NCBI RefSeq assembly: GCF_015330125.1
Contig: NZ_JADDXR010000002.1
Span: 3,174,685 to 3,238,684 of the forward strand
Direction of reading: 5' to 3'
Source of the DNA: Zobellia nedashkovskayae
GTDB taxonomy: Bacteria; Bacteroidota; Bacteroidia; Flavobacteriales; Flavobacteriaceae
DNA length: 64,000 nt
Shown: positions 1 to 64,000 of the stretch, piece after piece
How positions within the stretch are numbered: the stretch's first letter is position 1
Layout of the letters: every line of letters starts with the position of its first letter
The notes under the pieces: model-generated
Told to the model about the DNA's origin: nothing
Seen by the model: the letters and a program-made list of their open reading frames with translations, nothing else
The model's database searches: none
Position numbers and translations under genes: made by a program

Positions 1-681
1 GTTTTCGGCGAGACCTTCTTTGTCTAATCGTTTTAGGATACCTCCAATTTCGCGATCACAGACTTGCATTTGTTCTAGACCATTAGCCCAATCGCGTCTG
101 GCAAAAGGTGTATCTGCATAGTAGGGTGGAAGCTCTACTTTAGCAGGGTCAATAGGGTTTTTAGGGTCTCTGTTCCAAGCTCTGTGGGTTCCTCCTAATG
201 TTATCTGAGCGAAAAAAGGTTGACCTTTTTTACGTTCTTTCCAATCCTTACCCATAAACCCTAAATCGCCACTAAAATTGGCGTCAGTTTTGTTATAGAT
301 CATTAAAGCAGTGAAATACCCAGCTTCTTTTAATAGAACCGGCATCGGTTCAATATCGTAAGGTAAAGGGTTTTTGTCTTCTTTGGCCGTTCTATGCTGT
401 TGGGCGCCAATGTAATTTTGGTGGTAGCCTGTAAGCATTGCCGAACGAGAAGTTGAACAAACCGGCGAGGTACAAAAAGCGTTAGTGTAGCGTATGCCTT
501 CTGAAGCTAATTTGTCCGTCACGGGCGTTTCTATTCCCGGAGTACCGTAGCAGCCTAAGTCAAGACCCCAATCTTCCAACATGATCCAAACAATGTTTGG
601 ACGGGCTTTAGTATTGCTTTGTGCCATCATATTGCATGGCATTAAAATAAGCGCTAATAAAAATGTTTTAATCAGCTTCAT
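1..681 (-). CDS. Sulfatase, S1 family (3' part cut by window edge)
   Basis: Reading leftward from the ATG at 681-679 an open frame runs to base 1 without a stop, giving the first 227 residues. A hydrophobic signal peptide (about residues 1-21) precedes the sulfatase N-terminus with its metal-binding acidic pair (LEDW, about 36-39). The formylglycine-type motif is CSTSRSAMLTG with Cys75; the usual Pro of C-x-P-S-R is replaced by Thr. Near the cut end the frame shows the conserved D-x-E-I-G helix found before the second metal motif. It should hydrolyse sulfate esters on galactan oligomers in the periplasm after Cys-to-formylglycine maturation by an enzyme not in this window. It lies 40 bases downstream of the GH97 gene and is probably the distal gene of the SusC operon. 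The substrate position cannot be told. Confidence 0.9.
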   Translation of the reverse strand, partial: MKLIKTFLLALILMPCNMMAQSNTKARPNIVWIMLEDWGLDLGCYGTPGIETPVTDKLASEGIRYTNAFCTSPVCSTSRSAMLTGYHQNYIGAQQHRTAKEDKNPLPYDIEPMPVLLKEAGYFTALMIYNKTDANFSGDLGFMGKDWKERKKGQPFFAQITLGGTHRAWNRDPKNPIDPAKVELPPYYADTPFARRDWANGLEQMQVCDREIGGILKRLDKEGLAEN

Positions 682-721
682 ACGTAATGGTTCTAAGTAT
701 AGGTTCTAAATTTTTTAGACT

Positions 722-2674
722 TTATTTTTTGATAAATTTAATGGTAGCACCACCGTGTTCGGCAAGCTGAATAATTATCGTTTTATCTTTAGAAACTGTT
801 TCGGTACGTTTTTTAAAGGGCACTGCTGTGTCCCACTGTCTTAAATCGGTTTCTTTATTAAGTCCTTTTAAATCAATGCGCTCGGCTTCGGTATCGTCAG
901 TAAAGATTTCCGCGGTGTACTCGCCATCGCCTAAAAAACTACAATCGATAATCATTTTCTGGGCAGCTCCACTTCGTAGAACGCCTAAATACCAATCATT
1001 GTCCGTGCGTCTAGCTATAGCTGCCAATTCTCCAATTTTACTTTGAGGTAATACAAAGGTTTCATCCCAGACAGAAGGTACGGTCTTAATAAAACCCAAA
1101 GCGGGCTGAAAACTTTTGGTTTTTAAAAGGAATTGGGTGTTTTCTGCAATACAATTAAAAGGAGAATAAAAAGTTACCAAAGTAGCTAATTGATGCGCCC
1201 ATGTGGTTTCTCCTGGCTCGGTAAACCCAAGCGGTGTATAATCACCATGACCGGTTACGTATCTCGTAAACGGCAATGCAGCATTGTGAGAAGCGGTTAA
1301 AGGACCTTCTTTCATATGGTTTACCTCTAAACCTCTTATGCCTTCACGCGTAACTTCGTTGGGATAAGTGCGATATTCTCCGGAGCTTTGTTGGCAACCA
1401 TGAAAATTGACCATCAATTGTCTTTCCGCTGCTTTTCTTAATAATGCTTCATCAAAAGATATGATGCTTTTGCTCTGGCCGTTCATAAAATCGACTTTTA
1501 CCCCAACGGCGCCGGTTTGTTTTACGCTATCTAAAAAATGCCCCATTACAGCATAATCGTCTTCAGGAAAATTGATTTCCTTGGAATGCTTCCATACAAA
1601 AATGCCGATTCCTTTTTCTTTCGCATAGTTGGAGAGTTCCGTCACCTTAGTCCATTTATTTGGCCACCTTTCCCAGCCTTCGTCTACCATGGAATATGAA
1701 AAGTCTAGCGCCTGAGCGTCATCAACCATATCATGTTCTTCTTTATAGTTGACATATTTTCCAGACCACCAGTGCCAAACGGATTTTCCGGGTTTAATCC
1801 AGTCGGTGTCCGTAAATAACTTGGGGTCGGGAGCAGGGTTTAACGATGCTACCATGGTATTGTTGGCCAAATCGTTTAAAGTGTCTGCCAATAAAATACA
1901 GCGCCATGGTGTGGTTACATTGCCCGAAACATCAAAACCGGTATCACCTTCTTCAAAATTGGCCTTAAAGGTGTTGTTACCAACAGCTTCCAAACGCATA
2001 CCGCTATAATTATAAAGTGCAGCTTCGGCCAATAATGCATACCCTCCTTGTGGGAGTTCGCAAGTAAGAGTCAAGCCTTGAATAGGACCCATTTGTGAAA
2101 CCGTAGGCATTTGGGAAATATCGGCAGAAAGCCATTCACCAGCGTGGGATTTTAATTTCCAGTCGCTATCGCGCTCAAAGTACCAAACTTTGGTTTGGCT
2201 CGGTATTTTAAAACTGCTTTCTTCTCCCTTTACATTTTGGATGCCACCGCCTGAAACTATATAGCGATATGCGACACCTTCATTGGAAAGTTGAAATTCT
2301 AATTTCCAGTCGGTTCCATCGGCTTCTGAAACTTTGTAAGTGTGTAAATCTCCTGTGTAGGAGGCTTCACTTTTAATTCCGTTAAGCGGATATTGTATCT
2401 GTATTTCTTTTTGCTCCAGAAGTGCTATTTCCACATTCTTCCCTAAATGTTTGTCATTTACTTTAAGGCCCAGGAGGGAAGTGTCTAGAACTATTTTTTG
2501 ATTTCTGGTAATTTGAAATGCTAACTGACCGTTCGTAGCCGTAAACAAAGACACTTTAGTAGTGCCATAATTTAAGGTTTGATTTAGCTTATCATCTCCT
2601 GAGCTAGTCTTACAGGAGAAAAGCACGAACAAGAAACCAAAAAGCAAAGTGGATTTGTAGAATACGTTTTTCAT
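722..2674 (-). CDS. GH97 glycosidase, lipoprotein (retaining alpha-galactosidase-like)
   Basis: A longer frame opens at 2722, but the ATG at 2674 starts directly with a lipoprotein signal (lipobox LFSC) and avoids overlap with the upstream gene, so it is preferred; the protein then has 650 residues. The order is an N-terminal beta-sandwich, a TIM barrel starting near the WHWWSGKYVNY motif, and a C-terminal beta domain, the normal GH97 layout and length. The motif GVKVDFMNG places an Asp (residue 395 from this start) where retaining GH97 alpha-galactosidases have the nucleophile. Inverting SusB-type alpha-glucosidases lack it and use Glu residues. I therefore expect release of alpha-galactose (or beta-L-arabinopyranose) from galactan oligosaccharides at the periplasmic face of a membrane. 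The gap to the esterase gene upstream is 17 bases. Confidence 0.88.
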   Translation of the reverse strand: MKNVFYKSTLLFGFLFVLFSCKTSSGDDKLNQTLNYGTTKVSLFTATNGQLAFQITRNQKIVLDTSLLGLKVNDKHLGKNVEIALLEQKEIQIQYPLNGIKSEASYTGDLHTYKVSEADGTDWKLEFQLSNEGVAYRYIVSGGGIQNVKGEESSFKIPSQTKVWYFERDSDWKLKSHAGEWLSADISQMPTVSQMGPIQGLTLTCELPQGGYALLAEAALYNYSGMRLEAVGNNTFKANFEEGDTGFDVSGNVTTPWRCILLADTLNDLANNTMVASLNPAPDPKLFTDTDWIKPGKSVWHWWSGKYVNYKEEHDMVDDAQALDFSYSMVDEGWERWPNKWTKVTELSNYAKEKGIGIFVWKHSKEINFPEDDYAVMGHFLDSVKQTGAVGVKVDFMNGQSKSIISFDEALLRKAAERQLMVNFHGCQQSSGEYRTYPNEVTREGIRGLEVNHMKEGPLTASHNAALPFTRYVTGHGDYTPLGFTEPGETTWAHQLATLVTFYSPFNCIAENTQFLLKTKSFQPALGFIKTVPSVWDETFVLPQSKIGELAAIARRTDNDWYLGVLRSGAAQKMIIDCSFLGDGEYTAEIFTDDTEAERIDLKGLNKETDLRQWDTAVPFKKRTETVSKDKTIIIQLAEHGGATIKFIKK

Positions 2675-2691
2675 TTTATACTGATGTTTTC

Positions 2692-3576
2692 TTAGTTTTT
2701 TTTGATTGTTTCCGCTAGCCATGTTCTAATATTTTCTCGTTCTTTTAAATCAAATAAAGTCCAAGTATTGGTATGATTTCTAACTGGGATGTTCATAAAA
2801 GTAAAGTTTCCTTGAATACCTGATTGGTCCAGGTAATTTTTACTTTTTGCCGTTCCATTACCTTCTGAACAAATGAATTGTGGTCTTCCGTTCAATCGTT
2901 TTAATCGTGCAAGGGCATATGTTTTTTCGGAATTTGGATAGTCCCATGTTTTTAAACCGTCATAGTGTGAATTGACTATAAAGGCCTTCCAAAGATGGGA
3001 GATTTCATCATCATGAAGCCCGATATAGTTAACAGCGATGGCTCCTCTTGAAAAACCAGTTAAAATAACGTTGGAAGCATCACCCCCAAATTTAGCACAG
3101 ACTTCTTTAACCGTGTCAATACAGTATTTTTTGGTTGCTGCTATATCTCCCCACCACCATTTTTGGTTTTCGTTGCCATCAGCACTTATAAAAGGCATGC
3201 TTACCCAAATGAAATCTTTGCCTGAGCTAAGACCGTACCCCAAATTACAACCGTCTACTTGGCCTGTAGAAACATCTCCGGAAGAACTTGTATATGGTCC
3301 ATTACCCGGATATTCTATAATAACAGGATAATTTTCACTTTTTTTATAATTGGTAGGCAGGTAGACTAAGTGATAGACATCTGTGTTTTGGTATGAACCT
3401 AAAGTTTGTCGAACTCGTTTACCAGCTTCGGGTTTTCCCTCCGTTATTTCAGGAACAAAAAGGTCTTGATGAAAAGAGCTGATATCAGGTAATTGGGTAC
3501 TATTTTCTTTCTGAGCTATTACCTGCGTAATGCCTAGAATTAGAAATATAGAAAGCCCAATTACGTTCTTAATCAT
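2692..3576 (-). CDS. Secreted alpha/beta-hydrolase, putative carbohydrate esterase
   Basis: The preferred start is the ATG at 3576, which begins a clear signal peptide ending in VIAQ; an upstream in-frame ATG at 3651 would overlap the previous gene by 65 bases. The 294-residue protein carries the nucleophile elbow GFSRG in the typical beta-strand/helix setting and a C-terminal RNHTNTW that can supply the catalytic His. An N-terminal strand with EYPGNGPYTSS looks like the oxyanion-hole region. The fold resembles the esterase/dienelactone hydrolase group. In this operon, removal of acetyl or another ester from algal galactan oligomers is a reasonable inference, but the substrate is unknown. It sits 10 bases after the FAD oxidoreductase gene and 17 before GH97. 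Confidence 0.78.
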   Translation of the reverse strand: MIKNVIGLSIFLILGITQVIAQKENSTQLPDISSFHQDLFVPEITEGKPEAGKRVRQTLGSYQNTDVYHLVYLPTNYKKSENYPVIIEYPGNGPYTSSSGDVSTGQVDGCNLGYGLSSGKDFIWVSMPFISADGNENQKWWWGDIAATKKYCIDTVKEVCAKFGGDASNVILTGFSRGAIAVNYIGLHDDEISHLWKAFIVNSHYDGLKTWDYPNSEKTYALARLKRLNGRPQFICSEGNGTAKSKNYLDQSGIQGNFTFMNIPVRNHTNTWTLFDLKERENIRTWLAETIKKN

Positions 3577-3586
3577 TTTATAGGGT

Positions 3587-5887
3587 TTAGTTATAAACTG
3601 ATATTTTAAAAACAGAAACAGGTATATTATCTTCTTTTTTGACGAACTCAAACGTTAGCTTGTCTGTTGAAATAGCCTGGTCTAGTTCAATAGTGTTTAT
3701 AGCTTGATAATTACCTTTCACTTCCTTTAGAGTGTTCCCAGAACCATCTTTTATTTTGTAATCGGCAACCACAAAAGGAATTATATCTTCTGGATGTCCC
3801 ATAAGGGTAGTTTCCAAAGCGTGGTCATAATCACAGTCAAAAAAGAGTTTTATGGTTTTAATACCAACTTTATCGTCCCATTTTAAATCAAGCGTTGGAG
3901 TTTTATCGGCAATGTTGGCTACCCAAGCATTGGTACTTCCGTTTGAATTGGGTCTCACTTCTCCGTTTTTAAGATTATCGACTTTAAAAATAAGCAGAGG
4001 AGTTGTCATCTTAAGGGCTATGTTTTTACCTTTTGGGCGTCTTTCTGGAGTCCAAAATTCAAAACTATCAACGTTTATTTCTGCAGGTGGGTCTTGTCTT
4101 CCAAAATTAGATACCGCTTTGTTTACTTTGTTCTCAACGGTCATTAAGCCCGTTATACGCTCATCCGAAAGACGCACTTTTATCTTTTCGTTTTTCATTA
4201 AACAGAAGAACGAGTAGTGGTCTTGCGTTTGTGTTTTAGTAGTTGTAAAAGTGATTTTTTGCTTCCCTTTCTGTAAATCGATCTCTTTTTTATCAATAAT
4301 TACATCTGGGGTAAAATGACTGCAAGCCGAACTGCTTTTAAGTTGAAGCTCTAAATTAGTAGCTTCTAAAGCATCTACTTCAAATTCAAAACTGTAAGTT
4401 TCGTTGGCTTTAAGAGGCACCATTTGAGCTAATCCAAATTTTAGTACTTGCCAATCGTCTGCAGCAGCAAAACCGGTAAACGCTAAAGTAGAACTAGCCT
4501 CTATATTTGCTCTGATAGCCAAGTCGTCTTTGTCTTCCAATAATAATCGTGGAATACTTTGTCCGTTTCTGTTAAGGGCCAGTTGTAGTTTTCCTATTTT
4601 TTCTTTGGACGCAATATCTCGGGGTAATAAACCTTCCTCTTTACAAATAACAGCTGCTTCTCCTACTGCTTGTGCTCCGTGCGCACAGGTAAGCATTACG
4701 CGAGAAGAGCCAAAAGCGACATGACTTGCGCTTATGATTCTGCCTGCAAGAAAAAGATTATCTATGTTTTTGGAATAATAACAACGGTATGGAATGGAAT
4801 ACACCCCTTTACCATGCCATTGTGTACATGAATTGTGTTTGCTGTAAATACCGTCTGCAGGATGTAAATCCATAGCCCAACCGCCAAAAGATACCGCATC
4901 ATAATAATCGCGTTGCTCAACAATGTCTTTTTGGGTAAGCATGAAATCACCTTCAAAGCGGCGACTTTCCCGTTTGCCCGGAATAGTCCCAACCCATTCT
5001 AAGGTAAGGTTTGCGGCTTCGGGATATTTACCGCTATTCTTTACGTAATCCCAAATGCCATACACAACTTTCCAAAGTTCAAATTTTATGTCTTCTGATT
5101 GATGAATAGTATCTAGTCGTCCACCATGTTCTACCCACCACAACTTACAACCATGATCTCCTAGTTGAAAGTTTTTGATGCGGGGAAGTTCTTCTGCATT
5201 TTTTATGGCGAAAGAGGGAGGAGTATAGGTAATAGGTTTACCAATGTCTTTGGTGTAAAAGTAAAGTGAATGTCCTAAGAGGTTACCGTAATCTTCAAGA
5301 TTGGGGGCAAAACCTTCATCAAACTCTTCTTTGGTTTCTGCACCCATCCGAAACGAAGCTCCGGCCATAAAGGCAATAATTCCATCACCCGAAGCATCAC
5401 AGAAAAGGGGAGCACTAGCTATGTATGTTGTGGAGTTCTGACTACAAAAAGCAGTTGCTGTTTTAATTTTATTATCATCATTTTTTTCAACATCATAAAC
5501 AGCTGTATTAAGGAGTAGGGTTATGTTTTTTTCTTCGTATACTTTTTCGAGCAGTACGGTGTCAAAAATTAACGGATTTCCTTCTTTGTTCCTTTTAAGG
5601 TTCTCTAAAAGAATTTCATTAATCAATCCGCCTTCACGACTCCAACGGTTGTTATTACCCATGTGTGAGGTAGCGCCCAAACTCCAAAGACGAACTTCAG
5701 AAGAAGCATTACCCCCAAGAACCGGGCGGTCTTGTAAGAGTATAACTTTTAAACCTGAGCGAGCAGCTGTAATTGCGGCACAAACTCCCGAAAGACCACC
5801 GCCAACAACGACAAGGTCACTTTGTAACGGTATGGTTTTCGTGATTCTTTTTTGGGAACTATAGGCTTCTAAAATCATATAATGCAA
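3587..5887 (-). CDS. FAD-dependent oxidoreductase (PF12831-like), no signal peptide
   Basis: The first 30 residues lead straight into the dinucleotide-binding strand VVGGGLSGVCAA (about 27-38), followed by the family signature DRPVLGGNASSEVR. The catalytic flavoprotein part occupies about residues 20-460. About 300 further residues are beta-rich and look like a sugar-binding sandwich. No signal peptide is visible from either possible start (ATG 5887, or three codons later), so the enzyme is probably cytoplasmic, unlike its paralogue at 16636-18429. Proteins of this group are common in PULs, but few have known reactions; oxidation of a sugar ring hydroxyl is plausible. It lies 56 bases after the symporter gene and 10 before the esterase gene, within the SusC operon. 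Confidence 0.85.
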   Translation of the reverse strand: MHYMILEAYSSQKRITKTIPLQSDLVVVGGGLSGVCAAITAARSGLKVILLQDRPVLGGNASSEVRLWSLGATSHMGNNNRWSREGGLINEILLENLKRNKEGNPLIFDTVLLEKVYEEKNITLLLNTAVYDVEKNDDNKIKTATAFCSQNSTTYIASAPLFCDASGDGIIAFMAGASFRMGAETKEEFDEGFAPNLEDYGNLLGHSLYFYTKDIGKPITYTPPSFAIKNAEELPRIKNFQLGDHGCKLWWVEHGGRLDTIHQSEDIKFELWKVVYGIWDYVKNSGKYPEAANLTLEWVGTIPGKRESRRFEGDFMLTQKDIVEQRDYYDAVSFGGWAMDLHPADGIYSKHNSCTQWHGKGVYSIPYRCYYSKNIDNLFLAGRIISASHVAFGSSRVMLTCAHGAQAVGEAAVICKEEGLLPRDIASKEKIGKLQLALNRNGQSIPRLLLEDKDDLAIRANIEASSTLAFTGFAAADDWQVLKFGLAQMVPLKANETYSFEFEVDALEATNLELQLKSSSACSHFTPDVIIDKKEIDLQKGKQKITFTTTKTQTQDHYSFFCLMKNEKIKVRLSDERITGLMTVENKVNKAVSNFGRQDPPAEINVDSFEFWTPERRPKGKNIALKMTTPLLIFKVDNLKNGEVRPNSNGSTNAWVANIADKTPTLDLKWDDKVGIKTIKLFFDCDYDHALETTLMGHPEDIIPFVVADYKIKDGSGNTLKEVKGNYQAINTIELDQAISTDKLTFEFVKKEDNIPVSVFKISVYN

Positions 5888-5943
5888 TTTGTACTTTAGT
5901 AATTAGATTTGGTATTTTTTGGAGCGTAGTAAGTGATAACTAT

Positions 5944-7602
5944 TTAATCTGAATCTTTTTTGGTGGTTCTAAATATGATATAGCTACCCAGAAGTAAAAC
6001 CAGGATTCCCATACCACCAACCAAGAGTGCACCTGTTTTTGCAATAAAGGATAATATTAAAATCATTAGGCCGGTAAGTGCTACGCCTATACCTATAACC
6101 CGAGTACCTTTTTTATTTCCGGCAGCAGCTTCTTCTTCCGTCTCGGAAATTTTTTCAGCAACTTTAAGTTGATAGTTGTCGTATTCTACAGTGGCCTTTT
6201 GTTGGGAGCGCGCGTATACCTCAAATGCTGCTAATAGCACTACGGGAATACCCATGCCAAATCCCATTTCTTGGGCTCTGTCAAATGAAAAGTTTAGCAG
6301 AGTAGGGGCCAAAAATTTAAAAAAGGCATTGATAACCAAAGTAATGACTGTCACAATCAAAGCACTTTTACCTGTTTGATATTTACTGAACAACGCCCAC
6401 ATAGGTGGTAAAAACATAGCTCCACCGGTTATGGCCGCTAAGCTCATAACTACCTCTACGATACCGCCCATATAAGGAACGAGTAGTGCAATTAGTATAG
6501 TTAAAATACCGAGTAATATTGTGGCCGTTCTACCTACTTTCACCAATTTATCTCCGTCTGAATTGGGTCTAAAATGTTTGTAAACGTCATTGGCCAATAC
6601 ACCAGCCGAGATATTTAGAGTGGTATTTACAGAGCTGGAAGTGGCGAAAATCATTCCGCCTAACATTAAGCCTAACATGCCCACAGGGAGTACTTCCTTA
6701 CACATTAGAAGGTATGCGCCTTCATCTGCCAAACCACCTAATTCAGGATTTAGAACTCTATAAATCATAGGAGGTAACATCCAAATTATTGGACTTACAA
6801 GATAAAGTCCGCCAAAAAGCCACCCTACTTTTTTAGCATCTTTTGGAGTGGCAACACTGGTATAGCGCTGTACATAAGCCCAATTACCGGCAATAAAGAA
6901 AAGGTTGTACAAACCAAAGGCAACCATAAAACCCCAAGTGTATTCTTCATTTACCAAATTGAAAAAATTCTCAGGAGCCTGTGATACAAAATTTTCGATA
7001 CCACCAATTTTATCCAGCGAAAGCGGAACAACAATTAAAACGGCTGCGGTAAGTACCACAAATTGAAGAACATCTGTAACAATTACTGCCCAAAGACCAC
7101 CAACTGCGGTATAGATTAAAATTAAGATACCCAGTACGATAATACTGGTACTTATAGGGAAACCTGTTGATACTTCAACAATTTTAGCTACGGGATATAA
7201 AAAAGCACCCGTGGTAAAGATGGATATCAACAAAAATAAATAAGTATAAATTTTTTGAGTGCTGTACCCTAAACGGTCCGTTATAAATTCGGCCGCGGTA
7301 AGCGCTTTTGTTTTTTGCCATTTAGGAGCAATGAAGAAACCGATTAGAACACCGGCAATGCACATTGTGGTTTGAATGGTAATGGCAACCCAACCACTGG
7401 AATATGCTATGGAGCCCCATACTACAAAAGTACCTGCAGAAAAGAAACTCATAAATAGAGAAAGGCCACTCATCCACCAGGGTAGTGCCCCACCCGCAGC
7501 AAAGAATGATTTCATGTTTTTGCCCGACTTTGAAAAGCTTAGTCCGCATACGAAGACAAGCAAAGTGAAAATAAGTATAACCGTAATGTCTATTGTGCCC
7601 AT
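5944..7602 (-). CDS. Sodium:solute symporter (SSS/SLC5 family)
   Basis: This is a 552-residue polytopic inner-membrane protein with about 13-14 hydrophobic segments. It shows SSS hallmarks: an opening GTIDITVILIFTLLVF segment, the central GNWAYVQRYTSV region, and an ATSSSVNTTLNI stretch corresponding to the sodium-site helix. A charged loop (about residues 460-495) separates the last pair of helices. Such carriers import monosaccharides, uronates or other small solutes with sodium. In this operon it probably takes a mono- or disaccharide from the periplasm into the cytoplasm. It is separated from susD by 104 bases that contain a strong hairpin, so its expression may be lower than that of susCD. 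Confidence 0.92.
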   Translation of the reverse strand: MGTIDITVILIFTLLVFVCGLSFSKSGKNMKSFFAAGGALPWWMSGLSLFMSFFSAGTFVVWGSIAYSSGWVAITIQTTMCIAGVLIGFFIAPKWQKTKALTAAEFITDRLGYSTQKIYTYLFLLISIFTTGAFLYPVAKIVEVSTGFPISTSIIVLGILILIYTAVGGLWAVIVTDVLQFVVLTAAVLIVVPLSLDKIGGIENFVSQAPENFFNLVNEEYTWGFMVAFGLYNLFFIAGNWAYVQRYTSVATPKDAKKVGWLFGGLYLVSPIIWMLPPMIYRVLNPELGGLADEGAYLLMCKEVLPVGMLGLMLGGMIFATSSSVNTTLNISAGVLANDVYKHFRPNSDGDKLVKVGRTATILLGILTILIALLVPYMGGIVEVVMSLAAITGGAMFLPPMWALFSKYQTGKSALIVTVITLVINAFFKFLAPTLLNFSFDRAQEMGFGMGIPVVLLAAFEVYARSQQKATVEYDNYQLKVAEKISETEEEAAAGNKKGTRVIGIGVALTGLMILILSFIAKTGALLVGGMGILVLLLGSYIIFRTTKKDSD

Positions 7603-7646
7603 TCTTTTGATGAATATACTATTAACTCTAATTTTCTGTAATTTAG

Positions 7647-7676
7647 AAATAGGGGGTAAACTAGAACCCCCTATTT
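7647..7676 (-). terminator. Strong hairpin between susD-like and symporter genes
   Basis: Perfect 10-base arms AAATAGGGGG (7647-7656) and CCCCCTATTT (7667-7676) enclose a 10-base loop. The hairpin lies just after the susD-like stop codon in the direction of transcription. The run of U after it is weak, so it may be a leaky terminator or an mRNA-stabilising 3' end that favours susCD over the downstream genes. Confidence 0.55.
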
Positions 7677-7706
7677 GAAAAAACTAACAAAAACTAACAA
7701 ACATTT

Positions 7707-9515
7707 TTAATACCCAGGGTTTTGAGTTACTACATTTTCCGTAGCATCAATTTCTGCTTGTGGTATTGGCCATAAATAGTGTTTTCCGGCGTCAAAGGTT
7801 CTTTCTTCCAACTCTCTGTAATCTAAGTTACCCATTTCAACTCTTGGCTGAGAAGGTGCGCCAGTGTAATCTATATACCCATCATCATCAATACTAGGAA
7901 CATAGTTTAAATCCCCAATTTTGCTAAAGCCATTGGCAGGACCACCAAAAACGGTAGTGTTCATAACCTTTTCGGCAACCCCCCATCTTCTAATATCAAA
8001 TAGGCGAAGTCCTTCATCTGCGAACTCTACTTTACGCTCTCTTCTAATAATTTTTCTCAACTCTGCTTGATCCGTTGTAGTAACTGCAGGAAAAGCGAAA
8101 CCGCTATTGTTATAAGCGCGTTCACGTACATCATTCATAGCATTTAAAACGCTTCCGTCTATTGTACCAGCTTCAATTTTAGCTTCGGCATAATTTAGAA
8201 GTACTTCGGCATATCTCATTAAATAAATGGTTTGCTCAGATTGTAAAGGGCTAGGGCCGCCTGTTAATGACCCTAATAATCTAGGTGCATCTGAGAATTT
8301 TTTCCAGAAATATCCGGTAAATGCAGTAAAACGATTCGCGCCTCCGGTTACATATTCAGTACCATCTACAGGGTCAATTATTTTTCGACCTGCTGGGTTT
8401 GCCGCATTAGGATTGAAAACACGTTCAACTTTAGCGCCATCTTCAATACGCCAGGTTGCTATACTATCACTATGTTGCTGAATGATATGTCCTGTCCAGA
8501 TATTATTTGGTAAGGCAATGGAAGCGGCCAAACGAGGATCACGATTTTCGAACGGATTTGCAGGATCATAAGCAGGATCCTCATCAATAGGTAGTCCGTT
8601 TACAGTTTCGTAACTATCAACTGTTTGCTGAGAAGGAACCAATTGGCACCATCCACCAAACCTACTACCTTGAACTTGGGACAGACTATGTGTTTTTGTT
8701 CCGTTTATATAGGATATATCTAATAGCACCTCTGATGAACCTACACCGGCATCTGTAAATAAAGCTTCATAATCAGGAAACAAACTAGGCGTTTCGGCAG
8801 AATTCATCACTTTAAGAGCGGCACTTTCGGCCAATACATAATCTTCATTATATAATGCAATACGAGAAATTAGAGCATTAGCGGCATTAGCAGAGGCTCG
8901 CCCACGTTCATTTGCCGATTGAGTAGGAGGTAAGATACTTGCCGCCTCTTCCAAGTCAACTATTATACTTGCAACGATTTCAGCTTTAGGCGTTCTGGAT
9001 TTAATCTCCAACTCTTCCAAGGAAGTTACTTCGGTTCTAAAAGGAACATCACCGTAAAGTTCGGTCAGGTAACTGTAAAACATAGCTCTTAAGAACAGTG
9101 CTTCGGCTTTGATTTGCTCATAGCGACCAGGGTCAGAAGCTTCCTCGGCCTTGGGCATATTGGTCAATAGGTTGTTCGCTCTTTGTATACCGGTATAAAA
9201 ACTATCCCAGAAGCCGTTTATAATACCTTCGGTAGAGGTAACTCCACCTGTCGTTACCGCTACAGTTCCGCCAACATTACCTCTATTATATGCGTAGTCT
9301 GTGGTGTGATCTAATAACTGAGGGAAAGGAACGCTTCTCACGTAATTCAAGGATTCATAAACCCCTGTAAGAGCAACTTCCAATTGTGCTTCAGTTCTGA
9401 AGAATGTAGCATCCGTAGGGCTCCCAGGGTCTTCTAAGTTCAATACGTTGTCTTCACAGGCAGGAAATACCAGCAAGCTAAGACTTATTAAGATGATATA
9501 TTTTATGTTTTTCAT
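7707..9515 (-). CDS. SusD/RagB-family surface glycan-binding lipoprotein
   Basis: The 602-residue protein starts with a lipoprotein signal (lipobox FPAC, Cys near residue 20). It continues with the SusD pattern: N-terminal segment NLEDPGSPTDATFF, TPR-like helices, and the very typical C-terminal helix RKIIRRERKVEFADEGLRLF split by the RRW motif. It would sit on the cell surface as the lid of the SusC pore and hold galactan oligosaccharides. It is encoded 18 bases downstream of susC. Sequence identity alone cannot tell the ligand; the surrounding enzymes point to a sulfated red algal galactan. Confidence 0.96.
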   Translation of the reverse strand: MKNIKYIILISLSLLVFPACEDNVLNLEDPGSPTDATFFRTEAQLEVALTGVYESLNYVRSVPFPQLLDHTTDYAYNRGNVGGTVAVTTGGVTSTEGIINGFWDSFYTGIQRANNLLTNMPKAEEASDPGRYEQIKAEALFLRAMFYSYLTELYGDVPFRTEVTSLEELEIKSRTPKAEIVASIIVDLEEAASILPPTQSANERGRASANAANALISRIALYNEDYVLAESAALKVMNSAETPSLFPDYEALFTDAGVGSSEVLLDISYINGTKTHSLSQVQGSRFGGWCQLVPSQQTVDSYETVNGLPIDEDPAYDPANPFENRDPRLAASIALPNNIWTGHIIQQHSDSIATWRIEDGAKVERVFNPNAANPAGRKIIDPVDGTEYVTGGANRFTAFTGYFWKKFSDAPRLLGSLTGGPSPLQSEQTIYLMRYAEVLLNYAEAKIEAGTIDGSVLNAMNDVRERAYNNSGFAFPAVTTTDQAELRKIIRRERKVEFADEGLRLFDIRRWGVAEKVMNTTVFGGPANGFSKIGDLNYVPSIDDDGYIDYTGAPSQPRVEMGNLDYRELEERTFDAGKHYLWPIPQAEIDATENVVTQNPGY

Positions 9516-9533
9516 TGTAAAGAAATTATACGA

Positions 9534-12500
9534 TTAGAATGTTACGTTAAGGCCCATAGTGAAAACTTTGGTAACAGGGTAAAAAGCACCACTGGAAAAC
9601 TGTGGGGTCAACGGGTCTATACCTTCAGGCATGTTATCCCAGGTAGCTAAGTTTTGCCCAGACAGATAGATACGTGCAGCTGAAATACTGAATTTATCCA
9701 ATACATCTCTAGGTATCTTATAGCCAAGAGTTATATTTCTTAGTCTTACATAAGAGGCATCATGCATCCAAGTTTCATTCACACGCCAGTTAGAGTGTGA
9801 ACTTCCTGGAGTTAAACGTGGATAGGCTGCACCTGTATTAGTAGGAGTCCAGTAATCCGTTTGCCATTCCTGAATTTTTCCAGCGTTAAAAAAGGCCCAA
9901 CCAGCATCACCTTGCAATACCACATCACGTCCTCCAGCTCCAAGTAATGATACTGAAAGGTCAAAACCTTTATAGGCAGAGAAAAGCTCTAATCCCCAAT
10001 TTTCAGTAGTAATGTCACTACCAATAATGGTACGGTCGTCATTTGTTATTGCTCCGTCTGGAACTCCATCAGGGCCAGAGATATCAGCATATTTTAAATC
10101 ACCCGCTTGGATTGCTCCAAATCCTGGCGATGGTAATGAACTATTAAGATTACCATCTACATCAAAATCGCTTTCTTGATAAAGTCCATCTACTTTTAGA
10201 CCGTATATAGAACCAATTTCTTCGCCAACACGGTTTATTGTGTTACCTGGAGGTAATTGATTTAGACCGCCCAAGTCTTTGATTTCGTTGTCAAAACCAG
10301 AGTAGTTAAGATTAACTCCGTAACGGAAATCTTCACCTATCGTATCGTTCCATCCAATACTAATATCGTATCCTGTGTTCCAAACTTCACCGGCATTCTG
10401 AACTGGAGCTTCTAGACCCACAGATGTTGGTATGGTAACACCTAAAAGAATATCTTTTGTTTTACGCACGTAATATTCGCCAGTAAAAGATAATTTACTG
10501 TTGAAAAATTTGGCATCCATAGCAACGTTTTGGGTTTCTCCGGTTTCCCATTGCAATTGTGAATTGGCCAAGACTGACTGGGCTCCACCTACTACCGGAG
10601 TACCTCCAATAACAGCATTGGCATTACCAAGACCGAAAAGAGAAGTATACGGGAAGTTTACCTCTTGAGCCACAGCTGAACCATCAGAACCTTGAATAAC
10701 ATCTCCGTTATTGTCCGTTCTGTTGGCTGCAAAAATGAACTGGTTTCCTAATTGTCCCCAAGATGCTCTTAATTTTAAAAAGTTGATGGTTTCATTATCC
10801 TGAAGAAATTTCTCTTCTGATACTACCCAACCCACAGAAAAGGAAGGAAAGGTTGCAGAACGGTAACCTTCAGCAAAACGTGAAGAAGCATCTTTTCTAA
10901 CATTGGCTTCAAAAAGATATTTGTTCTTGTACGTGTAGTTTATTCTTCCGAATAAAGACTCTAACCCGTTTAAGGTTGAATTACCAGAGTTTAGCTGTGT
11001 ATCTGGTAAACCGTTATCGAGACCTCTAAATTCGTCTAGAACAAATCCTCTTCTACTAGCGGACCATATTTCCGAATTGAATTTAAGAAATTCATAGCCT
11101 CCTAAAACCGAAACATTGTGGTCACCAAATTCTTTTCCCCAGTTAGCTACTGCGTTAAAGTTGTCTTGAAACGTGGTAAAGGTTTCCTTAAAAAGTGAAC
11201 TTTCTGAAATACCGCCACCTACAGTGCTTTGAGCAACACCGCCAGAACCTTCGTAATAGGTGTACCGTGCTCTAAAATCATCTTGGTCCCTGTCAAAAAA
11301 TTGTGGTGCATACGTTGCAGCAATTGAGAAATTGTTGAATGGTCTGTAAGTTACTTTGGCCAAAGCTCTAAAGTAATTTGAAACGGTTTCATCTTTTGCA
11401 GTAGAATTAGCTAGTGCAACGGGATTACTACCACCAAAACCGGAACCATAGGTGCCATCATCATTAAAAGCTACAAAGAGTGGCTGTAGACGGTATGCCG
11501 AACGAGTAAGATTATTTAAACGTGCGGGCTGACTTTTGACTTCTCTTCTGAAGTTAAGGTCAAATGCTAAGTCTAATTTTTTGCTAAGTGCATAATCTAG
11601 ATTAAACCTGCCATTATATCTTTGAAATTTAAAGTTTGGAATGTTACCGTCTTGATCGGTGAACGATATAGAGCTGGCTACTTTCAATTTTTCAGAACCA
11701 CCACGTACAGAAAGACTATGGTATTGCTGAATAGCAGCTGAATTGAATAGAAGACCAACCCAATCCGTATCTGGTAAGGCCTCTGAACCTACTCCGTTAC
11801 CCGAACGGTATTGGTTAAGTACGTCGTCAGAAAATGCACCAGGCTCAGCAGAGTTAAATGCTTCCATATACCCTAAAGCATCTGCGAATTGTAGATTTTG
11901 AGCAATGCTCTGTACCCCAACGTAAGTGTTGTAAGAGGTTGATATTTTCCCTTCCTTACCCCTTTTTGTAGTAATAAGAATTACACCGTTTGCCGCACGA
12001 GAACCATATATAGCCGAAGCCGAAGCATCCTTAAGAACAGAAATAGATTCAATATCACTAGGGTCTAAACCATTAATATCGTCAGGAATTCCATCAACTA
12101 AAATAAGTGGGTTGTTTTTTGCTCCGCTACCTAAAGTACCTACACCACGAATACGGATAGCTGCACCGTCTGAGCCCGGTTGACCACTAGATTGGGTTGC
12201 GGTAAGACCAGGAACAAGACCAGCTAGTGCTTGTGAAGCCTGTGCAACGGGTTGTTTTGCTATTTCTTCTGCCTTAACCGTTTCTACAGATCCAGTTAAG
12301 TTAACTGCTTTTTGGGTTCCGTACCCAACCACAACTACTTCGTCTAGTTGTGATGCTTCTTCAGCCATGGTAACGTTTAGTGTAGTTTGGCCGTTTACTG
12401 CTTTTTCAACAGTTCCGTAACCAATAGAACTGAAAACTAAGGTAGCCCCTTCTGGAATTTCAATACTAAAATTTCCATCAAAATCTGCTACAACCCCATT

Positions 12501-12641
12501 GGTCGTTCCTTTTTCAACAATGTTGGCAGCTGGTATGGGAATACCCTGTTTGTCGCTTACGATACCTGAGACCGTAATTTGGGCAGATATTTCACAAAGC
12601 GCGAATATCGATAAAAGAAAAAATAAAACTGCTTTTTTCAT
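9534..12641 (-). CDS. SusC/RagA-family TonB-linked outer membrane transporter
   Basis: The 1035-residue protein has a signal peptide (to about residue 20) and a carboxypeptidase-regulatory-like domain (about 22-100). The SusC TonB-box-like segment DEVVVVGYGTQ follows, then a plug domain containing IRIRGVGTLGS and the conserved DGIPDDINGLDPSDIESISVLKD region. A long beta-barrel ends in the aromatic strand TMGLNVTF, as outer membrane proteins do. It imports oligosaccharides using TonB energy together with the SusD partner. It is the first gene of the long minus-strand operon, and its upstream region carries a tandem 10-bp operator-like repeat shared with the operon at 18429. The divergent gntR-like gene starts 386 bases away. 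Confidence 0.97.
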   Translation of the reverse strand: MKKAVLFFLLSIFALCEISAQITVSGIVSDKQGIPIPAANIVEKGTTNGVVADFDGNFSIEIPEGATLVFSSIGYGTVEKAVNGQTTLNVTMAEEASQLDEVVVVGYGTQKAVNLTGSVETVKAEEIAKQPVAQASQALAGLVPGLTATQSSGQPGSDGAAIRIRGVGTLGSGAKNNPLILVDGIPDDINGLDPSDIESISVLKDASASAIYGSRAANGVILITTKRGKEGKISTSYNTYVGVQSIAQNLQFADALGYMEAFNSAEPGAFSDDVLNQYRSGNGVGSEALPDTDWVGLLFNSAAIQQYHSLSVRGGSEKLKVASSISFTDQDGNIPNFKFQRYNGRFNLDYALSKKLDLAFDLNFRREVKSQPARLNNLTRSAYRLQPLFVAFNDDGTYGSGFGGSNPVALANSTAKDETVSNYFRALAKVTYRPFNNFSIAATYAPQFFDRDQDDFRARYTYYEGSGGVAQSTVGGGISESSLFKETFTTFQDNFNAVANWGKEFGDHNVSVLGGYEFLKFNSEIWSASRRGFVLDEFRGLDNGLPDTQLNSGNSTLNGLESLFGRINYTYKNKYLFEANVRKDASSRFAEGYRSATFPSFSVGWVVSEEKFLQDNETINFLKLRASWGQLGNQFIFAANRTDNNGDVIQGSDGSAVAQEVNFPYTSLFGLGNANAVIGGTPVVGGAQSVLANSQLQWETGETQNVAMDAKFFNSKLSFTGEYYVRKTKDILLGVTIPTSVGLEAPVQNAGEVWNTGYDISIGWNDTIGEDFRYGVNLNYSGFDNEIKDLGGLNQLPPGNTINRVGEEIGSIYGLKVDGLYQESDFDVDGNLNSSLPSPGFGAIQAGDLKYADISGPDGVPDGAITNDDRTIIGSDITTENWGLELFSAYKGFDLSVSLLGAGGRDVVLQGDAGWAFFNAGKIQEWQTDYWTPTNTGAAYPRLTPGSSHSNWRVNETWMHDASYVRLRNITLGYKIPRDVLDKFSISAARIYLSGQNLATWDNMPEGIDPLTPQFSSGAFYPVTKVFTMGLNVTF

Positions 12642-12707
12642 AAGCTCTAGTTTAAGTTGAGAGGTGAATAGTGAGTAATTTAAGGTTTGACCGTTCTAAA
12701 TTACAAG

Positions 12708-12727
12708 TCTAGTCTGGTCTAGTCTGT
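12708..12727 (-). promoter_or_regulatory. Tandem 10-bp operator-like repeat upstream of susC
   Basis: On the plus strand TCTAGTCTGG (12708-12717) is followed at once by TCTAGTCTGT (12718-12727), ending 66 bases before the susC start. An AT-rich TATTTATTTG-like element, resembling a Bacteroidota -7 box, lies just upstream in the direction of susC transcription. The same architecture with TCTAGTACGG occurs twice before the gene starting at 18429. The ten-base period would put two regulator contacts on one helix face. The rest of the 12642-13027 interval holds the gntR-like promoter and nothing else I can name. Confidence 0.6.
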
Positions 12728-12961
12728 TTAACAAATAAATAACATTATTACATATTTGCCAAATATTTTTTGCTAAATGTTGAATTTGACGTGGTAACAA
12801 TTGGTATTATCTTAAATACTCTGATATTTCATAGGATTTGTCTTCTCTAAAATATTTGTACAAACTACTTCTAAGCTAATTTTACCTAAATTAGAATCTG
12901 TAAAGTCGATAGATCTTTACGCGTGTAGATTTAGTTCTTATTAATGGGCGTCTTAAGTTGT

Positions 12962-12975
12962 ACCTGAAAACAGGT
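12962..12975 (+). promoter_or_regulatory. Palindrome ACCTG-N4-CAGGT before the gntR-like gene
   Basis: Perfect inverted repeat with AAAA spacer, extendable by one base pair on each side. It lies 15 bases before the TACTTTTG element and 52 bases before the start codon, a position suited to autoregulation or to another regulator. Function is inferred only from position and symmetry. Confidence 0.35.
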
Positions 12976-12989
12976 AATTTTGGTTTTAG

Positions 12990-12997
12990 TACTTTTG
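12990..12997 (+). promoter_or_regulatory. Candidate -7 element of the gntR-like gene
   Basis: TACTTTTG matches the Bacteroidota -7 consensus TAnnTTTG and lies 30 bases before the ATG at 13028. No TTG sits at the ideal distance for a -33 box, so the call is tentative. Confidence 0.35.
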
Positions 12998-13027
12998 TAT
13001 TTGTCCCAAATGGTTAAGAAAGAATAA

Positions 13028-14044
13028 ATGGTAAAACTTAGTATAGAAAAGAACTCAAAGAAGCCTAAATATCTTCTGCTTGCAGATAGTATTACTTCCC
13101 AAATTGAACAAAAGCAATTAGTTCTTGATGACAGGTTACCATCAGTAAACAAGCTCTCCGCTCATTTTAACTTTAGTCGTGAAACAGTTTTTAAAGCATT
13201 AAACTACCTAAGCGAAAAGGGAATTGTTAGGGCAGTGGACAAGATTGGTTATTTTGTGAACGACCTTTCCGTTGAGACAGAATTTAAGGTGTTCTTTTTG
13301 CTGGATAAATTAACACCTTTCAAAGAAGACTTGTATAATTCACTTATTTCAAGCTTGGGTGAAAATGTAAAGGTCCGCTTATATTTTCATCACCAAAACA
13401 TTGAACTTTTTGCGTCTCTAATTTTAGATAATCTCAAAAACTACACACACTTTATAGTTACCACATACATAGAGGATTCAAAATCTGTTCAGAAAGTGCT
13501 CAATAAAATACCACCCGAAAAATTGATTATTCTGGATAAATATGAGCCTAATGTCAACGATGGTTGTGGTATGGTTTTTCAAGATTTTGAGAATGACATT
13601 CTTAATCTATTAAAGGTAAATATTGATTTGGTTAACAAGTACGATAGGCTAGTACTTTTCAATCGTAAAAATGCGCCACACGGAGATTTTGTCCAAAAGG
13701 GTTTTGAACGATTTTGCACCGAATACAACTTTCAGAGTGAGGTGTATTATAATTTTTCTCCGGACTACTTTAAAAAAGGAACCCTTTACATCACCATTGA
13801 CGCCTATGACAGGGACATGGTGGAGATTATAAAATTGGCTCGTAAATTTAACTGGGAATTGGGTAAAGAAATTGGACTGATTAGTTACAATGATACCAGT
13901 ACCAAAGAAATTTTAGCTGGTGGTATATCAGTAATTAGTACTGACTTTAAGAAAATGGGAGAGGAGGCTGCCAAAATGATTTTGGAAGGCAGAAGGGAAC
14001 ATAAAAGCAATGAAACCAAGTTGATTTTAAGGAATTCGCTCTAA
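13028..14044 (+). CDS. GntR-type transcriptional regulator with LacI-like sugar-sensing domain
   Basis: Residues 1-75 form a GntR winged helix: DRLPSVNKLSAHFNFSRETV is the recognition helix-turn-helix, followed by a wing ending near IGYFVND. Residues about 85-335 resemble the periplasmic-binding-protein-like effector domain of LacI regulators (LISYNDTS and GGISVISTDF motifs near the end). The total length of 338 fits the GntR/LacI hybrid regulators found in Bacteroidota sugar loci, such as those for fucose. It is transcribed away from susC and faces the cstA-like gene tail to tail, with only 8 bases between the stops. I infer that it senses a galactan-derived sugar and controls the susC and 18429 operons through the shared tandem repeats. 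Confidence 0.9.
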   Translation: MVKLSIEKNSKKPKYLLLADSITSQIEQKQLVLDDRLPSVNKLSAHFNFSRETVFKALNYLSEKGIVRAVDKIGYFVNDLSVETEFKVFFLLDKLTPFKEDLYNSLISSLGENVKVRLYFHHQNIELFASLILDNLKNYTHFIVTTYIEDSKSVQKVLNKIPPEKLIILDKYEPNVNDGCGMVFQDFENDILNLLKVNIDLVNKYDRLVLFNRKNAPHGDFVQKGFERFCTEYNFQSEVYYNFSPDYFKKGTLYITIDAYDRDMVEIIKLARKFNWELGKEIGLISYNDTSTKEILAGGISVISTDFKKMGEEAAKMILEGRREHKSNETKLILRNSL

Positions 14045-14052
14045 AATATCAA

Positions 14053-15495
14053 TTACATCAGCTGTGTAAACACTTTTTTTCGTTGCACGGCATAATACCA
14101 AAATAGCATCGAAATTAGTATCGTTAACACAGCGCCCCCTATATAGGCAACGTTATTTTCTAATTCAAATCCTTCTGGCGCTATAAGAATGTACGTGGTA
14201 CATACCATGGTCATGAAAATTGCCGGAATGAGAGTTATCCAATAGAATTTATTCTCATAAATTAAATACGCGGTAATCGTCCACAGCACTACGGTGGCCA
14301 AGGTCTGATTACTCCATGCAAAATAGCGCCATATCATTCCAAAATCCATTTGGGTAAGTGCAAAAGCGACTATAAACAGAGGAATGCTGATATAAAGTCG
14401 ATTTTTTATTTTCTTTTGGTCAGTTTTAAAAATATCCGATAATATAAGTCTTGCAGAACGGAAAGCAGTATCGCCAGAGGTAATAGGAGCAGCTACAATA
14501 CCTAATAAGGCAAGAATACCACCAACTTTACCCAACATGTTTAAGGATATTTCATTGGCTGCCCATGCTGCGTTATTTCCGTTGGCGAGCATAGCATCAT
14601 TAAGACCTCCCACATCACCAAAAAACGTCATAGCTGCAGCAGCCCAAATTAGAGCCACGACACCTTCGGTAATCATAGTTCCAAAGAAAATTTTTCTACC
14701 TAGTCTTTCATTTTGCATGCAACGTGCCATGAGCGGCGATTGCGTAGCATGAAATCCAGATATGGCTCCACAAGCAATCGTAACAAAAAGTATAGGAAAG
14801 AGTGGTGTGGCTTCTGGGTCAGAAGTCATATTAATTAGATTGGCAGGTACCAACTCTGGAATATGATAATCACCAAAAAATAGTGCAATTAATAATCCTA
14901 AGGCCATAAGCAACATAGCGACCCCAAATACAGGGTAGATTTTGCCTATCATTTTGTCTATAGGTAAGAGAGTGGATAATATGTAATACACCAAGATTAT
15001 CCCGACCCAAATCCAAAGATTCCACATATTACCGGTCATCCCATCTATAATTTTTGCTGGGCCCATAAGGAAAACGGTACCCACAAAAATCAAAAGTATA
15101 ACGGTAAAATAACGCATGATATGTTTCATTCGTGGCCCCAAATAGATACCCACAATTTCGCTAATGCTTAGTCCGTTATGACGTACGGATAACATGCCTG
15201 AAAAATAATCGTGAACTGCTCCGGCAAAAATACTACCCAGCACTATCCATAAAAAAGCGGCAGGTCCAAACATTGCTCCGGCAATGGCACCAAAAATGGG
15301 GCCTAGACCGGCTATATTTAAAAACTGAATAAGAAATATACGCCAAGCGGGTAGGGGCATAAAATCTATGTCATCCCGTAATCGTATGGCAGGGGTTTCC
15401 CTTTCTGTATCAACACCAAAAATGTTTTCTACCAGTTTCCCATAGGTGTAATAACCCAGTATCAATACAAGAACAGAAATAATAAACGAAACCAT
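14053..15495 (-). CDS. CstA-family transporter (short form)
   Basis: This 480-residue polytopic membrane protein shows the CstA signature: an N-terminal GYYTYGKLVENIFG segment, FLNIAGLGPIFGAIAGAMFGP, the HDYFSGMLSVRHNGLS loop, and AISGFHATQSPLMARC in the middle. It is shorter than the roughly 700-residue Escherichia coli protein, lacking the extra C-terminal part, a form common in Bacteroidota. CstA relatives move peptides or pyruvate across the inner membrane. Its place as last gene of an operon with an exported flavoprotein and an FMN-binding-like protein is unusual. Uptake of pyruvate freed from pyruvylated algal galactan is one possible explanation, not shown by the sequence. Confidence 0.88.
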   Translation of the reverse strand: MVSFIISVLVLILGYYTYGKLVENIFGVDTERETPAIRLRDDIDFMPLPAWRIFLIQFLNIAGLGPIFGAIAGAMFGPAAFLWIVLGSIFAGAVHDYFSGMLSVRHNGLSISEIVGIYLGPRMKHIMRYFTVILLIFVGTVFLMGPAKIIDGMTGNMWNLWIWVGIILVYYILSTLLPIDKMIGKIYPVFGVAMLLMALGLLIALFFGDYHIPELVPANLINMTSDPEATPLFPILFVTIACGAISGFHATQSPLMARCMQNERLGRKIFFGTMITEGVVALIWAAAAMTFFGDVGGLNDAMLANGNNAAWAANEISLNMLGKVGGILALLGIVAAPITSGDTAFRSARLILSDIFKTDQKKIKNRLYISIPLFIVAFALTQMDFGMIWRYFAWSNQTLATVVLWTITAYLIYENKFYWITLIPAIFMTMVCTTYILIAPEGFELENNVAYIGGAVLTILISMLFWYYAVQRKKVFTQLM

Positions 15496-15520
15496 AAAAT
15501 GTAGATTTTAAAATATCAGA

Positions 15521-16639
15521 TTAGCTATTATCCTCTAGAAATTCAGTAACAAGGTATGCATTCTTCTCTTTATTGGATGCAGCAAACTGCTCAAGATTTT
15601 TTAATACTTCCGTGGAAATTACTTTTTTACTTCCTAGGTGTTCTAAGTATTTAAGTAGCTGATTTCTAGTAAGTACACTTAACTGCGTAGAGATATGCGT
15701 CACGGTAGCATCAGAAGCGAAATCAACATGTTGAAGCAATAAACTTCTGGTATTGATATCGATATAGGGAAGTGCATCCCAAAAAGGTTGCATGGTAGTT
15801 GGAGATTGTGAAAAAGAGTTTGCTAAATTTTTAATGATGAAAGAACGTACTAATGGAATACCTGATTTGAAAAGCTCCGATACTCTTGAAAAATTGACTT
15901 TATACTGATTTTGGTCAAGGTTTTCTAATGCATACATCTGATAATTGGTATGTTCACTATTCAGCATACGAACCAACATTTCTTCATTTAGCTGCTCAAC
16001 AGTATATGCTTTTAGTTGTTCTTTAATTTTACCGTGAACTAAATGCCAAGCTACGTAACATGAATATAGGGCGCCAGAGACAACAGATTCTTTCACCTCT
16101 TTTACAGTAGCGCCCGACAAGGCATCTACACCTTCAATTTTAGAAGGCTTGGGTTTGGTAACCAACTCGTCTATGGCTCTTCTCTTTAAGATTGAATTAT
16201 CATCTTTCAGCAAATCGTGAAGCTTCCAATAATCTGAGAACAAAAACTCATCGTGATCATGTTTGGTCAATGGCTCCTTAACTGAGCGGTCAAAACCAGC
16301 ATAATCACCCAAAAGTGTCCAATACAGTGTAATGTGCATAAATTTGCAATCTCCATCTGCACAGACAGGAGTTATAATGTTGGAGGAATATAAGATGGGC
16401 GCCTCTGTATTATCGCGAAATAAGTTTACTTTTTGAGCACCCACAGAATCCGTAATGATTTCCAATGGAGTTTCTGAAATGTGAAGCGCTGTATTTGGTT
16501 TCCAGTCCAATATAAAAAACTCCGGACTAGTCTCTAAAACAGTTTTTTCTTGACTATCAGAAAATGCGACAGGCGACCCAAATTGAGCATCACAAAAGTG
16601 GGTTACAAATAAAAGGAAGCCTAACGCAATTCGTATCAT
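15521..16639 (-). CDS. Secreted protein with FMN-binding-like motif and helical C-terminus, function unknown
   Basis: The 372-residue protein has a signal peptide ending near CDAQ. An N-terminal region (about 30-200) contains a Cys pair C93-x4-C98 and ends with GVDALSGATVKEV (about 170-182). The D-x-x-S-G-A-T core (Thr178) is the motif used by NqrC/RnfG-type FMN-binding domains for covalent attachment of FMN by ApbE. Residues about 210-365 look like repeated helical hairpins of HEAT type. The start overlaps the stop of the upstream FAD oxidoreductase gene by four bases (ATGA), implying coupled translation and a shared task. It may pass electrons from the exported oxidoreductase. The motif match is partial: the Ser or Thr often found two residues after SGAT is absent. 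Confidence 0.6.
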   Translation of the reverse strand: MIRIALGFLLFVTHFCDAQFGSPVAFSDSQEKTVLETSPEFFILDWKPNTALHISETPLEIITDSVGAQKVNLFRDNTEAPILYSSNIITPVCADGDCKFMHITLYWTLLGDYAGFDRSVKEPLTKHDHDEFLFSDYWKLHDLLKDDNSILKRRAIDELVTKPKPSKIEGVDALSGATVKEVKESVVSGALYSCYVAWHLVHGKIKEQLKAYTVEQLNEEMLVRMLNSEHTNYQMYALENLDQNQYKVNFSRVSELFKSGIPLVRSFIIKNLANSFSQSPTTMQPFWDALPYIDINTRSLLLQHVDFASDATVTHISTQLSVLTRNQLLKYLEHLGSKKVISTEVLKNLEQFAASNKEKNAYLVTEFLEDNS

Positions 16640-18429
16640 TTTTTGGAAGTCGGAATTTTTTCATATTTCTGCTCCTCTATTAAATCTAAATATTCTTGTA
16701 AATAACCCGTGTAAATTTCACGAGGCATAACTTCATATTTTTTGCAAAGCGAAGCCGCATAACCTACAGCAGCTCCCATTTGACCTGTAGTAAGCATAAC
16801 TCTAGGACCTCCAAGTCCGGCATGTGAGCAGCTGAAATTACGGCCGGCCATAAACAAGTTTTTAATATTCTTAGAGTACAAACTTCTATATGGAATATAG
16901 TATTGTGGACCCCTGTAGAATAACGCTTCAGAAATAAAATCTGGATTATTTTCATCCTCTAGAACAGTTTGATAATGTACATCTACCGCTCTTGTTTCGA
17001 TTACCACGCCATCAGGAAATTCTGTTCCTTCTTTGGCATTGTTGAAGGTGAAAATATGGTCTCCCACCAAACGTCTAGATTCTCTTTTACCTACTAGGTA
17101 TGATACCCATTCCAATTTTCGATTTTCGTTTACTTCGTCTTTTTTAGCACTGGAGAAAGAACCATAGATAGCGCGGAGCATGTGGTCGCGTATTTCTTCG
17201 GCATCATCAATCTGACTCAAATCGTTACGGCTAAACTCCCACTGCCATTCACCATTAACCTCGGAATAATCTTTAGAAACAGGCATGGCCCAAGGAACTT
17301 CAGGAAAACTCTGAGGACTATCTGTATCTTTAGAACCCCAAAGTACAGAAGAACCCATAACAGCATTATCTGCCTCTTTTGGACTCCATAATTCACCATG
17401 TTCTTCCCAATGTTCACCGTAGGTGTCAACACTTTCTCGACCGTATGAAAATTCGGCACCAGCCCAAAAACCTATCCAGCCATCTCCCGTAGAATCAACA
17501 AAGTAAGGAGCCGTAAATCGCTTTCTTTCTCCTGTAAAGGTTTGTCTCGCATCTACATATTTTACGCTGTTTTCTTCAGATAAAGCATCGTAAGCTCGCC
17601 AATTCAGGAATAAATCTATGTTGTCATAACTCTTAACATTTTTATCTCTTTTTTCCTGGTCTAGTTTGGCATCTGCTGAACCGTTTGGATAGTGTTCTGT
17701 ATCGATTTTCTTTAATATCCTCTCAAAATTACCGTAGATGCCTAAAGTATGAACACGAATTTCTTCACTTGCATTACCACCCAAAACAGGACGATCGTGT
17801 ATTAACGCAACTTTCAATCCCTGTTCTGCCCCAGCAATAGCTGCTGCACAACCCGCTAGACCGCCACCAACAACTACCAAATCATAAGATTTTACTTCTT
17901 CAGGAGCATTAGGTTGGGCCGTAATTTCTTGACGCCAAGCTGCTAACTTTTTAGTGGATGAGGGAGGTGTATCTTTTTTAGTTGAAAAATAGATGGCATC
18001 ACAACGTCCGTTAAAACCTGTAAGATCTTGTAATTCAATATGCGTAGCTTGCTTTTTGTTGATTTTGGCCTCACCGGCATATTGCCATCCCCAACCAGAG
18101 CGGGTTCCTAAAACGGTATCTAATACCGTTTCGCCTACTTTTAATTGGAATCTTCCCGGTGCTTCCCATTCACCTGGAACCCAATTCATGGTGCGTACCC
18201 AGATATGATATGTACCCGATTTTTTGAATTCTACAGCAGTAGAAGCATTTTTTACCGGTTTACCCATGCCGTGCGCATTGAGGTAGGGCGATCCCATTTG
18301 TTCTACGAACTGTGGGTCTACGACCCAACCACCGGGATTATCAAAACTTTCAGCTTCTAAAAGGATGTCTTGTGCTACTGCATTGAGCGAAGCGATAAAG
18401 AGGATGAGGACGGTCAGTAAATTTTTCAT
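16636..18429 (-). CDS. Exported FAD-dependent oxidoreductase with N-terminal sugar-binding-like domain
   Basis: A signal peptide ends at AVAQ (residue 20). Residues about 21-150 form a beta-sandwich of carbohydrate-binding type (LLEAESFDNPGGW and a GRCDAIYFS final strand). The flavoprotein begins at YDLVVVGGGLAGCAAA (182-197) and has the signature DRPVLGGNASEEIR, as in the paralogue at 3587-5887. A second FAD region, GRNFSCSHAGLGGPRVMLT, lies near the C-terminus. The protein would act in the periplasm or at the surface, which is uncommon for FAD enzymes exported by Sec; no twin-arginine signal is seen. It is the first gene of a three-gene operon and probably oxidises a sugar unit of the algal glycan. 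Electron acceptor unknown. Confidence 0.86.
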   Translation of the reverse strand: MKNLLTVLILFIASLNAVAQDILLEAESFDNPGGWVVDPQFVEQMGSPYLNAHGMGKPVKNASTAVEFKKSGTYHIWVRTMNWVPGEWEAPGRFQLKVGETVLDTVLGTRSGWGWQYAGEAKINKKQATHIELQDLTGFNGRCDAIYFSTKKDTPPSSTKKLAAWRQEITAQPNAPEEVKSYDLVVVGGGLAGCAAAIAGAEQGLKVALIHDRPVLGGNASEEIRVHTLGIYGNFERILKKIDTEHYPNGSADAKLDQEKRDKNVKSYDNIDLFLNWRAYDALSEENSVKYVDARQTFTGERKRFTAPYFVDSTGDGWIGFWAGAEFSYGRESVDTYGEHWEEHGELWSPKEADNAVMGSSVLWGSKDTDSPQSFPEVPWAMPVSKDYSEVNGEWQWEFSRNDLSQIDDAEEIRDHMLRAIYGSFSSAKKDEVNENRKLEWVSYLVGKRESRRLVGDHIFTFNNAKEGTEFPDGVVIETRAVDVHYQTVLEDENNPDFISEALFYRGPQYYIPYRSLYSKNIKNLFMAGRNFSCSHAGLGGPRVMLTTGQMGAAVGYAASLCKKYEVMPREIYTGYLQEYLDLIEEQKYEKIPTSKK

Positions 18430-18462
18430 AAAGTATAATGTTCTGTATCAGGACGAAATAAA

Positions 18463-18482
18463 TCTAGTACGGTCTAGTACGG
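18463..18482 (-). promoter_or_regulatory. Tandem 10-bp operator-like repeat upstream of the exported oxidoreductase operon
   Basis: TCTAGTACGG occurs twice without a gap (18463-18472 and 18473-18482, plus-strand reading), 33 bases before the ATG at 18429. In the direction of transcription a TATATTTA element, one base from the TAnnTTTG consensus, lies just upstream, so the repeat would cover the transcription start region. The half-site TCTAGT and the 10-base period are shared with 12708-12727. Confidence 0.62.
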
Positions 18483-18602
18483 TTTATGTAAATATATAAA
18501 ATTATTTTTAATCTAATTATTTACCTTTAAATAATTGATGTTAATATATTTTTGGGTCAGATTTTGAATATTTATTAGTGAGGGGAGTTTTAAGTTGTTT
18601 AT

Positions 18603-18636
18603 AAAAAAAAATCCCAAGGCTATACCTGGGGGATTT
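18603..18636 (-). terminator. Rho-independent terminator after the GH2 gene (block C)
   Basis: Read on the minus strand, AATCCCCCAGG, a short loop and CCTTGGGATT form a stem followed by a run of nine T (the A-tract at 18603-18611 on plus). It lies about 24 bases after the GH2 stop codon and separates block C from the operon starting at 18429. Confidence 0.75.
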
Positions 18637-18659
18637 ATAGAATACTTAATGCTATCTGT

Positions 18660-21575
18660 TTAATGCCATTCACTCAGAATAAAACTATTGAGCCAAACTG
18701 CTTTTTCATCCGAGCCTTTAAAGATAAATCGAATTTTATTTTCCCCATCCGACTCAAAATAAATTTCGGTGGGTTTAAAAGGTGTAGTCTGCATAGTTTC
18801 CCCTTCGGTTACTGTTATGTTCGATAGGGTAAAGGAACCATTTGCATCAATAATAGTAACACCAATTTCTTTGGCATATGGAATCCTATAGATTTTATAA
18901 GTAGCCATTTTTTCTTGATTAGGGTCCATACTATCTGTATTGGTTCTTGGTGCATGATGAACCGTATTCAACTTATATTTTCCCTTTTTCAATCCTGAAA
19001 ATTCTAAGGTCAGTCCTTCTTTTGACACACCCAGAACCCCTTCGCCATGAGCGAAACCATATTTGCCAATAACATTTATTTCACCTAACCAACGGGTTGA
19101 GCTAGCATCACCATTACTTTGAACGGTAGCGGAGAAACCACCAAGCTCTTCAAATTGCTTTGTAGAGGCAGCATTGTCTTTACCATTCCAAGGAGTCCAA
19201 TCAAACTGAACTAATTGTTCATCTCCTCCTAAATCTACCCGAAGCGTTTCAAAATCATAGATTGGCTTTGCGTTTGCAGCTATCACATCAAAATTAGCTT
19301 TTACGGTTGCAATCGTTGCGGAGGCGGATTTCAGACCTTTTGCTTTAGCTGTAATCGTAATCTCACTGGGAGAATTACCTGCGCGAATCAATACTGGGGC
19401 AACACCATATTGTGTTGGCATAGGATTGGAACCAATACCTTCCTTATCGCCAATAATTTCTGCATCGCCCTTTATAGCGAATTCTATAGCTGTGTTAGTA
19501 TCACCCAGTAGTGTGCCGTTTCTATCTAGCACCTTTGCATAAATCACAAGAATATCAGAACCATCGGCAACAAATTCTCGGCCTTCGGTATCAGGTTCAA
19601 GAATTATTTTATAAGCGGCTTCCGGTGTTTGCGTAGTTTGAGAAACAACAACTTTACCGTCAAGCAAGCCGTTGGCAGTAAGTTTTCCTTTTTCATATTG
19701 TGGGATAGAAAATACGAACGGCGCATGTTTTAAATATTTGTATTTATCTGCTTTTGAAGGGTGTTGTGCTGCAATGGTCTTACCGTTCACTTTTAATTCC
19801 ACTTTCTCAGAATTGCTGAACACGACCACTTCTTTAGTACCTTCTTTCCAATCGGTATTAATATGGAGATAAGGATAATCGGTTAGTTCGGCGGGATACC
19901 AGGCCAGATTTTCTTCGGGACGCGGGTAGCGGAAAGCGGTCATAAAACCGCCTCGACTTCTATCTTTTGGCGTGTCGGTAGGATGAAAAGTATAATAGGC
20001 ATGTGCGGTCCATGATATGAGACCCAATTTCATGGGACTGTTCATATATTCATTAATAGCCTCAGGACCACGACGCCCTTCCATTGCTAGCATGGGTTCA
20101 TCTCCACTCCAATAATAGGGTCCATATACCATTTGCCCATAAATATCTGTTAAACCAGAGGTTTGCCAACCCGTCCAACGGCTACTTTGCGAAGCGGTAT
20201 ATCTAAACGGGTCTTCTTGTTTAATTACATTGTGAGCCCTTGGAACATAACCCCTGTGATTGATACCAGCTCCCCAGACAAAAACGGAAGTGTGGTTTCT
20301 ATGGTTTCTGACCATAGTTCTTGCTGCTTTTTCGAAATTATCGAACCAAGCCTCATTACCGATGGACATCCATGTTGGGGCCTCTTCATATACCAGCATA
20401 CCCAGTTCGTCACAGGCTTCTAGCAAAGAATTGTCATGTGGGTAATGTGCCGTTCGGATAACATTCATTCCCAGTTTTTTTAATTGCAGAATATCTTTAT
20501 AATGCAAAGAATTGGGCATGGCATCACCTATAAAACCGTAGTGTTGGTGCAAATTGGTGCCAATGAGTTTTATGGGTTTTCCGTTCAGGACTATGCCGTC
20601 ATGGTTGTTCATTTCAATTTTCCTGAATCCCGTTTTAACTTCTACTTGGTCCACAGCCTTATCATCCTCTAGAACTAACGTATGTACTCGGTAGAGGTTA
20701 GGTTCATCTATAGACCAAAGTTTTAGATTATCTTCTATACTGCCAATGAGGTTAAAAAGAACATCGGCTCCTGCTGGAATAGTTTTGGTCTGCTTTAGTT
20801 TTAATACGACTAAACCTTTAGCATCTATTACTCTGCTTAAAACGGTAGTCTTTTTAGATTGAATATTTTCATTACGAACCGTAGTTTTAATGTTGATAGT
20901 AGCATTAAGATTAACTGGATCTACGGTTGGCGTAGTAATGTATTGACCTGCATTTTCAGCTTCCCAATTAAAAGTTATGTGTAGTGGATTAGTTTCTACT
21001 AAATACACATCGCGATACAGGCCAGCGAACTTAATATAGTCCATTGGACCAGGGTCTGGTGGAATATCATCTCGTTTTCTGTTATCGGCTAAAACCGTTA
21101 CAAGGTTCTTTTCACCTCGATTTACAAAATCCGTAATATCAAAGTGGAAAGGAGTATAGCCTCCAACAGCATGCTGGCCAATATGCTTACCGTTTACCCA
21201 AACATCCGTTACCTGATGAACACCTTCAAACTCAAGAAATACCTTGTTGTTCGTGTTTTCTGAAACCTGAATTTCTTTACGATACCAGCCTACTTTACGC
21301 ATAAATGTATCTTGGTACTTATCATCTTGAACCCCGTTGAGGTCCATAGTAGTAAGTTCCAATCCGTGAGGCACAGTAACTGTTTCCCAATTGGAATCAT
21401 CCGTATCCAATTTAAAAAAATCGGCATCTGGATCACCCAAATGGAATTTCCATCCTTGGTTGATATTTAGTTTGGAACGGTCCGTTTTTGTAAACCCTTC
21501 TGGTAAAGTTGTATGTTGCCCCCAAGCTATTGCCGTAAACAATAGTGCACAGAGCATTAATCTGTAAAGCTTCAT
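18660..21575 (-). CDS. GH2-family protein lacking the canonical acid/base Glu
   Basis: The 971-residue protein has a signal peptide (to about 19), a GH2 sugar-binding jelly roll (about 35-195), an Ig-like domain (about 205-315) and a TIM barrel (about 320-590). Beta-rich C-terminal domains follow, including an Ig-like one near 670-760 and a sandwich near 790-970. The barrel motif that normally reads NHPS-x-x-x-W-S-x-G-N-E is NHTSVFVWGAGINH, so His440 replaces the catalytic acid/base. The nucleophile Glu appears kept in LAMEGRR (Glu499). It may be a glycosidase using other acid help, or a binding protein. Its gene follows the cytochrome c dehydrogenase gene by 27 bases. Confidence 0.88.
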   Translation of the reverse strand: MKLYRLMLCALLFTAIAWGQHTTLPEGFTKTDRSKLNINQGWKFHLGDPDADFFKLDTDDSNWETVTVPHGLELTTMDLNGVQDDKYQDTFMRKVGWYRKEIQVSENTNNKVFLEFEGVHQVTDVWVNGKHIGQHAVGGYTPFHFDITDFVNRGEKNLVTVLADNRKRDDIPPDPGPMDYIKFAGLYRDVYLVETNPLHITFNWEAENAGQYITTPTVDPVNLNATINIKTTVRNENIQSKKTTVLSRVIDAKGLVVLKLKQTKTIPAGADVLFNLIGSIEDNLKLWSIDEPNLYRVHTLVLEDDKAVDQVEVKTGFRKIEMNNHDGIVLNGKPIKLIGTNLHQHYGFIGDAMPNSLHYKDILQLKKLGMNVIRTAHYPHDNSLLEACDELGMLVYEEAPTWMSIGNEAWFDNFEKAARTMVRNHRNHTSVFVWGAGINHRGYVPRAHNVIKQEDPFRYTASQSSRWTGWQTSGLTDIYGQMVYGPYYWSGDEPMLAMEGRRGPEAINEYMNSPMKLGLISWTAHAYYTFHPTDTPKDRSRGGFMTAFRYPRPEENLAWYPAELTDYPYLHINTDWKEGTKEVVVFSNSEKVELKVNGKTIAAQHPSKADKYKYLKHAPFVFSIPQYEKGKLTANGLLDGKVVVSQTTQTPEAAYKIILEPDTEGREFVADGSDILVIYAKVLDRNGTLLGDTNTAIEFAIKGDAEIIGDKEGIGSNPMPTQYGVAPVLIRAGNSPSEITITAKAKGLKSASATIATVKANFDVIAANAKPIYDFETLRVDLGGDEQLVQFDWTPWNGKDNAASTKQFEELGGFSATVQSNGDASSTRWLGEINVIGKYGFAHGEGVLGVSKEGLTLEFSGLKKGKYKLNTVHHAPRTNTDSMDPNQEKMATYKIYRIPYAKEIGVTIIDANGSFTLSNITVTEGETMQTTPFKPTEIYFESDGENKIRFIFKGSDEKAVWLNSFILSEWH

Positions 21576-21602
21576 TCTATAATGTTCTTTAATGAAAATT
21601 GT

Positions 21603-23864
21603 TTATTTACTCTTTTCAAGCTCTTCAATCGTCCAATAATCTTCTCGGTCTTCTTGGTCTTTTCGAACTTTACTGACTTGCCATCCACCAACACCTTTTT
21701 CGTTGTTCAAGTGCATTCGGATATAAGTGACCACGCTGGCAATGTAATCATCGTCCTGTTGTTTCATACCCGCCATAACACCGGAATATTCTTTACCGTC
21801 CACAGGTCCGGTAAGTCCATTTAGGAGAATTTTCACTGGAATATTCCAATCTTTGGCAGTTACTCTAGGAGAGCCTACCAATGATGGAGCCATTCCTTCA
21901 ATACCCGTGCCGTTTATGCCGTGGCAAGCAGCGCAGAGATTTTTAAAATTGTTGTAGCCCTCCACAATTCTCTTTCTTGTATTACTGTTTTGTAAAACAT
22001 ACTGTTTTTTAATTTTCTCTATTTCTAAAGGAACCGCCTTTAAGCTTTCTTCACCAATAGTTGCAATTGCTTCATTATTTGGGTTAGCCACCATAATTTC
22101 AGAAATGATTTCTTTTCCCATTTTGTCTTTAGCTGAATTTAAAGAAAGGACTACTTGTTGTAAAACCTCTGGCTCTTTATCACTCTTTAAAGCCTGAACG
22201 GCTTCAAAAACATTCGCATCTCCAGATTTTAAAAATGGTTCACTTACGCGTAAGGCTGCTGCACGTACACGCGCATCTTCATCTTGTAAAGCAGCTAGAA
22301 CAACAAGTTTGTCAATAGCATCAAGACCATCTAGCGTCCAGATAGCATGAAGTCTACCTAGGGCATAATCGGCATCGTCTAACATAGAACCTATAAAAGG
22401 AGTTCCACCAGTAACCATATCTTTCAAATCAGAAACGATACTTTTATCTTGTTTTAGAACCAATACTTTCTGTGCTGTAAGACGGTACCAACCGTTAGGG
22501 TGATGTAGGTATTCTAATAGCTCATCATTAGTTTTATGCAACAAATCTTCTTGTTTTGAAGGAGCTATTTCATCATGTACTATTCTATAAATTCTACCTT
22601 TCCCAATATTCTTGTCAAAACCTTTTCTTTCTACCACGGGGCGTAAAAAACTACCTTTTCTAACCCAGTTACCCTCTTGGATAATACCGCGGTACATGTC
22701 AACTACGTACAGACAACCGTCAGGACCAGTCCGTGTATCAACCGGTCTAAAGTTGGTATCCGTAGATGCCAAGAATTCCGTTTCGCCATAAGGATTAGAC
22801 AATACTTTTTTCCCGTTTACCAAGTTCACTTTCGCACGGCGAATTAAACGACCAACCGGTTCTGGAATAAAAAGGTCTCCGTACATAGGTAGTTTATCTC
22901 CCAAGAATATAGACTGCCCACAACTTGCCGTAAAATGGTTGAGTGTACCGTCTTCTCGAAGCCTATGAAGACCGCCCTGCACATCTGGTGTTCCAATTAT
23001 GGGCCACACTTTTTCAAAACCTTCTTCCCATTTGCCTTCCATTTCTAGATTGCCATAATAGGGATGTTGTTGATAGCCCAATGCGGGTGTTTCGCCACCT
23101 GCGCTGGAATAGTAAAGTTGACCAACTTCATCTTGTGTCATACCCCATTGTCCTGAAGGCGCATCTCTGAGGGTGTCAATTTCCATTTCATCCCTAGTAA
23201 AACGGTATCGTAACGAACCGTTGGATAAATAGAGGTAGTTATCCAATCCCCATATCATTGTTGCAGATTGGTGCTCTAGATTTGCATTGTCCCTTTTGTT
23301 ATTTTCAAGTACTAATTTCTTTTCGTCAGCAACATTATCACCATCAGTATCTCTGTAGTTATAAAGACTACGGTTATAGGTCTCGCCAATAAGGACGCGG
23401 TCATCTAACGGAAGTATAATCCTTGGAAGAATTAAGCTGTCCACAAAAACGGTGCTTTTGTCCATTTTTCCGTCACCATCAGTATCTTCAAGAACGGAAA
23501 CCCTACTCCAAGGTTCATTTTCATCGGTTCCGTCAATATCTTGCATGTATGTCAGCATTTCAGCAACGTAAAGTTTCCCGTCTGGCCCCCAAGCAATAGT
23601 AACTGGTTCATTAATCATGGGTTCACTGGCTACCAACTCCATGTGATAACCCTCGGGAAGATGCATGGTTTTCATACTCTCTTCTGGAGACATAAAAACA
23701 ACTGGTGGGTCCTTTACGAGTGTTGGTTTGGTATAAATAACATCTGCATAGACCGGTTTTTCTTTTTTACAACTGCCAAGAGTGAATAGTACAAGGGCAG
23801 AAGTAACGAAGAGACTTTTTTGTATTGTAGAACGATTTGTTAACTGGTAAAATAATTGGTTCAT
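21603..23864 (-). CDS. PVC-type cytochrome c, beta-propeller dehydrogenase lipoprotein
   Basis: A lipoprotein signal with lipobox LGSC starts this 753-residue protein. About residues 60-430 form a beta-propeller of the membrane-bound dehydrogenase type (HLPEGYHMELVASEP, WGPDGKLYVAEM, GPDGCLYVVDMYRG). Two TSP3-like calcium loops (DTDGDGKMD, DTDGDNVAD) sit in the propeller. HEAT-like helices cover about 450-630. A cytochrome c domain with heme motif C644-A-A-C-H648 follows and a Met-rich segment (VMAGM) may supply the axial ligand. Proteins of this design are thought to oxidise sugars or alcohols at the membrane and pass electrons to respiration. Its place next to a GH2 gene inside a galactan PUL suggests sugar oxidation in the periplasm. 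Confidence 0.9.
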   Translation of the reverse strand: MNQLFYQLTNRSTIQKSLFVTSALVLFTLGSCKKEKPVYADVIYTKPTLVKDPPVVFMSPEESMKTMHLPEGYHMELVASEPMINEPVTIAWGPDGKLYVAEMLTYMQDIDGTDENEPWSRVSVLEDTDGDGKMDKSTVFVDSLILPRIILPLDDRVLIGETYNRSLYNYRDTDGDNVADEKKLVLENNKRDNANLEHQSATMIWGLDNYLYLSNGSLRYRFTRDEMEIDTLRDAPSGQWGMTQDEVGQLYYSSAGGETPALGYQQHPYYGNLEMEGKWEEGFEKVWPIIGTPDVQGGLHRLREDGTLNHFTASCGQSIFLGDKLPMYGDLFIPEPVGRLIRRAKVNLVNGKKVLSNPYGETEFLASTDTNFRPVDTRTGPDGCLYVVDMYRGIIQEGNWVRKGSFLRPVVERKGFDKNIGKGRIYRIVHDEIAPSKQEDLLHKTNDELLEYLHHPNGWYRLTAQKVLVLKQDKSIVSDLKDMVTGGTPFIGSMLDDADYALGRLHAIWTLDGLDAIDKLVVLAALQDEDARVRAAALRVSEPFLKSGDANVFEAVQALKSDKEPEVLQQVVLSLNSAKDKMGKEIISEIMVANPNNEAIATIGEESLKAVPLEIEKIKKQYVLQNSNTRKRIVEGYNNFKNLCAACHGINGTGIEGMAPSLVGSPRVTAKDWNIPVKILLNGLTGPVDGKEYSGVMAGMKQQDDDYIASVVTYIRMHLNNEKGVGGWQVSKVRKDQEDREDYWTIEELEKSK

Positions 23865-24010
23865 ATTCGGTTTTTTGGCGTTTGTTTGTTTTTGGTTAAA
23901 ACGGTGATGTTAGTTTGCAAGAGTGATTGTCCGTAAAAATAATCATAGCACCTTATTGAAATTGTTACAAATGATCATATGCCTATATCATATGTACTTT
24001 TTGATGATTT

Positions 24011-25438
24011 TTAATTCATCTGATGAGTGGTATTTCCGATTTCTACTTCGGCAATAATGGCATTTATACCGTTCCATTTTAAAATTTCAATTTTGATATA
24101 TCGGGCTTTAGAGGCCTTAAAATCAATGCTTCTATATTTTGAATTCGTTGGCCATGAATCCGTAGATACCAGCAGGAATTCTTTATTATCATTGCTGATG
24201 TAGGTCTTACATTCTAAAATATTTCCTTCCGAAAGGGCCGTTTCCGGAGCTGGTTTGCTCTTGTGGTTGGGCACTAAGGTGACGATGTCTATATTTTTGG
24301 GACGGCCCAAATCAAAAGTAAGGGTCTGAATTGAAGAAGCATCGGAAACCCAGTGTTTAAAATCGGTTTTGTATTGGGTAGCATCTATTATATGGGAAGC
24401 CTTGCCACTGGATGCAGTCGCCGTTACAATAGGCGCCGAGAAAATGAGATGTTTTTTTGATGGGAGGTCTATTCTGGATTCATTGGGAGACCATTTTTTA
24501 CCAATGTCGCTTAAAAGCGAGATAAACGCAGGATCTAAAAGACCCTCTCTGTTGGGCATGCAATTGAGCATAAAATTACAATACCTGCTTTCTAGCGTTT
24601 CCAATTTTGAAACTAGCTTTTCGGCACTTCCTTCTTTCAACATACCGTTTGGGGTTTCAGGACCCCAGAACCATCCGTTTCCTTTAAAGCTGCAATGCCC
24701 TAATGCCGAAGCCATTTGGTTGTCCTCATCGGGAAAAGCTCCAAAGGGACCTTCAAAATAAGGAATATCTAATTGATAAGGGGCCTGTAAATGCGTATGG
24801 TCCGTCAATAAACAATCGGGCTGTATCTTTCTAATCAATTCACGAATTTCAGTGAAGGGTACTTCATGATGGCCCATCCGCCAAAACCAGCCGTCTACAA
24901 CTAAATAATCTATTTTACCATAGTTGGTCAGCAGTTCGGTAATCTGGGTTTTTATAAAGTCCATTTCTGGAGGTCCGATTTTATCTTTATCGATACCATG
25001 TGTGCTGTCCCAAATGGAATAATAGAGGCCTACTTTCAGTCCTTTTTTCCTGAAAGACTCAGCATATTGCTTTACGATGTCCTTTTTGTATGGAGTAGAA
25101 GCAACATCATAATCGGTAACCTCACTATCCCATAAACAAAAGCCCTCGTGGTGTTTTGTGGTCAGTAGGCCAAATTTCATTTTAGCGGAAACGGCAGCAT
25201 CTGCCCACTGGTCCGTATTCAGGTTCTTTGGGTTGAAAGTAGAAATATCATAGTTTTTTTCGCCCCAACTTGCCCCGTAAGACATGATGTTGTAACATAT
25301 GAACATACCAAAGCGCATATTAACAAAATCTTGCAATAGTTCGCCATATTGTTTTGATGTTGTTTCAGGTGTTTGGGCGCTGACTTGCATACAACATAGC
25401 AGTGCTAATAAAGTGGTGCGAATTATTCTCATGAACAA
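24011..25438 (-). CDS. GH29 alpha-L-fucosidase/galactosidase-like enzyme with C-terminal F5/8C-like domain
   Basis: The 475-residue protein has a signal peptide ending at VSAQ. The GH29 barrel shows [17 protein letters not shown], the sugar-binding [11 protein letters not shown] (about 95-105) and the nucleophile strand YLVVDGW with Asp182. Residues about 340-470 form a discoidin-like (F5/8 type C) sandwich that may bind glycan. GH29 enzymes are retaining alpha-L-fucosidases; in porphyran loci a GH29 was shown to remove alpha-L-galactose, which differs from fucose only at C6. The start could also be the Met two codons downstream. Two bases separate it from the GH29 gene before it. Confidence 0.9.
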
Positions 25439-25440
25439 CT

Positions 25441-26814
25441 TTATTTAAGTGTTATTTTAAAAACGTTGGCCGATTCATCAACCTCCATGCCCTTTGATTT
25501 TAAAAGAAGTCCGTTTTCATTATGGTCAAATTGAACAGGTTTACCCGTATCCAAATGAACGATTTTTTGAATATCACCTTTACGAAGTTTAAAACTTGAA
25601 TTTAAGGATTTAATCAAAAGGTCACCATCAGGTTTACCCAAGCAAGAGGCATAAAGATTATTTCCGTTTACAGTAAACCGGATGTCTTCTTTTGTGTATT
25701 GTACCTGTGCAAAATGATTGTTGTGATGGTAGGTATAATTGCCTTCATCAATATCGGTAGGGCCTTCACCATAAATAAACCAAGGAGCGGTATTATAAAC
25801 AGCTTCGCCGTTCTTTTCCAACCAATTACCCATCTGCGTTAGATTCTTGATTACTTCGGCTGGAAAAGTACCATCTGACTTTGGAGGGATATTTAGTAAA
25901 AGGACTCCATTTTTACTAATAACATCCATTAACATATCTACCAATTCATTGGTAGAACGCAAAGGAATGTCTTCTCTATAAAACCAACCATGGGTTGGAA
26001 AATCTGGCGGTACGGTCATATCCATATCGGTCATCCAAACGTCATAAGCGGTTTCGGTAAGAATACCATTTTCTAAATCTCGCATGCCTACGGAAGGCGG
26101 AATATCATTGGATTTATAAACAAATTCAACTTCTTTTTTTCGCTCTAAAGACTTATTGAAAAAGTAAGAAATAAACTCCCTTTGGTACTTATCTTCAAAT
26201 ACGGGAGATGGTAAAGTTCCTTCACCAATAAACTTGCTTTTGCGAGTCACTTTTTTATTGTGAGAGCCTTTGGTACCACCAAAACTGGCATCCACCCAAA
26301 AAATATCGGGATCATACTTATTTACTCCCTCTTTAGCAAAATTAATCCATTCATCACCTTCAATAGAATGATAGGAAACCAGGGTTTTCATATTTCGTTT
26401 GCGGACGGCTTTAAAAACTTCGCCTACGATATCTATTTTAGGTCCAACTTTAGCCGTGTTGTAATCTGATATGTCACTGTCCCAGTGTTTTAAATCACTA
26501 CCATGCCAACCGATGACCCCTCCAAACTTAGCTCCTGCGGATTCAAACAGTTTGGCCCATTCATCCGCATTAAAATTTTCGCCTTTAAATTGTTTGAGTA
26601 ATTGTTCATCCGTCCAATCTTCTTTTCCTTTTTCATAACTGATGGTCTGAATGCCCCAGTGACAGTATATTCCAAATTTAGCATCAACCAGCCATTCTGG
26701 GGTGTGGTGGTTTCTTAAGGAGTTCCAAGCTGGTTCATAATTCTTTTCCTGAGCTTGTAAACAAGAGGGTAGAGATAACAAAATGGTCATTAAAATGAAG
26801 ACTGTTTTTTTCAT
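25441..26814 (-). CDS. Divergent GH29 family enzyme
   Basis: This 457-residue protein has a hydrophobic export signal; SLPSC near residue 18 may be a lipobox. The GH29 barrel has [17 protein letters not shown] and the nucleophile strand [12 protein letters not shown] with Asp175. The region that usually reads K-H-H-D-G-F is [13 protein letters not shown], so one of the two conserved His is replaced and the loop is changed. [14 protein letters not shown] marks the end of the barrel, and a small beta domain follows. The changed subsite suggests a substrate other than plain L-fucose. The gene is the first intact one after the decayed region at 26894-27300. Confidence 0.88.
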
Positions 26815-26893
26815 AATCGTTGTTTTATTTTGGTAAGTGGTTCTGATACGTATAAGAATATTTTAAGCTGGATTAAAGCCCGTTAATTAGCTT

Positions 26894-27300
26894 TTAAAAA
26901 AGTGTAGTTCCTCCATTGGTGTTTAAGTCCAGATAGGTCTCTTGCATTTTTTGTATACGCTCTGCTTGCCCGGGCTCATTAATTAGGTTTTTGTTTTTCT
27001 TCTCTTGTACATTGTCCTTTAAATCATACAGTTCAATTGCTTTTAGTCCTTTTAGGTTTTCTTACTATCCGCTATCATGATTAGTTTAAAATTACCTTCG
27101 CGAATGGCATGAAAAGGACCCATTCATCATACCATTTTGCTTCTTTTAGGTTTGGTGTATCAGAGGCGAAAAAATAATCGCCATCAGGCTTGTAGATTTG
27201 TACATATTCATTGGCCTGTTGTGGAATTAATGGCTTTTCTTTAGCATAGGTTCCTATATAAGAAAGTAAAATGGAAAGGAATATATATGCTAGTTTTCAT
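26894..27300 (-). pseudogene. Decayed fusion: glycosidase N-terminus joined to sulfatase C-terminus
   Basis: The ATG at 27300 overlaps the GH117 stop, but its frame stops after 19 codons. Shifting by one base gives a signal peptide (YIFLSILLSYIGTYAKEKP) and then YVQIYKPDGDYFFASDTPN and KWYDEWV, an opening like that of secreted five-bladed-propeller glycosidases. After another shift MGPFHAIREGNFKLIMIAD appears. After a third shift comes ELYDLKDN, then QAERIQKMQETY, typical of sulfatase C-termini, ending at a TAA at 26894-26896. Two ancestral genes therefore seem to have been fused by a deletion and then frameshifted. Nothing else is seen between 26815 and 26893. Confidence 0.7.
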
Positions 27301-28552
27301 TTAATTGTTTTGTTCCATTATTCACACGCTCACGCTGTTTGGCATTCAGACCATGCTCTAATAAATACTCGAACTTAGGAGTGTTATGGTGGCGTTTCAT
27401 TTGCTGGTCATCAACATCTAGGCTAAGGTCGCAATCAAAACGGACTAATACCACATGGTTTTTTTTCCAGTCGCGCGTAGGGTTGGCAAAATGTGAAATT
27501 CCCCAAGTAATTCCACGACCATCTTTGGTATCTGTAAAAGCATCGGCAACGAAAGGTCCTCCGGCATCTGGCATCATTTCTACCATAGAAGCGATTTCAA
27601 AATTTACCCAATCTTCGGCATATTGTATGGTATTGGCCTCATTACCATCTCTAATGGCAAAAGCGGCTACCCCTTTTTTAAATGGAAATAAAGTGGTCTC
27701 GTGTCCTGAATTTAGTATAGGGTTCAAACGATGTTTTGTAAACGGACCTAACGGATCATCTGCAAAGGCAAGACCGTGCATACGTACATTGTTCTTACCG
27801 TTAACTTTACCAAAATCTGATTTGTAGTATAGGTATATCTTACCGTTGTGTACTATAGGGTAGGGGTCGTGAATTGAAAACTGGTCCCAAGAACCGGGTG
27901 CGCCGTTAGGTATTACTTCTTTCTTAAAAGGTGTCCAAGGACCGTTTGGAGAATCGGCATAAGAAACTGCGACCGGACAATTGTCTCCGCCACTTTTTCC
28001 GGGTGCTTCGGAAAAAGCTTGGTAGTATAAATAGTATTTCCCTTTCCACTTTAAAATATCGGTCGTGGTAACCGAACGCCAACCTACTTGTGGTTTTGGA
28101 GGCCTAGGAATCGCAACACCTTGCTCTTCCCAAGTAAACCCGTCTTTTGATGTCGCGTAGAAAATATCGGCTAAATCCCAATCTGCAGAGGGAATAGTGT
28201 CATTAGATTCTTCAACCCTTGGAATGCCTACTGGAGCTACAGGGGTTTCACGGTGAGTGTACCATATATAATATTGGCCATTTTCAAAAATCACTTTGGA
28301 AGGGTCACGGCGAGAAATAGTACCGTCATTACCGTTGTAATCAAAGCCTTTGAGCTCTGTATATTTAAACTGGGTATACAACTCATTGCTTTCCTGACGA
28401 GGGCCTAAATAATTATCATAATTACGGTTTAATGCGGCACTTAAGGGTCTATTCGGTTTTTCTTCTGGTAGATCAAAGGGAAAAGCTTTTTTTTGACTGT
28501 ATGAAGTAAGAAAACCGCTTAGGGCCAATAGTGTAAAAATAATTCGTTTCAT
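27290..28552 (-). CDS. GH117 alpha-1,3-(3,6-anhydro)-L-galactosidase-like enzyme
   Basis: The 420-residue protein has a signal peptide ending at SYSQ, an N-terminal helical segment (SAALNRNYDNY, used for domain-swapped dimers in GH117) and a five-bladed propeller. The expected active-site residues are all visible: Asp83 in SRRDPSKV, Asp229 in SIHDPYP, and His284/Glu285 in SGHETT. Characterised GH117 enzymes remove non-reducing terminal 3,6-anhydro-L-galactose from neoagaro-oligosaccharides, although some paralogues in marine Flavobacteriia do not and their substrates are unknown. It is the strongest marker that this locus targets agar-type galactan. The gene lies 54 bases after GH16. Confidence 0.92.
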   Translation of the reverse strand: MKRIIFTLLALSGFLTSYSQKKAFPFDLPEEKPNRPLSAALNRNYDNYLGPRQESNELYTQFKYTELKGFDYNGNDGTISRRDPSKVIFENGQYYIWYTHRETPVAPVGIPRVEESNDTIPSADWDLADIFYATSKDGFTWEEQGVAIPRPPKPQVGWRSVTTTDILKWKGKYYLYYQAFSEAPGKSGGDNCPVAVSYADSPNGPWTPFKKEVIPNGAPGSWDQFSIHDPYPIVHNGKIYLYYKSDFGKVNGKNNVRMHGLAFADDPLGPFTKHRLNPILNSGHETTLFPFKKGVAAFAIRDGNEANTIQYAEDWVNFEIASMVEMMPDAGGPFVADAFTDTKDGRGITWGISHFANPTRDWKKNHVVLVRFDCDLSLDVDDQQMKRHHNTPKFEYLLEHGLNAKQRERVNNGTKQLNEN

Positions 28553-28606
28553 AATTCTGTTCTTATATCAGGTTTTTGGATTTTATGGTTTGGTTGGCTA
28601 AACTTT

Positions 28607-29884
28607 TTATTTTGTAAAATTGATGTAGATTGTACTTGTGTCTAAAACCTTCTTTTTATCTCCGCCTTTAGGTTTAATATTTGCCGTTAGTTTATAGGTT
28701 GTGTCTTCCATTAATTCCGACTCTAATTTTATAGTATAAGATAGGTATGCGTAGCCTGCATAGGCCTGTAGTGTTGTTTCAAGTATTTTTTCGTCTTTAG
28801 AATTGAATAATTTTAGCTCTATTTCTCGGTCTTTATTTGCTTGGTAGGTAAGGGGAATTTCAACAGTGTTCGACTCTTTTTGAGAGATCATGGCCGCATT
28901 GAACGATACATTTTCATTATAAAGTTTCAATCTGCTTTTAAACACGGCATTGGAATCATTGGCATCTACCAGTTTATAAGCCCTAACCCAATCATAGTAC
29001 ACTGTGTTTTTGCTTGGGTCGTTTAATTCCTCGGCAGTAGGAATTTCTATCCACGGAAAAGGATAGGTTTCACTCACTAAACGCATATACATAGGTTGGT
29101 CAAAAGGCTTATCCTTTACCTTGTCATAAAATTTTTGGTGTTTGGGTACCCGGTTGTTATAGTAGTAGCTGGCCGTACTTTCGTTTTGCCACCATCCACC
29201 GTAAATATTAAAATCTTCGGAGGTAAGTTTACTGTCTTCAAATTTTACTTGTGGGGCTCTGTAATCATGTTTTTCGCCATTGCAGTCCGTATACCAGAAA
29301 TGTGCGTTGGAGTGCATGCCACTAGCAAAGTAGCTTCCGCTAAAATCACCTTCACGACCAATAGATTCGTGAATATCCCATTCTAAGCCATATTTATCGC
29401 AATCATTAGGGCCTGTAAAATTATTAGAGCTAGAAAACCAAAATGTGGTGGACATGGTTGTAGCGGCAGCTTTTACCCGACATTCGTAATAACCAAATTG
29501 AGTCGATTTTTTTGAAACCACGGCGGCCCCTCCAACGTTAAAAGTAATATCTCTGCCGTAGGCATGAACTATGGTGTCCTTTTCAAGTTTTTTGCTTGTC
29601 ATTTTCAGAAAACCATCACCCACGGAAACCTGTGATGCCATAAAAAGTCCCGGTGGACGTCCAATCCAAGTGGGGTGGTGGTCATACCATTTTGTGGTGT
29701 CCAACTCGGTACCATTAAATTCATCTGAAAAATCAGGATTTAAAACCCATCGCTTACCCATAGGTGGTTTAGGTGGTCCTTGGCGAGATTCTTGTTCTGG
29801 TGAAATCGGAGTCTCTGGTGGTGCTTGGGCAAAGAGATTACCTGTTGTAAATGTGAAAATTAAAAAAGCTATTCTTATAATCAT
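28607..29884 (-). CDS. GH16 endo-beta-galactanase (agarase/porphyranase type)
   Basis: A signal peptide ends at LFAQ and is followed by a Pro-rich linker (about 21-41). The GH16 jelly roll spans about 45-305 and carries the beta-bulge catalytic motif E168-W-D170-I-H-E173, with Glu168 as nucleophile and Glu173 as acid/base. Many aromatic residues line the cleft (WYDHHPTW, GGWWQNES). Residues about 310-425 form an extra beta-sandwich with no sorting signal. The fold and neighbours (GH117, GH29, sulfatases) suggest an endo-enzyme cutting beta-1,4 galactose links in agar, porphyran or a related hybrid galactan; sequence alone cannot separate these. Confidence 0.92.
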   Translation of the reverse strand: MIIRIAFLIFTFTTGNLFAQAPPETPISPEQESRQGPPKPPMGKRWVLNPDFSDEFNGTELDTTKWYDHHPTWIGRPPGLFMASQVSVGDGFLKMTSKKLEKDTIVHAYGRDITFNVGGAAVVSKKSTQFGYYECRVKAAATTMSTTFWFSSSNNFTGPNDCDKYGLEWDIHESIGREGDFSGSYFASGMHSNAHFWYTDCNGEKHDYRAPQVKFEDSKLTSEDFNIYGGWWQNESTASYYYNNRVPKHQKFYDKVKDKPFDQPMYMRLVSETYPFPWIEIPTAEELNDPSKNTVYYDWVRAYKLVDANDSNAVFKSRLKLYNENVSFNAAMISQKESNTVEIPLTYQANKDREIELKLFNSKDEKILETTLQAYAGYAYLSYTIKLESELMEDTTYKLTANIKPKGGDKKKVLDTSTIYINFTK

Positions 29885-29992
29885 TGGAGTATTTTTTATT
29901 TTTCCGAGTCAATTCTTCCTTTGCTATTTGTAGGAGCATCGTTTTGGGTTTCATGAATATTACATTTAGGAATTGTTTTAATTAGTCTGGAT

Positions 29993-31561
29993 TCAATAAA
30001 ATTCCCAAAAACCATATTTCTCACCCTCAATATTTTCTTTGGTGTCACCTAATTCATTAGCTTTTTCTTTCATTTCTTTACGCATCGTTTTCACTTGTTC
30101 CGCATATTCAGGAAAGAAGGAAAGGTCATACACTTCCCAAGGGTCATTTTTTATATTGAATAGTTGGGTAACGCGGGAACCTTTTATGGTTTCTCCGTTC
30201 TTTTTATCATAATTATTGGCACGTACGTATTCAATTAATTTGTAATCCCCTGTTCTATAGGCGCGCTGAAATTGTTTGTATGCGTGATAGGTGTAATCCC
30301 GAAAACTGGTTTTCTCTTTATATATAACAGGTAATAGACTTTCCCCAGTTACAGAACTAGGCGCGTCAACTCCAATAAAATCGAATATGGTTGGGAAAAT
30401 ATCAAAATTGTAAGCGAAGGCCTCTCTTTTACTGCCCTTGTCCTTTATAAGGTTACCCGAGAAAACAAGTGGAATATGAACTCCGTCTTCATCATAAATA
30501 TTCTGTTTCCCCATCAGACCATGGTTTCCAACTGCAAGACCACTATCACCAGCAAAAACGATTAACGTATTCTCATAGGCACCGCTTTCTTTCAATGAAG
30601 CAATGACTTTACCAATTTGGTCATCTAGATGCGTAATAATGGCATAGTAATCAGAAAGTTCTTGTTTAGCAACTTCTGGTGTTCTTGGCCATTTAGCTAG
30701 TTCTTCGTCTCTAAGGAACATATCTCCATTGTCAAAAGGGTGTTGCTCCATATAAGAAGGAGGAAGTATAATGTCGTCAATAGGATACATGTCTTTGTAT
30801 TTCTGTGGAGCCTGTCTTGGGTCATGTGGTGCGTGAAAAGCTAAATACATGAAGAACGGGTCTTTCTTTTTATAGTCCGTAATAAACTTAGAAGCACTTT
30901 TAGCAAAGATTTCAGAGGTATGCGGGCCATTTTTCTCCGTACCGGACGGACCTCTTTTCTCATCTTTGGTTATCGTTCTACGAACCACTTTTCCGTTTTC
31001 ATCATATTCCAATAAGTAGCCGTCTTCAAATTTATAGTCACCATCTTTTTTCCAGTCCCACAAAGGCATACGAAAATGGTCGACTAGATATAAACCCCTG
31101 GACATAAGCCTATCTCCCGAATCAAAAGAGCGTGCCAAGGAAGCGTTATCTTGATGCCATTTTCCAACAATATGGGTGTTGTAATCTTGGCCTTGTAAAG
31201 CTTCGCCTATGCTTGTGTGTTCAGAAGGAATGCTGTGTCCTTGTCCTTCTAAATCAAACACGTTTCTCCCGGTTAACAACATGGCTCTACTTGGCACACA
31301 GGTAGCACCGGAAAAAGCACCCATTAGATAACCGTTGGAAAATGAAACTCCATCGGCAACCAAAGCATCCATATTTGGTGTTTTTACTTGCATCCCGCTT
31401 AAAGCATGAACACCTGAAAAACGATGGTCATCCGTATAGATAATAAGTACATTGGGCTGGTCTTTCTTTTTTGCTTTACGTTTTTGAGCACTAACAGGAA
31501 GTGCCAATAGCATGCTAAAAACAACTAAAAAGCAAAGGGAAAATCGATTTTTAAAATTCAT
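29993..31561 (-). CDS. Sulfatase, S1 family
   Basis: The ATG at 31561 is chosen: it begins a clear signal peptide (ending PVSAQ) and leaves 4 bases to the GH28 stop, whereas the longer frame from 31594 would overlap. The 522-residue protein has the metal motif IYTDDHRF, the formylglycine motif CVPSRAMLLTGR (Cys88), the conserved GKWH and the second metal site GDSGLAVGNHGLMGK. The C-terminus carries the usual YDLSFFPE element. It would hydrolyse sulfate esters of galactan oligomers after formylglycine formation. It belongs to the block D operon, between GH28 and GH16. Position specificity is unknown. Confidence 0.95.
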   Translation of the reverse strand: MNFKNRFSLCFLVVFSMLLALPVSAQKRKAKKKDQPNVLIIYTDDHRFSGVHALSGMQVKTPNMDALVADGVSFSNGYLMGAFSGATCVPSRAMLLTGRNVFDLEGQGHSIPSEHTSIGEALQGQDYNTHIVGKWHQDNASLARSFDSGDRLMSRGLYLVDHFRMPLWDWKKDGDYKFEDGYLLEYDENGKVVRRTITKDEKRGPSGTEKNGPHTSEIFAKSASKFITDYKKKDPFFMYLAFHAPHDPRQAPQKYKDMYPIDDIILPPSYMEQHPFDNGDMFLRDEELAKWPRTPEVAKQELSDYYAIITHLDDQIGKVIASLKESGAYENTLIVFAGDSGLAVGNHGLMGKQNIYDEDGVHIPLVFSGNLIKDKGSKREAFAYNFDIFPTIFDFIGVDAPSSVTGESLLPVIYKEKTSFRDYTYHAYKQFQRAYRTGDYKLIEYVRANNYDKKNGETIKGSRVTQLFNIKNDPWEVYDLSFFPEYAEQVKTMRKEMKEKANELGDTKENIEGEKYGFWEFY

Positions 31562-31565
31562 AAGG

Positions 31566-32954
31566 TTATTCAGATTGAATTGTATTTGTATCAACTAAAA
31601 TTTGAGCTTCTCTTTTGTCGTCACCGTTTAAAGTAAACACGACGTTGTTGGTTTGTATACTTTCTATATGTCTTCCGTACAGGCCGTAGGCGGGTAGTAT
31701 CTTAAAGAAACTGAATTCTGGGTATCTATCTACATCTTCCACAACTTTGGCCATGGTATCTTCTTCTGAGCCTCCTCCGGGGAGTTCCAATTCAATATTT
31801 TCTAAAGTTATTTTACCAACTTTATGGTCTGGAATTCCCGTAATTAATATGCCCGATGGTGGTTTTACCCTTGAGCTATCCAAAACCCGGGCGTTACCTT
31901 TAACATTTCTGATGACTACATTGGTAATAGAACCTACTTTTTGTTTTTTGGCATTACGGTAGGTGCGTAGGCGCTCTCCAAGACGAATGAAAATAGGCAT
32001 ATCTACTCTGTCCATATGGATCCCGTCTATAGTCACATCGTGAATGTTGGCACCATCTACACTTAAGATTTTTATTCCGCCACCTTTGGTATCATAAATC
32101 TGGCAGTTTTTAATGTCTATGTTGTACATATCTCCCATAGACTCGGTTCCGAACTTAATAGAACCCCAATCACTTCTGAGCTTGCAATCGCTAACTTGTA
32201 TGTTATAGGTAGGTTTTGGACTCGTAGTTTTAATGCAAATAGCATCATCGCCCGTGTTAATATCGCAATTTTTAATAACAGCGTCGTAACTGGAGTCCAA
32301 ATCTATGCCATCGTTATTCTTATGGGCGTGGCTGTAAATGGAAACGTTGTCCACCAAAATATCATTGGATTGATAGAAATGGCAAGTCCATGCAGCTGGT
32401 TGGCGTAAATGAACATCTTGTACTTTGATTTGAGAAGAATTTACAAACCGTAAAAGAAAAGGCCTATTTGAGCCAAAACCTTCGGTTTCGGTAATGTTCA
32501 GCTCCTTAATTTTCGCCTTTATATTTTTGGATAGAAAAGCTTCTCCGTTTCCATCAATAGTTCCCTTACCGGTTATGGCAATATTTGTGGCATTTTTTGC
32601 ACCAATAAGGCAATTGCCACGTTGTTGCCCAGTAGCATCTTCAAACGTATCTATACTCTGGTAATCTAATGGATTTGAACTTCCGATCAATTTTGCATCT
32701 TTAGCTATATGTAGGGTTACATTGTCTTTTAGGAGAAGTGTACCTGAAATGTAATCGCCGTCTTTAATAGTAACAGTGCCACCACCAGCAAGATTACAGG
32801 CATCAATAGCTTGTTGAATGCTTTTGGTATTTATTGTCTTACCATCGCCTATGGCACCATGATCGACAACGTTGTAACTGTCTGACTTTGAATTACAGCT
32901 TACCAATAGAATAAAGGTAATTAGGAGGCTTGCATAATGTAGTTTGGTTCTCAT
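31566..32954 (-). CDS. Divergent GH28 lipoprotein (polygalacturonase-like)
   Basis: This 462-residue lipoprotein (lipobox LVSC) is a right-handed beta-helix of the GH28 type: the start VVDHGAIGDGKTINTKSIQQ is diagnostic. The acidic catalytic pattern is kept as NNDGIDLD (213-220) and TGDDAIC (234-240). The usual G-H-G loop is replaced by DWGSIKFG (262-269) and the R-I-K motif by GGIKI, so residues that bind uronic acid carboxylates in pectinases are missing. A non-pectic substrate is therefore likely, fitting a galactan locus. The adjacent paralogue at 32956-34359 starts the pair, with a single base between the genes. Confidence 0.9.
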   Translation of the reverse strand: MRTKLHYASLLITFILLVSCNSKSDSYNVVDHGAIGDGKTINTKSIQQAIDACNLAGGGTVTIKDGDYISGTLLLKDNVTLHIAKDAKLIGSSNPLDYQSIDTFEDATGQQRGNCLIGAKNATNIAITGKGTIDGNGEAFLSKNIKAKIKELNITETEGFGSNRPFLLRFVNSSQIKVQDVHLRQPAAWTCHFYQSNDILVDNVSIYSHAHKNNDGIDLDSSYDAVIKNCDINTGDDAICIKTTSPKPTYNIQVSDCKLRSDWGSIKFGTESMGDMYNIDIKNCQIYDTKGGGIKILSVDGANIHDVTIDGIHMDRVDMPIFIRLGERLRTYRNAKKQKVGSITNVVIRNVKGNARVLDSSRVKPPSGILITGIPDHKVGKITLENIELELPGGGSEEDTMAKVVEDVDRYPEFSFFKILPAYGLYGRHIESIQTNNVVFTLNGDDKREAQILVDTNTIQSE

Positions 32955-32955
32955 T

Positions 32956-34359
32956 TTAGTTGCTCTGGATTTGGTTCTTTGAGATATTTTTTTTGTTTAG
33001 GAAAACTCTATTTATTTCGCTATTTGTAACGTTTTTTAGAACAATTGGGGCTCTTTTGTCTTCTCTTATAGTCTTAATGCTGAAATTTTCAACCACCAAC
33101 CCATCTATATGCCGAGCATAAAGTCCAGAAGCGGGTAGGGTACCCACTAAACTGAATTCTGGCCACCAACCATTGAGTACTTCTTGGGTGTATTCTTTGA
33201 TGTCCGTTTTTTGCGCATCTGCAGCAGTACCTCCACCAGAAACTACAAATTGAACATCCTTAATAGTGATATCTTCAATTTGATGCTCTGGAAAACCGGT
33301 TAAAAAGAAAGCAGAGTTTTTATCAAGGTTGGAATTATCTACCACAATATTGCTAAAGCTAAAGTTGTGCATGCTTTTTAGCGGCTCAAATTGGCCCTCA
33401 GGGGTATCAACGGATGCAATTTGTTGGGCGAACGTCATAAAAATAGGTCTTGGCACATTTTCCATAACCAAATTACTGAAGACCATATTTTTCATTTCGC
33501 CTCCTTCGCATTGTTGAATCTTAAGTCCCGAATCCTGAATATCCTTAAAAGTACAGTTGGTAACGGTAACCGATTCTATATTTCCGCGAGATAGTAGTCC
33601 TATGCGCATTCCGCCCCATTTTGTGCTAAAATGGCAATTGCTTACCGTGATGTTTTTACAAGGTTTATCCGGTCTTGAGGCTTGCAGGCAAATACTATCA
33701 TCACTATTATCAAAATTACTATTGTTCACGCGCACGTTTGTACATCCATCAAAATCCAGCCCGTCTCCGTTATTGTTTACGCGACTTATGATGTTGATTC
33801 CGCTCACCGAAATATTATCACAGTAGAGCCAAGCTGAGGTCCATGCCGCAGGATTGATTAAGGTAATATCATTTAAATGAATGTCTTTTACGTTTACAAA
33901 CCGAATCATCATAGGTCTGCCTCCTTTTTTCTTGGTGAAGTTTTCTTTGTGTCCATTCCCGTCAATAGTTCCATACCCTTCAATGGCGATGGAACGTGCG
34001 TCTTTGGCAAAAATCAAGCAACGGTCCATGTGAGGTTCGTTCTTGTACATATTCTTATGGGTGTCCGTGGCATAATCCTCATAATTAGGACTCCCAAGAA
34101 GCGTTGCTCCATTCTCAATATGAAGGGTAACAAAATCCTTAAGATAGATAGTGCCGATTACAACCGTTTTTCCTGAGGGAATAATCACCTTTCCTCCGCC
34201 GTTTTTTGTACAGGCATCAATGGCTTTCTGAACCGCTTTGGTGTCTATGGTGGTGCCATCGGCCTTTGCGCCGTAATCTAACACGTTAAAGTCTGTGGCA
34301 TATGACTGTAAATGAAAAAGTAAGCCGATTATAAAAGGGATTAGGATTTTGATTTTCAT
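32956..34359 (-). CDS. Divergent GH28 enzyme (polygalacturonase-like), paralogue of the next gene
   Basis: The 467-residue protein has a signal peptide ending near SYAT and the GH28 opening FNVLDYGAKADGTTIDTKAVQ. The beta-helix keeps acidic residues as NNNGDGLDFD (about 195-204) and NSDDSIC (218-224). As in its neighbour, the G-H-G loop reads KWGGMRIG (247-254) and R-I-K is missing. The two GH28 proteins share the same altered active-site pattern but differ widely elsewhere, so the duplication is not recent. This one is periplasmic or secreted, the other membrane-anchored. The gene follows GH2 by 8 bases in the block D operon. Confidence 0.9.
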   Translation of the reverse strand: MKIKILIPFIIGLLFHLQSYATDFNVLDYGAKADGTTIDTKAVQKAIDACTKNGGGKVIIPSGKTVVIGTIYLKDFVTLHIENGATLLGSPNYEDYATDTHKNMYKNEPHMDRCLIFAKDARSIAIEGYGTIDGNGHKENFTKKKGGRPMMIRFVNVKDIHLNDITLINPAAWTSAWLYCDNISVSGINIISRVNNNGDGLDFDGCTNVRVNNSNFDNSDDSICLQASRPDKPCKNITVSNCHFSTKWGGMRIGLLSRGNIESVTVTNCTFKDIQDSGLKIQQCEGGEMKNMVFSNLVMENVPRPIFMTFAQQIASVDTPEGQFEPLKSMHNFSFSNIVVDNSNLDKNSAFFLTGFPEHQIEDITIKDVQFVVSGGGTAADAQKTDIKEYTQEVLNGWWPEFSLVGTLPASGLYARHIDGLVVENFSIKTIREDKRAPIVLKNVTNSEINRVFLNKKNISKNQIQSN

Positions 34360-34367
34360 TTAAGTTT

Positions 34368-36845
34368 TTATTTTGAACTAATGGTTATTGTATTGGTTTT
34401 TAATCCGTTAGAAGTAGCAGAAATTGTGATGTTTCCGGCAGCCTCGGTAGATTTCACTACGAGTAAACATTTTCCGTTAAATGCTTTGATATTAGTATCT
34501 TGAAACGACTCTAAAGAAGCTGGGTTTCCATTACCTACAGCGGCAAGACTTCCTGCTCCTTCTATGGTGAATTGTACTTGGTTATCAGCATTAGGAATAA
34601 GGTTTCCATCCGCATCTGTTATATCAACTTCAATAAAAGAAAGGTCTTTTCCGTCTGCGGTAATTTCCGTACGGTCTGCTGTTAAGCGTATTTTTGATGC
34701 TTTTTTAGCTGTTTTAATAACTTTTTCAGCAACAGCTTTTCCGTCTTTATAACCAATTACTTTTAAGCTTCCCGGTTGGTAAGGAACATTCCAACTCAAC
34801 CTGTATTTTGAAGTATACATTCCTTTTTCAAATCCACGGAATTCCGCTGGAATATCGGTAGTATCAACTCCTTTTACCTTTTTGCCCAAAGATTTCCCGT
34901 TTACGATCAATTCTACTTCATCACAATTGGTATAGGCATAAACTGGAATTTCTTCACCTTCTTTTCCTTCCCAATTCCAGTGTGGCAGTACGTGAACCAT
35001 AGGTTCTGTAGTCCATTGGCTTTGGTAGAGGTAGTATCTGTCTTTTGGAAATCCACATAAATCTACAGGAGCAAAATAAGAGGCGTGTACTGGCCAGTCA
35101 GCATTCCAATATCCATCTGTAGAATTATCGCGACCACCGTAAGGCGTGGGTTCACCAAGATAATCGAAGCCCGTCCACATGAATTCACCTAAAAATGTAG
35201 GGTTTTCTGCCTGCACATCAAACTCAACATCAGGAGGATATGCCCATGGAGGACCAACAGTTACGTCATAACTAGAAACTTCCAACGTTTCCTTCTTATG
35301 GTCATGCGTAATAGGTAGGGCATAGGTACCTCGGCTACTAGTCTGCGATGAGGTTTCAGAACCGTAAACAATTATATCAGGGTTTTCTCTTATCACTTCC
35401 CCGTAATCAAAAGGCTTATAGTTTAAACCTACAATATCTATCTGATAGGCTAATTTGTTTTTGAATGCTCCCGGGTAATTATTGAAACCTGCGGTAGTTG
35501 GTCTGGTATGATCTTCATCATGGCAGATGTCATTCAGCATTTTGGCGACTTTCCAACCGTCTTTTTCGCGCTGCTCTATAATTTCGTTTCCGATACTCCA
35601 CATGATTACGGAAGGATGGTTACGGTCTCTTTTTATCATATCCCTTAAATCGCGCTCATGCCATTCGTCAAAAAACTTGTTATACCCATTAATGACTTTT
35701 GGTATTTTCCATTCATCAAAAGCTTCGTCCAATACTACAATACCTAATTTATCACAGATTTGAAGCATTTCGGGCGATGGTGGGTTATGACTTGTACGCA
35801 AGGCATTCACGCCCATACTTTGCATAATTTGTATTTGGCGTTCAGTAGCCCTATAATTTACAGCCCCTCCTAAAGGACCGAGGTCGTGGTGCATACATAC
35901 ACCCTTGAATTCAACTGGTTCTTCATTCAATAGAAATCCTTCTTTGGCATCAAAAGAAATACTACGAATACCCAGTGTGCTTTTAAACTCATCTATAACT
36001 ATGTTCCCTTTTTTCACTTGGGTGACAACATCATATAAATATGGATTCTCAACTCCCCATCGTTTGGGATTGTTAACTATGATTTCATCTATAATAACTT
36101 TCTCCGAAGATTTTTCTAGTCCGATTTTTTGACTGCTGGAGGCTATTACGTTATTGAGTCCGTCAATTATTTTGGTTTCTAGCGTTACCGAAGCTTTCTT
36201 TTCATCGGCATTCTTTACCGTAGTCTCAATTTTTACCGTAGCCTTTTCATTGCTTACCTCGGGTGTAGTAATGTAAGTTCCCCAAAACGGAATGTGGACC
36301 GGATTATTTATTTTTAGATAGGTATTTCTATAGATGCCAGCACCTGAATACCAACGGGAGGCCAAATCTTCTGGGGCAACCCTAACAGCAATGACATTGT
36401 CCTCTCCAAATTTAATATATGGTGTTAAATCCAGTTCAAAACCCATATAACCAAAAGGACGTTCGCCAATATACGCTCCATTTATGTAAACACGGCTATT
36501 ATTCATTACACCATCAAATAAAACAGCTATTTGCTGAGCTGCATATTTCTTGTCTATGGTAAAATGTTTACGGTACCAAGCAGTTCCGTGTACCGGTAAA
36601 CCACCTGTACGAGCATTGTATTTTTTATCAAAAGGACCTTCAATGGCCCAATCGTGCGGTAAATTAAGCTTGCGCCAAGCACCATCTTTAAAAGTGGACT
36701 TTTCAGCTCCAGAAGGATCACCCTTTTGAAAGAGCCAACCGCTATTAAAGGATACATCACCATTTGTAGCTTCAGAATTCAGTTGTGCAAAAGAAAAACT
36801 GAATTGTAGTAAAAGGATAAATAGAAAGCTTTTTCTCAACATCAT
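34368..36845 (-). CDS. GH2 beta-galactosidase-like enzyme
   Basis: This 825-residue exported protein (signal ending SFAQ) has the full GH2 layout: jelly roll (about 30-185), Ig-like domain (195-290), TIM barrel (295-600), then DUF4982-like and Ig-like C-terminal domains. The acid/base is present in NHPSVIMWSIGNE (Glu421), and the nucleophile in VYGSETSSQ (Glu497); GEFMWTGFDYLGEP closes the site. Unlike the GH2 at 18660-21575 it should be an active retaining beta-galactosidase-type enzyme, acting on non-reducing beta-galactose of agar or porphyran oligomers. It is the first gene of the block D operon; the divergent GH29 gene starts 363 bases away. Confidence 0.93.
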   Translation of the reverse strand: MMLRKSFLFILLLQFSFSFAQLNSEATNGDVSFNSGWLFQKGDPSGAEKSTFKDGAWRKLNLPHDWAIEGPFDKKYNARTGGLPVHGTAWYRKHFTIDKKYAAQQIAVLFDGVMNNSRVYINGAYIGERPFGYMGFELDLTPYIKFGEDNVIAVRVAPEDLASRWYSGAGIYRNTYLKINNPVHIPFWGTYITTPEVSNEKATVKIETTVKNADEKKASVTLETKIIDGLNNVIASSSQKIGLEKSSEKVIIDEIIVNNPKRWGVENPYLYDVVTQVKKGNIVIDEFKSTLGIRSISFDAKEGFLLNEEPVEFKGVCMHHDLGPLGGAVNYRATERQIQIMQSMGVNALRTSHNPPSPEMLQICDKLGIVVLDEAFDEWKIPKVINGYNKFFDEWHERDLRDMIKRDRNHPSVIMWSIGNEIIEQREKDGWKVAKMLNDICHDEDHTRPTTAGFNNYPGAFKNKLAYQIDIVGLNYKPFDYGEVIRENPDIIVYGSETSSQTSSRGTYALPITHDHKKETLEVSSYDVTVGPPWAYPPDVEFDVQAENPTFLGEFMWTGFDYLGEPTPYGGRDNSTDGYWNADWPVHASYFAPVDLCGFPKDRYYLYQSQWTTEPMVHVLPHWNWEGKEGEEIPVYAYTNCDEVELIVNGKSLGKKVKGVDTTDIPAEFRGFEKGMYTSKYRLSWNVPYQPGSLKVIGYKDGKAVAEKVIKTAKKASKIRLTADRTEITADGKDLSFIEVDITDADGNLIPNADNQVQFTIEGAGSLAAVGNGNPASLESFQDTNIKAFNGKCLLVVKSTEAAGNITISATSNGLKTNTITISSK

Positions 36846-37013
36846 ATTTGCGTTAATAATTATAGTGGTGAAAGTCTAAAATAATTCTCTGGCAAAAGAC
36901 CACGAACAGCTGAAAGAATAGAACAGATGGTTTTTTTTAGAGAAGCTTGGATAAGTTAATCTAAAATTTAGGGTGTCACAGAGTAAACATTGAGATTTAT
37001 GAGAGATTAAGGT

Positions 37014-37044
37014 TTGTCAATGTATTGTCTAGTTTTTAGGTTTG
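37014..37044 (+). promoter_or_regulatory. Bacteroidota-type promoter for the plus-strand GH29
   Basis: TTG at 37014-37016, a 20-base spacer and TAGGTTTG at 37037-37044 match the -33/-7 consensus (TTG, TAnnTTTG) well. This predicts a leader of about 155 bases before the ATG at 37208. A single TCTAGT half-site (37028-37033) lies between the two boxes. The remainder of the 36846-37207 interval must also contain the block D promoter on the other strand, which I could not recognise. Confidence 0.5.
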
Positions 37045-37207
37045 TCATAAACGAATAGCAGCATGAAGGTTGCTTGAAAAATCATGAGTAAATGTCCATT
37101 TGTTATAATCTTTAGCACATTCGTGGCTCGCAGATGAATCATAAAATTAGAATTTAGCAACTTCTAATAGGGCGAAATAAACAGGTATCGTCAATAACAA
37201 CCACACT

Positions 37208-38764
37208 ATGAATTTTAAACATTTAGCGGCACTCTCAGTCGCCATTATCTGTATAGCTTCTTGCGGTAGCTCGGATAAAAAAAATCAAAAAGACACGGCT
37301 CAATTGAAAGCTGCGGACACCACTAAGGTGTTTGAGGCCAATTGGGAATCTATCAAGAAAAACTATAAAGACCCTAAATGGTTTACTGATGATAAGTTCG
37401 GAATTTTTATTCACTGGGGCGCCTATTCGGTTCCTGCTTTTGGTTCGGAATGGTATCCTAGAAAGATGTATATGGATACGGCTACTTTTTCTGCGACACT
37501 AAAAAAAGGTAAGAAAGGACCTAATGCAACCTATACACACCATAAAAAGACGTGGGGAGACCAAAAGGAATTTGGTTACAAAGATTTTATACCCATGTTC
37601 AAGGCCGAAAAATTTGATGCTAAGGAATGGATCGACCTATTTAAAAAATCTGGAGCTAAATATGTAGTTCCTGTAGCGGATCACCATGATGGTTTTGCGA
37701 TGTATAAGTCTAATACCACACGATGGAATTCATTTGATATGGGACCAAAAAGAGATGTATTGGGCGAACTTTTTAAGGAAGGTAAGGCTCAGGGCCTAAA
37801 AATGGGAGCTTCTTCTCACTTTGCCTTTAACTGGTCTTTTTATAACAAAAAAGACAAGTTTGATACGGTTGACCCAGAGTATGCCGATTTATATTCCAGT
37901 AAAGGAAAAGATTTAAATGAGCCGGTTTCCGAAGAATTCAAAGAACGTTGGTGGAAAAGGACAATTGATTTGGTGGACACTTACCAACCAGATATTCTCT
38001 ATTTTGATTTTTATGTAGATATTGAGGATTTTACGGACTTAAGACCAAAATTAGCAGCATACTATTATAATAAGGGCCGCGAGTGGGGTAAAGAAGTTTT
38101 AATTAATGATAAGAATTTTGGTCATGAGGCATTTCCTGAAGGAACTGTAATCTATGATTTAGAAAGAGGAAAACTTCCGGGTATTAGAAAATTACCTTGG
38201 CAGACCGATACTTCAATTGGTAAAAACTCTTGGTCTCACGTTACCAATTGGGATTCAAAAACGCCCAATCAGTTAATAGATGATTTGGTAGATATCGTTT
38301 CTAAAAACGGAAATCTATTATTAAATGTAGGTCCTAAAGCCGATGGAACTATTCCTGATGACCAAAAAGAGATTCTGTTGCAAATAGGAGATTGGCTTGC
38401 TACAAATGGAGATGCCATCTACGATACAAGATATTGGAAAACTTTTGGAGAAGGTCCAACAGAGGTTAAAAAAGGACATCATTCCGAAGGAAAAAACAAG
38501 GATTTTACAGGACAAGATATCAGGTTTACTCAAAAAGGGGATAAGCTATATGCCATTATGTTGGCTTGGCCAGAAAATGGTAAGATTGATATTGAGTCCT
38601 TGGGAAGCGCCAATGCATTTGCGGAAGGTGTAGACATCAAAGGAGTTAAATTATTGGGTAGTGATGCTAAAATTGATTTTGAGCAGACAGAAGAAGCACT
38701 ATCGATTAAGAAATTAGGTGAAAAATCGGGCGAGTACGCCCATGTGTTAGAGATTTCAATTTAA
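37208..38764 (+). CDS. GH29 alpha-L-fucosidase/galactosidase-like lipoprotein
   Basis: The 518-residue protein is a lipoprotein (lipobox IASC). The GH29 barrel shows KFGIFIHWGAYSVPAFGSEWYP, the substrate motif ADHHDGFAMY (157-166) and the nucleophile strand PDILYFDFYVD with Asp267. Later come NGNLLLNVGPKADGTIPDDQ and a C-terminal beta-sandwich, as in broad-specificity GH29 enzymes. It is the only PUL enzyme on the plus strand and has its own promoter. With the porphyran precedent, alpha-L-galactose (possibly after 6-desulfation) or L-fucose are candidate substrates. Transcription ends at the hairpin at 38805-38840 or at the larger one that follows. Confidence 0.93.
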   Translation: MNFKHLAALSVAIICIASCGSSDKKNQKDTAQLKAADTTKVFEANWESIKKNYKDPKWFTDDKFGIFIHWGAYSVPAFGSEWYPRKMYMDTATFSATLKKGKKGPNATYTHHKKTWGDQKEFGYKDFIPMFKAEKFDAKEWIDLFKKSGAKYVVPVADHHDGFAMYKSNTTRWNSFDMGPKRDVLGELFKEGKAQGLKMGASSHFAFNWSFYNKKDKFDTVDPEYADLYSSKGKDLNEPVSEEFKERWWKRTIDLVDTYQPDILYFDFYVDIEDFTDLRPKLAAYYYNKGREWGKEVLINDKNFGHEAFPEGTVIYDLERGKLPGIRKLPWQTDTSIGKNSWSHVTNWDSKTPNQLIDDLVDIVSKNGNLLLNVGPKADGTIPDDQKEILLQIGDWLATNGDAIYDTRYWKTFGEGPTEVKKGHHSEGKNKDFTGQDIRFTQKGDKLYAIMLAWPENGKIDIESLGSANAFAEGVDIKGVKLLGSDAKIDFEQTEEALSIKKLGEKSGEYAHVLEISI

Positions 38765-38804
38765 TGTAAAGCTCTATATAAAATTGTTTTTTTGTGTTAG
38801 TTTT

Positions 38805-38842
38805 AAGTGCATCAATCGTTCATAGTTGGTGCACTTTTTTTA
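38805..38842 (+). terminator. Terminator after the plus-strand GH29
   Basis: AAGTGCATCAA (38805-38815) pairs with TTGGTGCACTT (38826-38836) apart from one weak pair, followed by a T run. It lies 41 bases after the GH29 stop codon. Confidence 0.7.
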
Positions 38843-38901
38843 TGTTCATGCCTAAGATTAGGGTATGTTTGGGGACTTTTTTCCTTGAATTTTAAGCAAA
38901 G

Positions 38902-38940
38902 AAACAGCCCTGTTCATATGAATATGAACAGGGCTGTTTT
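38902..38940. terminator. Bidirectional terminator with a perfect 17-bp stem
   Basis: The arms 38902-38918 and 38923-38939 are perfectly complementary (GC-rich core CAGCCCTG/CAGGGCTG) around a TGAA loop, with TTTT on the plus side and a pyrimidine-rich flank on the minus side. It lies between convergent genes and can end transcripts from both. Confidence 0.75.
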
Positions 38941-38965
38941 AGTAGGTGTACTCAGTAAAGGTATT

Positions 38966-40483
38966 TTATTTCTTTGCTCTGTAGTTTTTGAGTACGCTGC
39001 TAATATCTAGAGTGTCTTCCATATCTTTTTGGAGTATCATCAACTCTGCGAACATAGTATCTACTTTTTCCTTGTATTCTGGGTTTGCAGCTAAATCATT
39101 CATTTCTTTTGGATCTGCTTTCAGATCATAAAGTAAAACTACATCCATTTTTGGATATAGAATCAACTTATAACCATCTTTACGAATCATACGTTGTAAG
39201 TCTATATAACCGTTGTAGATAGCATCATAGTGGCTTTCTTTCCTATCACCGTTTACAAGGTCCAAGACGCTATTAAAGAATACATATTCAGGTTTCTTAA
39301 CACCGGCTAATTCTAAACTTGTGGCCATGGCATCCTGCAAATAGATATCCGTATCAATTTTTTTGTATTTAGGGATTTTTGGTCCTACAATCATGAAAGG
39401 AGCCCGTATACTATGGTCAAATTGACTTTGTTTCCCAATTAGGCCATGTTTCCCAACCGCTAAACCGTGATCAGCCGTGAAGATGATATAGGTATTATCC
39501 ATCTTGCCTGTTTTTTCCAATCCCTCTATAATTTTTCCAATCTGGAAATCTAAGTGAGTTATAAGAGCATAGTACTCTTTGGTATGTACTTTAACGGCAA
39601 ATTCTGTTCTAGGAAAGGGCGCCAGTGCCTCATCTCTAAGACTAGGTCCGTTGCCCATGCCATCTTTGTAAGGGTAGAGAGGAAGGAAGCTTTCAGGAAT
39701 GGTTATATCATCTAAAGAATACATATCTACAAACTCTTTTGGCGCCTGTCTTGGATCATGTGGAGCATTAAAAGCCAGGTACATAAAGAAAGGATTTTTA
39801 CTTGTTTTGGTTTGGTCTATAAACCCAAGGGCATCGTCTCTTAAAACTTCGCTCCAGTGTTTGCCACCTTGCCAGAATCCACCGTGCTTCATATTGGTTG
39901 GCGTCCACGTAGTGTCATTTTCGTTCTGCGGCCTGTTGTAGCCAATAGGCATAATATCAGCAGGTTTAAGTCCGTTTTCTTTCAATGTTGAGAATTTAGA
40001 GCCAGTTAGCTCTTTTGCCCATGCATCACCAGGCATTCCAGGTCGCGTATGAATCACGTTTTGAAAAACATTTTGGGCCTTGGCATCAACATGCCATTTT
40101 CCGGTCATATAAGTGTCGTATCCGGCACCTTCCATGAGTTTACCCCAAGTTTTGTCAAACTCTTTACCATTACTCCAGTTTTCACGAAACTCATTTACCT
40201 CCCATAATTTTCTACCAGAAATAATCATGGCACGGGAAGCAGCACAAATGGCACCGTTCCATCCTCCCATGTTAAAGGCATGTGTAAAAGTGGTTCCGTT
40301 ATGCACTAGTTTGTCTAAGTTTGGGGTTTTAATTTCTTTGTTTCCCAGGGCATTTATGGCCGAGTAGGTCATATCATCGGCAAAAATGAAAACTACATTG
40401 GGTTTAGAAAGCGGTATTTCTTTCTTTTCGGCCTTGCAAGAGAATAGCAATACCGTAATAAGGGCAAGCGTTAAATTTTTCAA
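38966..40483 (-). CDS. Sulfatase, S1 family, lipoprotein
   Basis: The 505-residue protein begins with a lipoprotein signal (lipobox LFSC). Sulfatase motifs are the metal site FIFADDMTY, the formylglycine motif CAASRAMIISGR (Cys80, with Ala in place of Pro), TGKWH, and the second metal site TADHGLAVGKHGLIGK. The C-terminal VLLYDLKADPKEMNDLA element is complete. It resembles the iduronate/choline sulfatase-like part of S1 and the sulfatase at 29993-31561. It should desulfate galactan oligomers in the periplasm, tethered to a membrane. Upstream lies the decayed AraC-type gene, so it may have its own promoter. Confidence 0.95.
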   Translation of the reverse strand: MKNLTLALITVLLFSCKAEKKEIPLSKPNVVFIFADDMTYSAINALGNKEIKTPNLDKLVHNGTTFTHAFNMGGWNGAICAASRAMIISGRKLWEVNEFRENWSNGKEFDKTWGKLMEGAGYDTYMTGKWHVDAKAQNVFQNVIHTRPGMPGDAWAKELTGSKFSTLKENGLKPADIMPIGYNRPQNENDTTWTPTNMKHGGFWQGGKHWSEVLRDDALGFIDQTKTSKNPFFMYLAFNAPHDPRQAPKEFVDMYSLDDITIPESFLPLYPYKDGMGNGPSLRDEALAPFPRTEFAVKVHTKEYYALITHLDFQIGKIIEGLEKTGKMDNTYIIFTADHGLAVGKHGLIGKQSQFDHSIRAPFMIVGPKIPKYKKIDTDIYLQDAMATSLELAGVKKPEYVFFNSVLDLVNGDRKESHYDAIYNGYIDLQRMIRKDGYKLILYPKMDVVLLYDLKADPKEMNDLAANPEYKEKVDTMFAELMILQKDMEDTLDISSVLKNYRAKK

Positions 40484-40640
40484 AGGATTAATTTTTGGAG
40501 TTAAATTGTTTGTGGTAATAATGACATTGTAAATATACTAAATCATGACTTAAAGTGTATTTTAGATACTTATTAACTTCGTGGGCATAAAAAAATAGTG
40601 TATTAACAAGATAGTGTTCATTGAACCTTTCAACATTTTT

Positions 40641-40790
40641 TTAGGAGTCAGCAGATTCTTTCTTCTTGCTAATTTGTTTTACGTATTTGCTAGGTACTAT
40701 CTCAAACTGTTTATTAAAGCATTTACAGAAGTACGGAGCCGCGATAAAACCTGTTTTGTTTATGATATGTTTTACGGAATAATTACTTTT
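40641..40790 (-). pseudogene. Remnant of an AraC-type regulator (C-terminal helix-turn-helix)
   Basis: On the minus strand an open stretch of about 47 codons ending with TAA at 40643-40641 encodes NYSVKHIINKTGFIAAPYF, CKCFNKQFEIVPSKYVKQ and a Lys-rich tail. This matches the second half of the AraC DNA-binding domain (V-x-x-I-A-x-x-x-G-F, then F-x-x-F-G-x-x-P-x-x-Y). An in-frame stop lies directly upstream and no start or sensor domain is visible, so the gene is a truncated relic. The rest of 40484-40955 shows no recognisable gene. Confidence 0.6.
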
Positions 40791-40955
40791 TTTAAAGGAC
40801 CTTATGCCTTAACGTTCATAAGAGTGCATAAAATAACATTTTTGCTATTTACTTCACCCCGATCTTTACTTCTTACACCTATGTCCTTTTGGTTATGCAA
40901 CTGCCCCAAAACAATAACACAAATCAATAAAATGTACTATCCCTTGCATATAGTA

Positions 40956-42647
40956 TTACTTAGGTTCTATAATAAGGCCTCTTTCTCCTTCACTGTCCGA
41001 AGTATACCTAAGAACCTTTGGAAATTCATTACCTCTAGCATTGGTAATTTCTGTTTTCCAAACTTTTCTCAACTCTTCTAATTTATTCTTGTTAGAGGCA
41101 TCAGAGGCTAAATTGGTCGTTTCTTTGGGGTCATTTTTAAGGTTGAAAAGCTCTTCATAGACAGCTGGTTCGCCATTTAGTGGTCCGTCTGCATAATCTC
41201 TGTAAACAGCTATATCTGGGTCGTGAACTTTGTACAACATTGCGCTGGTATTAATACCCATTTCTTTAGCAGTAGCTATTTTTTTCAATGCCGAGAAATT
41301 CTCGTTTTTATAATAGCGAATGTATTTCCATTCATGGTCTTGGACAGCCTCACATCTAGGGTTTCCAAATTGCGTAGACCATAAATTTTCAGTGTAAAGG
41401 TAGGGGCGCACAGCTTCTTGTTCACCAGCTAAAAGTCCGGTTAAGTTTTTACCTTGGTAACTGTCAGGAATAGTTACGCCTGCCATGGTCATCATAGTTG
41501 GGGCTATATCTATACTCTGTACCAAAGCATCGGAAGTTTTTCCTCTCTTTGATTTCTTGGTGTTTGGGTCAAAGATTATCATAGGTACATGCGTAGTTTC
41601 TTCGTAGCACAACGCTTTTCCGCCAAGACCGAATTGCCCCATAAAAAGACCGTGGTCAGAAGTAAAAGCAATAACGGTATTCTTATCTAATTTTTGGTCC
41701 TTCAAAGTTTGTCTAAGCTCTCCTAGAAGACGGTCAATACCTGTCATAGCTTCCATTTGGCGTATATAACGCTCTCTAAAACCTTCTGGCGTATCTACAT
41801 AATCATAACCCACCTGGCGGTCTTCCGCGTGATGTATTTCTGCAGGTAATTTTGGTGTTTTTATATCTTTTCTAGCGACATAATTTTCTGGTAACGGAAT
41901 ATTCTGGTCGCGATAAAGCGTTTTGTAAATCTCATCGTCAGAATCACGCATTTGCATAGAACCTGTCCCTGCTCCGTGAGGAAGGTTAAAACACACGGAA
42001 AGCATAAAAGGCTTATCCGTAGGTCTGTTGTCTATGAATTTTATGGCCCCGCCTAATTTCTGCTCATTGGATAAAAAGTCTTGAATTCCTTCACCAACCA
42101 CTTCTACTTGGGTGTCGTTTTTAGCATCTTTAAAAATACTGTGACGGTCTTTTGGATAGAAGCCCAGATGACCATGGCCTGCGTACCAGTAATCAAAACT
42201 TTTTTCCATGAGTCCGCTATCATAACCACCCTCTCCAACAGGAACATGGTTTTTCCCCACCCAACCGGTGTAATACCCATTTTCACGCATAACCATAGGA
42301 TAGGTGTTCTTCCAACCTTCTTTGGACATACTGGTGCCGGAATTAAAGTTTATACCGTGTTTTCTCTCAAACTGACTCGTTAGAATACTGGCTCTACTTG
42401 GTGTGCAAATAGCAGTAGTTATATGGGCATTGGTGAACAAAACCCCATCACTAGCCAATTTATCTAGGTTTGGCGTTTTTACAATGGTATTACCCGTACA
42501 GCCCATGAGGCCGTACTGCTGGTCATCCGTTAATATAAAGATGAAATTTGGCTGCTCTTGTGCCCAACCAGATACGGTTGTTGCGGCGTAAATGCAGAGC
42601 ATAATGACCAAATTTTTTAGCAATTTTAATTGAAAGTCCTGTTTCAT
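40956..42647 (-). CDS. Sulfatase, S1 family
   Basis: The 563-residue protein has a signal peptide ending at GWAQ. Motifs are the metal site FILTDDQQYG, the formylglycine motif CTPSRASILTSQ (Cys81), VGKNH where many sulfatases have GKWH, and TSDHGLFMGQFGLGGK for the second metal site. The Asn in place of Trp after GK is a difference from the other sulfatases here. The C-terminal ELFNLKNDPKETTNLA element is intact. It would remove sulfate esters from galactan oligomers; which position cannot be read from the sequence. It follows the sulfatase gene at 42677 by 29 bases. Confidence 0.95.
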   Translation of the reverse strand: MKQDFQLKLLKNLVIMLCIYAATTVSGWAQEQPNFIFILTDDQQYGLMGCTGNTIVKTPNLDKLASDGVLFTNAHITTAICTPSRASILTSQFERKHGINFNSGTSMSKEGWKNTYPMVMRENGYYTGWVGKNHVPVGEGGYDSGLMEKSFDYWYAGHGHLGFYPKDRHSIFKDAKNDTQVEVVGEGIQDFLSNEQKLGGAIKFIDNRPTDKPFMLSVCFNLPHGAGTGSMQMRDSDDEIYKTLYRDQNIPLPENYVARKDIKTPKLPAEIHHAEDRQVGYDYVDTPEGFRERYIRQMEAMTGIDRLLGELRQTLKDQKLDKNTVIAFTSDHGLFMGQFGLGGKALCYEETTHVPMIIFDPNTKKSKRGKTSDALVQSIDIAPTMMTMAGVTIPDSYQGKNLTGLLAGEQEAVRPYLYTENLWSTQFGNPRCEAVQDHEWKYIRYYKNENFSALKKIATAKEMGINTSAMLYKVHDPDIAVYRDYADGPLNGEPAVYEELFNLKNDPKETTNLASDASNKNKLEELRKVWKTEITNARGNEFPKVLRYTSDSEGERGLIIEPK

Positions 42648-42676
42648 TTTATACTTCCTAAATTATGATTTTCTTC

Positions 42677-44071
42677 TTATTTTAATGTTGGACCTTGGGC
42701 TTTTTTGCGCATGCCCTGTAAAGCTTTTTCTTCTTTAAGAACATTTTCACGGTGCGGGTCTAACCAACCAGGAACTAGGTTTTTAGCATCCCAAGCCGTG
42801 TATGCTTTTTCTAGTTCAGCAATTTTTTCAGGATGCTTATCTGCTATATCCGTTCGTTCCCAAGGGTCGCTTTTTAAATTGAAAAGCAACGTTTTGTTCT
42901 TGTATGAACTCTTATAAAGTTTGTAATTACCTATTCTAACGGCATATTCAAATCCGCCAACGGAACGCCAGAACAATTTTTCATGGGGAGTGTCGGTTTT
43001 TCCATCTAAAATATAGGGTAGGAGAGTGGTGCCGTCTAATTGTGTTTCTTTTGTAACATCACCGCCAGCGGCTTCTAGAAAAGTAGGGAAAAGGTCCAAT
43101 GAGCTAATAGGTTTCTCATAATGTTGACCCGCTTTCAATTTCTCTGGCCAAGTAATGAAAAAAGGAACTTTTATTCCACCTTCAAACAACATGCCTTTGT
43201 GGCCTCTGTACGGTCGGTTGTCAGCATGTTCCGTACGTCCTCCGTTATCACTTAAAAATACTAAAATTGTGTTTTCTTTCATACCATTTGCAACTAGTGT
43301 AGAGTCTATTCTCCCAACGTTTGCATCAACAGCATTTACCATGGCGGCATAGATACTACGTCCACCATATTCAATATGTTTTGTGTTTTCTAAATATTGT
43401 TGGGTAGCGTGATCAGGAGCATGTGGCGCGTTATAAGCCAAATACATAAAAAATGGTTTATCATCTTTCTTGGTAATAAAATCGATGGCCTCATCTGTGA
43501 AATCATCCGTTAGGTAACGCAATTCATTTTGAGGAACCGGTTTACCATTTCTAACAATAGTTTTAATAGGGCCATCAGGTACGCCCCAATAGTTCATTCC
43601 ACCACCGGCAAAACCGAACCAATGGTCAAAACCTTGTTGAGTAGGGTGAAGGCTAGAATGATCGCCCAAGTGCCATTTTCCAATAGCGCTCGTGCGATAT
43701 CCCCGTTCTTTTAGGGCTTCAGGAATCATTTTTTCGGAAAGTGGCGTGCCCACCGTGTCATCGTTTTCGGCTTGGTATGGCATGTTACAATCGTGACCAA
43801 AACGAGCCTGATAGCGACCGGTTAAAAGTCCAGCGCGTGAAGGACTACAGTACGGATGGGAAACATATCCGTTATCAAAAATCACACCTTGGGAGGCTAA
43901 TTTGTCCAAATTTGGGGTGGGAATATCCGTTGCTCCATTAAAGCCAACATCTGCCCAACCTTGATCATCCGTTAGGACAACGATAATATTTGGCTTTTTT
44001 TCTTGTGCTACAATGGGTAGGGCTGTTAGGAAACCTAAAGCAAAAGTGAATAAAAGTTTAGTGTTCTTCAT
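42677..44071 (-). CDS. Sulfatase, S1 family (arylsulfatase A-like)
   Basis: The start at 44071 is preferred: it opens a signal peptide (ending PIVAQ) and leaves 14 bases to the GH29 stop. The longer frame from 44182 would run 97 bases into that gene with a Cys-rich unlikely N-terminus. The 464-residue protein has VVLTDDQGWADVGFNG, the formylglycine motif CSPSRAGLLTGRY (Cys75), IGKWHLG, and LSDNGGRTEHADNRPYRGHKG (split by the second metal site). These features are those of arylsulfatase A-type S1 enzymes, a different branch from the other sulfatases of the locus. It probably removes a different sulfate group. Confidence 0.95.
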   Translation of the reverse strand: MKNTKLLFTFALGFLTALPIVAQEKKPNIIVVLTDDQGWADVGFNGATDIPTPNLDKLASQGVIFDNGYVSHPYCSPSRAGLLTGRYQARFGHDCNMPYQAENDDTVGTPLSEKMIPEALKERGYRTSAIGKWHLGDHSSLHPTQQGFDHWFGFAGGGMNYWGVPDGPIKTIVRNGKPVPQNELRYLTDDFTDEAIDFITKKDDKPFFMYLAYNAPHAPDHATQQYLENTKHIEYGGRSIYAAMVNAVDANVGRIDSTLVANGMKENTILVFLSDNGGRTEHADNRPYRGHKGMLFEGGIKVPFFITWPEKLKAGQHYEKPISSLDLFPTFLEAAGGDVTKETQLDGTTLLPYILDGKTDTPHEKLFWRSVGGFEYAVRIGNYKLYKSSYKNKTLLFNLKSDPWERTDIADKHPEKIAELEKAYTAWDAKNLVPGWLDPHRENVLKEEKALQGMRKKAQGPTLK

Positions 44072-44085
44072 TATATATGTTCTAA

Positions 44086-45597
44086 TTATTTTAAAGTGAT
44101 TTTGTAAACAAAAGCAGCTTCCGCTTCGGCAGGTATTTTTCTTGGAGAAGTAACCAAAAGGCCTTCTGCTGTTTTTTTCCATTCTATTTTTTGTTTGCTA
44201 CCCAATACAGAAACCGATTTGATGTCCATATCCTTGGCTTTGTTAGCAAAAACTGTCAGCACCGTTTCTGTATTCTCACCCGGCCAACCTAATTGAATGG
44301 CGTAGACTGTTTTGTCCTTTATGGTGTAGCGAATATCAGCTGAATTCAAGTCATATAAACCAGCTTTTATGGCTCCATAATCATTCCACTCGTCTTCTGG
44401 ATTTCGTTTCAATTCGGTTGGTCCTTGACCATACGCAACAAATGGACGTGTTTTGTAAATACTCTCGCCGTACAATTGTAACCAAGCTCCAATGCCTTCC
44501 ATTGCTTTGGCCTGTTCTTCTGGAATAATACCTTCTGCCATTGGGGCAGCGGCTAAAATCATAACTCCGTTTTTACTGACTACCTCGGCCAAAATACGAA
44601 TGGCTTTTTTAGGGTCTAAAGCAGTACGTTTGTCTTTATTATAGCCCCATGAGCTACCCAGTTGAAAATCCGTTACCCAAACTTCTGGGGCGATATCTAT
44701 AACCGTAGCTCTTTCTAAATTTACAACAGCTAAATCCGTTGGAAAAAATGACCCTTTGGTGTTAATCACCACCTCTTTATTCTGCTCTTTTGCTTTGTTG
44801 AAATAGTTGGCCAGAAATTGTTTGCGGTAATCCTCTTGAATATACCCTTGGGCAAAATACATCCAAATATAATCCGGAGAATAAGCATCTATTACTTCAT
44901 TCAATTTCCCTAGCCAGATATCACATTCTTCTTTATAGGTGGTATTTCCGTAAAGAATGCGGTACTCATCTTCTTGAGGAACTTCTGGGTTAGCATAAGT
45001 TACGGCATGCATGCTTACGGGGCGAAGAAAACTATTCTCTTTTTTGGGATAAAAATGCATGTGAAAACCATGGTGAAAAGTGGTCATGAATTTTAAATTG
45101 CGCTTTTTTACTTCGTCACCAATTTGTTTTACTACATCGATTTTAGGGCCTTTATCAAAGGAGTTCCAAGGATTGACTTCACTTTCCCAAAGCGAAAATC
45201 CGTCATGATGCTCTGCAATGGTTCCTATGAATTTTGCACCCATATTTTCGAACATATCCACCCAACGCTTAGCAGAGAATTTTTCGGCTTTCCATTGGGG
45301 AATAAAATCATGATAATTTACATCTCTTCCGTAGGTTTTGGTATGGTAGTCATAGACATCTTTGCCCCACGTCTTTACCCGGTCACTCTCGTACATAAAA
45401 CGCCCGTACCATTCATTTCCGTTGGCAGGAACGTTATAGACGCCCCAATGAAAATAGACACCTAACTTGGCATCTGCAAACCATTCAGGAGAAGCTTTAT
45501 GCTGGTTAAGGTTTTCCCATTCTGGTTCAAACTTTTCTTGAGCGTAACATGTAGCAGTAAGTACCAATATTAAAAGAAGGGCAATCTTGTTTTTCAT
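44086..45597 (-). CDS. GH29 homologue without the nucleophile Asp
   Basis: The 503-residue exported protein (signal ending CYAQ) aligns along its whole length with GH29: KLGVYFHWGVYNVPANGNEWY, AEHHDGFSLWES (128-139), and NGVMILAAAPMAEG late in the barrel. In the strand that carries the nucleophile it reads PDYIWMYFAQG, and Tyr247 stands where the other GH29 proteins of this window have Asp ([14 protein letters not shown]). It may be inactive and bind sugar, or use another mechanism. The gene is intact, with close neighbours on both sides, so it is likely kept by selection. It follows the DUF1080 gene by 21 bases. Confidence 0.88.
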   Translation of the reverse strand: MKNKIALLLILVLTATCYAQEKFEPEWENLNQHKASPEWFADAKLGVYFHWGVYNVPANGNEWYGRFMYESDRVKTWGKDVYDYHTKTYGRDVNYHDFIPQWKAEKFSAKRWVDMFENMGAKFIGTIAEHHDGFSLWESEVNPWNSFDKGPKIDVVKQIGDEVKKRNLKFMTTFHHGFHMHFYPKKENSFLRPVSMHAVTYANPEVPQEDEYRILYGNTTYKEECDIWLGKLNEVIDAYSPDYIWMYFAQGYIQEDYRKQFLANYFNKAKEQNKEVVINTKGSFFPTDLAVVNLERATVIDIAPEVWVTDFQLGSSWGYNKDKRTALDPKKAIRILAEVVSKNGVMILAAAPMAEGIIPEEQAKAMEGIGAWLQLYGESIYKTRPFVAYGQGPTELKRNPEDEWNDYGAIKAGLYDLNSADIRYTIKDKTVYAIQLGWPGENTETVLTVFANKAKDMDIKSVSVLGSKQKIEWKKTAEGLLVTSPRKIPAEAEAAFVYKITLK

Positions 45598-45618
45598 TTA
45601 AATAAAGTATGCTTGTTC

Positions 45619-46368
45619 TTATTTTAATTCTTGAATTCTGATATTTCTATAGATAATTTCAGAGCCTTCTGCTTGTAGTGCAATATTTCCTTTTTCTAAT
45701 GGAGTACCATCTGCATTTAAGAAGTCTTTCAGTTCGTTTACCAGTTGGCCGTTTTCAAAGAACTTGGCACTTTTTGAACCTTTTACTTCTACGCGTACTT
45801 TGTTCCAGCCATCAACTTCATGATTACCATATTTATCACCTTCTAGATAGTCTATTTTTCCACTAGAATCTAATAATAGAGTAGAGCCATCCTTTTGAAA
45901 CCACGTTACTTTTGGGCCTTTTATGACCCATAGATCACCCGTGTCACCTTCCTGAATTTGACATTCTAGGCAAGTGGGCCAGACAACTTTTTCTCCTTTA
46001 ATATGAAAAACGATACCAGCATCCCGTTTGGCTTCTAGGCGAGGAGCAAATTTACGTTCTCCCCACTTATATTCAAGTTCTAAATTAAAGTGACTGTATT
46101 CTTTATTAGTGGTAACCATGCCAAAAGGAGCTTCGTCTCCTTTCCAAGCATAGAGAACTTCTATTTTATTCTTTTTGATGTTGAATAATTGCTGATTATC
46201 GGGCAGTTCGTTTGGAGTGATGGTGTAAGCGGTACCGAGTTCATCTTTGGGAAAAGGATTTTCCCAATTTATAGATGATTTTTTAGGCGCAGATTTTTGA
46301 GATGAAAATAAAAAAAAGGCACACAAATAAAGTAATAATGTTACAATGGTAGTAATTTTGTTTGTCAT
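45619..46368 (-). CDS. DUF1080 (3-keto-disaccharide hydrolase domain) protein
   Basis: The 249-residue protein has an N-terminal export signal and one DUF1080/PF06439 concanavalin-like domain. Typical elements are FNLELEYKWGERKF, RDAGIVFHI, the ECQIQEGDTGDLW motif, a GWNKVRVEVKG strand, and the ending GNIALQAEGSEIIYRNIRI. Some family members cleave 3-keto-glycosides formed by sugar oxidoreductases; others may only bind glycans. With FAD oxidoreductases and a cytochrome dehydrogenase in the same locus, keto-sugar hydrolysis is a reasonable inference here. It is the first gene of block E. The 161 bases before it show nothing I recognise. Confidence 0.85.
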   Translation of the reverse strand: MTNKITTIVTLLLYLCAFFLFSSQKSAPKKSSINWENPFPKDELGTAYTITPNELPDNQQLFNIKKNKIEVLYAWKGDEAPFGMVTTNKEYSHFNLELEYKWGERKFAPRLEAKRDAGIVFHIKGEKVVWPTCLECQIQEGDTGDLWVIKGPKVTWFQKDGSTLLLDSSGKIDYLEGDKYGNHEVDGWNKVRVEVKGSKSAKFFENGQLVNELKDFLNADGTPLEKGNIALQAEGSEIIYRNIRIQELK

Positions 46369-46529
46369 CTGTTCTGGTGTTCTAAAGAGGCTGTAAATTC
46401 TAAATTTATAGCTTTAACTAGGACAACAGACATTTTTTATACTACCACAAATGTTTTTTACGAGTCAATTTTGACTAACAAACGAGGTATAATTGCCAAA
46501 TTGGGGGAATTATCAAAAAAAAGAGGTTT

Positions 46530-47132
46530 TTAATCGTAGATGCGAATGACCTCGCCATTGCCTTTTCCGTTCACACTGCGAACGTATCCATTAACTACTT
46601 TTTTCATGGGAATAGGGTTGTGCCCAGGAAAATAATCTTTATACTTTTCGTAAGCATCTTCTACCATACCAGAAGATACCACATTAACCCTGATACCATT
46701 TTCTGTCTCTAAAGCTACAGCTTGTACAAAACTATGAACACCACCATTTACCATGGCAGCACTAGTAGTTTTTACAACAGGGTCGTCTGCTAGAATACCA
46801 GTAGAAAGTGTAATAGAGCCTTTAGGATTTAGAGCATCCTTGCCCAAACGAACAAGGTTTACCTGCCCCATTAATTTACTATTTAGCCCAATATGAAAAT
46901 CGTCTTCCGTAAGATCGTTGAAATTTGCCCATTTGGCTTCACCGGCTATACAGATAATAGCGTCTAATTGGCCAGTTTTTTCAAACATTTTAGAAATAGA
47001 GGAACTATCTTCTATGTCTACTAAGAAATCACCATTGGTTCTGCCGGCAATTAGCACCTCATTATGTTCGGAAAAATGAGCGCTTACTTTTCTTCCGATA
47101 GTTCCGTGCCCTCCAATAATCAGGATTTTCAT
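46530..47132 (-). CDS. Short-chain dehydrogenase-like protein lacking the Tyr-x3-Lys pair
   Basis: The 200-residue protein is a short Rossmann-fold SDR: GGHGTIGRKV at residues 7-16 binds the nucleotide, and LSTGIL marks the Ser strand. At the place of the catalytic Tyr-x-x-x-Lys the sequence is AAMVNGGVHSF, so the pair is missing. This pattern is known for a small classical-SDR subgroup (Lin1944-like) whose role is not defined. It may bind NAD(P) without classical catalysis. It is 12 bases downstream of a small membrane protein gene and probably co-transcribed under ArsR control. It is not obviously tied to the PUL. Confidence 0.85.
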   Translation of the reverse strand: MKILIIGGHGTIGRKVSAHFSEHNEVLIAGRTNGDFLVDIEDSSSISKMFEKTGQLDAIICIAGEAKWANFNDLTEDDFHIGLNSKLMGQVNLVRLGKDALNPKGSITLSTGILADDPVVKTTSAAMVNGGVHSFVQAVALETENGIRVNVVSSGMVEDAYEKYKDYFPGHNPIPMKKVVNGYVRSVNGKGNGEVIRIYD

Positions 47133-47144
47133 GTTTTTCTAGTT

Positions 47145-47414
47145 TTAGGTCAAACGTTTTCGCTTGTTCTGTTTAGGGTTCTTTTTACGCGTTTTATATA
47201 TGGTAAGCGTAGCAATAATACTCCATAACATATTAGATACAAATGGGGGAATGGCACTATAATAATAACAATTTGCCGCAATTAATAATCCACCAATTAA
47301 ATTTAAGTACTTACTATAGCCTAAATACTTTCTATTTTCCATCATTGTAATGGCGTAGGCTAGGATAATGAGCCCCGAGCCCATCCATCCAAAAACATCA
47401 ATAAGGAGTTTCAT
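47145..47414 (-). CDS. Small three-helix membrane protein (CBU_0592-like)
   Basis: The 89-residue protein has three hydrophobic segments (about 5-24, 35-54 and 56-73) and a strongly basic tail (KTRKKNPKQNKRKR). The pattern W-M-G-S-G-L-I-I-L-A-Y and YLNLIGGLLIA resembles the conserved CBU_0592 family of small membrane proteins of unknown function. An operator-like site lies 12 bases before its start, and the SDR gene follows closely. No function is proposed. Confidence 0.75.
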   Translation of the reverse strand: MKLLIDVFGWMGSGLIILAYAITMMENRKYLGYSKYLNLIGGLLIAANCYYYSAIPPFVSNMLWSIIATLTIYKTRKKNPKQNKRKRLT

Positions 47415-47425
47415 CTTAAATAGTA

Positions 47426-47445
47426 ATATCTATATATATCGATTT
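47426..47445 (-). promoter_or_regulatory. Second ArsR operator-like site
   Basis: ATATCT-N6-ATCGATTT on the plus strand, 12 bases before the membrane protein start at 47414. It aligns without gaps over 20 bases with the site at 47771-47790 before the ArsR gene. Confidence 0.5.
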
Positions 47446-47459
47446 GTTAGTTAATAATT

Positions 47460-47762
47460 TTATAATAAATATTTAGCAAAATCAGTAATTAAAGCCTCAT
47501 TTCTTTTATAATAAGACCATTTTCCGTGTCTAGTCATAACCAATAATCCACACTTTTCCATACTGGTCAAGTAATTTGAAATTGTAGATTGCGACAATCT
47601 AGACTTCTCGTGTATGTATGTAGCACAGACTCCGTCATTAAAATGATCTATGCTGATATGTGGCGGAAAATTCTTTTCAGGTTCCCTGAGCCATTCCATT
47701 ATCTGCATTCGAGTCTGATTAGATAAACATTTGCTAATTTCAACTGCTTCTTTTACATCCAT
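47460..47762 (-). CDS. ArsR-family winged-helix transcriptional regulator
   Basis: The 100-residue protein is a single winged-helix domain: SKCLSNQTRMQIMEWL (helix before the turn), then SRLSQSTISNYLTSMEKCGL as the recognition helix, and the wing TRHGKWSYYKRN. The metal-binding ELCVCDL motif of classic ArsR is absent; a single Cys in the DGVCATYIHEKS segment is not enough to claim metal sensing. It is likely a homodimeric repressor. An inverted repeat 8 bases before its start suggests autoregulation, and a matching site precedes the next gene. Confidence 0.88.
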   Translation of the reverse strand: MDVKEAVEISKCLSNQTRMQIMEWLREPEKNFPPHISIDHFNDGVCATYIHEKSRLSQSTISNYLTSMEKCGLLVMTRHGKWSYYKRNEALITDFAKYLL

Positions 47763-47770
47763 AGATACAA

Positions 47771-47790
47771 ATATCGGTATTTATCGATAT
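47771..47790 (-). promoter_or_regulatory. ArsR operator-like inverted repeat
   Basis: ATATCG (47771-47776) and CGATAT (47785-47790) form a perfect 6-base inverted repeat with 8 bases between, located 8 bases before the ArsR start codon. Its likeness to 47426-47445 supports a role as the regulator's binding site. Confidence 0.55.
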
Positions 47791-47814
47791 GTAATATAAA
47801 ATTTAACATTTTTT

Positions 47815-48615
47815 TTATATAGGAAAATGCTGGACGGGACCGTTGCCTTTGCCCAAGGTTTTGTCTTTACCCTGTGTAATGGCTTTATTTAAATAAGAGC
47901 AGGCATTTTTTACGGCCTCTTCTAGGGTAAGACCTAAACTTAATTGAGCGGCGATGGCAGAAGATAAAGTGCATCCGGTGCCATGGGTATTATTTGTATG
48001 TACCCTTTTGTTTTGAATAGAAACCGTTTTCTGGGTATCATATAAAAATAGCGTATCCGTCATTTGTTCGGAATCTTCTAAATGTCCTCCTTTTAATAAA
48101 ACAGAGGTTTTGAATGTATTCCCTATTTCTCTTGCGGCCTCACCAAGCTTCTGTGAATCTATTATTCTATCGATTAAAATCTCAGCTTCAGGAATATTAG
48201 GCGTAATAAGATAGGCATCGCTTAAAAAATATTTCAAATTCCCTAGTGCAGTCTTATCTAAAAGTCTATCTCCAGAGGTAGCGACCATTACAGGATCTAG
48301 AACTATTTTCTTGATAGAGTATTCCCTAAGGGTGTCCTGTACCATTTTAATAACCTCTGCAGAGTGGAGCATTCCTATTTTAATAGCGCCAAAGTCAATA
48401 TCCTCAAGAACCGCAATTAATTGTTTGCGTATATGGGCAACAGGAATAGGGTGAATATCAAAAACACCCTGAGTGTTTTGAGCGGTAGTAGCTGTAATGA
48501 CAGATGCGGCAAAGGCGCCATTGGCACTAATACTTTTAATATCGGCCTGTATACCGGCACAACCTCCAGAATCGCTTCCGGCAATGGTAAGAACACTAGG
48601 ATATCTTGTAATCAT
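47815..48615 (-). CDS. thiD: Hydroxymethylpyrimidine/phosphomethylpyrimidine kinase
   Basis: The 266-residue protein is a clear ThiD: it starts LTIAGSDSGGCAGIQADIK, continues with TATTAQNTQGV (substrate loop) and DPVMVATSG. It ends with the HGTGCTLSSAIAA ribokinase-type anion-hole motif whose first Cys/Asp region phosphorylates HMP and HMP-P in the cytoplasm for thiamine synthesis. Full family length. No other thi genes are adjacent and no TPP riboswitch was recognised upstream, so it appears to be a stand-alone salvage gene. A TACTTTTG element lies 38 bases before the start. Confidence 0.95.
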   Translation of the reverse strand: MITRYPSVLTIAGSDSGGCAGIQADIKSISANGAFAASVITATTAQNTQGVFDIHPIPVAHIRKQLIAVLEDIDFGAIKIGMLHSAEVIKMVQDTLREYSIKKIVLDPVMVATSGDRLLDKTALGNLKYFLSDAYLITPNIPEAEILIDRIIDSQKLGEAAREIGNTFKTSVLLKGGHLEDSEQMTDTLFLYDTQKTVSIQNKRVHTNNTHGTGCTLSSAIAAQLSLGLTLEEAVKNACSYLNKAITQGKDKTLGKGNGPVQHFPI

Positions 48616-48652
48616 AACTACGAAGAATACAATTGTGGAAATATAAGAGAAT

Positions 48653-48660
48653 CAAAAGTA
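48653..48660 (-). promoter_or_regulatory. Candidate -7 element of thiD
   Basis: Minus-strand TACTTTTG (plus-strand CAAAAGTA) fits TAnnTTTG and lies 38 bases before the thiD start. No matching -33 box was seen. Confidence 0.35.
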
Positions 48661-48996
48661 TAGAATTATTTTAAAAGGAGGTGGGGAGACATGGCTATTA
48701 TCGCATTAAAAATTCTTACATTTTATTAAAAACTTAATTTATTGCCCAGCCTGACTTTTACACTTGCTCACGGACTTTTTTACTGTTGAATAATGGTGCG
48801 ATTCAAGGACTAAAAGTTAGTGTTATAAAGCAAGTTACTATAACGTTATAGTTATTTCTCTTTTTTCGTTAAAAATACATCCTCTTGAAAGTACCAATTT
48901 TATTGGGCTTATCGATAAAGTGCACAATTCCTTCGTTATCTCATATACAAAATAGGTGTTTTCACATACAATGATTACTTAGCTGACAACAAATAC

Positions 48997-49027
48997 TGGT
49001 TTTTTTTTTCTTCTAACGATATATTTG
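48997..49027 (+). promoter_or_regulatory. Candidate promoter of the giant surface protein gene
   Basis: TATATTTG at 49020-49027 matches TAnnTTTG; TGG at 48997-48999, 20 bases before it, is one base from the TTG -33 box. The leader would be about 70 bases. The rest of 48616-49104 holds only the thiD promoter candidate and AT-rich sequence. Confidence 0.4.
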
Positions 49028-49104
49028 ATAACATTAACTATTTATATGTAGTCTTTTACCTACCTTTTAAGTAAACCTACGTTTTTAACACTAACCACCG
49101 CACT

Positions 49105-52100
49105 ATGAATTTTTCCATTAAAACCAGTGTCCTTGCATTGATCGCTATTCTATTTTATGCTATCAATTCAAATGCACAAATCGATAGTAACCGATACACG
49201 GTTCTATTGACACCTCAAAATTTGGCTACCTGTGGAGGAGTCAACAATTCTCTTGAAGAAGTCCTTATTAGAGGTCAGAATGCTACTTGTCATGACTTCA
49301 GTATTACTTTTGACCTTCCGCCCGGTGTGGAATATGTCTCAGGGACGGCAAGTATAACTTCGCAAACAGATTCATTTGGTAATCCAATTGCAACGGATCA
49401 ATATTCAATAGGGGAGGGTGGTACACCTTCTGACCCTATTTTTACTGTTTTACGCCCTAGTGATGCAAATTGGGATGTGGGAGATGAAGTAATCTTTACT
49501 TTTGAACGTAGTGCAAATTGTGATGCGGTGGCGCATTCTAACTCTGGTGGTTTGTTTAAAGATGCACACACTATTAATTTTCAAGATGCTGGTGGAGCTA
49601 ACTCAGATTCGGATACGGAAGTAACTATAGCTTCTTATCCGTTATTGGCCGCTTCTTTAAATATTTCTGCCATACCAACTGTTGATGCAAATGTTGGTGA
49701 ATCGTACACTAGAGATATTACTCTAGCACAAGGTGGTAATGGTTGTACGGAAACATTTACCTATTATGTAGATTTAGGTGAAGATGTAGATGACCTGTAT
49801 ACCTTATCTTATAATGGTAGTTTTTTAACTCCAGCTACAACAGCAGGACAAGTTCTAACTTACGAAATAGATTTAAACGCAGCTCCTTTTGCAGGGACTG
49901 TTGGTGATGGAAATAATTGCTTTGATAATGGGGAAGTAATTATTTTCCAAGAAGCCTTTAGGGTAGATGACTGTTTAGATACCACTATAGTACACAATAC
50001 CTATTGGGGTTGTAGCTCAGGCGAAACGTGCCAAGCGGCAGAACCACAAACAGGTTCTTTAAATTTTGGTGCCAATGTACCAGATATAGCTATATCAAAA
50101 GTAGGTTCTACTACACCAGATTTATGTGGTGCAGTTACCTATACGATTAGAATAGAAAATACGAACACCGCTGTAGGTTCAATGGCTTTGGACTTAGGTG
50201 TTAATATTGGTAACGGTGCTAATGCTACACCAGTTGGAACTGCTTCTAACAATCCACTTTGGGATTTTGATTATTTTGATACTAGAAGCGTTTCCAATTT
50301 CAGGTTTGCATCGGGTATATCTTTTACTCCAGAAGATAGACCGAGTACAGTATATACTGCAAGAGGGTCTGGTAATACAGTTTCTATACCGCCAAACTTT
50401 TTTGGTTCTGACCCTGACGGACCGGGAGGTTTTGATGATTTAGATAATGATGGTTGGTTTGATGATTTACCACCAGGGGAAGCTACAGAGTTTTCGTTCG
50501 ATTTTACAGTAACACCTAAAGATAATTGTGGTGTGGCTAGATTTGATTACATGGCTTGGGAGCATACCTATATAGATACGTATTTTAAAGATCAATGTAA
50601 AAGTGATCGTATTCCTGAACGTATCGATATTGGTTATTTCAATATCATTAGAGATTATACAGATGTTACAGAGGTAGAAGCACCTACAGATATAGTAAAT
50701 AACGAAGATTTTGTAGTAAGTGTTGCTCCCGCTTTTTATGCGGGAGGGGCAGGTTTGCCTACAATAGATGGTGTCGCTATGTTTTCTAATGATGCCTCTT
50801 CAGTATGGAGCATAACACTTACAGTACCTACAGGTATGGCATTACAAACTCCGTTACCGGCAGGTTTTACCCAAAGTGGCAATGAGGTTACATATACTAC
50901 AACAGACTTAACAGCTGGAGCAAATAAAGAATGGGTAGATTTTCCGATGACCTTTACATGTGGTCCAAATGGTAATCAAGCAATTCCCTACAAAACGAAC
51001 TACACGGCTACAAGTGCTGCTGGTGTTTGTTGGACACAAGACATTCATTGTGGTACGGTAAATATATACACACACTGCCCAGGTGGTTGTGTTGGTCCTG
51101 CAATTGAAGGATTTACTGCCAGAAGACTTACCGCAGGATGGACAGATGATACCATGACTACTAAAGTTGTTTTAGATGATAATACAGATGGTATCAAAAA
51201 ATATTTAGCAGGTGATCAAATGAAGATTACCACTACTGCTTCTATAAATAGTATTTCATTAGATAACCTTTATTTTGATTTAACTTATGATACAGCTAGT
51301 TTAGCTGCTGGTGGTTCGGATATCATTACATTGATAGACACGAAAATTACTATTAATGATAATAGCGCTGGCACTTCAAATTCTGGTGTAATTAACGCAG
51401 CACCGGTTTTAACTACCAATGGCTCTACAGAGCATATGTTAAGTTTTGATTTGAGCGATGAAAAAGATTTAATAAGCGCAGCATACTTATTTGAAGGAGA
51501 CGCTACAAATAGAGATATTGTTGAAGTTGAATTGACTTTTGAGTTTAGTAAAGATTTTCAAGATATAGCTTACTTTGAACTTACCAATTTAAGAGGTGAA
51601 TTCTTTGCCTTTACGGATTACCCTGCCAATACACCACCCAATAGAGTAGGGTGCGACACTTGGGGAGATAGAGCTTATTATGCTAGACCTAGAATTTATG
51701 GAGCTAACCTAGCTCATGCTACTAATGGTTGTACGCCTTCAAACGGAATTATATATTTTAGACATCAAATGGCGCCGGATGATATGCATGGTGATGAATA
51801 TAGACCACTTACCAATTGGACTTCTACAATTGTAGATATACCGGAAGGGGCTAGATTTACTGGTAATGTTACATCTATCCAATTTCAAGGAGCTTATTCT
51901 ACCGCAACAGGTGAGTTTATTGCAACCGAAAGTGGTAATCAAGTAATCATTACCCCTGGGCCTAATTTTAGAGATAGGGATCAAGGAGGTTCAATCATTC
52001 CTAGATTTTATGTAGAATTTATGGGTACTTGTGAATCACCCCCGTCTGCGGCATATGATTTTACGGTAAACTATGACGATTTTGCTTACGCAACACCAGT

Positions 52101-55100
52101 GCCTTCAAACTTTAGTTATTCAAATACTTTTAGTTATATACAGCCTACGTTTCAAATTCAATCACCACTACCTACCATTAATGGTGATGCCTATACGGTA
52201 GATTTTGATACCAATATAAGTAATACCAGTCCAGAAGATGTAGATTATAACTGGTTACAGGTTACTTCACCAGTAGGTATAAATATTACTAGCGCGCATA
52301 GTGTCTCAGGAGGTGTTGAAACTGCAGTCAATTTTTATCAATCTGGTGACAAAACGTGGATCGAGGCTGGTTCTGTTGCTTCAGGTGCCACAAAATCTAT
52401 ACGATTCAAAGCAGATTTTGATGAGTGTGAAAATTTAACAGTTCTTGTAGAGCATGGTTGGGATTGTTCAGGTTACCCTGGCTATCCAGATGCAAGTATA
52501 GATACTTCAGATTTTCTAGGAGTGGGAGCTACCTGTTATCAGAATTCTACTTCTATAACATTAGAGCCTAAAGGTTCTCAAGTACAGGTAGCTATCACTG
52601 ATCAACCTACTGCCGCACAAGATTTATGTACGCCATTCAATATAGAAGTTGATGTTATTAGTGCACAATTGGGAGATTTAATAAACCCTTCATTGGAGTT
52701 TGCCATTCCTGGTGGAGACGGTGGTATTACCATAGTAAGTACTAATGTTACTTATCCTAAAGGTTCGGCTGATCTGGCTGACACTCAGCCAGTAACCGTA
52801 ACCATTGAAAACGGTATAGCCAAGGTAAATTTATTGGAACATACCAATATAGCAGCTCTAAATGGTATTGCCGGTAATCCTGCAACGAATACAATAGATG
52901 AAAGAACAGCACACGTTAATCTTGAAATTCAATTGCAGTGCGATTTTATATCCAATTCTGAATTTACCTTTAAGGTTTACGGAGAAGAGCCATGTGGTGA
53001 TATTGCCGCAGGTAATGGTTCACGAGTAGTTTCTAATTCTATAGAAGCGCAAGGTGCAGTATCGCCTTACAATGCTTTAAGCACAATAAACTTACCTGGT
53101 TTTGGTGCGCCTGTTCAAGGTTGTGGTATTACTGATAATATAAATGTAGTTACCACAATTACAGGAGGAACAACTGGTGGTGCTGATTTTGGAAAAGTAA
53201 CCTTAATACCAGGCATTGAATATGTAGCTTCCTCTTTTGCAAGTGCAGACGGAGCCACTTTTAATAGTATAGCAACAGTGGGCGACCACCAAGAACTTAT
53301 ATTAAACTATCCAGCCGGTGTTACTGCTGGATCAACTATAACTTTCGACTTTGATTTTATAACTACCGATGACGGTATTTGTGGTGATGAGGCAGAAGTG
53401 CAGATAGTAAACTATGTAGAGGTTACAGGGGTAACTTGTTCTGCGGCTAGTTGCACGGATTTTCAAGTAGCAACAGGTGGGTCTTATGAAATAATGCCTT
53501 TAGAAAAACCAATTTTTAACGGTACTGCAAATGACAGTTTCTTTACGGTAGATACGAGTAACAATTATGAATATCATTTATCCATAGATTTAGAAAATAC
53601 AAGTGATGTAGATGCAGATGCTGGTTACGCGTATAGTGTATACTGTGCAGATGTGAATGGAGATATTGATGGTGCTGCTATCTCAACAGGAACGGTAGCT
53701 AGTACAATTGCTAAAACCGCAACTGTAACAGAAGAAATTACGTTTACTACTTCTGGTGCCGCTTGTTCTGGTACAAATTATATAGTGGAGTTTTTACCTT
53801 CTAGTACAAACTGCCAATGTGAGGCTATCCTAATAGAAGTTCCTGTAGTTTCTGGTGCTCCATTAGATTTAGATAATGACAATGACGGTATTCCAGATGC
53901 TATTGAGGTTTACAATGGTGATGCAGACGGTGATGGAACTTTAGATTATGAAGATCCTGATTTCTGTTCAGCTAATTTTGATGGTGTAGACGGATGGGAT
54001 TGTGCAACAATGGGATTACCTGATCCAGATGGAGATTTAGATGGGGATGGTACACCTAATTATTATGATACAGATTTCCCAACTTGTGGAGGATTGAATG
54101 CTAACGGAGTATGTATCAACTTTGATACAGATGGCGATGGTGTTCCAAACCACTTAGACCTAGATTCTGACAATGACGGTATAACCGATATTGTTGAGGT
54201 AGGCTCAGGAAATATAGATGCAGACGGAGATGGTGTCATAGATATTATTACGGATATAGATAATGACGGACTTGCAGATGTAGTGGATAATGATACTACG
54301 GATGGTCCTGAAGGAAGTGCTCCATGTACACCACAAACAGGTTGTGTTCAAATAAATTCTACATCTACAATTTTTGATTCAGATGGGGATGGTACAACTG
54401 ATGATAGTGGAGATTTTGACGGAGACGGCTTAATAAATGCTTACGATCTAGATTCTGATAATGACGGAATTTTAGATACGGTAGAAGCACAAACTACAAG
54501 CGGGTTCAATACACCTGGAGCTGTTGACCCTCTAACAGGTATTCCTGTAGTAGGAACAGATACAGATGGTATAGACCCTATTGATACAGATGGTGACGGT
54601 AATCCAGATTACTTGGATTTAGATGCCGATAACGATGGTATCACAGATACTTTAGAAGCCGGTGGCGAAGACGTAGATGGCGATGGTGCTGTAGATGGTT
54701 TTGTTGACGCAGATGGTAACGGTGTTGCCGATAGCGTAGATACGACTCCTTTACCAGATGAAGATTCTGATAACGATGGAATTTTAGACCGATTAGATTT
54801 AGATTCTGATAACGATGGTATTCCAGATGTAACAGAAGCTGGTGGTATGGATGGTGACGGTGATGGTATCATTGATACGTTTATGACCGATACGGATAAT
54901 GACGGACTTGCCGATAGTGTAGATCCAGTTGGTCCTGCTAGTCCTGGTACACCAATTCCAAATCCAGATACGGATAACGATGGCTTAGATGATAGATTGG
55001 ATTTAGATTCAGAAAACGATGGTATTCCAGATGTTATTGAAGCTGGTGGTACCGATCCTGATAATGATGGAAGAATTGGTACAGGTCCAATTACGGATAC

Positions 55101-58100
55101 AGATGGCGATGGACTTTCAGATTTAGTAGATCCAGATGACAATACAGACCCTGCCTTAGGGGATGGTCCAGGTACAGCCTTACCTATTGATAATTTTGAC
55201 GGAGATAGCGTGCCTAATCACTTAGACATAGATTCAGATAATGATGGTATTACAGATACTACAGAAGCTGGTGGTCTTGATGTTAATGGAGATGGTATAG
55301 TAGATGGTTTTGATGACACTGCTACAACAGATGGTTGGGATGATGCTACAGCTGCTTCTCCGCTTCCAATTCCTAACTCAGATACCACAGGTGGTCCAGA
55401 TTACTTAGATATAGATGCAGATGATGATGGAATTCCAGATAATGTAGAAGCACAAACAACTGCTGGGTATATTCCGCCTGCAGATGCTGAAGCTGCTAAC
55501 GGATTAGATACAAGTTATCCTGTTGGATTAACTCCAGAAGATACAGATGGTGATTTAATTCCAGATTACTTGGATGCAGATTCTGATGCCGATGGTGTTA
55601 GTGATGTTGAGGAAGCTGGTCAAGGAACAATCACAGATCCTTTAGCCGATGCAGATGCAGATGGCTTGAACGATGCTTTTGATGATACTACTGCTGGTTA
55701 TGATGTAAACAATGACCTAGATACAGGTGCAATTGCTACAGATAATGTAGATGATTTAGATACAGCAGAGGTTGACTTTAGATCCATATTAGATTCTGAT
55801 AATGATGGTATCATGGATACGGTTGATATTGATGATGATAATGACGGAATCTTAGATACCGATGAAACAGGAGATACAGATGGTGATGGTATTCCAGATA
55901 GTATTGACTTAGATTCTGATAATGATGGTATTCCAGATTCAATAGAAGCTGGTGGAACCGATGATGATGGTGACGGTCATATAGACTACCCAACCCCTGG
56001 TGACCCAACGTCTATGACAGATACGAATAATGACGGACTTGCAGATGAAATTGCAGCGACTCCTTTACCAGATGAAGATTCTGATGGTGACGGTATCGAA
56101 GATAGAATAGATTTAGATTCTGATAACGATGGTATTCCGGATGTAACAGAAGCTGGTGGTCCAGATGCGGACAATGACGGTGTTATAGATACTTTCGCTA
56201 CGGATACAGACCGTGACGGCTTGGCAGATAGTGTTGATCCTGAAGATGCAACTACTCCAGGTACCCCTTTAGAAAGTCCTGATACCGATGGTGACGGATT
56301 TGATGATAGAATTGATACAGATTCTGATAATGATGGTATTCCAGATGTAACAGAAGCAGGTGGTTCTGACCCGGATAACGATGGTGTTATCGGAACAGGA
56401 ACTATTGCTGATGCAGATGGTGACGGACTTTCAGATATCGTAGATACAGATGATAATACAACGCCTACGGCTACAGATGGTCCTGGTACAGCTTTACCAA
56501 TAGATAATTTTGATGGTGATGCTAATCCTAACCACTTAGATATAGATGCCGATAATGATGGTATTCTAGATGTAGTTGAAAATGGTACGGGTGCTTTAGA
56601 TACCAATAATGATGGTGCTATTGACAGTACTGATGATGTATTCTTAGATGCAAATGATAATGGTCAAGCCGATGCTACAGAAGGTACGGCCCCATTAAAT
56701 ACAGATACTACAGGTGGTGCAAACTATATTGATATAGATGCAGATGATGATGGTATTCCGGATAATGTAGAAGCACAAACAACTGCAGCTTATGTTGAGC
56801 CAGATGATGCTTTTGACGCTGAAGGTTTAGATACCCAATATCCAAATGGTATTACACCAGAAGATACAGACGGTGATTTAATTCCTGATTATTTGGACCC
56901 GGATTCTGACGATGATGGTACGCCAGATATTATTGAAGCCGGACAAGGAACTATGACTGATCCTTTAGCCGATGCTGATAATGACGGATTGAACGATGCC
57001 TTTGATGATACACCGGGTACAGATGTAAACAATGATTTAGATACAGGTGCAATCACTACGGATAACGAAGATGATATAGATACTGCTGAGGTTGATTTCA
57101 GATCTATATTAGACCGTGACCAAGATGGCATTATGGATATCGTTGATTTGGATGATGACAATGATGGTATATCAGATTTAGATGAATCTAATGGTGTCGA
57201 TCCAAGTGCCGATGATGACAATGATGGTGTTGTAAACTACTTAGATGACAATCCTGCTGATCCACTAGTTGGTGACGTGAACGGAATTGTAGAGCCAGCC
57301 TTTGATTTTGATGGTGACGGTGTTCCTAACCATTTTGATATTGATGCGGATAATGACGGAATCTTTGATGTATACGAAGCCGGAAACGATGCTTTGGATA
57401 TTAATAACGATGGTGTTATCGATAGTGTTGATGCTGGTTTTCTAGATGCCAATAATGATGGTCAAGCAGATAGTTCAGAAGGTACTATTCCTTTAACTAC
57501 AGATACTACGGGCAATGCAGATTTCTTGGATATTGATGCAGATGATGACGGTATTCCAGATAATGTAGAAGCACAACCAACAGATGGGTATATCGTACCA
57601 GCAGATGCTTTCAGCAGAGATGGCGTAGATACAAATTACCCTAATGGTCTAAGACCGGAAGATACGGATGGTGATTTAGTTCCTGATTATATAGATTTAG
57701 ATTCTGACGGTGATGGTACTACAGATGTAGTGGAAGCTGGTCAAGGTGCAATTACAAATCCTTTGGCAGATGCAGACGGAGATGGGTTGAACGATGCCTT
57801 TGATGATACTCCGGGTAATGATGTCAACAATGATTTGGACACAGGTGCGATCACAACGGATAACGAAGATGATGTTGATACTGCTGAGGTTGATTTCAGA
57901 TCTATACTAGATCGCGATCAAGATGGTATTATGGATATTGTTGACCTTGATGATGATAATGATGGTATTCCAGATGTAGAAGAGTGTAGCGGTATGGGAA
58001 GCGTATCATTAATTCCTGACGGTGATTTTGGAGTAGCGGATATCGCTAGTGACACCTACTTTAATGGTGCTGGTGACGGTGCTGGTAACCCAGATAACTA

Positions 58101-61100
58101 TAACACGTACACTAAGCCAATGCCAGCAAGTATAACTACTACGTATGGTAATGATGCCCCTAGACCTTCCGATGGCAATTATGCAATAGTTACGAACTCA
58201 GTAGGTCTTTCGTATGTAGCAGGTGAGCCTATTCCTAACTTCTGGTTGGATATAGAAGATTACACAACAGATGCTCCTGGTGAAATAGGGTACTTTGCTC
58301 TTTTCAACGCAGATGGTACGGCAGGTCGTTTCTATGAACAAACCATAACAGGTTTAACTGTAGGAGAAACGTATGAGTTTAAAACGGCAATTATCAACTT
58401 GTTCAATCCTGGATATGCAGATAACGGTACGGAACAATTCTTAGGTAACACGCCTATAGCACCAAATGTTTCAATGATAGTGCTAAATAGTGGAGGTACT
58501 GTTATGGATCAGTTTGATTCAGGAGATATTCCTAACGATGGAGAATGGAAAGAAGTTTCTTTAATCTTCACGGCTACGGATACAAGTATGACTTTCGCTA
58601 TTGATAATAATACTGGCGGTGGTATCGGAAACGATTTTGGAATTGACGGTATTTCTTTAACGCAATCATGCGATTTTGATGGTGACGGCATACCAAATCC
58701 ATTCGATCTTGATTCTGACAATGATGGTATTCTTGATATTGTAGAAGCAGGTGGAACCGATACGGATAATGACGGTCGTGTTGATGGCTTTACAGATGGT
58801 AATGATGATGGTCTAGATGACGATACAGCAGCAGACCCATTACCGTTACCAAATACAGACACTGCAGGTAATCCAAACTTCTTGGATATTGATGCAGATG
58901 ATGATGGTATTCCAGATAATGTAGAAGCACAACCTACAACAGGTTATATAGTTCCTGCGGATGCTTTCAACAGAGACGGTGTAGATACCAACTATCCAAC
59001 AGGCTTAGTTCCTGAAGATACAGATGGTGATTTAACTCCGGATTATTTAGACTTGGATTCCGAGGATGATGGTATATCGGATATGTTAGAAGCTGGTCAA
59101 GGTACTTTAGTAGATCCTTTAGCGGATGCTGATGGAGACGGATTGAACGATGCTTATGATGATACACCGGGTAATGATGTAAACAATGATTTAGATGCAG
59201 GTGCTACTGATACAGATAATGTTGATGATACAGATATGGCTGAAGTAGATTTCAGATCTGTACTTGATCATGACCAAGATGGTATTCCAGATACGGTAGA
59301 TTTGGATGACGATAACGATGGTATCTCAGATTTAGATGAGGCCAACGGAATCGATCCAAGTGCGGATGATGACAATGATGGTGTTCCAAACCATTCCGAT
59401 GATGATCCTCTTGATCCATTGGTTGGTGATGTAAACGGAACAACGGAACCAGCATTCGATTTTGACGGTGACGGAATCCCTAACCACTTTGATATTGATG
59501 CCGATAATGATGGTATCGTAGATGTAGTGGAAGCAGGTAACGGAGATCTTGATACGAACAATGACGGTGTTATTGATAGTAATGATGACGGATTTACCGA
59601 TGCAACCGGTAACGGTCAAGCAGATAGTTCAGAAGGAACAACGCCACCAAATACAGATGGTTCTGGTGAAGCTAACTTCTTGGATATTGATGCCGATGAT
59701 GATGGTATTCCAGATAATGTAGAAGCACAACCAACGGCAGTTTATATAGTTCCTGCAGATGTGTTTGATTTAACAGGATTAGATACCAATTATCCAGGCG
59801 GATTAGAGCCAGAAGATACAGATATGGATGGTATTCCTGATTATATCGATACTGACTCAGATGCAGATGGTATATCTGATATGTTGGAAGCTGGTCAAGG
59901 TACTCTTGTAGATCCTTTAGCCGATGCTGATGCAGATGGTCTTAATGATGCTTTTGATGATACCCCTGGTATTATCGTAAACAACGACTTGGTTACAGGG
60001 GCAATCGCTACGGATAACGAAGATGATGCAGATGTAGCTGAGGTAGATTTCAGATCAATGTTAGATTTTGACCAAGATGGTATTCCAGATACGGTAGATC
60101 TTGATGACGATAATGATGGTATCTCAGATTTAGATGAGGCTAACGGAATCGACCCAAGTGCAGATGATGATAATGATGGTGTTCCAAACCATTCTGATGA
60201 CGATCCTAACGATCCATTGGTTGGCGATGTAAACGGAACAACTGAACCAGCGTTTGATTTTGACGGTGATGGTATTCCGAACCACTTTGATATTGATGCT
60301 GATAATGATGGTATCGTAGATGTAGTGGAAGCTGGTAACGGAGATCTTGATACGAACAATGACGGTGTTATTGATAGTAATGATGACGGATTTGCCGATA
60401 CAACCGGAAACGGTCAAGCAGATAGTTCAGAAGGAACAGTACCACCAAATACAGATGGTTCAGGTGAAGCTAACTTCTTGGATATAGATGCTGATGATGA
60501 TGGTATTCCAGATAACGTGGAAGGGCAACCTACTGATGCGTATATCGTACCAGCAGATGCTTTTGACGCAACCGGATTGGATACGAATTATCCGGGTGGT
60601 ATAGACCCAGCAGATACAGATATGGATGGTATTCCAGATTATTTGGATGACGACTCAGATGCCGATGGTGTTTCTGATGCTCTTGAAGCTGGTCAAGGTA
60701 CAATGACTGATCCATTAGCAGATGCTGACGGAGATGGTCTTAACGATGCCTATGATGATACTCCTGGTTTAGATGTAAACAATGATTTGGATACAGGTGC
60801 CATTGCAACGGATAACGAAGATGATGCCGATTTAACTCAGGTAGATTTTAGAGATATCCTAGATTTTGATAAAGATGGTATTCCTGATACAATAGATCTT
60901 GATGACGATAATGATGGTATAGCTGATTTAGTGGAGACCAACGGAATCGACCCAAGTGCAGATGATGATAATGATGGTGTTCCTAACCATTCCGATGATG
61001 ATCTTAACAATCCATTAGTAGGCGATGTAAACGGAACAACAGAACCAGCGTTTGATTTTGATGGTGACGGAATTCCTAACCACTTTGATATTGATGCCGA

Positions 61101-62397
61101 TAATGATGGTATTACAGATGTAGTGGAATCAGGTAATGGTGCACTTGACACAAACAATGACGGTGTTATCGATGATAACGATACTGGTTTTGCAGATGCG
61201 AATACCGATGGTCAAGCAGATAGTTCAGAAGGAACGGTTCCTCCAAATACAGATGGTACAGGTGAAGCTAACTACTTGGATATTGATGCGGATGATGATG
61301 GTATTCCAGATAACGTAGAAGCACAGCCTACCTTAGCGTATGTTGTTCCTGCCGACGCTTTTGATGAACAAGGGTTGGATACCAACTACCCAGGTGGATT
61401 AATTCCAGAAGATACCGACGGAGACGGAACTCCAGATTACTTAGACCTTGATTCTGAAGATGACGGTGTTCTAGATATTGATGAAGCGGGCCAAGGTACC
61501 TTTACGGGTGTTGATTCTGATGCTGATGGATTGGATGACGGCTTTGACGATACACCAGGTCTAGATGTTAATAATGATTTGGATACAGGTGCCGATGGTA
61601 CGGATAATGACGACGATGATACTACACCAGAAGTAAACTTTAGAGAAATAGGTGATAGTGATGGAGACGGTGTATTAGATACGCAAGAAGAAGCAGACGG
61701 GACAGATAAGAATGACCCATGTGATTACGTAATCGAGAATGTTACTTTGGCTTTCTCAGGTGACTACTTAGTTGCTGATTGTGATGGTGATGGTGTAATT
61801 AATGGTCAGGAAATCGACGATGATACCAACCCAGAAGATCCTTGTGATTACATTGAGCGTAGCATAACCTTAGAACAAGGTGGAGATTACTTAATTTCTG
61901 ATTGTGATGAAGATGGTCTGACCACTTCTCAAGAAGAGGCTATAGGTACTGATCCGGATGTTGCAGATACGGATGGGGATACAATTCTAGACGGACAGGA
62001 AATAGAAGACGGAACAGATCCTCTTAATCCTTGTGATTCATTGAACGGTGTACCTACGTTAGAGGCTGGTTGTGATCCAGAATTAGTAGAGACAGGTATT
62101 TCTGTTATCAACGAAGTCATTACTCCAGATGGAGACGGTACAAACGATGAGTTCTTAATAGATAATATTGAGTCTTACCCTAATAACACGGTTCAGATTT
62201 ATAACCGATGGGGTATCATAGTTTATGAAATGAACGGTTACGATAATGTTACGAACACCTTTAAAGGAGTTTCTAACGGAAGAGTTACTATTCAAACAGA
62301 TTCGAAACTACCGGTTGGTGTATACTTCTATGTGATCAAATATGAGAACAAAGGAGATAACCTAAACAAGGCAGGCTACTTATACATCAACAGATAA
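49105..62397 (+). CDS. Giant T9SS-secreted surface protein with TSP3-type calcium repeats
   Basis: The 4430-residue protein has a signal peptide ending NSNAQ (about residue 25). Residues about 26-1586 are Cys-containing beta-sandwich domains of DUF11/adhesin type. From residue 1587 to about 4312 the protein is an almost unbroken array of acidic calcium-binding loops (D-x-D-x-D-G, TSP3-like). A jelly-roll-like domain flanked by Cys2961 and Cys3189 interrupts the array. The last 100 residues ([37 protein letters not shown]) form a CHU_C/gliding-type domain, the T9SS type B sorting signal. Such proteins are exported through the outer membrane with help of a PorP/SprF partner, which is encoded next. 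Adhesion or gliding is the likely role; glycan binding is possible. Confidence 0.93.
57091..61632 (+). repeat. 798-bp (266-aa) super-repeats inside the giant gene
   Basis: The anchor V-D/N-F-R before L-D or I-G is encoded at 57091, 57889, 59245, 60043, 60841 and 61633 (and earlier at 55771). Spacings are 798, 1356, 798, 798 and 792 bases. The long interval contains the inserted domain. Each unit repeats the same series of calcium loops and linkers (for example [19 protein letters not shown], then [19 protein letters not shown], then EAGQGT). Units at 59245 and 60043 are nearly identical in protein but differ at third codon positions, so the expansion is not brand new. Confidence 0.9.
57985..58671 (+). 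other. Jelly-roll-like domain inserted into the calcium-repeat array
   Basis: Residues 2961-3189 lack the D-x-D-G pattern and read as a single beta-sandwich: opening LIPDGDFG, strands around [20 protein letters not shown] and [20 protein letters not shown], and closing [13 protein letters not shown] Cys at each boundary could form a disulfide closing the insert. It resembles carbohydrate-binding or lectin-like modules found in Bacteroidota surface proteins. Exact family not recognised. Confidence 0.6.
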
Positions 62398-62426
62398 AAA
62401 AACGTTTCCCAAAAAACCAAATAACC

Positions 62427-63359
62427 ATGAAAAAAGTAATAATAACATTTCTGTCCCTGTTTGCCGGCCTTGTCTCGGTAAGTGCCCAGCAGGACGCGCA
62501 GTACACGCAGTACATGTACAACACGATATCGGTGAACCCTGCTTATGCAGGTTCCCGTGGGGTGTTCAGTATCGCTGCGCTGCACCGTTCGCAGTGGGTG
62601 GGCCTTGACGGCGCGCCCACGACGCAGACGCTCAATTTCCATACGCCGGTCTCCAAGCGTGTAGGCCTGGGGCTGTCGGTGGTCAACGATGAGATCGGTA
62701 ACGGCACGAACCAGGACACGTACGTGGACGCTGCCTTTTCGTATACGGTAAAGACGTCGGACGAAGGCAAGCTTTCCTTCGGGCTAAAAGCGGGCGGCCA
62801 TTTGCTCAACGTTGATTTCACGAAGTTGAGGAACTACGGTGCGGAGAGCAATTTGCCGAACATAGACAACAAGTTCTCGCCCAATATCGGGGCGGGGGTG
62901 TACTACCACACGGACCATTTCTATGCGGGGCTATCGGTACCCAACTTCCTCCAGACGGAGCATTTTGACGATTCGAACACGAACGCGAGTTCGTTCCTTG
63001 CCGAGGAGCGCATGAACTTCTACTTCATCACAGGATATGTCTTCGATGTGAACGACCGTTTGAAGTTCAAGCCTGCTGGGCTTGTAAAGGTGGTCAAGGG
63101 AGCACCTTTGCAGATAGACCTGAGCGCGAACTTCCTTTTGAACGACAAGTTCTCCTTGGGAGCGGCCTACAGATGGGACGCCGCGGTGAGCGCACTGTTC
63201 GGTTTCCAGATAACGGACCAGTTCATGGTAGGCCTTGCCTACGATAGGGAGACCACGGACCTGGGAGCGACGAGGTTCAACGACGGGTCTTTCGAGATTT
63301 TCCTCAGGTACGAGTTCCTGAACAGGTACAAACGCGTGATAACCCCAAGATTCTTCTAA
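62427..63359 (+). CDS. PorP/SprF-family T9SS outer membrane protein
   Basis: The 310-residue protein has a signal peptide (ending SVSAQ) and the family opening QDAQYTQYMYNTISVNPAYAG. The barrel region shows HRSQWVGLDGAPTTQTLN, and the protein ends EIFLRYEFLNRYKRVITPRFF. PorP/SprF proteins sit in the outer membrane and are needed for export or anchoring of type B CTD proteins encoded beside them, here the giant protein 29 bases upstream. Base composition is remarkable: in 62581-62640 I count 40 G+C of 60, against 24 of 60 in 61981-62040. Codons such as GCG, ACG and AAC dominate, unlike the preceding gene. Confidence 0.93.
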   Translation: MKKVIITFLSLFAGLVSVSAQQDAQYTQYMYNTISVNPAYAGSRGVFSIAALHRSQWVGLDGAPTTQTLNFHTPVSKRVGLGLSVVNDEIGNGTNQDTYVDAAFSYTVKTSDEGKLSFGLKAGGHLLNVDFTKLRNYGAESNLPNIDNKFSPNIGAGVYYHTDHFYAGLSVPNFLQTEHFDDSNTNASSFLAEERMNFYFITGYVFDVNDRLKFKPAGLVKVVKGAPLQIDLSANFLLNDKFSLGAAYRWDAAVSALFGFQITDQFMVGLAYDRETTDLGATRFNDGSFEIFLRYEFLNRYKRVITPRFF

Positions 63360-63377
63360 TAGACAAGCAGACAAGAC

Positions 63378-64000
63378 ATGAAAAAAACAAGATATATATT
63401 CTGTGGTCTGGCATTGATGGCCATGGTATCACAAGCACAGGAAAAAAAGATAAAAAAGGCGGATACGAAGTTCACGAACTATTCCTATGCCTCCGCAATA
63501 CAGTCCTATGAGGACCTTGTAGAGGACGGCTATACGGAAGAGGAAATTTTCAAGAATTTGGGCAACGCTAACTACCTTAACGCGAACTACGGGGAGGCTT
63601 CCAATTGGTACGGCCAATTGTTCCAATTGGGGGTAACAGATATAGACCCGGAATACATGTACCGTTATGCACAAACGTTGAAGTCCTTGGAAAAGTACGA
63701 TGCATCGGATGTTTGGATGAACAAGTTTAAGTCTGCGATGTCCAACGATCAACGTGCGTTAGCATTTGGAAACAATGAGGATTACCTGGAGAAGATAGAA
63801 GAGCGTTCGGGCAGGTACGAACTGAAGAACCTGGGGCTGAACTCCAAGGTATCGGATTTCGCGCCTTCTTTCTATGGAAAGGATTTGGTCTTTTCAACGG
63901 CACGTGACAGCGGGCTGATATCGAAGAACATCCACAGATGGAACAACGGTGCTTTTTTGAACCTTTACAAGGCCACTGGCGACGACCAGGGGAACTTTAC
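63378..64000 (+). CDS. OmpA-family/TPR-PD40 protein (cut by window edge)
   Basis: The ATG at 63378, 18 bases after the PorP/SprF stop, opens a frame that runs to the window end (207 residues visible). A signal peptide ending SQAQ is followed by helices of TPR type (ASAIQSYEDLVEDGYTEEEIF, then NLGNANYLNANYGEASNWYG when read on) and the beginning of a PD40 propeller (VSDFAPSFYGKDLVFSTARD). Genes of this layout normally end with an OmpA peptidoglycan-binding domain and form trios with a giant CTD protein and PorP/SprF. It likely anchors the surface complex to peptidoglycan. G+C is above that of the PUL but falls compared with the preceding gene. Confidence 0.85.
   Translation, partial: MKKTRYIFCGLALMAMVSQAQEKKIKKADTKFTNYSYASAIQSYEDLVEDGYTEEEIFKNLGNANYLNANYGEASNWYGQLFQLGVTDIDPEYMYRYAQTLKSLEKYDASDVWMNKFKSAMSNDQRALAFGNNEDYLEKIEERSGRYELKNLGLNSKVSDFAPSFYGKDLVFSTARDSGLISKNIHRWNNGAFLNLYKATGDDQGNF

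Follow-up and report, generated by a model that had tools for sequence, protein, structure and literature searches.

Does a red-algal galactan locus carry a redox branch that works outside the cytosol, and which of its genes belong to it? Glycan breakdown in marine Bacteroidota has been described mostly in terms of hydrolases, lyases and sulfatases. The window, i.e. the whole stretch of 64,000 nucleotides analysed here from Zobellia nedashkovskayae, looks by its gene content like a Zobellia porphyran utilisation locus, with SusC/SusD, a porphyranase-type GH16, GH117, GH29, GH2 and sulfatases. An earlier note on this DNA had proposed that an exported FAD oxidoreductase, an FMN-binding-like protein, a cytochrome c propeller lipoprotein, a second FAD paralogue and a DUF1080 protein jointly oxidise a galactan unit and split its bond without a classical glycosidase. 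The gene positions proved correct: the three central reading frames lie on the minus strand and encode 372, 597 and 753 aa, and the second PF12831 gene and the DUF1080 gene were confirmed. The relevant features of the window are as follows.

3587..5887, minus strand: second PF12831 protein, 766 aa (domain match)
5944..7602, minus strand: SSF symporter (domain match), present in 12 of 49 loci
7707..9515, minus strand: SusD (domain match)
9534..12641, minus strand: SusC (domain match)
13028..14044, plus strand: GntR-type regulator (domain match)
14053..15495, minus strand: CstA-family transporter (profile match), frequent third gene of the flavin module
15521..16639, minus strand: 372-aa FMN-like electron-carrier candidate (reading frame without Pfam match, carries the motif)
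16106..16126, minus strand: candidate ApbE flavinylation motif D172-A-L-S-G-A-T178 (conservation and DNA match)
16346..16363, minus strand: conserved cysteine pair C93-x4-C98 (alignments)
16636..16639, minus strand: 4-bp stop/start overlap of the FAD gene and the FMN-like gene, ATGA
16636..18429, minus strand: 597-aa exported-type FAD oxidoreductase (PF12831, preceded by some 150 N-terminal residues)
18660..21575, minus strand: GH2 glycoside hydrolase (domain match), between the FAD gene and the cytochrome gene
21603..23864, minus strand: 753-aa lipoprotein-like DUF7133 propeller/HEAT/cytochrome c protein (domain matches)
27290..28552, minus strand: GH117-type hydrolase (PDB 4u6d, 4u6b and anhydro-galactosidases)
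28607..29884, minus strand: GH16 nearest to beta-porphyranases (PDB 4awd, E 1e-51; 3juu, 4ate)
45619..46368, minus strand: DUF1080 protein, outside the conserved pair (profile match)

A conserved pair of probable flavoprotein genes

When the gene set was sought in other loci, the pair of FAD gene and FMN-like gene recurred; of the proposed parts (FAD enzyme, FMN protein, cytochrome c and DUF1080) only the first two are conserved together. The two genes are adjacent in 48 of 49 genome loci, with FAD orthologues 64–99% identical, and the contig of the 49th begins just upstream. Reciprocally, all 22 FAD orthologues found in 397 Flavobacteriaceae genomes lie beside an FMN-like match, at a distance of at most 102 bp. 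These two counts are not independent, because the contig set and the whole-genome set have members in common and some loci share sequence (L125 and L126 with L019 and L050). Counts from the whole-genome searches are lower bounds, since 5, 4 and 3 candidates per genome were scored and one table lists 150 matches; the homologue tables list 120 of 178, 225 and 160 matches, respectively. The start codon of the FMN-like gene overlaps the stop codon of the FAD gene by 4 bp, an offset of -4 that is found in 29 of 48 loci, while values from -4 to 9 account for 34 of 48. Moreover, the distances within the two protein families are correlated (r 0.93, 46 pairs; none of 2000 permutations reached this value).

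The association extends to diverged FMN-like members: in 23 of their 25 loci the neighbouring gene encodes an FAD oxidoreductase, in one case (L124) an orthologue of the 597-aa enzyme and in 22 cases enzymes of other kinds. A further diverged locus without a reading-frame match, L139, stands outside these 25 and has an FAD match about 0.7 kb away by coordinates. CstA is the direct neighbour of the FMN-like gene in 19 of the 49 close loci and in 2 of the 25 diverged ones, and sulfatases, GH16, GH117 and GH127 surround the flavin module in the conserved loci. An exported FAD oxidoreductase coupled to a flavin-carrier-like partner within a red-algal galactan locus, as the earlier note had it, is thus borne out.

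The 597-aa protein matches PF12831 (209 bits, cut-off 27; residues 183–581 on profile positions 1–416) and has the FAD Rossmann motif GGGLAG; its predicted model (pLDDT 56) is too poor for use. The genome contains 13 PF12831 matches, of which only two span the profile, both inside the window. For the second of them, the 766-aa paralogue, inspection by eye revealed no signal peptide, and of the 25 listed matches of its class (750 aa and more) two have an FMN-like match within 2.5 kb and none has one within 1 kb. The paralogue is the PF12831 protein that had been expected there; as a second exported, FMN-linked enzyme it was rejected, since it lacks both signal peptide and FMN-like neighbour. 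PF12831 enzymes also occur without partner: of 150 listed matches, 24 have an FMN-like match no more than 1 kb away. The non-adjacent enzymes include five exported ones of the same subfamily (L173–L176 and L179), and their genomes do hold an FMN-like gene, in one case 2.8 kb off.

A simple automatic rule for export turned out to be rough. Among the 26 FMN-adjacent FAD proteins it accepted 19 as exported, overlooking twin-arginine starts and wrongly including two 614-aa proteins without signal; of 41 non-adjacent ones (from a profile search of 40 fetched loci) it accepted 10, and evident signals were overlooked there as well. Therefore, we preferred to count the twin-arginine pattern, which is present in 22 of the 26 FMN-adjacent proteins, another two having a Sec-like start. 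Export is not a clean mark of the FMN-linked enzymes: PF12831 proteins of about 540–606 aa of the YGGTSAG type often have signal- or lipoprotein-like starts, as read by eye, yet an FMN-like match is found no farther than 1 kb away for only 2 of the 56 members listed in this length class.

Exported flavoproteins paired in this conserved manner inside glycan loci suggest a redox step outside the cytosol, which could feed respiration directly. We consider it rather probable that the two proteins form an exported redox module, in which the FAD oxidoreductase has an electron carrier of its own that is probably covalently flavinylated. The 597-aa enzyme with its FAD would act, probably as a dehydrogenase, on a periplasmic sugar unit or oligosaccharide from the sulfated galactan; ApbE would attach FMN to T178 of the 372-aa partner, which would receive the electrons from FAD and hand them to the respiratory chain, and the product would be imported by CstA, SSF or another transporter. 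Within this scheme we infer the covalent FMN, the formation of a complex and the electron flow from FAD to FMN, sugar oxidation by the FAD enzyme is plausible, and the choice between oxidation and reduction, the substrate, the cargo of the transporter and the final acceptor are its least certain parts. Electrons might also run the opposite way, from the membrane via FMN to FAD, so that a keto, unsaturated or anhydro sugar or another extracytosolic acceptor becomes reduced. The best solved-structure matches of the 597-aa enzyme are indeed flavocytochrome c fumarate reductases, although these matches are restricted to some 50 residues in the FAD-binding stretch. However, its match to FAD_binding_2 covers just 37 residues, whereas PF12831 is matched in full, and oxidation should be the usual direction in sugar-degradation loci of marine flavobacteria. 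Hence, we regard reverse flow as unlikely.

The 372-aa protein as candidate flavin carrier

The 372-aa protein begins with a signal-peptide-like start and a beta-rich N-terminal part, followed by the motif and a C-terminal HEAT/ARM-like solenoid at approximately residues 217–372, as judged from structural matches to the AlphaFold model (pLDDT 85 overall, below 50 in the motif loop). By a simple rule, 46 of the 49 close members and 23 of the 26 further ones have a hydrophobic N-terminal start, and the 372-aa protein itself is, by its sequence, of the exported type that ApbE substrates share. The label "FMN-binding-like" in the earlier note rests on D172-A-L-S-G-A-T178; a domain match does not go with it, as none was found in Pfam even at E 10, nor in NCBIfam.

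The ApbE motif is defined, in the part of PMC12052999 that deals with it, as D-x-x-[S/T]-G-A-[S/T]. This pattern fits 98 of 119 close sequences, and the remaining 21 read D-x-x-A-G-A-T, a variant that is also present in the NqrC of this genome (recognised from the nqr operon and an FMN_bind match). The D, G, A and T are invariant across all 119. In a diverged alignment of 26 rows (the window protein, 24 diverged members and one paralogue from L030) the Asp and the Thr are kept in every row, i.e. down to about 20% identity, and they make up two of the ten invariant columns of alignment A4; the core between them is broken in three members (SAT, GET and GST). The cysteines are similarly conserved, C93 in 119 of 119 close and 25 of 26 diverged rows, C98 in 119 of 119 and 26 of 26. 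Six-frame matches to the motif in the 4.94-Mb genome number 23 versus 11 in a reversed control; by arithmetic from these genome counts, one reading frame of this length would carry the motif by chance less than about once in 1,000 cases. There are three ApbE genes in the genome, two of which adjoin other targets (nqr and DUF3570), and none was found among the 881 reading frames of 75 loci with the 372-aa family. It follows that screens seeded from apbE neighbourhoods would miss this family.

The similarity detected to the known flavin-binding domain lies around the motif. An hhalign comparison with classical FMN_bind aligned 24 columns around it, with a thin FMN_bind profile, as 10 of 30 FMN_bind loci were recovered for it, and Pfam FMN_bind (PF04205) gives sub-threshold matches in 3 of 26 FMN-like members (best E 0.002). 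Foldseek and VIA-align yielded helical-repeat matches, nearly all onto the C-terminal half; no FMN_bind structure is among the rows listed, and since the solenoid took up these lists the N-terminal fold was scarcely compared. The solenoid, the lack of detected homology to the FMN_bind fold and the three members with a deviating motif core would suit a protein without flavin, namely one that uses its HEAT repeats to scaffold exported PF12831 enzymes or to assist their maturation, the motif being a structural loop. Against this speak the Asp and Thr, invariant over such distances, and the FMN-like genes of L147 and L148, which stand without an FAD partner, in the vicinity of CxxCH proteins. Haem in these neighbours is only a guess, because they lack a Pfam match and the motif is its sole basis. 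We find a scaffold improbable and favour the carrier: the 372-aa protein is probably covalently flavinylated, an idea that hinges on one residue, T178.

More broadly, the family may constitute a new class of ApbE substrates, HEAT-tailed covalent-FMN carriers serving exported PF12831 oxidoreductases, in which case marine Bacteroidota would run a respiratory, oxidative periplasmic step in the breakdown of sulfated glycans. This wider reading we put forward tentatively, at somewhat less than an even chance.

Propeller cytochrome c and DUF1080 protein

The third protein of the original proposal is present with its domains (DUF7133 propeller, cytochrome c and HEAT; TIGR02604), and it is no fixed member of the set: among the 49 loci, only the five from Zobellia have its gene within 10 kb of the pair. 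An obligate partnership is thereby rejected for the family, and a local role in Zobellia is kept as an option. Among the 881 reading frames near the pair, 15 contain CxxCH, five of these being the Zobellia cytochrome; as a raw count without background rate this is not obviously an enrichment.

The chances are about even that the propeller cytochrome c works on its own, as a quinoprotein-type dehydrogenase of a different sugar, and is a mere neighbour of the flavin pair. Consistent with this, it has its own haem domain and a GH2 neighbour (GH2 is likewise present in 5 of 49 loci), and accompanies the pair in Zobellia only; the genome has 5 DUF7133 matches that exceed the cut-off. On the other hand, its gene is on the same strand as GH2 at a distance of 27 bp and is found near the pair in all five Zobellia loci, and L124 offers an analogue, where genes for the FAD enzyme, the FMN protein and a ThuA-GSDH-cytochrome c protein are consecutive.

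The same row in L124 lends something to the scheme from which the analysis started, in which the FAD paralogues would oxidise a unit of the galactan, DUF1080 would cleave the 3-keto-glycoside and FMN would relay electrons to the propeller cytochrome c. All genes lie within one 47-kb locus, and in lactose use DUF1080 goes together with LacABC (PMC9007349, as far as its section on this pathway goes). However, besides the cytochrome being restricted to five loci, the DUF1080 protein is present in the window and not beside the pair: its gene is separated from the pair by 29 kb and lies 21.8 kb past the cytochrome gene. Near the pair, DUF1080 was found once among the 881 reading frames, in 1 of 75 loci with flanks of about 8–10 kb (a gene 29 kb off falls outside such flanks), and that one adjoins a Gfo/Idh oxidoreductase. 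DUF1080 as a close conserved member is rejected on this count. PF06439 matches number 9 to 30 in each of the 21 genomes that contain the pair, so that one copy in a 64-kb window is weak evidence; the copy in question is the weakest of 16 in its genome, and weak matches of this type are not among the best 150 of 377 that were listed for the 21 genomes. LacA is a GMC flavoprotein, and no GMC domain was found in the 29 window proteins scanned; a GMC-type dehydrogenase with DUF1080 nearby is thus not what surrounds the pair. Bond splitting without a glycosidase finds no support here, and we consider the complete route very improbable.

Comparison with known systems

The 3-keto-glycoside use of lactose combines the LacABC dehydrogenase, a glucoside 3-dehydrogenase, with a DUF1080 hydrolase (section on this route in PMC9007349). 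The pair resembles it as a proposed periplasmic sugar oxidoreductase and differs from it in that no GMC domain was found in the 29 window proteins scanned and in a DUF1080 gene that is not beside the pair. Other oxidoreductases have been described from Zobellia genomes or red-algal galactan loci, namely AA3/GMC glycoside oxidoreductases of Zobellia (PMC6950322) and those of the carrageenan locus abbreviated AA3, FR/SR and OXR (PMC5698469). They share this setting with the pair; compared by description, they differ in that the passages concerned of both papers name no FMN-type partner.

A parallel in architecture is given by exported flavin reductases of the fumarate/urocanate type with covalent FMN. 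Such enzymes unite an FAD part and a covalent-FMN part outside the cytosol, the latter having its candidate counterpart in the 372-aa protein. However, the pair consists of two genes and not of a fusion, contains PF12831 instead of a full FAD_binding_2 domain, and is located in sugar loci. These reductases combine FAD_binding_2 with FMN_bind.

Proteins flavinylated by ApbE comprise, in the sections covering them, FMN_bind (NqrC, RnfG, PplA), NqrB/RnfD, DUF2271, DUF3570, Flavodoxin_4 and FMN_red (PMC8238504, PMC12052999, PMC10979944). The 372-aa protein is like them in its exported-type start, the Asp/Thr motif and the presence of ApbE in the genome. It is unlike them in lacking detected full-domain similarity to FMN_bind and in its HEAT tail. 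A neighbouring apbE is frequent for ApbE substrates and not required; beside the 372-aa family, in all 75 loci, it is absent, and what distinguishes this family instead is its link to an FAD oxidoreductase in glycan loci.

The candidate flavoprotein gene pair and its locus

By ORF calls and profile matches, the two FAD enzyme genes and the FMN-like, cytochrome c and DUF1080 genes were located exactly where the earlier note had placed them:

about 1-47 kb: SusC/SusD, a GntR-type regulator, GH97, two GH2, four GH29-type, two GH28, a GH117-type enzyme, GH16 and four sulfatases
3587-5887 (-): FAD766, a second PF12831 protein, 766 aa
14053-15495: CstA-family transporter, beside the 372-aa gene
15521-16639 (-): FMN-like protein, 372 aa
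16636-18429 (-): FAD597, exported PF12831 FAD oxidoreductase, 597 aa
21603-23864 (-): lipoprotein-like DUF7133 propeller protein with cytochrome c
45619-46368 (-): DUF1080 protein

The Zobellia genome (G000, 4.94 Mb; window at G000:C2:3174685-3238684) is rated 100% complete. The 1-47 kb part is probably a porphyran-type locus, because its GH16 has the beta-porphyranases 4awd, 3juu and 4ate as closest solved relatives and its GH117-type enzyme is closest to the solved proteins 4u6d and 4u6b. An esterase-like ORF (2692-3651) shares 65 bp with the end of the FAD766 gene; locus L021 has a similar arrangement. The 4430-aa ORF at 49105-63359 carries a CHU_C type IX secretion signal at its C-terminus, and a PorP/SprF-type protein follows it; it is predicted to be a giant type IX-secreted surface protein without relation to the flavoprotein pair.

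The start codon of the FMN-like gene overlaps the FAD597 stop by 4 bp. Scanning GTDB genome contigs for the FMN-like family gave 49 close loci, and in 48 of them a FAD597 orthologue (64-99% identical) lies directly upstream; in the exception, L047, the contig starts 128 bp upstream of the FMN-like match. In 29 of the 48 the FMN-like gene begins at -4 bp relative to the FAD stop; 34 fall between -4 and 9 bp, and no offset exceeds 82 bp. Reciprocally, 397 Flavobacteriaceae genomes yielded 22 FAD597 orthologues, spread over 21 of the genomes, and each is no more than 102 bp away from an FMN-like match; the orthologue count is a lower bound (E up to 1e-120, three candidates scored per genome) and the two adjacency counts, coming from overlapping samples, are not independent. 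Over 46 loci, pairwise distances among the FAD597 orthologues track those among their FMN-like partners (r 0.93, a value that 0 of 2000 permutations reached and to which common ancestry of the loci contributes). Mean identity is higher for FAD597 (0.74) than for the FMN-like protein (0.46). Pairing, coupling, export-type starts and the motif of the pair are established computationally. In two genomes (G258, G343) the FAD597 orthologue has in-frame stops and the adjoining FMN-like match has none.

The FMN-like family and its motif

The FMN-like protein matches no Pfam profile even at E 10 and no NCBIfam profile. Its segment D172-A-L-S-G-A-T178 satisfies the ApbE flavinylation motif D-x-x-[S/T]-G-A-[S/T], as defined in the available part of a review (PMC12052999). 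In an alignment of the window protein with 118 of the 120 listed homologues (at least 330 aa kept), the motif Asp, Gly, Ala and Thr never vary; the strict motif is present in 98 of these 119 sequences, and the other 21 have Ala at position 4. This variant, D-A-L-A-G-A-T, also occurs in NqrC of the window genome, encoded in the nqr operon together with its ApbE. Across a broader alignment of 26 sequences, down to about 20% identity, conservation is 26/26 for Asp and Thr, 25/26 for Gly and 24/26 for Ala; a Cys pair (25/26 and 26/26) is kept as well, as are some positions with Trp, Gly, Lys or Phe. Ten columns of alignment A4 are invariant, motif Asp and Thr included. The AlphaFold model (pLDDT 85) has a beta-rich N-terminal part, helices and a C-terminal solenoid, with the motif in a low-confidence loop. 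Profile comparison with FMN_bind aligned 24 columns around the motif, and 3 of 26 members match FMN_bind below threshold; the protein may derive from an FMN_bind domain by divergence or may have arisen independently.

The family profile has at least 47 matches in 40 of the 397 genomes, 26 of them diverged. All 26 diverged loci were fetched and an ORF was obtained in 25; in 23 of these an FAD oxidoreductase is the direct neighbour, one being a FAD597 orthologue (L124) and the rest having 451-454, 614 or 640-655 aa. Starts of 26 FAD proteins adjoining FMN-like genes in this set are twin-arginine-like in 22, Sec-like in two and neither in two. Among the 150 PF12831 matches listed, an FMN-like match within 1 kb was found for 2/16 of 440-505 aa, 2/56 of 540-606 aa, 3/25 of 606-640 aa, 17/28 of 640-690 aa and 0/25 of 750 aa or more, the class of FAD766. 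Therefore, the partner associates with certain PF12831 subfamilies. However, pairing has exceptions: five exported members of the same subfamily have no adjoining FMN-like gene, although their genomes do encode one.

Two loci (L147:2916-5100, L148:7741-13429) hold shorter-tailed FMN-like proteins without FAD partner. One or two genes away are lipoprotein-like, CxxCH-bearing proteins without Pfam match; a DUF5777 or porin-type outer-membrane protein is present, in L148 also a DHOR dihaem-type protein.

Neighbouring genes and a proposed electron path

CstA-type transporter genes are direct neighbours of the FMN-like gene at 19 of the 49 close loci and at 2 of the 25 diverged ones. Within 10-kb flanks, cluster counts place CstA in 20, SSF in 12, SusC in 11 and FAD766-type proteins in 10 of the 49 close loci. 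Near diverged pairs, sulfatases make up 19 and Gfo/Idh proteins 4 of 107 neighbours (ORFs up to three genes away, leaving out FAD, FMN-like and >900-aa proteins). An FG-GAP/UnbV_ASPIC protein of about 1121 aa occurs in 11 of 49 pair loci (L019:12567-15932 and ten others).

The earlier note had proposed a route from the FAD enzyme over the FMN protein to cytochrome c, with DUF1080 splitting the keto-glycoside. In the flanks covered, about 8-10 kb, the FAD and FMN-like genes are the part of this set that is conserved together. DUF7133-cytochrome c is found in 5 of 49 loci, all from Zobellia, with a weak relative in L133. In L124:4050-10419 a FAD597 orthologue and an FMN-like gene are directly followed by a ThuA-GSDH-PKD-cytochrome c protein of 1134 aa, so that a propeller cytochrome accompanies the pair here too; we take the ThuA domain as a hint at keto-sugar chemistry. 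DUF1080 accounts for one of 881 ORFs in 75 loci, and that one adjoins a Gfo/Idh protein. Since pair-bearing genomes have 9 to 30 DUF1080 matches each, a large locus should fairly often contain one by chance.

The most likely scheme is a periplasmic oxidation of a sugar by FAD597. Electrons would then go to FMN attached at T178 of the FMN-like protein and on to the respiratory chain, via a haem protein if one is available; covalent FMN, a complex of both proteins and this path are what we infer. ApbE-linked FAD enzymes named in the available text of PMC10979944 are reductases of anaerobic respiration. In our judgement oxidation is preferred here, because of the setting of the locus.

Comparison with known ApbE substrates

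The 881 ORFs of the 75 loci include no ApbE gene. Elsewhere in the window genome one ApbE adjoins DUF3570 (L062:5789-8306) and another (L063) thioredoxin-like and Rieske proteins. Among the matches listed, homologues from named sources are annotated as hypothetical, HEAT repeat-containing or Vitellogenin domain-containing proteins, the nearest named relative being from Zobellia barbeyronii (95% identical). In the literature covered (bioRxiv preprints and most subscription journals apart), flavinylation, FMN-binding or FAD-dependent oxidoreductases are joined with polysaccharide loci in work on laminarin genes of Maribacter and in a hot spring study, neither indicating the pair in title or abstract start. 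PF12831 itself appears, in the portion available, in the Brucella flavoproteome.

ApbE substrates named in the accessible parts of PMC8238504, PMC12052999 and PMC10979944 are FMN_bind, NqrB/RnfD, DUF2271, DUF3570, Flavodoxin_4 and FMN_red, and the screens, as described there, began with apbE neighbourhoods or known domains. Set beside these, the FMN-like proteins are a new candidate carrier family; the enzymes that it would serve belong to a known superfamily, and the setting is new.
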